In this document: positions 1 through 34,613 of the stretch, in pieces | Position numbering within the stretch: position 1 is the stretch's first letter | How the letters are laid out: every line of letters begins with the position of its first letter | Program-made: the position numbers and the translations under genes | Notes under the pieces: generated by a model | What the model was told of the DNA's origin: nothing | Seen by the model: only the letters and a program-made list of their open reading frames with translations | The model's database searches: none | Origin: a virus | Reading direction: 5' to 3' (one strand) | DNA length: 34,613 nucleotides | Virus record (IMG/VR): IMGVR_UViG_3300046169_000048 | Coordinates: 1 to 34,613 of that record

Positions 1-551
1 TTTCACAAATGCAATCTGCAAGCGTTAGCACTGGAAGAATAAGTGGTTATGCTGCTGCTGGAGGATCAGCAAATTTTATTGGCGGTGACCTAGAGAATGG
101 CAGTCAATACATTCAAGATGATTTCGTTATAATAAGAAACAAATCAACGCAAACTGTCTTCGCTGAAGTGTTGCGAACATTTGTTCAATACGATGAACTT
201 ACTTTTGATCAAACTTCTGAAATAATGAATATCAAGAAGTCTGAGAGCGTAACTAGGGCAATCACTTATGAACGTGTATCAATGACCAGAGAGCCTGTCT
301 ATTTGAATGGTGGAGCTGGCGTCGTTTATACATCATTCAAAATTGTTCCTACTCGCACTACTGTTGACAGTACAGTCACGACAAGCAATGCTTCTGTTTT
401 TGATAAAGGTACTGTGTTTCGTAGAGAATTAGTTGGGCGTTATCTAGGCAATATCTATGAAGTAAAGGAGTATGCACTGTTTGAAGATACTGTATTAAAG
501 TATGGAAATTTGCAAAATGGAGATACTCTTAACATAAATTTAGTTTCCTAA
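1..551 (+). CDS. Minor tail (tail-tip) protein, 3' part of a gene split by the window ends
   Basis: The frame is open from base 1 with no stop ahead of the first ATG at base 9. It continues exactly the frame that leaves the right edge of the window (start at 34340). Joined across the ends, the gene is 825 nt, 274 codons plus stop. It lies directly after the tape measure gene, where siphophages keep distal-tail and tail-tip genes. No catalytic motif is visible; the sequence is mixed beta-type and rich in Ser, Thr and Val. A tail-tip or distal-tail role is inferred from position only. Confidence 0.65.
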   Translation, partial: SQMQSASVSTGRISGYAAAGGSANFIGGDLENGSQYIQDDFVIIRNKSTQTVFAEVLRTFVQYDELTFDQTSEIMNIKKSESVTRAITYERVSMTREPVYLNGGAGVVYTSFKIVPTRTTVDSTVTTSNASVFDKGTVFRRELVGRYLGNIYEVKEYALFEDTVLKYGNLQNGDTLNINLVS

Positions 552-554
552 GTT

Positions 555-827
555 ATGGCTAATATTGATAAGGTTGTAAAAGGCTCAACGCCATCGCTTA
601 TCCAGACTGAAAAAGCTAATCAGTTGATCAATGCCTTAAATGGATTGCTAAATATGAAAGCAGTCGAACCTGTTATTGTTACTGTTGATGATAGTTTCAA
701 GGTAACTCTAGAGCTTGATACTGCTTCGCTTACTGATTCCCTAGATTTAGAAACAATGCAGGTCACTATCTGTGTAGACGGATCGCCAGTAACTAAAAAT
801 ATTTATGTTCAAAGCGATGAAACGTAA
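555..827 (+). CDS. Hypothetical protein in the tail-tip cluster, 90 aa
   Basis: This small gene starts three bases after the previous stop, and its stop overlaps the next start by one base, so it sits in one polycistron with its neighbours. The N-terminal third is helical (a KANQLINALNGLLN-like stretch) and the rest is beta-rich and acidic. No Shine-Dalgarno sequence precedes the ATG. I do not recognise the family. A small structural or assembly role in the tail tip or baseplate is inferred from position. Confidence 0.6.
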   Translation: MANIDKVVKGSTPSLIQTEKANQLINALNGLLNMKAVEPVIVTVDDSFKVTLELDTASLTDSLDLETMQVTICVDGSPVTKNIYVQSDET

Positions 828-1582
828 TGCCAACTGCAACTTCATTCTCAGCGTTCGGCAAGGGTAACGGATTCCCTATCTGTCTACCTAAAGTTGATGT
901 AAGTGGTTTCGATAAGTGGACTACCTTCGGTGGCTACAATAGCGATGGAGAAGGTTCTATCAATCTCTCCTTGGATTTGCAAAGGGCTATGCCTTTTTAC
1001 TGGAACTTATATGCTTTTGATATTGATGCGAGTTCCAGTTCTTCGCTAGGAGGCTCTTTATCAAGAAGCGGTAATCTTATTCTTCAAGATGGCAACTCGC
1101 TACCTCCTTTTACCCAGCTACCTTCGCCTATCAATAGGCAATGTAGTTACTTTAATTGTTTCGCCTCTGAGACAGGATCTGATACTGGTGCAAGTTATAA
1201 TTTAAACGTAAGAACTATACAGATTCGAAGAATGTACTTTGGCTCGACTGACAATGAGTCTAACTTTATTGGGCTTGGCTTTAATCAAACTTCACAACTT
1301 TCTGCTTCCGCTTCTCAACCTAACGTAAGTGCTAGTTGCTCTATAGAGTTTGGCTCTTACTTTAACACTAATGCTGGCTCAAGTTATTCATTCGCTTTCA
1401 CTACTGTCGGAGGAATAGCAGTTGGGTGCGAAGCGTTCGGATTCGCTTTTGTCGCTGGAGGCGGTGGAGCTACTCATCCCCCAGTCCTTGATCCTGTCAA
1501 TTTATCTGCTGTATCAAATTTTCCTGCTTTCAGTCTGGCAAGCTCAGTTCAGATGAATAATATAGTTTACTATACTTACTAA
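827..1582 (+). CDS. Hypothetical virion (tail tip or fibre) protein, 251 aa
   Basis: The protein is rich in Ser, Gly, Asn and Phe, with few charged residues and several short low-complexity Ser runs. This composition is usual for beta-structured fibre or tail-tip proteins exposed on the virion. It overlaps the stop of the preceding gene by one base and is followed by the beta-helix spike gene. No enzymatic motif is seen. The tail role is inferred from composition and context. Confidence 0.6.
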   Translation: MPTATSFSAFGKGNGFPICLPKVDVSGFDKWTTFGGYNSDGEGSINLSLDLQRAMPFYWNLYAFDIDASSSSSLGGSLSRSGNLILQDGNSLPPFTQLPSPINRQCSYFNCFASETGSDTGASYNLNVRTIQIRRMYFGSTDNESNFIGLGFNQTSQLSASASQPNVSASCSIEFGSYFNTNAGSSYSFAFTTVGGIAVGCEAFGFAFVAGGGGATHPPVLDPVNLSAVSNFPAFSLASSVQMNNIVYYTY

Positions 1583-1605
1583 CTTAACATTAATCTTATC
1601 TATAT

Positions 1606-2685
1606 ATGGGTCTACAAATATTTGCAAATATTGACGCTACCAGTCTTGGAGGTGCGAGAGTTGTTTCTAGTACAGATTTGCGTTCTAAAAGTTTCAAGCA
1701 GTTCGCTGCTGGAGACGCTGTTGTCGTTGATATATTTCTTACTGGTCAGAATGGTGCGTTAGATATTCAGGCTTACCCTACTCGTAGATTAGGCATAGGT
1801 TCAATTAATGCAAAGCCAACTGGCGGTACGTTTGATATAGGCAGTCAAACTGGTCTAGCTTACAACATTAGTGCATCCGACTTACAGACTGCTATAACTG
1901 CTGAAGTAGCTGCCTGTACAATCACTCAGCTTGCTCCATTCACTTTTAAGTGCGAGTTTAATGCGAATGGCGATCAAACCATCCCATCTATTGATGCGAC
2001 TGCACTTACGCCATCTTCTACTGTAAGTATTCAAGCAATCGTTGAGGGTACTGGCTCAGTAAAGGAACAATGGTTAATTAGACTTTTCGAAAACCCTATC
2101 GCTATCGTTGATTCCAACTGGACTAACATTAGTGGAAATGGCGTTCGTGGAACGCTAAACTTAGGAACTGTCGGAGTCTATGATTTACTAGACAGCAATA
2201 CGTCTGTAAATACTACTATAGAGCTTGAAATAACGGATGCTAACGGAGACATCCAGACGATTTTCCAAGCTCCTCTGACGCTCACAGGAGAGGTTATAGG
2301 TCAAGGCGTGACAGGGGTAGCCTCGTTTGGTTCTTACGCTACTGCAGCTCAACTAGCTGCTGGATTTACTCGCTCAACCTATGTCTTTGTATCGGATGCC
2401 GATGGTAGCGATAGTGGAGGTCAGCGTGGTCGAGCAGACAAACCTTACAAGACTACTGCCGCAGGATTCACAGCTTCTCAATCTGGCGATGTTGTAGTGA
2501 TTAGAGATGGAGATTTCTCCTCTTCTTCTAACACTCCTGTGAATAATACTTATATCAGAGTTGAGCCTAAAGCGATTGGTCCGACTTTGTTTGGATTTGG
2601 TAACTCATTTTCTTGCGAGGGTAAATTTACGAAAATTTCAGATTTCTCTTCAGCCACGCTGAAAGGGATTCAATGCAACTTTTGA
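1606..2685 (+). CDS. Tail spike / beta-helix receptor-binding protein, part 1 (frame broken)
   Basis: The N-terminal ~240 residues are Thr- and Ala-rich and beta-like, probably virion-anchoring. From about residue 255 comes YVFVSDADGSD...RGRADKPYKT, the typical entry of phage right-handed beta-helix (pectate-lyase-like) spikes. The frame ends in a TGA at 2683, but the beta-helix text resumes at once in the +1 frame (2684-3004) and again in the next +1 frame (3003-3131). Restored, the gene would span 1606-3131, about 507 residues. The likely role is receptor binding or polysaccharide depolymerisation at the tail tip. The ATG follows an AT-rich leader without Shine-Dalgarno. Confidence 0.7.
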   Translation: MGLQIFANIDATSLGGARVVSSTDLRSKSFKQFAAGDAVVVDIFLTGQNGALDIQAYPTRRLGIGSINAKPTGGTFDIGSQTGLAYNISASDLQTAITAEVAACTITQLAPFTFKCEFNANGDQTIPSIDATALTPSSTVSIQAIVEGTGSVKEQWLIRLFENPIAIVDSNWTNISGNGVRGTLNLGTVGVYDLLDSNTSVNTTIELEITDANGDIQTIFQAPLTLTGEVIGQGVTGVASFGSYATAAQLAAGFTRSTYVFVSDADGSDSGGQRGRADKPYKTTAAGFTASQSGDVVVIRDGDFSSSSNTPVNNTYIRVEPKAIGPTLFGFGNSFSCEGKFTKISDFSSATLKGIQCNF

Positions 2686-3004
2686 TTACGTATCTGTTGG
2701 AGGTGGTGGCGATTGCTTCTTTGATAACTGCGACTTCATTGGTGACTCTACCACAAATGCTTCAATTTCAATAAGCGGTGGAAGTACAACTCATTTAAGA
2801 AACTGTCGAGTGACTGCAACTGTCGCAGGTCTTGACTGTTTACGAACTCAGACAAGTACCGATGTAATTTTAGCAAATGATACTGAGTTTATTTCTGAAG
2901 ATGGAGGTAACGGAATACAGGTTATTGGAACTGCTCTCCCTAATGTTCAGTTAAAAGATTGTGCTATCAAGACTGTCGTTACTGGAACTTATACTGCTCC
3001 CTAA
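2684..3004 (+). CDS. Tail spike, part 2 (continuation in the +1 frame)
   Basis: Translated from the base after the T of the TGA, this reads DYVSVGGGGDCFFDNCDF and onward, with the DxCxF/N-type repeats of a beta helix continuing those of part 1. It has no credible start of its own (a GTG lies at 2810). The upstream +1 frame closes at a stop 24 nt before the break, so the shift must lie within about eight codons. It ends at a TAA (3002) directly after CCC, where the text moves again to the next +1 frame. Confidence 0.55.
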   Translation, partial: DYVSVGGGGDCFFDNCDFIGDSTTNASISISGGSTTHLRNCRVTATVAGLDCLRTQTSTDVILANDTEFISEDGGNGIQVIGTALPNVQLKDCAIKTVVTGTYTAP

Positions 3005-3131
3005 GGCGATCAAGCAAACTTCTGCAACTTCTACCATCTACGTTCAGGGTAGCTTGAGTAGCACTCACGATACTGATGGAGTGGTACTGGATGGAGGTAT
3101 CCACATGGTTAATTCTAACTACAATTTATAA
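3003..3131 (+). CDS. Tail spike, part 3 (C-terminal end, second +1 frame)
   Basis: This open segment, about 42 residues beginning KAIKQTSATST, continues the Ser/Thr-rich spike and ends in a TAA that overlaps the ATG of the next gene by one base, as a normal gene junction in this genome would. Reading part 2 right up to its stop gives ordinary beta-helix sequence, while the alternative frame there is an unnatural Leu-rich string. The shift is therefore at or very near CCC-TAA. Confidence 0.5.
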   Translation, partial: KAIKQTSATSTIYVQGSLSSTHDTDGVVLDGGIHMVNSNYNL

Positions 3132-3505
3132 TGGCGACTCATAAAGTAAATGGACAATTACAAGTAACTCAAACTGCTACGTTTGATTCTCATGTTCAAG
3201 CAAACAGTCTTATCGTAAATGGTGGGAGCAGAATTAATGATGTACAATTTAGTGCTTACACCATAGATTTTCCAAGCATATCAGGAAATTCAAATGCATC
3301 GGTGACTCAAACTTTTACAGGTGTCGTTGTAGCTAATAATAATTTCTCTTCACTTGAATTACCACTAGCTATTGACGACGGCATCGTTGGATCTGCTCAC
3401 GTATCTGCTGACGATGTTATAAAGATAGACTTGCACAATACCACCAGTCAAACAATAGACCCTGCATCTGGGGTCTATAAGGTAATGGTAATGACTTTCG
3501 CTTAA
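3131..3505 (+). CDS. Tail fibre-like protein, 124 aa
   Basis: The protein begins MATHKVNGQLQVTQTATFDSHVQ, a beta-strand repeat style often seen at the start of phage fibre and tail-spike shaft domains, and ends in a compact hydrophobic beta segment. It overlaps the spike stop by one base and has no Shine-Dalgarno sequence. It may be a separate fibre tip or accessory subunit of the spike. Family membership is uncertain. Confidence 0.6.
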   Translation: MATHKVNGQLQVTQTATFDSHVQANSLIVNGGSRINDVQFSAYTIDFPSISGNSNASVTQTFTGVVVANNNFSSLELPLAIDDGIVGSAHVSADDVIKIDLHNTTSQTIDPASGVYKVMVMTFA

Positions 3506-3529
3506 CTTAACATCTAATTCTTATTTATA

Positions 3530-3775
3530 ATGTCTTCAACAAAAGTATCTGAACAAACTCGTAGTGCGGTAGGCGGTCAGTCCGTTACCATTACTACTTC
3601 TTTCGCAAATCTTACAAGAGCTGTTTACGTTGGAACTGCTGGCAATCTTTCTGTCGTTTTTTCTGACGGCTCAACTGTCACGATCAACGATGCCGCAAAT
3701 GGTTATCATCCATTGCAACTTTCTGGCATCAATGGGACTGGCACTACTGCTGGAAACGTAGTCGCTTTATTTTAA
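3530..3775 (+). CDS. Small beta-rich virion protein, 81 aa
   Basis: This short Thr/Gly/Val-rich protein contains a VYVGTAGNLSVVFSDGSTV segment followed by a HPLQLSGIN segment. The layout resembles small spike-base or fibre-associated proteins encoded next to phage fibre genes. The leader is AT-rich with no Shine-Dalgarno sequence. It lies between two fibre genes, so a virion surface role is inferred. Confidence 0.55.
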   Translation: MSSTKVSEQTRSAVGGQSVTITTSFANLTRAVYVGTAGNLSVVFSDGSTVTINDAANGYHPLQLSGINGTGTTAGNVVALF

Positions 3776-3781
3776 CTCCCG

Positions 3782-4702
3782 ATGGGTGCTTACTCTGGCA
3801 TAGGACTCGGACTGCGAGGTGCAGGGTCTCTGACTACTGCTCCGCATATCGGTAAGGCTACCGCTCCGAGTTATAACGCTAACGCTCAGGCTTACTTTGA
3901 TGCGGTAGAAATCTTTGACGCTACTGCTTTCGACTTGAGTTCTTATAATGCTACTTATACGACTGAGTATGTTAAAGATGTACATAATAATCTTTTCAAT
4001 TCTTTAGACTCTATATGGAGCAATATTGGTCAGTTTATCATACTATGCGGTAAGAAGGATGCAGTCGGAGTTCCTGCAAAGGGTGCCACAATGACGTTGG
4101 TAAATTATTCTTCGAGTAATTTTAATCCAGTTCAAACTGGTTCTGGTAGTAGCGGTAAGATAGGACTCAAAAGCGGTAGCGGTCAGTATTTAACTTTACC
4201 TAACAATACTCCTCCTTTGAATCTTCAAGTTGTACCAAGTGCCAACAAGGATGATATTTCGTTTATTCAAGTCGTTACAAATGGAGCAGGAAACTATGAT
4301 AGCGGTTTTGATTACTTTGAAAATAGTGGCAATGCAGGGTACTTCGAGACGAATCAGAAGTATGATACAGTTCAGTATTTTTACGGAAAAACTTACACAA
4401 ATAGTATATCAGCAAGTACAAGTTTTGCGACTGAAGCTTACTGGGTGTATGCTAATTATCAAGGAACTGCTTATATTGCTAAGAATGGAGGCAGTCCATC
4501 TGCATCTACTAGTGGAGTAACTACAACTTATACAGGTATTGGTGCTGGTGGTAGTGGAGGTCAAAACTTCAGATTTACAGGTGGAGGAAATAGCGGTAGA
4601 TTCCCACTATTGATGAGCTACAAAAATGGTGCTCCTTCAGGTACTATCAAGAGTGCATTTAAAACTTTCTTAGAAGCGTTTGGAGATTCTACAATACCAT
4701 GA
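3782..4702 (+). CDS. Tail fibre / surface protein, 306 aa
   Basis: The start is glycine-rich (MGAYSGIGLGLRGAGSLTT) and is followed by a hydrophilic, aromatic-rich middle and a Gly/Ser-rich C-terminal part. The sequence has few charges and many Tyr, Asn and Ser, as in phage adhesin domains that bind host glycans. It starts six bases after the previous stop and overlaps the next start by four bases (ATGA). It is probably an adhesin or receptor-binding tip; no enzymatic signature is visible. Confidence 0.6.
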   Translation: MGAYSGIGLGLRGAGSLTTAPHIGKATAPSYNANAQAYFDAVEIFDATAFDLSSYNATYTTEYVKDVHNNLFNSLDSIWSNIGQFIILCGKKDAVGVPAKGATMTLVNYSSSNFNPVQTGSGSSGKIGLKSGSGQYLTLPNNTPPLNLQVVPSANKDDISFIQVVTNGAGNYDSGFDYFENSGNAGYFETNQKYDTVQYFYGKTYTNSISASTSFATEAYWVYANYQGTAYIAKNGGSPSASTSGVTTTYTGIGAGGSGGQNFRFTGGGNSGRFPLLMSYKNGAPSGTIKSAFKTFLEAFGDSTIP

Positions 4703-5076
4703 GCATGACAAATTCAGAACTATCGATGCTCTCAAGTTGCATCAATGCCGATCCGTTTACTCAAGAGCAAAGTGACTTTCTAAATCAATGGTGGATGATT
4801 GTTACGGATGCTCAAGTTGATTCATTCAATAGCCAACTTCCAGAGATGTATTCTATCGTCTCTTCAGAAAGCAATGATGGCGTTAAGGTTATACCTATTG
4901 CAATTATCACCGATGAGAAAATCTATGCTTCCGTGCTTGAGGAACTGCAAGCTCTTGAAACTATTAAACTTCAATCAACTGACTTTCCTCAAAGAGATAT
5001 AATTAATTCCGAGCCTACTGGTCGCGAAACTACTGAAGAGGAAATGAACGCTCTACTCGAAGCGTTAGGACTATAA
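4699..5076 (+). CDS. Hypothetical acidic protein, 125 aa, end of tail operon
   Basis: The stop-start overlap ATGA with the fibre gene indicates translational coupling. The protein is acidic and mostly helical, with a C terminus ending GRETTEEEMNALLEALGL. It could be a fibre chaperone or a tail-tip accessory protein, since small acidic helical proteins often follow fibre genes. I do not recognise a family. Confidence 0.6.
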   Translation: MSMTNSELSMLSSCINADPFTQEQSDFLNQWWMIVTDAQVDSFNSQLPEMYSIVSSESNDGVKVIPIAIITDEKIYASVLEELQALETIKLQSTDFPQRDIINSEPTGRETTEEEMNALLEALGL

Positions 5077-5077
5077 A

Positions 5078-5242
5078 ATGGACGATATTATTTACAGGTC
5101 TTTTATCGGAATGTTCGGATTCTTTGCTACTATTGAACTTACACCTGTAAATGAAATATTAGGTTTTGCTGTTGGTGTAGCTACATTTGTGTACATGACA
5201 TCATCAGCAGTAAAGGTAATACGAGAACTTTTAAACAAGTAA
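5078..5242 (+). CDS. Small membrane protein, holin-like, 54 aa
   Basis: This short ORF begins MDDIIYRSFIGMFGFFA and holds two hydrophobic segments, about residues 8-20 and 28-46. It ends in a basic tail (KVIRELLNK). It starts one base after the preceding stop, and its stop shares a base with the next ATG at 5242. Size, two membrane spans and position next to other membrane genes fit a class II holin or a small lysis accessory protein. This is inference from topology only. Confidence 0.55.
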   Translation: MDDIIYRSFIGMFGFFATIELTPVNEILGFAVGVATFVYMTSSAVKVIRELLNK

Positions 5243-5523
5243 TGCCTAGCATTAACGATAACACTTCTATAACTATACCGCTACGTAACTTGCTTGCGTT
5301 AGTAGCTGGTACAGCAATAGCTGTGACTGGATATTTCCATGTTACTGAGCGTGTTACAATGCTTGAGCATGAGTTGTCTATGATGCGAAACAAAGTATCT
5401 GATAACAAGCAATGGATTATAGACTGGGAAAAAGAAGGTCTACTACCTGCTGACATTATACAGAATAACAAAATAGAGTTCCTTGAAAGCAGGGTTCTCA
5501 AAATTGAGAATGTAATAGAATGA
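5242..5523 (+). CDS. Membrane-anchored coiled-coil protein, possible lysis accessory, 93 aa
   Basis: One hydrophobic segment at about residues 14-33 (LRNLLALVAGTAIAVTGYF) follows a short N-terminal tail. The rest is heptad-like and charged, suggesting a coiled coil (RVTMLEHELSMMRNKV and a second helix near the end). The topology recalls spanin-like or XhlA-like lysis proteins. It overlaps both neighbours (one base upstream, four downstream), so the three membrane genes form one coupled unit. Confidence 0.55.
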   Translation: MPSINDNTSITIPLRNLLALVAGTAIAVTGYFHVTERVTMLEHELSMMRNKVSDNKQWIIDWEKEGLLPADIIQNNKIEFLESRVLKIENVIE

Positions 5524-5924
5524 CTCCTGAACTTATAGCAATGCTAGGTGGAGGCATGAGTGGCTTCGTTATGAAGTTTCTTGCTAAACAAGCTGAGACT
5601 CAGGCTCGCCTCTTCGAACAAACAATAAAAAAACAGCAAGTTGCCGATGCATCAGCCGATGCTGCTTACAAACGTGGCGGTGAAGCTGGAGGATGGATAC
5701 GTAGGTTTATAACAATCGTAGTAATGTTCGCAGTAGTCGCTGCTCCATTCATAATCGCCTTCACAAGCGTAGGTGTTTCCGTTGAGAAGGAAACCAGCTT
5801 CCTCTTTGGGCTTGTTAAGGGAGCTAAGTGGGAGACTGTCACAGGGTACGTCATACTGCCTGAGGTAAGGCAAACTGCATTAGCTATCGTTGGTTTTTAC
5901 TTCGGTTCATCTCAGGTCAAGTAA
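5520..5924 (+). CDS. Holin-like multi-span membrane protein, 134 aa
   Basis: An amphipathic N-terminal helix (residues 20-50) with many Gln and Ala is followed by a hydrophobic span at about 60-80 (RFITIVVMFAVVAAPFIIAF). A C-terminal hydrophobic part ends AIVGFYFGSSQVK. The C-terminal GFYFG-type ending and the overall plan resemble marine-phage holin-like proteins. It is coupled by ATGA overlap to the coiled-coil membrane gene. The endolysin candidate lies further downstream (9695), so the lysis genes are not adjacent. The holin role is inferred. Confidence 0.55.
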   Translation: MTPELIAMLGGGMSGFVMKFLAKQAETQARLFEQTIKKQQVADASADAAYKRGGEAGGWIRRFITIVVMFAVVAAPFIIAFTSVGVSVEKETSFLFGLVKGAKWETVTGYVILPEVRQTALAIVGFYFGSSQVK

Positions 5925-5973
5925 TTATACAATCTTTTGACAATACTTACCTGCGTGTCTTACATCAGCACCA

Positions 5974-6468
5974 ATGTCCTATAAGGGATTCATAGGTAGC
6001 GACTCTTGGACTAGAGGTCAGAAAAAAGAGTCAGAGTTCGGTAAGCTGCTCGTAGAGCGTTACCCTGAGGCTCGCCCTGCGACTTTTCAAGAGCAGGTCA
6101 GGCATATAGACTGGATATGTGACAAGGGTACGATAGACGTCAAAGCGATGAAGCGTGTATCGAGAAGTAGCAATATCCAGAGTGAATTTATATGGGTAGA
6201 GTTCAAAGGAAATGCAGGTAGGGCTGGCTGGCTTTACGGCAATCAGGACTACGTAGCCTTTGAAGCTCCTGAGAAGTTCGTTATAGTGCGTAGGGCTGAC
6301 CTTCAGACATTAGCTGAGAAACTATGCGATCTAGACGATAGGGTGAGTGTGGCTAAAGATGCATTATATAAAAACTACACTAGAAAAGGAAAGCTTGACG
6401 AAATATCAATGATTCGTTTCGATGATTTATTCAAGATAGAAAACTTTTCAATTACAAAACATACATGA
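5974..6468 (+). CDS. PD-(D/E)XK-like phage nuclease, 164 aa
   Basis: The pattern E20/E22, then HIDW near D46, then GTIDVKAMK with D55-V-K57, fits the core of a PD-(D/E)XK nuclease fold. It is followed by EFIWVEFKG and GWLYGNQDYVAFE, motifs I associate with a family of small phage endonuclease-like proteins. The likely role is DNA branch resolution or host DNA degradation. It begins a separate group after the membrane genes; a TTGACA at 5936 could be part of a weak promoter. The stop overlaps the dNMP kinase start by four bases. Confidence 0.6.
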   Translation: MSYKGFIGSDSWTRGQKKESEFGKLLVERYPEARPATFQEQVRHIDWICDKGTIDVKAMKRVSRSSNIQSEFIWVEFKGNAGRAGWLYGNQDYVAFEAPEKFVIVRRADLQTLAEKLCDLDDRVSVAKDALYKNYTRKGKLDEISMIRFDDLFKIENFSITKHT

Positions 6469-6998
6469 AAATTATAGCACTCACAGGATGCAAGATGGTA
6501 GGCAAATCTACAGTCGCTCAGGCTATCGCAGATGAATCCGATAAGGCAGTACATATAATATCTTTTGCTGATCCTATAAGAGCAATGCTTCAGGCTATGG
6601 GTGTACGATCAGAAAACCTAAATATGCAATCATTGAAAGAGGAAAAGATATCAGGTCTTGGAAAAAGTGCTAGGTATCTTTTGCAAACTCTTGGAACTGA
6701 ATGGGGTCGAGGGATGATCGCTAATGATATTTGGCTGTGGGCTATGCAACATCAAATAGAACTTGAAAAAGAAGCTGGTGCTGAAATAGTTGTTATTGAT
6801 GATTTGAGATTTGAGAATGAAGCTGATTGGATAACATCCGTTGGTGGTTATGTAGTTAGGCTAAAAAGAGATGGTTATAACTATGGTTTTGATCCTCACT
6901 CAACTGAGAAACCTCTACCTATTCACAAAACTGATTTAACCTATGACGCATCGGATGAAGATGATGCTGCTAAAACTATCCTATCCCTTGTTGAATAG
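6465..6998 (+). CDS. Deoxynucleoside monophosphate kinase
   Basis: A Walker A motif GCKMVGKST sits at residues 8-16, followed by the family pattern LGTEWGRGMIANDIWLWAM and a Walker B-like VVIDDLRFENEADWI. These are the hallmarks of phage dNMP kinases related to T4 gp1, which phosphorylate dNMPs and, in T4, modified hydroxymethyl-dCMP. The length, 177 aa, is normal to slightly short. In this genome it may supply dNTPs and may be relevant to the hypermodification genes at 16.6-19.4 kb, though no nucleotide-level modifying enzyme is visible. It is translationally coupled to the nuclease gene. Confidence 0.85.
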   Translation: MKIIALTGCKMVGKSTVAQAIADESDKAVHIISFADPIRAMLQAMGVRSENLNMQSLKEEKISGLGKSARYLLQTLGTEWGRGMIANDIWLWAMQHQIELEKEAGAEIVVIDDLRFENEADWITSVGGYVVRLKRDGYNYGFDPHSTEKPLPIHKTDLTYDASDEDDAAKTILSLVE

Positions 6999-7020
6999 AT
7001 TTACACTTGATTTATTATTG

Positions 7021-7284
7021 ATGGCATCTACTGAAGAAGCATTTGAAAACGCTAAGGCTATACTTGGTGAACAATTCCAACACTACGCAATCGTAGTCCA
7101 GTATGACGATGGAAGCGTGTGGCATGAATCAAATAATCAGCTAGTCGAGAAGGCTCTTTACCATGAAGCTCTAGGCATGATTCGTGAAGAAAAAGAATAC
7201 GATGATTCCGACATAGAACTAGAGTGGGATGAGGATGATGATGACGATGGATGGGAAACTGTTGATGAAGAAGTAGAGGAATAA
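7021..7284 (+). CDS. Hypothetical highly acidic protein, 87 aa
   Basis: I chose the ATG at 7021 (MASTEEAFENAKAILG) rather than an upstream in-frame ATG at 6943, because the extra residues only overlap the kinase gene and look unnatural. The last 30 residues are nearly all Asp and Glu, a DNA-mimic-like tail. It is the last gene before a terminator at 7313. The start region closely matches that of the gpW-like gene at 24275. DNA mimicry, for example anti-restriction, is possible but unproven. Confidence 0.6.
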   Translation: MASTEEAFENAKAILGEQFQHYAIVVQYDDGSVWHESNNQLVEKALYHEALGMIREEKEYDDSDIELEWDEDDDDDGWETVDEEVEE

Positions 7285-7312
7285 TCACTCTAAACATACC
7301 CAATCCCCTGCG

Positions 7313-7337
7313 AACCTACTTAAACAGTAGGTTTTTT
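7313..7337 (+). terminator. Rho-independent terminator after the dNMP kinase operon
   Basis: A perfect 8-bp stem AACCTACT / AGTAGGTT with a five-base loop runs into six T residues. It closes the operon ending with the acidic protein gene and lies just upstream of a strong promoter. Part of it (CTTAAACAGTAGG) recurs at 29119, ahead of another copy of the same promoter. Confidence 0.8.
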
Positions 7338-7345
7338 CGTATCTA

Positions 7346-7403
7346 AAAAAGTTAATAAAAAGTTAGAAATACGCTTTACATTGTATATCTGCTCAGGCAT
7401 AAT
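7346..7403 (+). promoter_or_regulatory. Repeated strong promoter, copy 1 (A-rich upstream element plus sigma-70 boxes)
   Basis: The -35 box is TTTACA (7375-7380) and the -10 box is CATAAT (7398-7403), with a 17-base spacer. An A-tract region with GTTA repeats lies upstream, like an UP element. The downstream leader ends CTATAAAAAACACTACT directly before the ATG at 7444, without a Shine-Dalgarno sequence. Closely matching copies lie at 8609-8637, 22712-22740 and 29163-29191. Confidence 0.85.
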
Positions 7404-7443
7404 GGTGTTACACTTAAATTACTAACCTATAAAAAACACTACT

Positions 7444-8052
7444 ATGGATTACGTCACTATCACACAATCACTCAACTTCCAAAAGGATAACAACTGCTGT
7501 GCAGTAGTAAGTCTTTCTACTGCCGCTAATATCGACTTCGAATCTGCACAAGCGATGTTCGCTGACAAAGGTCGTATGCCTAAACAGGGTACTGCACTTC
7601 ACGTTTCCTTACGAGTCATGAAGCTCCTCATGAAAACAAAGCGTCTCAATCAATATACTGGCACGACTGTATGCAGGACATTGCGTAACCTTTCCAAGTC
7701 TGGAACATTTATCATAGACGTTCGTGGTCATATCTTCACTTACAAAAATGGTGAGATACAAGATTGGATCGAAGCTAATAGCCGTAAGCGTATCGAGAAT
7801 GTATGGTACGTTGAGTCTGTTAAGGATCACGCCAATGAGGAAAAAGTTATTCGCTCTATCACTAGAGGCTTGAACAAACTAAAGAATCCAACTCGCAAGT
7901 CTCGCAAGACTGCTCGTCGTAAGGGTTACAAATGCTTTGTGCGTTGCAAAAAGACAAACGTCACTAAGATAGTAAAGGTCTTGGTCTACAAGCAATCCGA
8001 AATCAAAAGTCTACTTAAGAAATATAACTACGAGCTAGTAGGACTCGTCTAA
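7444..8052 (+). CDS. Papain-like cysteine protease-type protein with basic C-terminal region
   Basis: NNCCAVVSLSTA places a nucleophile Cys at residue 18 or 19. RGHIFTYKNGEIQDW supplies His96 and Asp107, the order Cys-His-Asp of papain/C39-like peptidases seen in many phages. Residues ~130-165 are strongly basic (TRKSRKTARRKGYK), suggesting nucleic-acid binding or a processed tail. The gene has its own strong promoter, consistent with early expression. Cleavage of a host protein is a plausible but unproven role. Confidence 0.6.
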   Translation: MDYVTITQSLNFQKDNNCCAVVSLSTAANIDFESAQAMFADKGRMPKQGTALHVSLRVMKLLMKTKRLNQYTGTTVCRTLRNLSKSGTFIIDVRGHIFTYKNGEIQDWIEANSRKRIENVWYVESVKDHANEEKVIRSITRGLNKLKNPTRKSRKTARRKGYKCFVRCKKTNVTKIVKVLVYKQSEIKSLLKKYNYELVGLV

Positions 8053-8065
8053 TAATAATATCAAC

Positions 8066-8572
8066 ATGAATATATTTGTCATAGACTCTAACCCTTCCAA
8101 AGCTGCTCGCCAGTTGTGCGATCAACATATCAATAAGATGGTTCTCGAATCCGCTCAGATGATAGCTAACTGTTTCTCACTAGAGACACTCGAGGATGCA
8201 CCTAAAACAAAGTCTGGTACAGCACGTAAGCATAGCTACTTCAATCATCCATGCAGTATCTGGGTGCGTGACTCTACGGCTAACCTTAGGTGGCTTCTTA
8301 ACCATGCCATAGCGATGGAGCGTGAGCGTATAGCTAGAGGCTACAAACCTCACTTCTCCATTGAGTTCATCAAGTGGGCTAAGAACAATATCAGCCTTAG
8401 TAACAATCCAGTCGCTAGGCGTACTGAGTTCGCCATTGCGATCTCCGAGAATATGACCTGCCGACAAGTACCCAAGTTCGATCAGCTAGATCGTGTGAGC
8501 CAATACAGGCTCTACTACAAGTACGACAAACCATTTGCTACTTGGAAGCGTAACAAACCTACTTGGATATAG
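8066..8572 (+). CDS. Pyrimidine dimer DNA glycosylase-like protein, 168 aa
   Basis: The N-terminal pattern MNIFVIDSNPSKAARQLCDQH and NKMVLESAQMIAN, then NHPCSIWVRDSTANLRWLLNHAIAM, match the phage family usually labelled pyrimidine dimer DNA glycosylase (T4 DenV-related). The expected role is excision of UV lesions or another abasic or modified-base reaction on DNA. It follows the protease-like gene by 13 bases in the same transcript. The family assignment is solid; activity is not shown by sequence alone. Confidence 0.7.
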   Translation: MNIFVIDSNPSKAARQLCDQHINKMVLESAQMIANCFSLETLEDAPKTKSGTARKHSYFNHPCSIWVRDSTANLRWLLNHAIAMERERIARGYKPHFSIEFIKWAKNNISLSNNPVARRTEFAIAISENMTCRQVPKFDQLDRVSQYRLYYKYDKPFATWKRNKPTWI

Positions 8573-8576
8573 GGTT

Positions 8577-8637
8577 AAAAAAAAGTTATAAAAAAGTTAT
8601 CAATATGCTTTACATTGTATATCTACTCAGCCATAAT
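8577..8637 (+). promoter_or_regulatory. Repeated strong promoter, copy 2
   Basis: TTTACA (8609-8614), a 17-base spacer and CATAAT (8632-8637), with an A-rich GTTA-containing upstream element. The sequence is almost identical to copy 1 from the A-tracts through the leader. It reads into the small membrane protein at 8679. Confidence 0.85.
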
Positions 8638-8678
8638 GGTGTTACACTTAAATTACTAACCTATAAAAAACACTACAA

Positions 8679-8807
8679 ATGTACTACTCAGAAAAAAATC
8701 GCAAATGCCCACTCGATGCTGCTATCATCAGAAACTGCTTAATCTTCGCAGGAATCTTAATCGCTCTCGCTATCAAAAACTGCGAGCCAATCATCTCTCT
8801 CATCTAA
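8679..8807 (+). CDS. Small single-span membrane protein, 42 aa
   Basis: The ATG follows the repeated promoter leader at the same distance as in the other copies, which decides this start. The N-terminal ten residues are polar and basic (MYYSEKNRKC). A hydrophobic span lies at about residues 14-32 (AIIRNCLIFAGILIALAI), and the C terminus is short. Strong early transcription of a tiny membrane protein suggests a role in host takeover or superinfection exclusion; this is inference. Confidence 0.6.
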   Translation: MYYSEKNRKCPLDAAIIRNCLIFAGILIALAIKNCEPIISLI

Positions 8808-8827
8808 CCTATATATCACTACTTATC

Positions 8828-9073
8828 ATGAAAAAACTTATCAAACTTATTTCGGTCGGCTCTTGCCTAGACATTGACGATCTTACTGTTTATCCTCTAA
8901 TCGCTGAGGGTGGCAAACCTGAACTCACAATGGGTCGCCCTCTTGTTGAGTGCCTCGAGAATCTCAACTGGTCAGTATCGGTATCCGATCATGACCTACA
9001 ATTAATTATAGAATCAATCGGCATAAATAAATTTGTCGACTGCGTTTCTGCTTCTGAATCTCTTACTAAATAA
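8828..9073 (+). CDS. Hypothetical protein, 81 aa
   Basis: The ATG at 8828 (MKKLIKLISVGSC) is preferred over an in-frame ATG at 8705, which would run through the small membrane gene in another frame. The protein has no recognisable motif; it is acidic and mixed alpha/beta. It is co-transcribed from promoter copy 2. Confidence 0.6.
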   Translation: MKKLIKLISVGSCLDIDDLTVYPLIAEGGKPELTMGRPLVECLENLNWSVSVSDHDLQLIIESIGINKFVDCVSASESLTK

Positions 9074-9095
9074 CTCATAACCTAAATACAAAATC

Positions 9096-9437
9096 ATGCA
9101 TAAAGCTATACTCATAAATCCCTCAGCACTCACAGTAACTGAGGCTACTGTAACTGATGATTATAAGGACATCCTGAATATGATCGGATGTCGTTGTTTC
9201 ACCTGCGTCAGAATAGATGCATACAATGTCGCCTACTGCGATGATGAAGGTCTCATCAATGGAACTGCCCATGGCACTAAGTTTAAGGCTGATGTTTATC
9301 CTGACGCAATCGCAGGTAACATTCTAATCCTTGGTGATGATGGAATGGGGGGTTCTACCGATGCAACTCTCTCGACTGATGAAGTCAGAAAGATGATGGA
9401 ATCATTCGTTATTTTCACAGCTAACCTTGGGAACTAA
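9096..9437 (+). CDS. DUF3846-like protein, 113 aa
   Basis: The layout MHKAILINPSALTVTEATV, then IGCRCFTCVRI, then YCDDEGLINGTAHGTKF and GNILILGDDGMGGSTD, resembles the DUF3846 family. That family is common in phage and plasmid accessory regions and often lies near anti-restriction genes. The biochemical role is unknown. It sits in the promoter-copy-2 operon. Confidence 0.6.
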   Translation: MHKAILINPSALTVTEATVTDDYKDILNMIGCRCFTCVRIDAYNVAYCDDEGLINGTAHGTKFKADVYPDAIAGNILILGDDGMGGSTDATLSTDEVRKMMESFVIFTANLGN

Positions 9438-9439
9438 TC

Positions 9440-9688
9440 ATGTTAAGTTACATATATTTCAATGACTTCTGCGATGCTTTCAGACGTATGGATCGCACCG
9501 ATCACTTCTCTGAAAAAGGTATGCAAGCATTATACGATTATCTTCAGGAAATAGATGATCATTATCACTTGGATGTCATAGGTCTGTGTAGCCAATATCA
9601 GGAACTCAGCGATAAGGAATTAGAAGATAACGAAAATCCTGACCTTATTGTCCGCTCATTTGATGGAGGTGCAATAGTCGAACCCTAA
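9440..9688 (+). CDS. Hypothetical phage protein, 82 aa
   Basis: The sequence resembles a widespread phage family of unknown function with the pattern FS..GM.ALYDYLQEI......LDVIGLCSQYQE. It starts two bases after the DUF3846-like gene and is followed at six bases by the endolysin. The function is not known; co-expression with early genes is inferred from the operon. Confidence 0.65.
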   Translation: MLSYIYFNDFCDAFRRMDRTDHFSEKGMQALYDYLQEIDDHYHLDVIGLCSQYQELSDKELEDNENPDLIVRSFDGGAIVEP

Positions 9689-9694
9689 AAAATC

Positions 9695-10096
9695 ATGGAC
9701 TTAGAATACAATATATCAATAATCACGCTTATCCTAGCTCTCATACAAGTAGAGTCTAGTGGCATTGACTCAGCCATAGGTGACAATGGTGCATCTTGGG
9801 GCTGCCTGCAAATGCAGGCTGCTTACGTTCAGGATGCGGCTGATCACGCTAATGAAAACTGGACTCACAAGGATGCCCTAAATCGTGACAAGGCTATCAG
9901 CATATTCACAGCATACATGGATCGTTATGCTACTGAGAAGCGTCTAGGTCGAAAGCCTACCGCTCAGGATATTGCTCGCATTCATAATGGTGGTCCAAAT
10001 GGTCACTTAAAGGTTGCAACTGAAAAATACTGGGTCAAAGTAAAGGCTCAACTAATTTCTAGCGGTGCGATTAACGCTACTGCGAAAAACAAATAA
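9695..10096 (+). CDS. Lysozyme-like / lytic transglycosylase endolysin
   Basis: LILALIQVESSGIDSAIGDNGASWGCLQMQ places the catalytic Glu at residue 20 in the SLT-type motif (E-S-S...G.S.G..Q). IARIHNGGPNG is the later substrate-cleft motif, followed by YWVKV. It should cleave the peptidoglycan glycan strand during lysis. The mildly hydrophobic N terminus is part of the fold rather than a clear signal peptide. It lies with accessory genes, away from the membrane lysis candidates at 5078-5924. Confidence 0.75.
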   Translation: MDLEYNISIITLILALIQVESSGIDSAIGDNGASWGCLQMQAAYVQDAADHANENWTHKDALNRDKAISIFTAYMDRYATEKRLGRKPTAQDIARIHNGGPNGHLKVATEKYWVKVKAQLISSGAINATAKNK

Positions 10097-10112
10097 ACAT
10101 AAATATAATCAT

Positions 10113-10676
10113 ATGGCTATATTACAAGCTCAAGCCGATAACAGTTCTGGCTTTCAAATAGATGAACTGGCTCCAAGTGGTGACTTTGTCGCTACCTGTT
10201 TAGATGTCTCCGATGAGTTCCAAGTGACTCGTCGCAAGTATCAGTCCGAGGAAACTGAACAAATTGATGTTACACGTTTCCTCTTCGGATTCAAAGCTGC
10301 CGATGGCAAGCTCTACAAGATCCAAACTTTCGAGATGAAGATTTCAGGTTCGCCTAAATCTACTCTCTACAAGTTCTTGTCAGCATGGCTCGGCAAAGCT
10401 CCTGCGATGGGCTGGGATTACTGCGAGATGGTCGGTAAAGGCTCTGTAATTAAGGTTGAGCAAACTACTAGTGCGATGGGTACGACATACTCAAAGATCA
10501 CAAGTATCACGCCTCCTAAGACTGCGTTGGCTGATTATACCGCTCAGGTAACTCCTGTTGCTGACTTCGGACATTCTGCAAGTACACCTGCTCCTGCCGC
10601 TGCACCTGCCGCTGCCCCAGTTGCTTCTGCTCCATCTGCGTTCGATCCGAATCAAGATGAGAACTGCCCATTCTAA
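10113..10676 (+). CDS. Single-stranded DNA-binding protein-like, 187 aa
   Basis: The start at 10113 (MAILQAQADNSSGFQ) is chosen over an in-frame upstream ATG that overlaps the endolysin gene. The first ~140 residues are an OB-like beta-rich domain with an aromatic/basic pattern. A Pro/Ala linker of ~25 residues then leads to the acidic tip DENCPF, the hallmark of SSB C-terminal tails that recruit replication proteins. It heads the replication group, ahead of the exonuclease. Overall sequence identity with cellular SSB is not evident. Confidence 0.65.
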   Translation: MAILQAQADNSSGFQIDELAPSGDFVATCLDVSDEFQVTRRKYQSEETEQIDVTRFLFGFKAADGKLYKIQTFEMKISGSPKSTLYKFLSAWLGKAPAMGWDYCEMVGKGSVIKVEQTTSAMGTTYSKITSITPPKTALADYTAQVTPVADFGHSASTPAPAAAPAAAPVASAPSAFDPNQDENCPF

Positions 10677-10702
10677 TCTAACCTGATTAGTTAATCATAA
10701 CT

Positions 10703-10734
10703 TGGCTGGCATCGCTTCCATGCGGTGTCAGTCA
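10703..10734 (+). terminator. Long hairpin after the SSB-like gene (possible terminator or RNA element)
   Basis: A 13-bp stem containing three G-U pairs (10703-10715 with 10722-10734) closes a six-base loop TTCCAT. No strong T run follows, only CATTTAA, so it may attenuate transcription rather than stop it. A second small hairpin CTAATC / GATTAG lies at 10673-10690. It could set the SSB gene at a higher level than the exonuclease. Confidence 0.55.
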
Positions 10735-10756
10735 TTTAACTCAAATAAAAAAAAAC

Positions 10757-11560
10757 ATGGCTACCTTGGAAAAAACTTCGAATCTCTCAGATTCACATTG
10801 GTACACGCTGGACGGAAAACCTGCGTACACTATTAAAAAAGCTAAGGGTGATGGCGATAGACCTACAACTCTACGTGACGCTCGCAAACATAACCTCTTG
10901 CCATCCGTAACGACTATCTTCGGAGTTATGGCTAAGCCTAGCTTGGAACGCTGGAAGATGGTCAAGACTGCTGAAGCTGCTATCGCTACTGAGCGTGATG
11001 CGGATGAGCCTGACGAAAGATACATACAGAGAATACTCGCTCGAAGTCGCTCTGAGACGTCTGAAGCTGCTGAGTTGGGTACAAAGGTACACGATGCACT
11101 CGATAACGCTCTCTGCGGTCGTGGAGAAGTCCCTGCTGACGTATCTAAGTACGTTGCACCTGCACTATTCCTGCTTGGTGGTTACGGAATCAAGAATCTT
11201 CAGACTGAAAAAACTGTCGTCAATAAATCAGAAGGCTACGCTGGTCGTGTAGATCTTATCGCTGAGTTTAATCATGGCTCACATATCGTCATCGACTTCA
11301 AAACTCGCAAGACTCAAGAGGATACAAAAGTTGTTCCTTACGAGTTTCAGGCTATGCAGATAGCTGCTTACGCTATGGCTGAGTTTGGCACTCTCGAAAA
11401 CGTCTACGGCTCTAACTTATACATCAGTACAACTGAGATTGGTAGAGTTGAAAAAGTTATATACGAGCCTGATCAACTTCAGGCTGAATACAAAACATTC
11501 TTACACATGAACGCTATGTGGCGTTACATCAAAAACTACGACCCTAGAGTCAACTCATAA
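10757..11560 (+). CDS. PD-(D/E)XK exonuclease, RecB/Cas4-like, 267 aa
   Basis: The signature includes LPSVTTIFGVMAKPSLERW at residues 48-66, GTKVHD with His112, YAGRVDLI with Asp166, VIDFKTRKT with Asp180 and Lys182, and QAMQIAAYA. This is the RecB-nuclease pattern of phage exonucleases (PDDEXK_1). It would resect DNA ends for recombination or degrade host DNA. It lies between the SSB-like and DnaA-domain genes. There is no recognisable single-strand annealing partner unless the SSB-like protein fills that role. Confidence 0.8.
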   Translation: MATLEKTSNLSDSHWYTLDGKPAYTIKKAKGDGDRPTTLRDARKHNLLPSVTTIFGVMAKPSLERWKMVKTAEAAIATERDADEPDERYIQRILARSRSETSEAAELGTKVHDALDNALCGRGEVPADVSKYVAPALFLLGGYGIKNLQTEKTVVNKSEGYAGRVDLIAEFNHGSHIVIDFKTRKTQEDTKVVPYEFQAMQIAAYAMAEFGTLENVYGSNLYISTTEIGRVEKVIYEPDQLQAEYKTFLHMNAMWRYIKNYDPRVNS

Positions 11561-11561
11561 A

Positions 11562-11873
11562 ATGAACTATCCTACTATAACATCAAAAATAATTCGCCCA
11601 TCAAATGTCATCATTACTGCTGCAAAGTTGTTTGATAAGCCTCAGAAAATAATTCGTGGTTCATCTAGACGTGCAAGTGTTGTGGCGATTCGTGATCTAT
11701 GCTTCAAAGTTTGCAAGGATCATTTATTCATGTCTGATCGAGAGATCGCACTAGCGTTCGGAAAAGAACGATCATCAGTAACTATCGCACTAATGCGTGT
11801 AAATAAAAACCTAGCAAAGCGTAACCAATATCAAGTAATGCTTGCTGAATTAGAAAAGGAATTAGAACTATGA
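11562..11873 (+). CDS. Stand-alone DnaA domain IV (DnaA-box-binding) protein, 103 aa
   Basis: Residues ~15-90 match the C-terminal helix-turn-helix domain of DnaA (Bac_DnaA_C). The core is SRRASVVAIRDLCFKVCK, then MSDREIALAFGKERSSVTIAL, which parallels the FGGRDHTTV signature. There is no AAA+ domain, so it can bind but not melt DNA. It may recruit or compete with host DnaA at the origin. The iteron cluster at 15271-15432 lies in the same replication region. Start and stop are tightly packed between its neighbours. Confidence 0.7.
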   Translation: MNYPTITSKIIRPSNVIITAAKLFDKPQKIIRGSSRRASVVAIRDLCFKVCKDHLFMSDREIALAFGKERSSVTIALMRVNKNLAKRNQYQVMLAELEKELEL

Positions 11874-12013
11874 AAGATTTGCATATAGAACGTGAGCGTA
11901 AAGAAGCGTTAAGAATCAAACTAATCGAGAATCGCTTAATAATTGTTAAGAAGCTAGAAACCTTGGAGCTTGCACTCGCTGCTCTAGGTGAGCAACTGAA
12001 AGATTGTAGATAA
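11870..12013 (+). CDS. Small coiled-coil protein, 47 aa, perhaps broken by a +1 shift
   Basis: It overlaps the DnaA-domain gene stop by four bases (ATGA). The product is one long charged helix (MKDLHIERERKEALRIK...). After the TAA at 12011 the +1 frame continues with an ordinary-looking acidic end (KELFPDDECESCQ, stop at 12051) that carries a CxxC pair. The +1 frame upstream is closed 18 nt before the stop, so the shift would lie between AAA and TAA. The full product would be about 60 aa. Confidence 0.5.
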   Translation: MKDLHIERERKEALRIKLIENRLIIVKKLETLELALAALGEQLKDCR

Positions 12014-12075
12014 GGAACTTTTTCCTGATGACGAATGCGAATCCTGCCAATAATTAACACTCAACTATAATACGT

Positions 12076-12396
12076 ATGCACGATAATAACTATGCGGTAA
12101 ATATTAGCTCTTTCGTCAGATGGGCTCATGAAAGAATCGCTAAGGAGATTGAGAGCAATGACAAGTGCGAGGCTGAGCATGGCTCTTCTAGCATCTCTGA
12201 CATAAGGTCTCGGATCTCTTACAAGTTGACTGATAAAGAAAAACTTGAATACATCAATCATATTGATTCCTTAAGATCAAAATATACAGCACTCGGATTC
12301 AGAGCAATCTGTAAGAAGGCTGGCATACATGATCAAACTTATTATAAATGGCGTAAGTCATTGAACCTCGGTAATTACAAACGTAAAAAGAAATAA
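12076..12396 (+). CDS. Helix-turn-helix DNA-binding protein, 106 aa
   Basis: The C-terminal half contains GFRAICKKAGIHDQTYYKWRKSLNL, a transposase-type helix-turn-helix, and ends in a very basic tail (NYKRKKK). The N-terminal half is helical and charged. No nuclease or transposase catalytic domain is present. It could be a phage transcription regulator or a replication accessory. The stop overlaps the next start by one base. Confidence 0.6.
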   Translation: MHDNNYAVNISSFVRWAHERIAKEIESNDKCEAEHGSSSISDIRSRISYKLTDKEKLEYINHIDSLRSKYTALGFRAICKKAGIHDQTYYKWRKSLNLGNYKRKKK

Positions 12397-12581
12397 TGTC
12401 AGATACTATATTCAATAAAACTACAGAGTCAGTCTTGGCTCGTGGACTACAAGCAATGACTAAAGCCTGTGATGCTTTATCCGCAGAAAACTCTAACCTA
12501 AAATCAGATATTGAGTCCCTACAAAATCAGGTGGTTCAACTAAAAGATAAGGTCGTAACAAATCTGGAGGAAAAAGAATGA
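12396..12581 (+). CDS. Small coiled-coil protein, 61 aa
   Basis: Residues 15-58 show heptad spacing (ALSAENSNLKSDIESLQNQV...KDKV), a dimeric coiled coil. No other motif is visible. It overlaps both neighbours, one base upstream and four downstream, where the next gene has a good Shine-Dalgarno. Function unknown. Confidence 0.55.
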   Translation: MSDTIFNKTTESVLARGLQAMTKACDALSAENSNLKSDIESLQNQVVQLKDKVVTNLEEKE

Positions 12582-12712
12582 TTGAAAATTTTGAATGCAT
12601 AAACTGTGGAGCTATCGAAGGTGATGAAATCGGTGAAGTAAAATTTAACATTAAGAGTCAAGTATGCGACATATGTTGTCATGACTTGTACGCAGATGAA
12701 GATGACGAATAA
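12578..12712 (+). CDS. Mini zinc-ribbon protein, 44 aa
   Basis: An unusually good GGAGG lies six bases before the ATG. The peptide has CINC (Cys7, Cys10) and CDIC (Cys30, Cys33), two CxxC knuckles 20 residues apart, the layout of a zinc ribbon. It ends in an acidic tail (ADEDDE). Small phage zinc ribbons often act as transcription or DNA-binding cofactors. The function is inferred only from the fold. Confidence 0.55.
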   Translation: MIENFECINCGAIEGDEIGEVKFNIKSQVCDICCHDLYADEDDE

Positions 12713-12715
12713 AAA

Positions 12716-13219
12716 ATGCACTACATAGGAATAGACTGTGGTCTTGATGGGGCTATCGCAATCGTTAGTGGAAACAATATTCACGCAATGATTGAGATGC
12801 CCACTATCAATAATGACGGAAAACGTGAAATCGACATTCATCGACTGAGCAATCTGTTTGATAATGATAACATCAGAAACTCCCATATCGCATACGTCGA
12901 AAACCCTGGTCACCATGCTCCTAGTGCTTCAGGTCTCAGGTCTATGACCTACTCATACGCTATCATAAAAACATTATTAATCGCCAATGGAATAGAGAAT
13001 CATTCTGTTATGGCTAGAACTTGGCAACGTGAGTTCTGGGAAAAACCTAAGGATTCTAAAATAAAATACGATACAAAAGCCTCCGCACTCAGCGTTGCTA
13101 ATAGGATTTGGTCAAAAACTGACTGGAGACGTACCCCTAGAAGTAAAAAATGCTTTGACGGATACGTTGATGCCGCTTTAATTGCAGAATATGGTCGTAG
13201 GAGGGATTCCAAGCGATGA
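12716..13219 (+). CDS. RuvC-like Holliday junction resolvase
   Basis: GIDCGLDGAIAIV puts a catalytic Asp at residue 7. AYVENPG gives Glu62, and FDGYVDAALIAEYG gives Asp148 and Asp152, the RNase-H/RuvC acidic set. At 167 aa it has the size of phage and bacterial RuvC. It would resolve branched DNA before packaging. The gene starts four bases after the zinc-ribbon stop, and its TGA overlaps the next ATG. Confidence 0.8.
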   Translation: MHYIGIDCGLDGAIAIVSGNNIHAMIEMPTINNDGKREIDIHRLSNLFDNDNIRNSHIAYVENPGHHAPSASGLRSMTYSYAIIKTLLIANGIENHSVMARTWQREFWEKPKDSKIKYDTKASALSVANRIWSKTDWRRTPRSKKCFDGYVDAALIAEYGRRRDSKR

Positions 13220-13419
13220 ATAAAAAAGAATTACAAATACAACTCAAAACACTAAATCAAGAAATATCATGCCAAATAGAAAAGAATCGCCAAATGGATA
13301 TGGAGCTGTTATTGTCTCCGCAGTCGAGCAGGCTAGAAAAACTGAAACTAAAAACTTCGATCTCGAAACTATCATCGGATGGATCAGAGATGGAAAAGGT
13401 AGATTCGCGACAAACGTAG
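13216..13419 (+). CDS. Possible small coiled-coil protein overlapping the primase gene, 67 aa
   Basis: A GGAGG at 13199 and an ATGA overlap with the RuvC-like gene support this start. The first 30 residues (MNKKELQIQLKTLNQEISCQ...) form a natural charged helix. The second half overlaps the better supported VirE-type N-terminal domain in another frame and looks like a shadow. It may be a short leader gene, or its 3' end may be displaced by one of the frame breaks common here. Confidence 0.35.
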   Translation: MNKKELQIQLKTLNQEISCQIEKNRQMDMELLLSPQSSRLEKLKLKTSISKLSSDGSEMEKVDSRQT

Positions 13420-13472
13420 CGAAAGTTAGAAAAGCTGTCGGTGATGGCAATAAAGAATTAGCATCGAGCTAA
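13269..13472 (+). CDS. N-terminal part of the VirE/BT4734-type primase-helicase gene
   Basis: The segment IIGWIRDGKGRFATNVAKVRKAVGDGNKE is the upstream part of the BT4734-like (VirE N-terminal) domain. The next conserved block, LPAVMFSGTFSKR, begins immediately downstream in another frame at 13493. The domain is thus divided between two ORFs. Continuity needs a -1 shift, or two +1 shifts, between 13446 and 13484. The upper part reaches the TAA after GAGC. Confidence 0.6.
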   Translation: MPNRKESPNGYGAVIVSAVEQARKTETKNFDLETIIGWIRDGKGRFATNVAKVRKAVGDGNKELASS

Positions 13473-13492
13473 AACTTAATCTTCCTGCCGTT

Positions 13493-15283
13493 ATGTTTAG
13501 CGGTACGTTCTCTAAGCGTTCATCCAGTAAGCTAGTTCAGCACTCAGGAATGATTTGCATGGACTACGACCATATGGATGAACCTGCATCAAAGATAGAT
13601 ACTTTACGCTTCGATCCCCACATCATCGCTGCTTTTGTTTCACCTTCAGGTAGAGGCATGAAAGTTATTGTCGCAATACCTGCTGGGGCTGAGGATCATG
13701 CACTCGCATTTGAAAGTGTTAAGAGTTACCTCGCTACTTATGACTTGGAGGCTGATGAGAGTGGTAAGGATGTTAGCCGTCTATGTTTTCTCAGCCATGA
13801 CCCTGAGGTACACTATGCACCTGATGCAGTTGAGCTTCCTATTATGCCTGTTGCGGCTTCAGAAGCTCCTCAGCAGGATCAAACTGAATCAACTGGCGAG
13901 CGTATCGGAGATAAATATCAATCGTCACCTGACGTACGTGAGCGTTCTGCTTCTTGCCTGACTAAACTTGGATGGCACATTGGTAGAGGAAATGCTGATC
14001 GCACATACTGCACTAGACCTAACAAGGATCGTGGAATATCTGGAGAACTACGCAATGATGGTTCTTTCTTTTGCTACACCGATGGAGCTTCGCCACTAGA
14101 GCCTAATGGTAACTATTCAGCCTTCGCACTATATACTATCACCAATCATGGCGGTGACTTCAAAGAGGCTACCAAGGAACTATCTAAAGAGTTTGGGACA
14201 TCTGAGCCTAGCATTAGTGGGCGTGACTTCTACGGAAAAGACATCGCTGTTACTGCCGACCCTGCCAGTCCTGAGGCTGTCGCTGATTTAGAAGATAACT
14301 TCCCACATTGGCAATGCGTTACAGAAATACCAAATGACCTAGAAAAACAAATCATGCAGGAATACCCTGTACTGATTGAGGGATTACTACATAGAGGTAC
14401 TAAGATGGTTTTCGGTGGCGGTAGCAAATCCTATAAAACTTGGACTCTGCTAAACTTAGCAATCAGCGTTGCTTCTGGCGGTAAATGGTTCGGACATCAA
14501 TGCGTTCAAACCAATCAAGATGTAATCTTTCTTAATTTCGAGGTTCCTCATCTCTTCTTCTGTCAGCGTGTCAGAAGCGTCTGTCAGGCGATGGGAATAG
14601 AACCTCCTAGCAACCTGCACGTATGGTCTCTTCGAGGTGTCTGCAATGACCTGAAGGTAATTATGCAGGTCATGAAAAAGCGAATCACAAATGGCTGTGC
14701 GTTGATGTGCATTGACCCAATATACAAAGCTCTAGGTGACAGAGATGAGAATAGTGCAGGTGATATGGGCTTACTTATGAATGAGGTTGAGGCTATTGTC
14801 GAGCAAACTGGTGCTGCTGTGGCTTTCGGAGCTCACTACTCTAAGGGAAATCAGTCCGAGAAGGATCCGTTAGATCGTATCAGCGGATCTGGAGTCTTTG
14901 CACGTGACCCTGATACCATTATGGGACTAACGGCTCATGAAGAGGAAAACTGCTATACTGTTCACTCATCACTCAGAAACTTCGCAGGTCGAGATCCCTT
15001 TGTTGTCGAATGGGACTTCCCAATGTTCAGTAAGCGTGATGACTTAGATGCCAATCGCCTACGTAAGCAGGGTCAGAAGGTCAGTCAGGCTTCTGTGTTT
15101 AAGGAACTAGAGAAAAGACTTCCTGAGGGTGCTAAGGCTTCTGAATTTAACTCAGAGTTTGCTGAGGAATATGGGGTATCGGTTAGGACTGTTCAGAGAT
15201 ATGTAAAGGAACTAAAAGCTGCAAATCGTGTCAGATTGACCTCTGGCAACCTATTTGCTCTGCGTGAAGAAACGACATCCTGA
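13493..15283 (+). CDS. VirE/RepA-type replicative primase-helicase, 596 aa
   Basis: Residues 1-110 continue the BT4734-like domain (FSGTFSKRSS, MDYDHMD, VSPSGRGMKVIV). A CHC2-like or D5-like middle follows. An AAA+ RecA-fold ATPase has a variant Walker A at 308-316 (GGGSKSYKT) and a Walker B ending at Asp408 (LMCID). The C terminus has a helix-turn-helix (ASEFNSEFAEEYGVSVRTVQRYV). This is the architecture of RepA/AAA_25 phage helicases and fits origin opening and priming. The Met used here lies inside a domain; see the N-terminal part at 13269. The 3' end contains the first iteron. Confidence 0.7.
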   Translation: MFSGTFSKRSSSKLVQHSGMICMDYDHMDEPASKIDTLRFDPHIIAAFVSPSGRGMKVIVAIPAGAEDHALAFESVKSYLATYDLEADESGKDVSRLCFLSHDPEVHYAPDAVELPIMPVAASEAPQQDQTESTGERIGDKYQSSPDVRERSASCLTKLGWHIGRGNADRTYCTRPNKDRGISGELRNDGSFFCYTDGASPLEPNGNYSAFALYTITNHGGDFKEATKELSKEFGTSEPSISGRDFYGKDIAVTADPASPEAVADLEDNFPHWQCVTEIPNDLEKQIMQEYPVLIEGLLHRGTKMVFGGGSKSYKTWTLLNLAISVASGGKWFGHQCVQTNQDVIFLNFEVPHLFFCQRVRSVCQAMGIEPPSNLHVWSLRGVCNDLKVIMQVMKKRITNGCALMCIDPIYKALGDRDENSAGDMGLLMNEVEAIVEQTGAAVAFGAHYSKGNQSEKDPLDRISGSGVFARDPDTIMGLTAHEEENCYTVHSSLRNFAGRDPFVVEWDFPMFSKRDDLDANRLRKQGQKVSQASVFKELEKRLPEGAKASEFNSEFAEEYGVSVRTVQRYVKELKAANRVRLTSGNLFALREETTS

Positions 15284-15432
15284 TTTATTTTACTATCTCT
15301 TGTGCTACAACTACTTACAAATAAAACGACATCTGAAACGACATACGTGACGTTTTTCTTAAAAAACGACGACATCCCTAAAGGTAACGACGTTTCCTTA
15401 TCTAACGACATCCCCACAGGGGAGAATGTCGT
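15271..15432 (+). repeat. Iteron cluster ACGACAT, candidate replication origin
   Basis: Direct copies of ACGACAT lie at 15272, 15326, 15338, 15369 and 15405. An inverted copy ATGTCGT lies at 15426, and a related AACGACGTT at 15386. Flanks are usually AA before and CC(C) after. A TTTTT...AAAAA inverted repeat sits at 15351-15368 and a CCCC/GGGG hairpin at 15411-15423. The cluster directly follows the primase-helicase gene, the usual place for iteron origins. Operators of a regulator are the main alternative. The rest of the 228-base gap holds only the palindrome at 15476. Confidence 0.6.
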
Positions 15433-15475
15433 CAGACAGGAATAAACAAACTGACGCTCATTTTACACAATGGGG

Positions 15476-15493
15476 TTGACATATATATATCAA
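15476..15493 (+). promoter_or_regulatory. TTGACA-containing near-palindrome before the gene at 15512
   Basis: The 18-base element starts TTGACA and ends ATCAA, forming an imperfect dyad around an AT run. It can serve as a -35 box or as an operator, or both. A clear -10 at 17 bases is absent (TAGGGC), so promoter strength is doubtful. Confidence 0.4.
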
Positions 15494-15511
15494 TGGTTTA
15501 GGGCTTAACTT

Positions 15512-15784
15512 ATGACTACTCAAAATAACGAATTTAAAGCTCTCAAAGAGATGCGTGAAATAAGTATCGCAATGAGAGAATTGCAGAATCAGGCTTCATC
15601 TATTGCTAAACGCTATAAGCAGGGTATCAAGACGCTTGAAAAGGAATCAGCTTCAATTGAGGCTTGTTTAGATGATGGAGGTTGGATCTCAGGAACTGAG
15701 CCATGGGATAATCAATCGCCTGAGCTTAGACAGCTAATCGCTGATCCTCAGCTAAAAAACATTCCAGAGGATGTTAGCGTATGA
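15512..15784 (+). CDS. Hypothetical protein, 90 aa
   Basis: A helical N-terminal two thirds with heptad-like spacing (MREISIAMRELQNQASSIAKRY) is followed by a short Trp-containing tail (GGWISGTEPWDNQ). There is no enzymatic motif. It is the first gene after the putative origin, and its end overlaps the next start by four bases. Confidence 0.6.
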   Translation: MTTQNNEFKALKEMREISIAMRELQNQASSIAKRYKQGIKTLEKESASIEACLDDGGWISGTEPWDNQSPELRQLIADPQLKNIPEDVSV

Positions 15785-16029
15785 GTTGGCAGAATGAAAA
15801 TATGGATAGATACATAGAATCCTGCGAGGATGACGCTATCCGACTGACTGATATGGACGAATGTTGCATTGGTACAAATCAAAAGGGTTACTTAATTTAC
15901 TGCTATGATAAGATGCTAGAGTTTTATATCAATAAAAGAGGTTACAGTTATGAAGATGCGATTAGTCATTTAGACTTCAATGTAGTAAACATTTCTATCG
16001 GAGATAGAATACAGATAAGATTCCCATGA
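15781..16029 (+). CDS. Hypothetical protein, 82 aa
   Basis: The protein is acidic and Tyr- and Cys-containing (DECCIGTNQKGYLIYCYDKMLEF), with the pattern GYSYEDAISHLDFNVVN in its second half. That pattern is common in small phage proteins with a helix-then-strand domain. No function can be assigned. It overlaps both neighbours by four bases, so three consecutive genes here are translationally coupled. Confidence 0.6.
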   Translation: MSWQNENMDRYIESCEDDAIRLTDMDECCIGTNQKGYLIYCYDKMLEFYINKRGYSYEDAISHLDFNVVNISIGDRIQIRFP

Positions 16030-16466
16030 TAAAAGTTCAACTCATAGATGGTCTCGACTACCCTGAAGATAAACCTGAAAAATCACCTGAAGCTTTCAAG
16101 ATAACTTCAGAGATCCTTGTAAGGATTCAGGAACTGGATGAACTCATGCCGAATGATGGCATGGCATCTGGGGGAATCAGACTCATCAATAGGTTGTCTA
16201 AAATTAATCGTATCTCCCCCCGTGCCTACCGACTCCTCATTGACATGGTAGGCGAACGCCAATGCTTCACGCTGTCTCTTGAAGATCTGGGTAAGAGGCA
16301 TCTCAACAATGATGGTAACCCTACCACTCGACAGTCTTGGCTTCAAAATGCCCAGTTCGACATAGAGATAATCAAAGGTGCATGGCTAGAAGTTGGGGAA
16401 GTCATGGAGGAAATGCTCAAGAGGCGTCCCTCAGATAGCCCTGAAGGGATCGCAAAAGATGATTAG
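16026..16466 (+). CDS. Hypothetical protein, 146 aa
   Basis: The mostly helical protein begins MIKVQLIDGLDYPEDKPEK and has a central conserved-looking block (ISPRAYRLLIDMVGERQCF). Its C-terminal end overlaps, in another frame, the ATG of a small ORF at 16459. It may be a regulator or replication accessory; no family is recognised. Its stop leads into the G9 tract region. Confidence 0.55.
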   Translation: MIKVQLIDGLDYPEDKPEKSPEAFKITSEILVRIQELDELMPNDGMASGGIRLINRLSKINRISPRAYRLLIDMVGERQCFTLSLEDLGKRHLNNDGNPTTRQSWLQNAQFDIEIIKGAWLEVGEVMEEMLKRRPSDSPEGIAKDD

Positions 16467-16627
16467 TACAGCTACCCATGGGGGGGGGTGCAAAGGTACC
16501 CTTGGAAATGTTAGCTCTGCAAGGCGTATCCGTTGCAAAGCGTTTTTATGAGTTTTTGATTCAAACCCTTTACCACTTTAAAAAGAGAAAAAAAGAGAAA
16601 AATGAAAGTCTACTGCAAATATACTAA
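16459..16627 (+). CDS. Hidden small gene interrupted by a G9 tract (about 55 aa if one G is skipped)
   Basis: An ATG overlapping the previous stop by eight bases reads MISTATHGGG up to nine consecutive G residues. In the given frame it stops at 16551 after 30 aa. If one G is skipped it continues VPLEMLALQGVSVAKRFYEF and onward to a basic, Lys-rich end with a TAA at 16625, slightly overlapping the ParB-like start. This continuation looks like natural protein and fills an otherwise empty 135-base gap. Slippage at the tract or a consensus error could each explain it. Confidence 0.4.
16480..16488 (+). repeat. G9 homopolymer
   Basis: Nine G in a row lie within the small ORF that starts at 16459. 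G8 would fuse its two halves. Such tracts are known sites of polymerase slippage and of sequencing length errors. Confidence 0.9.
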
Positions 16628-17222
16628 AATGCTTACTACGGATGAGCTTACGGAGCATCCGAGCAATCCCAATACGCATCCACCTGAGCAAATAAAATTG
16701 CTTGCGACCATAATTGAAAAACATGGCTGGCGTAGACCAATTGTGGCAAGCAATAGGACTGGCGAGAATGTAATCATCAAAGGTCATGGAAGATTTGAGG
16801 CTGCTCAACTTCTGGGACTGAAGGAATTACCTGTGGATATTCAGGAATATGAATCCGAGAAACATGAGCTTGAAGATTTGGTTGCCGACAATAGACTAGC
16901 TGAGCTGGTGGACGTTGATATGGACAAACTGAGAGAAGCGTTCGAGAATGTAGATACGACTCATTTTGAAACTGGCTACACTGATGGCGAGATTGAAAAT
17001 ATTATCAACAATATGGAAATCGAGAAGGATGACTTGGTTCTCGATAGAGAAGTGGACGTAGACCCTAAAGAAGCCTCAGGTCAAAAATCCATGATCTTGC
17101 ACTATATGAAGGATGAGGCTGAAACTCTTTCCCCCATTCTCGGTTCACTTCAGTCCATATACAACTGCCGTAACATTAGCGGTACTGTCCTAACTTTACT
17201 AAAGAATTATTGCCATGAGTAA
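16602..17222 (+). CDS. ParB/Srx-like domain protein, copy 1 (complete motif), 206 aa
   Basis: The N-terminal half carries the ParB-like fold: EHPSNPNTHPPEQI at 18-31, IIEKHGWRRPIVASN, then IIKGHGRFEAAQLLG with GHGR at 61-64, and DIQEYESEKHELEDLVADNRLAE. The C-terminal ~100 residues are acidic and helical. In phages such proteins often accompany DNA methylases or base-modification genes and may bind or nick DNA or bind nucleotides. It heads the hypermodification cassette and overlaps its paralogue by eight bases. A purine-rich GAGAAAA leader precedes the ATG. Confidence 0.75.
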   Translation: MKVYCKYTKMLTTDELTEHPSNPNTHPPEQIKLLATIIEKHGWRRPIVASNRTGENVIIKGHGRFEAAQLLGLKELPVDIQEYESEKHELEDLVADNRLAELVDVDMDKLREAFENVDTTHFETGYTDGEIENIINNMEIEKDDLVLDREVDVDPKEASGQKSMILHYMKDEAETLSPILGSLQSIYNCRNISGTVLTLLKNYCHE

Positions 17223-17859
17223 AAAATCTCGCACTCCAACTGTATACTGCTCACATAATGAAATGGTTGCAGTATCTGACCTAGAGGTTCACCCTAAGAG
17301 TCCATACATTCATAGCGAATCGCAGATTGTTACATTATCTCGAGTAATCAAAGCTAACGGCTGGAGAAACACAATCGTAGTAAGCGGTCGTGATAAGAAA
17401 ACAATTGTTAAGGGTCGACTACTGTACGAGACTGCACTCGCTAACAAATGGGATGAGGTTCCAGTAGAGTATCAAGAATATTCTAGCATTGGTGAAGAAA
17501 TCGCTGATATGGTGGCTGACAATAAGGTAAGCTCGATGTCGGAGATTGATAGCTTCATACTTGGAGATGTTATGGAGCGTATAGATGAGATTGGTGGTGA
17601 TCTTTTGAATACTGGCTTCGACCAGTCTGTAGTAGATGTCATAACTGGAAAACTTGATGAAGCTATCGAACTTGGGGGTGAGGCTGAGTTTGATGTTGAA
17701 GAGGATGATTCTAGCATTAAGACCATCAAGCTAATTTACGATAAGGATGACTTTGAAGAGTTCACTAGAATCCTCAAAGACATTTGTGAGTCTGAAGAAA
17801 AACTACCTTCTAGAGTTATTTACGAACTGGCACTAAATGCCCATTCGGATGAATCATGA
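17215..17859 (+). CDS. ParB/Srx-like domain protein, copy 2 (degenerate motif), 214 aa
   Basis: It aligns with copy 1: LEVHPKSPYIHSESQIVTL to the HPSNPNTHP block, IKANGWRNTIVVSGR, IVKGRLLYETALANKW and VPVEYQEYSSIGEEIADMVADNKV. The GHGR motif of copy 1 is replaced by GRLL, so the conserved His-Gly-Arg site is lost. It is probably a duplicate kept as a regulatory or DNA-binding partner. It overlaps the dioxygenase start by four bases. Confidence 0.65.
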   Translation: MSKKSRTPTVYCSHNEMVAVSDLEVHPKSPYIHSESQIVTLSRVIKANGWRNTIVVSGRDKKTIVKGRLLYETALANKWDEVPVEYQEYSSIGEEIADMVADNKVSSMSEIDSFILGDVMERIDEIGGDLLNTGFDQSVVDVITGKLDEAIELGGEAEFDVEEDDSSIKTIKLIYDKDDFEEFTRILKDICESEEKLPSRVIYELALNAHSDES

Positions 17860-18653
17860 AAATAAAAACAATACATAGACGTACATTAAATTATAAGAAA
17901 TACGTCAAGCGTAAGGCATCTACTGATGATTGCATCAATGAGATAACTGAGCCATGTAAAGTTTTCGATCAGGATGGAAATCTTCTTTGCGTTTATGACA
18001 TGATTGGCATAGACACTACTGATCTTGTTTCAGAACTGAAAGATGTTAAGTATGGTGAGACTACTAGAACTGGTGGGCTTGTTACCACTAGCAGAATCTT
18101 CGGATTCCAACCTCGACTCGAACGTAGACAGCGTGCTTTCTGTAATCAGACAAGTTTAGCTAATGAGAATCCAAAAGTCGAAGGTATGCTACGTAAGTTG
18201 GCTTCGCATATCACTAAGAAGTACATGGATACTTCTCCTGAAGTTTTCGAGAATCATAAAAAACTTTTAGATAAAGTTATTGATGAGTGGAGAATGCCTG
18301 ACTCACTTTTCACTAGCGGTATCATAAATAAAAACAATGCTTTAGCTTATCACTTCGATGCTGGTAATTTTAAAGATGTTCTTTCTTGTATGTTGGTTCT
18401 GCGTGAAGAGATGGAAGGTGGATGGCTTTGCGTTCCTGAGATACAAACTCGATTCCTACTCAAGCATAACTCTTTGTTCATGTTTGATGGGCAGAAAATA
18501 CTTCATGGCGTATCGCCCATGAACAAGATGAGCGAAGATGCTTACAGATTCTCTATCGTCTATTACAGTCTTAAGGGTATGTGGAAATGTTTGACGCTGA
18601 CTGAAGAGTTGGCTAGAGCTAGAGAAATAGAAATGGCTAAACTTAATCAATGA
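17856..18653 (+). CDS. TET/JBP-like 2-oxoglutarate/Fe(II) DNA base dioxygenase, 265 aa
   Basis: The C-terminal half has the double-stranded beta-helix signature: AYHFDAGN with His166 and Asp168, a middle GGWLCVPE strand, ILHGVSP with distal His217, and AYRFSIVYYSLKGMW with Arg231 for 2-oxoglutarate. The preceding TTSRIFGFQPR block is typical of phage TET/JBP members. It should oxidise a methyl group on DNA, 5-methylcytosine or thymine. It is coupled by ATGA to the ParB-like gene upstream and to the glycosyltransferase downstream. The metal and cofactor residues are all present. Confidence 0.75.
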   Translation: MKIKTIHRRTLNYKKYVKRKASTDDCINEITEPCKVFDQDGNLLCVYDMIGIDTTDLVSELKDVKYGETTRTGGLVTTSRIFGFQPRLERRQRAFCNQTSLANENPKVEGMLRKLASHITKKYMDTSPEVFENHKKLLDKVIDEWRMPDSLFTSGIINKNNALAYHFDAGNFKDVLSCMLVLREEMEGGWLCVPEIQTRFLLKHNSLFMFDGQKILHGVSPMNKMSEDAYRFSIVYYSLKGMWKCLTLTEELARAREIEMAKLNQ

Positions 18654-19369
18654 AACTTTTACTAGTATTCCCATCAAAGGGTCGACCTGAAAACATCCAG
18701 AAGTATTCAATACCTCTAGCTGAGAAGCTAGGTGAGGACTACAAGATATTCATCGAGCCTGAAGAAACTGAAACATACAAGTTTGATAATCAGATCATTC
18801 TTCCTGAAAACAAAATGGGACTGAATCGTTCCGTCAAGTTCGCTGACAACTACGCACTAGAAAATGGCTACGATCTAATTTTTAAGATAGATGATGACGT
18901 TAAGTCGATTGGCGAAATCGAAAAAGATTTAGGATTAATCAAAAAAGCGTTTCGAAATAAAAAAATTGGTGCTGTATGTTTTCCTTATTCATTTGAGTGG
19001 TACGCTAAGAGTAAGAAGTTATTTACGAGGCTGAATAAGCGGATGCAAACTTGCTATATCATTCGTGCAGGGTTATATCAATCTACTGAAAAAATATCAG
19101 TTTTTGAAGATTTTTATCAGTTCCTAATGCTTCGGCAGAATGGATACAATACTTTATACTGCCCTAAGCATATGATCGACCTAGCAAAAATGGTCGGTGA
19201 AGGAAAAGGTGGATTGCAACTTTATTCAAGAGATAGAGAAAAGGCTGAGAAGGCTATACGTCACTTTCAGTCGATAGATAGTTCTATCAAAATGATTGAG
19301 AAGCCTGATAAAAAATGGAAAGTCGAACCTAAGTTCACTTCTAAGTTATATCGTAGCGTTGCTATATAG
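18650..19369 (+). CDS. TET-associated-type glycosyltransferase (GT-A), 239 aa
   Basis: LLLVFPSKGRPENI at residues 3-16, KMGLNRSVKFADNYAL around 55-70, and DLIFKIDDDVKSI with Asp81-Asp82-Asp83 form a GT-A fold with its metal site. VFEDFYQFL supplies the usual Glu153-Asp154 pair. This matches the TET-associated glycosyltransferases encoded beside phage TET/JBP genes, which add sugars to hydroxymethylated bases. The start overlaps the dioxygenase stop by four bases. It ends directly before the terminase small-subunit gene. Confidence 0.75.
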   Translation: MKLLLVFPSKGRPENIQKYSIPLAEKLGEDYKIFIEPEETETYKFDNQIILPENKMGLNRSVKFADNYALENGYDLIFKIDDDVKSIGEIEKDLGLIKKAFRNKKIGAVCFPYSFEWYAKSKKLFTRLNKRMQTCYIIRAGLYQSTEKISVFEDFYQFLMLRQNGYNTLYCPKHMIDLAKMVGEGKGGLQLYSRDREKAEKAIRHFQSIDSSIKMIEKPDKKWKVEPKFTSKLYRSVAI

Positions 19370-20005
19370 ATGATTGATTCAAACCTACTAGATCAGGTAG
19401 ATAAAAAACTACTTGCTAATATCGTCAAAAAAGTTCGTGACGGAAAAACACTCACTGCTCAGGAACAATCCTTCTTGGATTCTCAGCGTGAGAATGATTC
19501 TAGTGGCAAGCTCAATGAAGACTCGCTCATAAAAACATCTGAGCTTGTAGAGCTTTTTGGCATATCGGCTCAAAGTATTTCTAACTTAGCTAAGGATGGT
19601 GTAGCTGTTCGTGTTGCTAATGGAAGATACAAAACATACGAGTCTATCAAAAACTACATTCGTATGCTTCAAAAGGGTCGCAAGTCAAAGCATGGCAGTA
19701 CGGCTTCGATGGAGGAACTACGTCAAAGATTGATAGATGAGCAGGGTCGAAAGGAATCTGCTGTTGCATCGCTCAGAGAGTTGGAACTGAAGATGAAAGC
19801 AGAATCACTTATACCTGAATCAGAAGCTACTGAGACTCTCATGAAGTTACTGACTCCTTTACGCAGATTACTTGATGCACTTCCTAGACAGATTGCTGCT
19901 CAGGCAAATCCAGAGAATCCCAATATCGCTGAGCTTGCGGTACGCAATGGGCTTGACGATAGAATCTTTGATCAGATACAGAAAATCATAGATGAGGAAA
20001 CTTGA
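19370..20005 (+). CDS. Terminase small subunit, Nu1-like
   Basis: A winged helix-turn-helix at about residues 53-95 (KTSELVELFGISAQSISNLAKDG...YKTYESIKNYIRML) matches lambda Nu1, which binds the packaging site. A helical oligomerisation region and a C-terminal part (TLMKLLTPLRRLLDALPRQIAAQ) follow. At 211 aa it is somewhat longer than lambda Nu1 (181 aa) because of an N-terminal extension. It abuts the glycosyltransferase gene and is followed by a structured noncoding gap. Confidence 0.75.
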   Translation: MIDSNLLDQVDKKLLANIVKKVRDGKTLTAQEQSFLDSQRENDSSGKLNEDSLIKTSELVELFGISAQSISNLAKDGVAVRVANGRYKTYESIKNYIRMLQKGRKSKHGSTASMEELRQRLIDEQGRKESAVASLRELELKMKAESLIPESEATETLMKLLTPLRRLLDALPRQIAAQANPENPNIAELAVRNGLDDRIFDQIQKIIDEET

Positions 20006-20007
20006 CA

Positions 20008-20108
20008 ATCCCATCAAACCTGAGAGAATACTTTTGTCTTAGTTAGTAGTCCTTCTATTAAGATGTTGGTGGGATAAGTGTTTTCCTTTGTGTCCGCTAA
20101 CTAAGACA
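20008..20108 (+). ncRNA. Candidate H-type RNA pseudoknot (or packaging site) between TerS and the next gene
   Basis: Two long helices cross each other: 20008-20017 pairs with 20066-20075 (10 bp, one G-U), and 20035-20047 pairs with 20096-20108 (13 bp, one G-U). The connecting loops are 17, 18 and 20 nt, a clean H-type layout. As DNA, the second pair is an inverted repeat built on GTCTTAGTTAG. Possible roles are a translational operator for the gene at 20128, a packaging RNA, or a cos/pac element. There is no homology support. Confidence 0.45.
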
Positions 20109-20127
20109 TTAACTTCTCATCATTAGT

Positions 20128-20895
20128 ATGGCATCTAACGTAACTATAAACTCAACAGGGTTCAATAACATGATGCGTACCCTTAGTAAAAAGACTGGTG
20201 CTAGTTATAAGCAGGTGGTCAAAGCTACTACTGGTTCAATACTAGAAAATACGGCTCGTAGAACTTATAAAACTAAACTCAAAACCATCAAGCTTAGTGT
20301 TAATAAATTCCTATCTAGAAAATTTAAAGCTCAGGACGGCTCTAAGATTAGAAAAGGTAAGGATGGTTCTCTAGTCTTCAGGTCGAGCAACTGGAGTAGC
20401 GGTCGCTGGATAAAGTTAAGAAGTAGTTTCGATGTCAGAAAAGTTGTTCAGACTCCCAATGGCAGACAGCTTGAGGGTAAACTAAAGAGTCAAGTCAATA
20501 GATCGCTCAGAGAATACAGGTCTACTTTAAGGAATATCATTAATAGAAAAAAGGCTAGGATCGCATCATCTCAGGCTTCATTTCTTAACATAATGAAACA
20601 GCTTCGGATACCAATAAAATCAAACGCATCACTTGGTGCTGCTAGGAAGGCTAAGATTGACGCTGGTCACAAAAGAGCTTTACGTGGCAGTCAGAATATG
20701 ATGGGTAAGGATTCTTATTCTATAACAATAAGCAGTAGATCAAGATCAGCACTCAACCCTAAGAGTGGCGGTGTTGGTGCGTTTAGGTGGTCATTCAATG
20801 GTCAGGTAAAAGCATTTGAGACTGCTGCTAAAAAAGACTTAAAAACATACACACAAAAATTCGCATCAAGAAATGGCTTCATCGTTAAAGGGTAA
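20128..20895 (+). CDS. Very basic protein of unknown function between terminase subunits, 255 aa
   Basis: The protein is extremely rich in Lys, Arg and Ser. Its N-terminal block FNNMMRTLSKKTGASYKQVVKATTGSILENTARRTYKT recalls minor head or tail-completion proteins. The C terminus is Gly/aromatic (GGVGAFRWSFNGQVKAFE). It overlaps TerL by 23 bases. Position and charge suggest DNA binding during packaging or a virion component. I do not recognise a named family. Confidence 0.6.
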   Translation: MASNVTINSTGFNNMMRTLSKKTGASYKQVVKATTGSILENTARRTYKTKLKTIKLSVNKFLSRKFKAQDGSKIRKGKDGSLVFRSSNWSSGRWIKLRSSFDVRKVVQTPNGRQLEGKLKSQVNRSLREYRSTLRNIINRKKARIASSQASFLNIMKQLRIPIKSNASLGAARKAKIDAGHKRALRGSQNMMGKDSYSITISSRSRSALNPKSGGVGAFRWSFNGQVKAFETAAKKDLKTYTQKFASRNGFIVKG

Positions 20896-22315
20896 TGTAA
20901 AAAAACTTTTTGCAAAGCGTTCATTAAAACCTCCAGTAGATTGGGCTTTTGAAAACTGTACGCTAAGGGATAATGTTTCTGAACTCCCAGGTCAGTTGAA
21001 AATATTCCCCTACGCTAAGGAACCTCTCAATGCCCTCATTGATCCTACTGTAAACAAAGTAACTTTATGCTGGGGTTCGCAGTCGAGCAAAACTACGACC
21101 ATGTACACAGGTATCGGTTATCTTCTTACGGAGTTCCCTAAGGATACGCTTTGGATTATGCCTAGTGCGGAGAATGCTCGTAACTTTTCAAAGGGTCGCT
21201 GGCTTCCTTTCATTGAGGACTGCAAACCTCTCTTAGCAGAATGCCCAGTCAGCGTGGCAACAGGTCGTGTGGACTCTGAGAAGATCACTAATATGCGTCA
21301 AGAGTTCTTGTCTTGCACACTAACTTTTGCTGGGGCAGGCTCAGAAAATAATGTCAAGTCTGCACCTGTCGCCTACTTAGTTCTAGATGAGATTGATGAG
21401 ATTGACCCTGATATACGACTAGCTGCTCTTGAGCGTATCAAGGGTCGCAGGCAATACAAGATCATACAAACTTCTACACCTAAGGATGAGGTCGGAGGCA
21501 TATGGGAGGAATACATATATGGCGATCAGCGTAGATACTTCATGCCATGTCCGCATTGCAATGAAAGGATTGAGTTCACTTGGCGACAAACTGACAACGA
21601 TGGCAAGTTGCGATACTCGATAGGTTTCGATGAGAATGCAAAGCTTGAGGATGGGGGGTACGATTATGGCATGGTTGCATCTTCAGCACACTACCGATGC
21701 CCTGAGTGCGATGGCAAGATACTTGATGCTCATAAGCCTGACATGATTAAGAATGGAGAATGGATCGCTAAGAACCCTAAAGCTCCAGTAGGTCATCAGA
21801 GTTACCACCTGAACTCTATGTATGCTCCTGCTATGACCTTCTCTTATTTGATTACAACTTGGTTACAAGTAAGTAAGTCAATGCATGGACTAAAAAAGTT
21901 TGTTCAGGGTAACTTAGCTGAACCTTGGCGTGAGGACTGGGCGAATCAGGATCAGGCTGACGCTCATCAACTTGAAAGAGATTATCAACGTGGCGACTTG
22001 CAAGGTGAGATACGCATACTTGCCGCTGATACTCAAACTGATTCTTTCTGGTTTGTCGTTCGAGGTTTCAATAGAGATGGCGAAAGTTACTTGGTCGATT
22101 GCGGTCAGGTCGCAACATTTGCTGAACTAGATGAGAAGTTCGATCAGCATACCTGTCAAGCTGCTATCATTGACTGTGCTGGCGATAGAACTGCTGAGAT
22201 ATACGAAGAGGTATTCAAGCGTAGAAATAAATGGTTCGGATCACGTGGTTGGAAAAACTTGCAAGGCGATCAGCCATACAGGATGCAGATGAAAGATCCG
22301 TTTCACTGGAGATAA
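20873..22315 (+). CDS. Terminase large subunit, GpA family, part 1 (frame broken near the C terminus)
   Basis: Walker A is at LCWGSQSSKTTT (68-74) and Walker B at YLVLDEIDEID with Asp172 and Glu173. Two CxxC pairs (MPCPHC and YRCPEC) form the GpA zinc finger. The nuclease domain begins at RILAADTQTDSFW and includes AAIIDCAGDRTAEIY. It cuts and pumps DNA into the prohead. Translation stops at 22313, yet the C-terminal ~120 residues continue in the +1 frame, so an intact protein of about 600 aa needs one +1 shift. Confidence 0.85.
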   Translation: MASSLKGNVKKLFAKRSLKPPVDWAFENCTLRDNVSELPGQLKIFPYAKEPLNALIDPTVNKVTLCWGSQSSKTTTMYTGIGYLLTEFPKDTLWIMPSAENARNFSKGRWLPFIEDCKPLLAECPVSVATGRVDSEKITNMRQEFLSCTLTFAGAGSENNVKSAPVAYLVLDEIDEIDPDIRLAALERIKGRRQYKIIQTSTPKDEVGGIWEEYIYGDQRRYFMPCPHCNERIEFTWRQTDNDGKLRYSIGFDENAKLEDGGYDYGMVASSAHYRCPECDGKILDAHKPDMIKNGEWIAKNPKAPVGHQSYHLNSMYAPAMTFSYLITTWLQVSKSMHGLKKFVQGNLAEPWREDWANQDQADAHQLERDYQRGDLQGEIRILAADTQTDSFWFVVRGFNRDGESYLVDCGQVATFAELDEKFDQHTCQAAIIDCAGDRTAEIYEEVFKRRNKWFGSRGWKNLQGDQPYRMQMKDPFHWR

Positions 22316-22682
22316 CAAAGGTCGAGCAGGTAAATCAAAAATCAGATACCTTCATATCAATAAAAGTTTGTACGAGGATGAGATGGCTAAACTCCGCTCT
22401 GCTCAAATCTCTGGCTTTTTCACTTTTGCCGATACACCTAAAGTTTACTACGATCAGTTATTCTCGACTTACTGGGTAAAGGAAACTGATAAGAGTGGTC
22501 ACATAAAAACTGCTAAGAAAATCAAACGTGGCAAAGGCGATCACCTTTGGGACTGCGAAATCATGGCTAGAGCTTTATCTAAGTTTGTAGGCATCGCTCG
22601 TATAGATATTGATCAGGAACCTGAGCGAAAACCTAGGTCAAGAGCTTCTAAGCCTCGCTCAGCTACCAGTTTCTGGGGTTAA
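22311..22682 (+). CDS. Terminase large subunit, part 2 (C-terminal, +1 frame)
   Basis: From the break the frame reads DNKGRAGKSKIRYLHINKSLYEDEMAKL and then GDHLWDCEIMARALSKF, the typical end of GpA terminases, finishing with a basic tail. The +1 frame is closed upstream by a TGA at 22289-22291, so the shift lies within eight codons (near CCG TTT CAC TGG AGA TAA). Removing one T from TTT gives KDPFTGDNKGR, which also looks natural. An internal TTG at 22368 is a poor independent start. Confidence 0.7.
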   Translation, partial: DNKGRAGKSKIRYLHINKSLYEDEMAKLRSAQISGFFTFADTPKVYYDQLFSTYWVKETDKSGHIKTAKKIKRGKGDHLWDCEIMARALSKFVGIARIDIDQEPERKPRSRASKPRSATSFWG

Positions 22683-22740
22683 AAAAAAGTTAAAAAAAAG
22701 CTGAAATATGCTTTACATTGGTTAATTAATCAGCCATACT
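22683..22740 (+). promoter_or_regulatory. Repeated strong promoter, copy 3
   Basis: TTTACA (22712-22717), a 17-base spacer and CATACT (22735-22740), preceded by A-tracts with GTTA and followed by the shared leader ending in CACTACTATG. It starts an accessory cassette directly after the terminase stop. Confidence 0.8.
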
Positions 22741-22780
22741 AGTGTTACACTTAATTAATAACACTATAAAAAACACTACT

Positions 22781-23290
22781 ATGAATAACACTACTAACGA
22801 ACTCCGCTCTTCACTCGAATCACTACGTCCTTCTCTAGAAGCTTACTTCATCGAGCATTACACAAATCTAATTACTCGTCTCCTTGGAGACAATGGACGA
22901 TTCACCTCTCGCGAATTATATGTCTACGATATAAACTTCATTTGCTCAATGGCTAAAGATGCCGATGATACTAAATCAAATGGTCCTCAAGTTATAGATC
23001 TAGATCGCATCAAATCTTACGCTTCTACTTACGCTACTAACCTAATTAACACCTACATCGAGAAAATCGACTCGAAGCTAGGATCCTTGGAAAGTGCGAA
23101 AGTTATCTCTGGAAACCAGTACTTCGAGTTCTTCGTAGAAGGAATCAAGGATGGAAAAAACGTAAGCATCAAGCAATCGATGAGACAAAATTGGTCAGCT
23201 AATGGACGTCCTTTCGATCAGTTCCCTGCTCTCTGCTACATCGACGGAAAAAGAATTAAAGCTTCCGAATTTAAGAAGCTCTTCGCCTAA
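22781..23290 (+). CDS. Hypothetical accessory protein with its own promoter, 169 aa
   Basis: The ATG at 22781 is placed as in the other promoter copies; an in-frame ATG at 22742 would lie on the transcription start and is rejected. The helical N-terminal part is followed by a Thr/Tyr/Asp-rich middle and a C-terminal strand-rich part with a PALCYIDGKRIKASEF ending. The family is unknown. Its position inside the structural region, with a promoter and terminator, marks it as a moron-like insertion. Confidence 0.6.
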   Translation: MNNTTNELRSSLESLRPSLEAYFIEHYTNLITRLLGDNGRFTSRELYVYDINFICSMAKDADDTKSNGPQVIDLDRIKSYASTYATNLINTYIEKIDSKLGSLESAKVISGNQYFEFFVEGIKDGKNVSIKQSMRQNWSANGRPFDQFPALCYIDGKRIKASEFKKLFA

Positions 23291-23300
23291 ACCCTAAACC

Positions 23301-23328
23301 TCCCCACTCTTCGGAGTGGGGAAATTTT
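23301..23328 (+). terminator. UUCG-tetraloop terminator
   Basis: CCCCACTC / GAGTGGGG with a TTCG loop, followed by AAATTTTT. The core is nearly identical to the terminator at 29661. It lies between two genes of the cassette, so the next gene probably needs readthrough. Confidence 0.8.
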
Positions 23329-23350
23329 TAAACCCATATAAAACACTACT

Positions 23351-23779
23351 ATGAAAAACTCAAAAATCACTAAGCATCGCCTCGCTGGAGGCTTCGACCC
23401 TAAGTCCTATACTTTCGTTGATTCTTATGATCATCGCATGGATGAGGCTTACGACCATGTTCATGGCACATATTATGGTGAGCCTAGTGACCCTATCGAC
23501 TCTGGATACAATGATGAGCTAGAGTTCAATGGCTACGACTGCGATCATTGCACTCATTGTGGCACTCAGCTAAAGCATGGTTCTCTATATCGTCACACTA
23601 GCGGTGAGCTAGTTGTCATTGGTCCTACTTGCGTAGATCGTCTTGAGTTCGAATCGGCTGACGCAATCCAAATCGAGCATATCGCTAATCGCATACATCT
23701 CGCTCGTCTTCGCTCGCTCATGAAAGCTAACTGGCGTTGGAAAATCGTTGGTGAGTTTCTTAATCGAGAATCAGGATAA
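23351..23779 (+). CDS. Zinc-knuckle phage protein, part 1 (frame broken)
   Basis: The leader repeats the promoter-associated TATAAAACACTACT just before the ATG, but no -35/-10 is present. The protein has CDHCTHCGTQLKHGSLY and VVIGPTCVDRL, a treble-clef or ribbon pattern found in a common phage family of unknown function. The frame ends at TAA 23777, while the C-terminal region continues in the +1 frame (to 24188). Removing one T from GAGTTTCTT would give EFLIENQDKDIILRDML, which reads better than the present end. Full length would be about 278 aa. Confidence 0.65.
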   Translation: MKNSKITKHRLAGGFDPKSYTFVDSYDHRMDEAYDHVHGTYYGEPSDPIDSGYNDELEFNGYDCDHCTHCGTQLKHGSLYRHTSGELVVIGPTCVDRLEFESADAIQIEHIANRIHLARLRSLMKANWRWKIVGEFLNRESG

Positions 23780-24188
23780 AGATATCATCCTTCGTGATAT
23801 GCTTAACAAGCTCAACAAATACTTCAGTCTCTCTCGTAAGCAAATCGCATTCGCTCGCAGGCTCGTTCGTCAGCATGATGAGCGTGATGCTCGCAAAGCT
23901 GAGCGTGAGGCTAAACTCGCAGATACACCTGATTGGTCTGAGGGTCGTTATGAAGTCTCTGGAAAAGTCCTCAAGACCAAATGGGTAGACAATGATTTCG
24001 GTTCTTCCTGCAAGATGCTCTTCGAGCTAGAGGATGGTCGCCGTTGCTGGGGAACTCTTCCTAAAAAACTCGAAGATATTAATCTCGACAAAATAGTCTT
24101 GACAATAAAGGCTACTTTCGTACCATCAAATGATGATAAAAAATTTGCTTTCTATAAGCGTCCGAGCGTAGTGTCCTCGGTTGCATAG
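23778..24188 (+). CDS. Zinc-knuckle phage protein, part 2 (C-terminal, +1 frame)
   Basis: The sequence DIILRDMLNKLNKYFSLSRKQIAFARRLV, then an Arg/Lys/Glu helix, then TPDWSEGRYEVSGKVLKTKW and LELEDGRRCWGTLPKKL, is the usual C-terminal domain of the same phage family. The frame is open upstream to about 23729, and a GTG at 23748 overlaps part 1 by 32 bases. A separate start there seems less likely than one interrupted gene. It ends before a terminator. Confidence 0.6.
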   Translation, partial: KDIILRDMLNKLNKYFSLSRKQIAFARRLVRQHDERDARKAEREAKLADTPDWSEGRYEVSGKVLKTKWVDNDFGSSCKMLFELEDGRRCWGTLPKKLEDINLDKIVLTIKATFVPSNDDKKFAFYKRPSVVSSVA

Positions 24189-24207
24189 TGTGATAGATAC
24201 ATAGGTT

Positions 24208-24248
24208 AAGCCTCATTCGGTTAGTAGTGTTTCCGAGTGGGGCTTTTT
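24208..24248 (+). terminator. Terminator closing the 22.7-24.2 kb cassette
   Basis: A 13-bp stem (24208-24220 with 24233-24245, two G-U pairs) closes a 12-base loop and runs into T5. The stem text resembles the terminators at 29065 and 29661. Confidence 0.75.
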
Positions 24249-24274
24249 CGTGCATTGACATCAGGTTATTACTG

Positions 24275-24517
24275 ATGGCATCTACTACTACAACTGCTCA
24301 ACTAATCGCTATTCGTGACAAACTGCTGATAGCAATCAATAAACTAGCTGAAGATGGCATAACGTCATACAGCATTGGCGATCAGACTTTCTCGCTCGCA
24401 GATGTCGGTAGTCTTATTGATCAAGTCGAGAGGCTTGACAGATTGATTGCTCTTAAAGATAAAACTCTAGGTGGTCGTGGTAGAAATAGGATTACGTTGA
24501 CAAACTTTGATGGCTAA
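24275..24517 (+). CDS. gpW-like head-tail joining protein, 80 aa
   Basis: The start at 24275 (MASTTTTAQLIAIRD) is chosen over an alternative initiator at 24227, because the extra residues lie in the terminator. Two helices and a short beta hairpin (TSYSIGDQTFSLADVGSLIDQVERLDRLIA) match lambda gpW, which joins head and tail. The position between terminase and portal is that of lambda W. The stop overlaps the portal start by eight bases. Confidence 0.75.
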   Translation: MASTTTTAQLIAIRDKLLIAINKLAEDGITSYSIGDQTFSLADVGSLIDQVERLDRLIALKDKTLGGRGRNRITLTNFDG

Positions 24518-25955
24518 AAAAATAAAAACTCCCTCTCGTATTAGCTTTGCGGCTAAATACTTCTGGAAAGCTTTTCGTGGATACGATGCTGTAAAAAATA
24601 CACGCTATCGAGCGAATCGTGGAAATGACGCTATTCGTAGCGAAGAAATCGAGCTAGGAAACTACGATCGAGACAAACTCATTTCTGCTTGCTTGGAGTT
24701 CCGCAGGAACAATCCAGTAATCGCATCCCTGTCTCGCTTGAGGAAAGCTGATGTTGTTGGGCGTGGCATTATACCTCAACCTTCAACTGGCGACCATGAG
24801 ACTGACCTGAAGATCGAGGCTGAGTGGGCTAAGTTTTCCCAAGCTCCAGAGGTTACTGGCATGATGGATATGCGTGACCTCCAACAGCAAATGATAGATT
24901 CCCTGCTATATTATGGCGATTGCGGTCTTATCGTTGGCAATAATCAGGTTCAGTTTATTGATGGTTCACGAATCGGAAACCCTAGCGGTCAGTCCACTAG
25001 TAGCGAGGCGTCAAGATACCAAAATGGCGTGGAGGTGGATGACTTAGGCAAACCTATAGCCTATACAGTTGGAAAGCGTGTCAGCGGTGTCCTGAGGGAT
25101 TACAAGCAAATACCTGCACGTGACTTCATACCATTTTACAAACGCATACGACCTAATCAGTATCGTGGCATACCTGAGTTAGCTCCAGTTCTCAACACTC
25201 TGCAAGACTGCGATGAATATGATCGTGTAGAGATGATGGCTGCTAAGGTTAGTGCTTCTCTTGCGGTTGCAGTTAAGCGTGAGAATAGTTACGAGTTCGA
25301 GCTACAAAATCGACTACCATCAGATGAACAGGACTCAGGTGGCAATCTTGAAGCATTTGAACCTGGTCGCTTTCATTATTTAGAAGCTGGTGAAGATATT
25401 TCTGTTATCAGTTCTGGCGGTAGACCTAACGTAGACGGAATCCAATGGGTTAGCTATATGCTTCGTAAGGTTGGAAGTGCAGTCGGCATACCACTAGAAT
25501 TTTTGCTAATGGAAATAGGTGGCAGTAGCTTCTCTGCTTCGCAGGGTGTTGTACTTCAATATCAACAAACTATTGAAAGCTATCAGTCTGATTTGATTCG
25601 CGTAATGAATCGACTTTATAAAAGATGGTTATCTCAACAAATAGCCTCCAATAACATAGACGTATCTGATGCCCCAAATCCATTTAGTGTAAGATGGCAA
25701 CGTCCTGCATTCCGATGGGTCAATCGTGCTGCTCAGGTTAAGGCTGACATGGAATACTTTCGTGCAGGTGCTATGTCATTAGACGATATTACTGCTCCAT
25801 TCGGATATACTGCTGAAGATGTTTTGCAACGTAAGGCTCAAAATATTATACGTGCTAAAGAAATCGCATCTGAGTCTGGACTCGACTGGCAGGAACTAAT
25901 TAATCCATTCCCAACATCTATGAGTGCTAACTACTCTGAAATAATCGAAGGATAA
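24510..25955 (+). CDS. Portal protein, lambda gpB-like
   Basis: The text matches lambda-type portals: RNNPVIASLSRLRKADVVGRGI, LYYGDCGLIVG, RVSGVLRDYKQIPARDFIPFY, PNQYRGIPELAPVLNTLQD and GIPLEFLLMEIGGSSFSASQG. It forms the dodecameric ring at the head vertex through which DNA passes. I take ATG 24510 as the start; a TTG one codon earlier is less likely. Length 481 aa is close to lambda gpB (533). Its stop overlaps the protease start by one base. Confidence 0.85.
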   Translation: MAKKIKTPSRISFAAKYFWKAFRGYDAVKNTRYRANRGNDAIRSEEIELGNYDRDKLISACLEFRRNNPVIASLSRLRKADVVGRGIIPQPSTGDHETDLKIEAEWAKFSQAPEVTGMMDMRDLQQQMIDSLLYYGDCGLIVGNNQVQFIDGSRIGNPSGQSTSSEASRYQNGVEVDDLGKPIAYTVGKRVSGVLRDYKQIPARDFIPFYKRIRPNQYRGIPELAPVLNTLQDCDEYDRVEMMAAKVSASLAVAVKRENSYEFELQNRLPSDEQDSGGNLEAFEPGRFHYLEAGEDISVISSGGRPNVDGIQWVSYMLRKVGSAVGIPLEFLLMEIGGSSFSASQGVVLQYQQTIESYQSDLIRVMNRLYKRWLSQQIASNNIDVSDAPNPFSVRWQRPAFRWVNRAAQVKADMEYFRAGAMSLDDITAPFGYTAEDVLQRKAQNIIRAKEIASESGLDWQELINPFPTSMSANYSEIIEG

Positions 25956-27712
25956 TGATGCTTGAATCAAATAGCGATAAGGTCAGTAAGTCTGTCGAGA
26001 AGTCTCTTGAGACAAAGCTAAAGGATCATAAGGAAAAAGTAGGAAGCGATAGCAGAAAACAAACTACGCTCCGTAAGCTAAAGATTGTTTACAATCGAGG
26101 CATCGGAGCATATCGCACAAATCCCTCTAGCGTAAGACCTAGCGTCAGTTCCCCACAGCAATGGGCTCAGGCTAGAGTAAACTCGTTCCTGACAGCGTTA
26201 AGAAATCTAAAATACAGAAGTGGTAAGCATGATACCGATCTCCTCCCTGACAGTCACCCTATGGCTACTAAGGATGAAAAGGCATCAGCTACTTTTCAGG
26301 AAAGTTATAACGACTATCCTGAGAGTGCTACGAATAATGCAAAACGTGCATTGAAATATAAGGCTGAAAACCCTGACAATAAATGCGGAACTCCTGTCGG
26401 ATGGACTAGAGCTAACCAACTCGCTAAGAAGGAAAAAATAAGTCGTGAGACAATCGCTCGCATGGCTTCATTTAAGCGTCATCAGCAGAATAAGGACGTT
26501 CCTTACGATGAGGGTTGTGGCGGTCTTATGTGGGATGCATGGGGTGGAACATCTGGAGTCGAATGGGCTATCAGAAAACTTCGTCAAATTGACAAACAAA
26601 AGAATAGTAAAATGAGTAAACAATTCGCTTTCGGTATTGCTGGTGTAGAGCAATCACAAATAGATAAAGATAGCGGTACTATGGGTGCTGTCTCTCTTAT
26701 TTCGGTTGGTCCTGCTTTGGGGCATGGATTATTCGTAGATCAGCTTTCGCTAGATACGATAATCTCTGAACTACAAGGCATGAAACTTCCTGCATATATA
26801 ACTCATCGTGGAGCTTTGTTCGATGATCGCCTCACCAGAGAAATAGGTATGTTTAATAATTTCCGCATCGAAGATGGGAGGCTTCTTGGTGACTTTCAAG
26901 CATTCGAATCCTTTCAAGAGGATGACTCTAAAAAATTCAACCGACTCTTTGAGCTTGCTGAAAAAATGCCTGAACGATTCGGACTATCTATTGTTTTCTC
27001 CGCTACGTCCGCTTGGGCTACCGACATGGGCGATGTTGAAACTAATGAGAAACCTGAAGATGCCCTATTTGAGTTTCCATCCATAAGAGTCGAAGAGGTA
27101 TCAAGTGCTGACTTCGTTGACAATCCTGCCGCTAATCAGCGTGGACTATTTTCTAAAATTGACAGTAACCCTAATGCTATAATGACTAAACTAGAACTAT
27201 CTGAACAAAATGAGTCTCTTGAGAAAGCTAACGCTGAACTCGTAGAGCAAAACCATCAACTATCTATTGATAAAGTTGATGCGGAGGCTGAATCTGAGGG
27301 ACTCTCTGAGAAACTTGGCGGTCATGAAGATGAGATGAAAAAACTCAAAGAGGAATTAGATTCCGCTCTTGAGCAAATTGCATCTCTTAAATCTCAACTC
27401 GAAGAAAAAGAAGATGAACTCGCTGCTAAGGATGAGGAAATGGCTTCTAAAGATGAAGAGCTTGAGGAAAATAAAGAAGAAAAAGAAATGGTCGAGGTTG
27501 AGGCTTCTAAAAAAGAAGCAAAAATCGAGACTCTTGAGAAGCTCATTGAAGGCTCAGAGCCTGTTGCTTCTGTTTCTGATTCTGAGGAATATATTCCTAG
27601 CAAAGCAAATCGTTCTAAAATCATTTCCGAGTTCGCTAAAGAAAATAGCATCTCTGAATTTACAGCTACGCTCCGACTCAGCAAGTCGAAGCCTGAGCTT
27701 TTTAACTCCTAA
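25955..27712 (+). CDS. Fused DUF5824-like / prohead protease / scaffold protein, 585 aa
   Basis: Three parts are visible. The first ~220 residues contain KLKIVYNRGIGAYRTNPSS and QWAQARVNSFL (DUF5824-like), then a second small domain (CGTPVGWTRANQLAKKEKIS, SFKRHQQN, MWDAWGGTSG). Residues ~225-400 look like a capsid serine protease, with PAYITHRGALFDD and RFGLSIVFSA as probable His and Ser sites. Residues ~410-530 are a long Glu/Lys coiled coil, as in scaffolds. It should shape and mature the prohead. A Met at 26611 could give a shorter protease-scaffold product. Confidence 0.7.
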   Translation: MMLESNSDKVSKSVEKSLETKLKDHKEKVGSDSRKQTTLRKLKIVYNRGIGAYRTNPSSVRPSVSSPQQWAQARVNSFLTALRNLKYRSGKHDTDLLPDSHPMATKDEKASATFQESYNDYPESATNNAKRALKYKAENPDNKCGTPVGWTRANQLAKKEKISRETIARMASFKRHQQNKDVPYDEGCGGLMWDAWGGTSGVEWAIRKLRQIDKQKNSKMSKQFAFGIAGVEQSQIDKDSGTMGAVSLISVGPALGHGLFVDQLSLDTIISELQGMKLPAYITHRGALFDDRLTREIGMFNNFRIEDGRLLGDFQAFESFQEDDSKKFNRLFELAEKMPERFGLSIVFSATSAWATDMGDVETNEKPEDALFEFPSIRVEEVSSADFVDNPAANQRGLFSKIDSNPNAIMTKLELSEQNESLEKANAELVEQNHQLSIDKVDAEAESEGLSEKLGGHEDEMKKLKEELDSALEQIASLKSQLEEKEDELAAKDEEMASKDEELEENKEEKEMVEVEASKKEAKIETLEKLIEGSEPVASVSDSEEYIPSKANRSKIISEFAKENSISEFTATLRLSKSKPELFNS

Positions 27713-27731
27713 TAAAAAAATATAAATTATT

Positions 27732-28097
27732 ATGTCTGCTACAACTATCTCAAATGTGAAAAAAACTTTCACAGCGACTGAGACTATCGGTGCTTATCTT
27801 TTGACTAAGATTGGAACTGACGGAACTGTCGCTGTTGCAACTAAGGTCGCCTCTGGCGAAGTCCGTGTCGGATTCACCGACCGATCTGTCGATGCTGGCG
27901 AAGCTACTCCTATCGTTCTTCTGAATGGTGGCGGTACTGCTTACGGCACTCTAGCTGGAACTGTAACAAATGCTGGTGTCGCTCTTTATGGCGAAACTAC
28001 TGGTAAACTTGGTGTAACTGCTTCTGGTGGTATCATCGGTTACTCTTCTGCTTCTGGTGGTGCGGCTAACGATGTTGTCGAAATCATTCTTGCATAA
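27732..28097 (+). CDS. Capsid decoration protein (DUF2190-like), 121 aa
   Basis: Gly-, Thr- and Val-rich beta protein with FTATETIGAYLLTKIGTDGTVAVATKV and GTAYGTLAGTVTNAGVALYG, the repeated-strand style of DUF2190-type capsid cement proteins. It lies between scaffold and major capsid genes, where lambda has gpD. The start has an AT-rich leader with no Shine-Dalgarno sequence although expression should be high. It probably stabilises the expanded head. Confidence 0.75.
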   Translation: MSATTISNVKKTFTATETIGAYLLTKIGTDGTVAVATKVASGEVRVGFTDRSVDAGEATPIVLLNGGGTAYGTLAGTVTNAGVALYGETTGKLGVTASGGIIGYSSASGGAANDVVEIILA

Positions 28098-28117
28098 CCC
28101 AATAATTATTACTCAAT

Positions 28118-29041
28118 ATGTCTTTACATACATCATCTAGCTTCAATCCAGTATTATCTGAAGCACTCAACAAAATTGGTGAAAACCAATTCGTTGGAAC
28201 TCAGATTCTCCCTGTCCGTAACGTAGGCGTCAAAAATGGCGACTACCCTGTATTCGGTGACGATCAGTTCGACCTCAATGCTTCACAAATTCGTGCTGCT
28301 GGTTCTTCTTTCGCTCGTCGTGACTTTGACTATACCAAGCAATCTTTCGCTTGTAAGCAATATGCTCTTGAGGGTGTGCTTCCTGACGAAGATGAAACTG
28401 AAGCTGCTACAAATGGCATCTCAGATTCTGCTGGTGCAATCGCTCAGAAACTTCAACGCGACATCATGGTCGGTCACGAACTTCGTGTATCAGCATTGAT
28501 GAACTCTGCTGGTTTCGCTTCAACTGCTGTTACTGCTTCTTTCAATAATGCAGGAACTGCTAAACCTATCAAAGACATCCAGAATGCAGTTGAGCGTTTG
28601 AATGGAAATGGTTTCTACGATGGATTAAGCCTCATCATTGAAACTGGTCTATTCAATAAAATGATCAACTCCGATGACATTCGTGGAATCTTCAATGGCA
28701 ATGGTGAGTACACCAATCGCCAAGTGATGCGTGATGCGTTTGGTGTTGGTAACATCATCTTGCTTCCAACTCGTTACAATAGTGCCGCTAAAGGTCAGAC
28801 TGCTTCTCGTAGCAAGATCTGGGCTGAGGGTCACTTCTGGGTTGGTCAAGTTGCAGGTGGCGAGTTCTCTAATGGTGGCTTCGGTCGCACTCTCTCTTAT
28901 GTTCAAGATGGTGGCGTATTCACCGCTGAGACATATCGTGATGAGCCTATCAAGAGTGATGTCCTTCGTGTTTACAATAGCGTTGATGAAGTTATCATCA
29001 ATACTAATGCTTGTGAAAAAATCACAGGTGCGAATGCATAG
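28118..29041 (+). CDS. Major capsid protein, lambda gpE-like
   Basis: At 307 aa it is of normal size for an HK97-fold capsid protein of the gpE type. Features include an N-terminal arm, the FPVFGDDQF-like turn (YPVFGDDQFDLN), a long helix (DSAGAIAQKLQRDIMVGHELRV), and the C-terminal TYRDEPIKSDVLRVYNSVDEVI. Position after the decoration gene and before a terminator fits a highly expressed capsid gene. The leader is AT-rich without Shine-Dalgarno. Confidence 0.85.
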   Translation: MSLHTSSSFNPVLSEALNKIGENQFVGTQILPVRNVGVKNGDYPVFGDDQFDLNASQIRAAGSSFARRDFDYTKQSFACKQYALEGVLPDEDETEAATNGISDSAGAIAQKLQRDIMVGHELRVSALMNSAGFASTAVTASFNNAGTAKPIKDIQNAVERLNGNGFYDGLSLIIETGLFNKMINSDDIRGIFNGNGEYTNRQVMRDAFGVGNIILLPTRYNSAAKGQTASRSKIWAEGHFWVGQVAGGEFSNGGFGRTLSYVQDGGVFTAETYRDEPIKSDVLRVYNSVDEVIINTNACEKITGANA

Positions 29042-29064
29042 TCTGCTTTAATTCCCTAAAAACT

Positions 29065-29097
29065 AGCCTCATCCTACTAATGGATGGGGCTTTTTTT
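29065..29097 (+). terminator. Terminator after the major capsid gene
   Basis: AGCCTCATCC / GGATGGGGCT (10 bp, one G-T pair) with a seven-base loop, followed by T7. It separates the head genes from the inserted cassette at 29142-29692. Confidence 0.85.
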
Positions 29098-29115
29098 ATG
29101 CCTAAAAAGCTTATG

Positions 29116-29141
29116 CCTCTTAAACAGTAGGCTGTAAGAGG
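29116..29141 (+). promoter_or_regulatory. Hairpin upstream of promoter copy 4
   Basis: CCTCTTA / TAAGAGG, a perfect 7-bp inverted repeat with a 12-base loop, sits directly before the A-tracts. Its loop contains AAACAGTAGG, shared with the terminator at 7313 ahead of promoter copy 1. It could be a worn terminator or an operator. Confidence 0.5.
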
Positions 29142-29191
29142 TTAAAAAAAAGTTAAAAAAACTTTACTTTTGCTTTTTTCTCAGCCACAAT
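29142..29191 (+). promoter_or_regulatory. Repeated promoter, copy 4 (divergent)
   Basis: TTTACT (29163-29168), a 17-base spacer ending CTCAGC, and CACAAT (29186-29191), with A-tract/GTTA upstream and the leader TAACCTATAAAAATACATACTATG. It is weaker by consensus than copies 1 and 2 but clearly the same module. Confidence 0.75.
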
Positions 29192-29231
29192 TTTGTTACA
29201 CTTAAATTAATAACCTATAAAAATACATACT

Positions 29232-29639
29232 ATGAACTACGTTAAAATCCAAATCACTCGCCCTACTAATCGCAGAGTTGAGCCAATCGAATCAGACTAC
29301 GCTTTCTTGATGACAATCGAAAGCAATCATAAGGAGCTACTCAAGATGACTGCTCCTGAAGTTTGCGAGCAAATGTTTATGGCTACTAATGCTCCTAAGG
29401 AAATGCTTACTCCACTTCAATGGCACTTGCGTGAGGAGTATCAGAAGGGTCTGCTCAAATGCGATAATGATCACATCAACTTCTTCTCAATTTCTGTCGG
29501 TGATAAGGTTGGCGTAAAACATTGGATCGATCCTATCTTCGATTATACTTTTGAAGAGAATCGTTGCGACCCATACGGCTGGACTAAAACATACGCTACA
29601 TCAACAGGTGTCGTAGCTACCGATTACTTCGCATCATAA
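29232..29639 (+). CDS. Hypothetical moron-like protein, 135 aa
   Basis: The gene has its own promoter and terminator and splits the head genes from the connector genes, the classic layout of a moron. The protein is mixed alpha/beta with YVKIQITRPTNRRVEPIES, a helical middle (ELLKMTAPEVCEQMF) and a Tyr/Trp-rich end. No family is recognised. Independent transcription suggests a host-directed or accessory function rather than a structural one. Confidence 0.65.
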   Translation: MNYVKIQITRPTNRRVEPIESDYAFLMTIESNHKELLKMTAPEVCEQMFMATNAPKEMLTPLQWHLREEYQKGLLKCDNDHINFFSISVGDKVGVKHWIDPIFDYTFEENRCDPYGWTKTYATSTGVVATDYFAS

Positions 29640-29660
29640 TTCAACCTACTGAAAAATACA

Positions 29661-29692
29661 AAAGCCTCACTCTTCGGAGTGGGGCTTTTTTA
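29661..29692 (+). terminator. UUCG-tetraloop terminator of the moron-like gene
   Basis: AAAGCCTCACTC / GAGTGGGGCTTT (12 bp, one G-T pair) closes a TTCG loop, followed by T residues. The core matches the terminator at 23301. Confidence 0.9.
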
Positions 29693-29714
29693 TTTACAAA
29701 GTTACTTATAGTAA

Positions 29715-30038
29715 ATGAGTCTATCAAATTTAATCAGCGATAATCTTAATTTCGCAATCAGTCAAATATCCGTTACGCTTACGGCTATCACTCCAACTAA
29801 CTCAGAGATATACATAGCCAATAAGCAGGATGCTGAGTCAGCCTTCGAGATATTCGAGGATGGTCGAGAGGTTACCATTGATACCAAGTTTTATTTAAAT
29901 CGCTCAGATTATGGCGTTTTGCCCACTAAAGGTATGGTCTTGACAGATGGCACTACGAACTACAAAGTAGAAAACATACATGACGACTCAATTAACATCA
30001 CTAGAAGAATCGACTGCTCCTCGCAGTATCAACGATAA
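29715..30038 (+). CDS. Head-tail connector-like protein, 107 aa
   Basis: The helical start (MSLSNLISDNLNFAISQI) is followed by a beta-rich domain with VLPTKGMVLTDGTTNYKVENIHDDSINITRRIDC, the compact barrel text of head-completion or stopper proteins that measure 90-115 aa. It lies between capsid and tail genes as expected. The next ORF starts inside it, 59 bases before its stop. Confidence 0.6.
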   Translation: MSLSNLISDNLNFAISQISVTLTAITPTNSEIYIANKQDAESAFEIFEDGREVTIDTKFYLNRSDYGVLPTKGMVLTDGTTNYKVENIHDDSINITRRIDCSSQYQR

Positions 30039-31122
30039 AATCGTTTTATACATAATCGGTCACGCTCCTGACGCTAAATATTTAAAGCGTCTATTAAAGA
30101 AGGTAAGACCAATCACATCGCATCTTTGTTTTCTCAATACAGATGACAGGGATGATTGCTTGCAGATTATAGAGAATAGTGGCATCAAACATACTTACGA
30201 TGTCCTTACGTTTCCCAGTAAGGATGAGTTTGATTTTTCCATGGCTCGCAATCGTGCTATGCAGATGGCTCTGAATGTCGCAGAGGATGACCAGTTCATC
30301 ATGTGGCTTGATTGTGACGATGTTATAGAAAACCCTGAGGCTATCATTGAAGAAATGAAAGCCAATAGTAGTTATACTGCTTTCGCTATGCCTTATCAGG
30401 TTACGAGCAATACTGGAAACCTTCAAAAAATTCGCATACATAAATCTGATTGGAAGTGGATCAATAAAGTGCATGAAGAACTAATGCCTGATGACGATGG
30501 TCGTAGACAAGCGTTCGCACTCAAAACTAAAGTTATCCATGCTCCAGACGATGATAAATCTAATCACGATTTCCATATATCGTTACTAAAAAACAATATT
30601 AAGTATTCCCCTGCCGACTACGCTTATCTAGCAAAGGAACATTTCAACCTAAATAAGTTTGAGGATGCTATCGGCTGGATAAAGAAGGCTATATCTATTC
30701 ACGATGTAGATATTGAGATATATAACCTTTGGATAATGTTGGCACTTTCTTACCAATACCTAGATAGAGAAACTGAAGCTACTGAGACGCTCTACAAGGC
30801 TCTTGAGTTGAGACCTCAGAGAAAAGAGGCTTATTACTATCTTGCGGAGCTATATGGGCGTAAGGGTGGGCAGTATCTATACAAAGGATACGCTCATATA
30901 CTGTCTTGTAACGCTCAGAGTGAAACCACAGATCCACTCAGCAATCAACTTATATACGATTCTCTCTGCTTCAAGCTTCACGCTAAGTACGATCAAAAAC
31001 AAAATAAATATCAATCTGCTATTGACATATTAGGCAAGTGTAAGGACTGCGATGAAGAAGCTAAGGAAATAATAAGTGAATGTCGCAAAGCAATCCATGA
31101 TGATCAAGAAAAGTATTTATAA
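29980..31122 (+). CDS. Glycosyltransferase family 2-like protein with TPR repeats, 380 aa
   Basis: Residues ~20-190 are a GT-A domain: FSMARNRAMQMAL and FIMWLDCDDVIENPE with Asp111/Asp113/Asp114 as the metal-binding site, then KIRIHKSDWKWINKVHEEL. Residues ~205-340 are helical pairs of TPR type (YLAKEHFNLNKFEDAIGWIKKAI, ALELRPQRKEAYYYLAELY). Such proteins transfer sugars to proteins, lipids or DNA. It is placed among connector and tail genes, so virion-protein glycosylation is the first guess, with modified DNA an alternative. The first Met overlaps the preceding gene; no better start is seen. Confidence 0.75.
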   Translation: MTTQLTSLEESTAPRSINDKIVLYIIGHAPDAKYLKRLLKKVRPITSHLCFLNTDDRDDCLQIIENSGIKHTYDVLTFPSKDEFDFSMARNRAMQMALNVAEDDQFIMWLDCDDVIENPEAIIEEMKANSSYTAFAMPYQVTSNTGNLQKIRIHKSDWKWINKVHEELMPDDDGRRQAFALKTKVIHAPDDDKSNHDFHISLLKNNIKYSPADYAYLAKEHFNLNKFEDAIGWIKKAISIHDVDIEIYNLWIMLALSYQYLDRETEATETLYKALELRPQRKEAYYYLAELYGRKGGQYLYKGYAHILSCNAQSETTDPLSNQLIYDSLCFKLHAKYDQKQNKYQSAIDILGKCKDCDEEAKEIISECRKAIHDDQEKYL

Positions 31123-31887
31123 ATGCCTGCCCCAAATCTAGAAACTCTTTTTGACTTCGAGACTAATATCGAGTCTGCCGCTAAAACATTCTTGGAAACT
31201 GCGACTGGTCTATCTGCGTCCAGTCTTTATGCAAGTTTAGATCAAGATGACTTTGTTTTGCCTCGCATTGGAATAAGCTACGAGGATGGCGGTGCTGTTG
31301 ATCCATTTGATACTAGAGGTTCAGGCGTAGAGTATTTAAAATATGAGGGTACATTTAACATAACTGTAATCACCGATGCATCTCTCGATAATACAGCATC
31401 AAACCATAGACTCATTCGTGGCAAGGTTAGATCGGCTATGCTTCTTCAGGCTGACAACTGGACTACAATTCTGGACGCAAATGTTAGTGGCTTCACTATA
31501 ACCAATCCAACTGATTCTGGAACGGCTGGTGTCTACGCTGAAAGCGGTACATTTGGAGGTAAGAAACAATTCGTACTTGGCGACTCTAAGGTTCGCTACG
31601 ATACTGACAGGTGGAAGATATATAACGCCAATACAGATGATAACAGATGGCAGGCTAGTTTAGGTAGTGAAGATTACCCTTGGAATGCCTCAGGCTGGAC
31701 TGCTGTACAGGGTACAGGTTCTGCACCTTTATTTTCTTCGCTAACAGGTACTAGTGTTTTACCCTACTACGATATTAACTATATGCGTCCAATGGGAACT
31801 ACATACGAGGTAGATGGAAATTTAGCTATATCAACAATTTCTTATCAAATAAATGTAGGCATCCGTGATGATGCTTGGGTAAGTTGA
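31123..31887 (+). CDS. Tail completion/terminator-like protein with inserted Trp-rich domain, 254 aa
   Basis: The first ~120 residues and the last ~35 (TYEVDGNLAISTISYQINVGIRDD) fit a tail-terminator-type protein. Between them, ~125-208 (SGTAGVYAESGTFGGKKQF, DTDRWKIYN, GWTAVQGTGSAP) is a small beta domain widely inserted in phage virion proteins, probably exposed and ligand-binding. It starts one base after the glycosyltransferase stop. Confidence 0.55.
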   Translation: MPAPNLETLFDFETNIESAAKTFLETATGLSASSLYASLDQDDFVLPRIGISYEDGGAVDPFDTRGSGVEYLKYEGTFNITVITDASLDNTASNHRLIRGKVRSAMLLQADNWTTILDANVSGFTITNPTDSGTAGVYAESGTFGGKKQFVLGDSKVRYDTDRWKIYNANTDDNRWQASLGSEDYPWNASGWTAVQGTGSAPLFSSLTGTSVLPYYDINYMRPMGTTYEVDGNLAISTISYQINVGIRDDAWVS

Positions 31888-31926
31888 CAATAAATCTTTT
31901 ATTGAACTCTTTATCTTAAAAAAATT

Positions 31927-32283
31927 ATGGCTATTACAAATGACGGCTCTCAAAAATTTGGCATAACTACCACTCAGGCAAGTGTCCAAACTCAAACTTT
32001 CATTGTCGAAAGTTTTACCAGTACACGTGGTGCAGATCGTGTTGATCTAAATGACGGAAATGGTGAACCTCTTGGTAGTGTTACTGTACCAAGTCGTGAA
32101 GAAGTCTCCATGACTCTTCAGGTTGGAACTAACACTAACACATCAACATTTCAATTATCCGCAGGTGTCACGTTCTCCCATGGAGGAAAAGTGATTGTTG
32201 TTACATCTGCTGATTTATCTGAAACTCAGGCTGATTACAGACGCTACAATGTAGCTGGTTACGTGGCGATCAACATAACCTAA
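31927..32283 (+). CDS. Putative major tail tube protein, 118 aa
   Basis: A small beta-rich protein (VESFTSTRGADRVDLNDGNGEPLGSVTVPSREEVSMTLQV) in the position of the tail tube gene, directly before the chaperone and tape measure genes. The GNGEPLGSVTVPSR-like loop is common in short tail-tube proteins. It has an AT-rich leader without Shine-Dalgarno. The tube assignment rests mainly on order and size, which is small for a tube subunit. Confidence 0.55.
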   Translation: MAITNDGSQKFGITTTQASVQTQTFIVESFTSTRGADRVDLNDGNGEPLGSVTVPSREEVSMTLQVGTNTNTSTFQLSAGVTFSHGGKVIVVTSADLSETQADYRRYNVAGYVAINIT

Positions 32284-32290
32284 TTAGATT

Positions 32291-32887
32291 ATGTTCGTTG
32301 CGGCTCAATTTGACGATGCCGCTAGGGAGCGAATCTCTGATGCGGCTCAGTTCGAGAAGCGTCTCCGCTTGGAGGCGTTCCTTGGAGTTTCAACGCAAAT
32401 AGGCGTATTCAGTTTACGTCAGTTTACGTGCAAGGATTACTGCGTACTGGATTATACAGAAAATAAGTTACTTTCTGATTGCGATTCAGCCGATGATTTG
32501 GACTATGTTTCATTTCTGTGGAATATGCGACCATCTTCTGAGAATCGCTCTGAGGCTCGTTTTGCAAAGTGGGCAGGAAAACATATAGATTCCTACATAA
32601 AGCGTGAAATACAATGCTTTTTGCTTACTCAATTCAATGATATGCCTTCAGGCTCATCAGAGGATGATAAAACTAGTGGAATTGGCGATTCAACTGCACC
32701 CATAGCTTCAATAGTAGATATAATCTCGCATAACTACGGATGGACTTGCGACTACACGATGTCTCAGCCTCTTCAGGTCGTCCTCCAGTTGATGCAACGC
32801 ATATTTAAAAGGAACCTAGGCGATAAATACTCAATCAGTAATCGCATTACTCAACAAGCTAGAGCTAACGAACTAAATAAATCTTAA
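32291..32887 (+). CDS. Putative tail assembly chaperone, 198 aa
   Basis: The mostly helical protein (DDAARERISDAAQFEKRLRLEAFLG, then CDSADDLDYVSFLWNMRPSSENRSEARFAKW) precedes the tape measure by two bases, as tail chaperones do. The Cys-containing C-terminal part (NYGWTCDYTMSQPLQVVLQLMQRIF) resembles phage chaperone extensions. No G/GT-type -1 slippery site is visible before its stop. Confidence 0.6.
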   Translation: MFVAAQFDDAARERISDAAQFEKRLRLEAFLGVSTQIGVFSLRQFTCKDYCVLDYTENKLLSDCDSADDLDYVSFLWNMRPSSENRSEARFAKWAGKHIDSYIKREIQCFLLTQFNDMPSGSSEDDKTSGIGDSTAPIASIVDIISHNYGWTCDYTMSQPLQVVLQLMQRIFKRNLGDKYSISNRITQQARANELNKS

Positions 32888-32889
32888 TA

Positions 32890-33957
32890 ATGGCAAATTT
32901 TTCACTATTAGCTAAAATTGGCGTTGACTCAAAAGCTCTTCAAACTGGATTAGCTAATGCTAAAAAAAGCGTCAAAGGTTTCGGAGCCTCGATAGGAGGC
33001 TTGGGTGGATTAATAGCTGCTGCTGGTCTAAAAGGCTTGGCTATGTCTGCCATCAATACTGGTTCAAGAATAAGTGACCTTTCCGAGCAGTTAAGAATCA
33101 ATGCTGAGTCACTCCAAGCGTTGCAGGTTGCTGCTGAAAAAGCTGGAGTTAGTCAGAGTTCCCTAGAAAGGTCTCTGCGTAATTTAACAATCAGAACTCA
33201 AGAAGCGAAAGATGGAAATCTAACATACGGAGATGCTTTCGAGCGTCTAGGTCTTAATATTGAAAAGTTTTCTAAACTTCCTACGGAGAAAAAGTTAGTT
33301 GCTGTCTCAATAGCATTCGCAAAAGCTGGAAAATCTCAAGAAGCATTCGCTGACGTTGCTAATATTCTTGGTCAAAGAGCTGGTCCTGAGTTAATGGAGA
33401 TATTGAGACGTCTAGCTGATGAAGGCTTGGATAAAGTTACGGAATCAGCTAAAAGGCTTGGTCAAGTAATGGATAAAGATGTAATTAAGCAAATGGATGA
33501 ATTAGCTGATAATATCTCAGTATTAAAAAGATTTTCTGTTACAACATTCGCTACTGTTATCAATGGTGCAATCGATGCCGCTGCTGCGGTCGGAGTTTTT
33601 TTGTTGTCTTTCACCGATAACAAGTTATTCAGAGAATATATACAACAAACTAAAGATGCAAAAATCCATCAAGATGCTTTTTCTGAAGCAGTAGCTAAAT
33701 CTACTGATAAAACTGATGAATACAATAATGTCATTGATGATTCAATATCAGAAAACTTCAAAGCTGAAGAAGCTGCTGAAGCGTTAGCTAAAGCTTTGAA
33801 AAAGGAACGTGATGCCCTCAAAGAAGCAAAGGGTGAAATGGATGAATACATCAAAGGAACTAAGGATGTTACTGAGGCTCAGATGCAAAGGTTCATACGC
33901 CAAAAGGAACTAGAATCTTTAATGCTTAAGATCACAGGGTCAATCTGCGGAGTCTGA
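32890..33957 (+). CDS. Tape measure protein, part 1 (frame broken twice)
   Basis: Starts LLAKIGVDSKALQTGLANAKKSV, followed by a Gly/Ala hydrophobic stretch (ASIGGLGGLIAAAGLKGLAM) and long charged helices (SEQLRINAESLQALQVAAEKAG), as in short tape measure proteins. A second hydrophobic stretch lies at about 220-238. The frame ends in TGA 33955, but the helix continues in +1 (33956-34051) and then in +2 (to 34331). Restored length is about 480 aa, implying a short tail. It sets tail length and enters the host membrane on ejection. Confidence 0.8.
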   Translation: MANFSLLAKIGVDSKALQTGLANAKKSVKGFGASIGGLGGLIAAAGLKGLAMSAINTGSRISDLSEQLRINAESLQALQVAAEKAGVSQSSLERSLRNLTIRTQEAKDGNLTYGDAFERLGLNIEKFSKLPTEKKLVAVSIAFAKAGKSQEAFADVANILGQRAGPELMEILRRLADEGLDKVTESAKRLGQVMDKDVIKQMDELADNISVLKRFSVTTFATVINGAIDAAAAVGVFLLSFTDNKLFREYIQQTKDAKIHQDAFSEAVAKSTDKTDEYNNVIDDSISENFKAEEAAEALAKALKKERDALKEAKGEMDEYIKGTKDVTEAQMQRFIRQKELESLMLKITGSICGV

Positions 33958-34051
33958 TCGCCTTGATGAATATATCAACAAAGTCAAAGAAGCGTTAGAT
34001 CTAACAAATCGCTATGGCATAGCCATACAAGGACTCCGTGCGACTTGTTAA
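33956..34051 (+). CDS. Tape measure protein, part 2 (+1 frame)
   Basis: Reads DRLDEYINKVKEALDLTNRY and on to LRAT, continuing the helical style. In the same frame GQSAESDRLDEY begins upstream at ACA-GGG, which looks more natural than the frame-0 text ITGSICGV, so the shift may be at the GGG rather than at the TGA. It stops at TAA 34049. Confidence 0.5.
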   Translation, partial: DRLDEYINKVKEALDLTNRYGIAIQGLRATC

Positions 34052-34331
34052 GGGTTTAGACTCAGAGCAGGCTAAAGCTTCTGCTGTGGGTGCTGAGGGT
34101 CAGGACTTGGAGAAGGTTGCAAGTGCTATCGGAGAAAAGGCTGGAGTATCTTTCAAAGAAACTAGCGAAGGGATGTTCCAACAGTTCGTTGACGGCATAG
34201 AAACTGGCACTAAATTTACTGAGGAACAGCTTCAAGAAGGCATCAGAAAACAAATAGAGTCTTCCAAGGATCAATCAAAGATACTTAATCAAATCAAGGA
34301 TGTCCTTGGCGGTAAGTTTACTAATCAATAG
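34038..34331 (+). CDS. Tape measure protein, part 3 (C-terminal, second +1 frame)
   Basis: Acidic helical end with GLDSEQAKASAVGAEGQDLEKVASAIGE and FTEEQLQEGIRKQIESSKDQ, then a short Gly-Lys tail. A GTG at 34038 could start it, but it has no ribosome-binding site and the preceding frame is closed by a TAG 24 nt earlier. It is best read as the 3' end of the tape measure gene, displaced by one base. Confidence 0.55.
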   Translation: MRLVKGLDSEQAKASAVGAEGQDLEKVASAIGEKAGVSFKETSEGMFQQFVDGIETGTKFTEEQLQEGIRKQIESSKDQSKILNQIKDVLGGKFTNQ

Positions 34332-34339
34332 TTTATAAG

Positions 34340-34613
34340 ATGGCAGTAACAAATGACCTACCAATAAACTTCCAGAATGAGGCTACTTTGCTTGATGCAA
34401 ACGCTGGCTTTTTCCTGCAAGATGCAAACCTTCCTAATTCAAAAATATTTGTCGAGAAGTATGTTACTAAAAAGCAAGACTATCAATTCTTACCAATAGG
34501 AACTCAGTCAGAGTTTCACCAAAATGCTTTCCTTTTTGCTGAAGAAGACTTTACTGACATTGGTGGCGGTCTAATGACTTTCAATAGAAAGTATGCAACG
34601 ATTCCAGAGTCGG
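34340..34613 (+). CDS. Minor tail (tail-tip) protein, 5' part; continues at base 1
   Basis: Starts MAVTNDLPINFQNEATLLD eight bases after the tape measure stop and is open to the window edge. The final single base plus bases 1-2 form a GTT codon, and the frame continues to a stop at 551. The N-terminal part has DANAGFFLQDANLPN and RKYATIPES and no enzymatic motif. The complete protein would be 274 aa. Confidence 0.7.
   Translation, partial: MAVTNDLPINFQNEATLLDANAGFFLQDANLPNSKIFVEKYVTKKQDYQFLPIGTQSEFHQNAFLFAEEDFTDIGGGLMTFNRKYATIPES

Follow-up and report, generated by a model that had tools for sequence, protein, structure and literature searches.

The 34,613-nucleotide stretch of viral DNA analysed here (the window, IMG/VR record IMGVR_UViG_3300046169_000048) carries a four-gene cassette for which DNA hypermodification by a TET/JBP-type dioxygenase (TET) and a TET-associated glycosyltransferase (TAGT) is a well-supported prediction. 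By a narrow balance, the cassette would be a phage base-J pathway. Two ParB-like proteins would set the sites, the TET would oxidise thymine in DNA, and a freely exchangeable module of one or two glycosyltransferases, which are of several types in close relatives, would decorate the product, without a methyltransferase or modified-nucleotide synthesis. The cassette lies at 16602-19369 on the + strand, and the coordinates given in the earlier note for a unit of four overlapping genes are exact. All four open reading frames are on the + strand, with overlaps of 8, 4 and 4 nt in gene order. They encode ParB-like protein 1 (16602..17222, 206 aa), ParB-like protein 2 (17215..17859, 214 aa), a TET/JBP 2-oxoglutarate/Fe(II) dioxygenase (17856..18653, 265 aa), and the TAGT (18650..19369, 239 aa). 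The gap between the last of these and the small terminase gene (19370..20005, + strand; phrog_57, 2.9e-19) is 0 nt, and the large terminase subunit is encoded at 20873..22315 on the same strand (PF05876, 3.2e-42, and PF20454). Both terminase genes are treated as context, outside the chemistry.

By sequence profile and predicted fold, the 17856 protein is a TET/JBP-type dioxygenase. It matches PF12851 with 49.9 bits (2.7e-13, cut-off 34.9). The catalytic residues named in the earlier note, H166-x-D168 and H217 as the HxD...H iron triad and R231 as the 2-oxoglutarate-binding arginine, are correct, and His166, Asp168, His217, and Arg231 are invariant across alignments of 14 and of 30 phage TETs. 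The predicted model has a pLDDT of 92.9. Its best fold match is human TET2 (Z 21.3 over 251 residues), with further matches to NgTET1 (Naegleria TET1, Z 19.7) and CMD1 (Z 19.4). TETs, CMD1, and CcTet score Z 17-21, and the scores of ALKBH3 and FTO are lower, about 15; a Foldseek search was also run. The profile search and the structure prediction thus place the protein inside the DNA dioxygenases, where the earlier note had put it. The names "queuine tRNA-ribosyltransferase" and "SNF2 DNA repair", carried by homologous database records and by PHROG 6059, are overruled by the TET/JBP profile and fold. Pfam and the model show no second domain on the 265-aa TET: Pfam finds one domain, and the TET fold fills nearly the whole model. 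The 14-sequence broad TET alignment gave no conserved stretch when used as a search query. A genome scan found relatives of the TET in only three actinobacterial assemblies, which are too distant to name a host.

The 18650 protein matches the TAGT family PF20691 with 30.6 bits (4.1e-7, cut-off 27.5), over residues 6-89 only. Its metal/donor DDD (81-83) and its ED (153-154) sites, which had been described as kept, are both present and invariant in the alignment of its subgroup. The predicted model is of moderate confidence (pLDDT 73.8); its matches include the GT-A enzymes SpsA and N-acetylglucosaminyltransferase I, and also nucleotidyltransferases of similar fold. The proposed comparison with the TAGT family therefore comes out in favour of membership, with PF20691 above its cut-off and a matching GT-A fold. 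Sequence searches with this protein against solved structures and against sequenced phages gave nothing useful.

ParB1 is a stand-alone ParB_N domain with an intact GHGR box, and is predicted to be a DNA-targeting subunit. A Pfam profile search matches it to PF02195 (29.9 bits, 5.9e-7, cut-off 26.3), PHROG 498 and 620 match down to 2e-32, and its sequence also matches solved ParB/Noc/Spo0J structures. Its top PHROG, 498, is named DNA methyltransferase, and the closest sequenced matches to ParB1 are ParB domains within phage proteins that have an adenine-specific methyltransferase annotation. ParB1 would thus fit the role of a detachable DNA-targeting domain. ParB2 is a paralogue of ParB1 and the predicted second targeting subunit. 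It falls in the PHROG ParB families (PHROG 620, 4.4e-22) and has no match in the Pfam profile search. When the two are aligned, the GHGR box that is intact in ParB1 is lost in ParB2, where it reads GRLLYETA, while the following ADN motif is kept. One intact and one altered ParB site suggest that the two proteins may form a hetero-complex. In relatives, ParB1 is 65-68% and ParB2 54-57% identical.

IMG/VR lists the window record as linear. Joining its ends gives one continuous in-frame ORF of 274 aa; the counterpart of this ORF in the relative G003 is one gene of 256 aa. G003 (39,920 bp, 39.9 kb) is colinear with the window and circularly permuted relative to it, and closes on itself through a terminal overlap of 183 bp at 98.9% identity. 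Both genomes are thus essentially complete, which bears out the earlier description of the window as an apparently complete genome. At E<=10, neither the window nor the complete G003 has a match to the C5-methyltransferase family (PF00145) or to the thymidylate synthase/hydroxymethylase superfamily (PF00303), and the control genomes were positive in both searches. The earlier statement that no methyltransferase or nucleotide-level hydroxymethylase is visible accordingly stands for both genomes. A truncated record that has lost its methyltransferase is ruled out by the in-frame ends together with the methyltransferase-free colinear relative. The kinase (KIN, PF18751-type) and ADDT (PF18724-type) profiles have no match among the window ORFs, so only the oxidising step would be common to the window and to kinase/ADDT thymidine hypermodification of the Lee et al. 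type.

The order ParB1-ParB2-TET is shared by the IMG/VR relatives whose cassettes are complete, and their TETs are 70-79% identical to that of the window. Compared with L004, the DNA of the window has 69% similarity from 16599 to 18646, which ends at the end of the TET gene and is back at 19366, where the small terminase gene starts. Between these two points, the window has its own TAGT type, in place of which another TAGT, about 272 aa long, is present in most relatives. An extra glycosyltransferase of the PF04488 type is found in L004, L005, and L026, the last of which also carries a further kind of TAGT-like gene. The TAGT type of the window recurs in L250, L258, L264, and L198, sometimes upstream of the TET. 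By comparison of these loci, the glycosyltransferase of the window is a clean swap between conserved TET and small terminase genes. We infer that the final sugar chemistry would be the fast-exchanged part of the cassette. A near-identity DNA search with part of L059, and a search of the capsid protein against sequenced phages, gave nothing useful.

The wider family was surveyed with three protein-guided scans, which gave about 240 further loci, and with profiles custom-built for this analysis. Those TETs whose flanks extend for 1.5 kb or more upstream and 2.5 kb or more downstream, 132 in all, were kept. ParB genes lie within 1.2 kb of the TET in 130 of the 132, and in 65 of 67 after dereplication at 80% identity. 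Sampling began from TETs and not from ParB; almost every query TET, however, was taken from a ParB-linked locus, and this frequency therefore describes the present ParB-TET clade and not all phage TETs. The decorators are TAGT (51 of the 132), kinase (40), ADDT (39), and FkbM (22). A C5-methyltransferase is found near one TET only, with a C5 motif search included (1 of 132, and 1 of 67 dereplicated); this locus, L193, has the order ParB-TET-ParB-C5-methyltransferase. Among 50 whole related records, PF00145 occurs in seven, a lower bound because many records may be fragments, and PF00303 occurs in none. In the longer TET type (Cr30/S-CBWM1), ParB is rare, an ADDT or kinase partner is present in 20 of the 45 loci, and the C5-methyltransferase motif is found in none of the 45. 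A TET cassette without a methyltransferase had been presented as exceptional, and this is not upheld, since it is the normal state in the ParB-TET clade. The survey likewise rules out that the absence is peculiar to the phage of the window.

In a tree of 86 TETs, those with a TAGT are interspersed with those that have kinase/ADDT partners, and a minimum of 22 switches between the three named classes of partner is needed; the deeper position of the window TET in this tree is weakly supported. Partners interchange on TETs that are up to 77-80% identical. For example, two TETs with 77% identity are accompanied by a TAGT in L140 and by an ADDT and a kinase in L144, where the kinase is slightly below the Pfam cut-off. 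On these gene neighbourhoods, the ParB-TET cassette is a widespread phage module with a predicted targeting and oxidising core that is constant and a decorating enzyme that is exchanged.

The four genes would form a post-replicative DNA-modification operon beside the packaging genes. The two ParB-like proteins would bind phage DNA and steer the dioxygenase to particular sites, where it would hydroxylate the 5-methyl group of thymine in polymerised DNA to give 5-hydroxymethyluracil (5hmU). The TAGT would then move a sugar from a nucleotide-sugar onto the hydroxymethyl group, giving a base-J-like glycosyl-5-hydroxymethyluracil. The modification would probably be made before packaging and would probably block restriction. 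That the product is this base, formed at ParB-defined sites by thymine oxidation and subsequent glycosylation, is judged fairly probable. The earlier note had offered host-made 5-methylcytosine (5mC) or thymine as the substrate of a hypermodification. The hypermodification stands as a prediction, thymine is favoured comparatively, and 5mC stays the main rival. Thymine is favoured by the interchange with ADDT and kinase partners, the near absence of neighbouring C5-methyltransferases, and the lack of a thymidylate-synthase-type enzyme. ADDT (PF18724, the Pfam amino acid:DNA transferase) and the kinase are enzymes assigned to thymidine hypermodification. The oxidase is kept while kinase/ADDT and glycosyltransferase interchange, which is most simply explained by the same intermediate, 5-hydroxymethyluracil, in both. 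For Rhodococcus phage Tonitrus, a possible system of thymidine hypermodification has been described (PMC11955845) that consists of ParB, tet-like, aGPT-Pplase2, and 5-hmU-kinase genes; the gene annotated aGPT-Pplase2 is the ADDT counterpart. The TET of Mycobacterium phage Prince is annotated as a thymidine hydroxylase.

A host C5-methyltransferase could instead supply 5mC, which the TET would oxidise and the TAGT would glycosylate as 5-hydroxymethylcytosine (5hmC) at the methylation sites of the host, so that the methyl mark is borrowed. This is regarded as rather unlikely. The closest solved folds, TET2, NgTET1, and CMD1, act on 5mC, and the biochemically studied phage TETs reportedly do so as well (Burke et al. 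2021). For T6-like phages, the role proposed for a TAGT is to attach a second glucose to glucosyl-hydroxymethylcytosine (PMC13390438), and this link to cytosine modification leaves a TAGT alone without a thymine signal. The gene order of L193, with its adjoining C5-methyltransferase, and the occurrence of such an enzyme somewhere in seven of the 50 records indicate that 5mC may be the substrate in part of the ParB-TET family. The thymine reading is weakened by L193, by the T6-like TAGT, and by the 41% identity between the window TET and its closest TET having both ADDT and kinase. On the other side, hosts would have to supply 5mC to a family found in many phages, with 43 of the 50 records, of which many may be fragments, showing no C5-methyltransferase; in addition, closely similar TETs have ADDT and kinase as partners, enzymes to which a thymine-based chemistry is assigned. 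Pocket residues were set aside for the choice between thymine and 5mC, because the near-active-site positions in the 30-TET alignment are invariant across TETs with differing partners, including L193 with its C5-methyltransferase.

The TET might make 5hmU (or 5hmC) while the 18650 protein acts off DNA, on a virion protein or a host surface glycan, and the DNA keeps the hydroxymethyl base or another group. The divergent, partial TAGT match of the window protein (30.6 bits) and the 16 of 132 ParB-TET loci with no recognised decorator are consistent with this. The start codon of the glycosyltransferase gene, however, overlaps the stop codon of the TET gene, the gene is exchanged one for one with other TAGT types at exactly that slot, and its subgroup recurs beside the TET in other phages, also upstream, which makes an off-DNA role improbable. 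Equally doubtful is a packaging or regulatory mark in place of a restriction shield, in which sparse ParB-defined glycosylated sites would flag DNA for the terminase: small and large terminase genes adjoin the cassette in the window, in relatives, and in several actinophages, and at least 40 of 100 loci have terminase-like genes in the 8 kb that follow, but the linkage is absent from some loci as scanned, and late genes are often grouped in phages regardless of function.

Kinetoplastids are known to have glucosylated 5-hydroxymethyluracil, which a 2019 paper describes as unreported in phages. If the cassette makes glucosyl-5hmU, it would be a bacterial-virus counterpart of base J with simple, separable parts. 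Such a phage base J would be consistent with the published proposal of a phage origin for TET/JBP enzymes. The general rule offered is that the ParB-TET core would write a hydroxymethyl mark, and the decorator in the adjoining slot would set the final chemistry. If this rule is true, metagenomic phages would be a source of site-specific thymine-modifying enzymes. For methyltransferase-less phage TETs, the choice between thymine and 5mC is reduced to a single enzyme-assay question.

Phage TET-TAGT operons were reportedly predicted earlier by Iyer et al. 2013. The phage 5mC-TET pathway is reported to consist of a C5-methyltransferase, a TET, and a glycosyltransferase (Burke et al. 2021). Like the window, it has a TET/JBP dioxygenase with glycosyltransferases; unlike the window, it has a co-encoded C5-methyltransferase. 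Actinophage genomes already have annotated ParB-TET cassettes, and the thymidine version has been described in these phages. In the ParB-TET-ADDT-kinase cassettes of Tonitrus, Prince, and Arthrobacter phage Kharcho, one or more ParB genes stand just before the TET/JBP gene, modifier genes follow it, a terminase is near, and no C5-methyltransferase is annotated adjacent, all as in the window. Kharcho also has two tandem ParB genes. In contrast, the decorators of the three phages are a 5hmU-type kinase and/or aGPT-Pplase2, while the window has a glycosyltransferase without such a kinase or ADDT. Their TETs are about 32-38% identical to that of the window.

Arthrobacter phage Bolt007 (ParB-TET-TAGT-PIG-L) resembles the window in the succession of ParB, TET, and a TAGT-like glycosyltransferase. 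It differs in having one annotated ParB, two short genes between ParB and TET, and an added GlcNAc-deacetylase-like gene; its TET is 32% identical, and its glycosyltransferase is below the TAGT cut-off. Trypanosome base J (JBP1/2 and the J glucosyltransferase) shares the logic proposed for the window, with thymine hydroxylated in DNA and a separate glycosylating enzyme. Unlike in base J, no extra J-binding domain is apparent on the 265-aa phage TET by Pfam and fold, targeting would be by the separate ParBs, and the sugar and substrate are putative. The glycosylated dihydroxypentyluracil of Bacillus phage SP-15 is like the predicted product in that a base replacing thymine in the phage DNA bears a sugar. 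In SP-15, however, a different chemistry, with a hydroxymethyluridylate synthase, produces the modified base ahead of DNA synthesis.

Among the related TET-bearing loci found, only L193 has a ParB-TET-ParB arrangement followed directly by a C5-methyltransferase (3549-7312; PF00145, E 1.4e-70). This locus offers a natural comparison case for a ParB-TET system of the 5mC type.

The decorator slot, the position beside TET taken by exchangeable modifying enzymes, is also occupied by another gene type. FkbM-family methyltransferase-like genes fill it after TET in 22 of the 132 related phage loci with at least 1.5 kb of upstream and 2.5 kb of downstream sequence, L022 being an example, which suggests a further finishing step. 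PIG-L/glucosaminyl deacetylase genes are found with the glycosyltransferase TAGT or the 5hmU DNA kinase-type gene, as in locus L014 (7661-8251) and, by its annotation, in Mycobacterium phage EastView9101. This hints at possible deacetylation of an N-acetylated sugar carried by the DNA.

The long phage TETs of about 420-480 aa (L265, L266, L267, and L271-L350) have the amino-acid:DNA transferase ADDT and the kinase as partners, and ParB is absent beside most of them. Some records name these proteins "putative SNF2 DNA repair protein". The additional N-terminal region of these long TETs possibly stands in for ParB. The jumbo-phage-sized contig L226 (IMGVR_UViG_3300028800_000001; 327,295 bp) contains two TET/JBP genes, each adjoined by ParB genes, with ADDT and kinase close by (3940-11373). 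According to a survey published in 2021, the jumbo phages characterised up to that year had no TET/JBP hydroxylases.

Between the head and tail genes, the window encodes a protein with weak GT2 similarity and TPR repeats (29980-31122), possibly a virion or surface glycosyltransferase, which has no counterpart in the colinear relative G003. The window, in other respects a small genome, carries a deoxynucleoside monophosphate kinase (6465-6998; phrog_139, 4.5e-40). Pfam families matched by its proteins include PF03013 (pyrimidine-dimer DNA glycosylase) and PF05497 (destabilase-type lysozyme).
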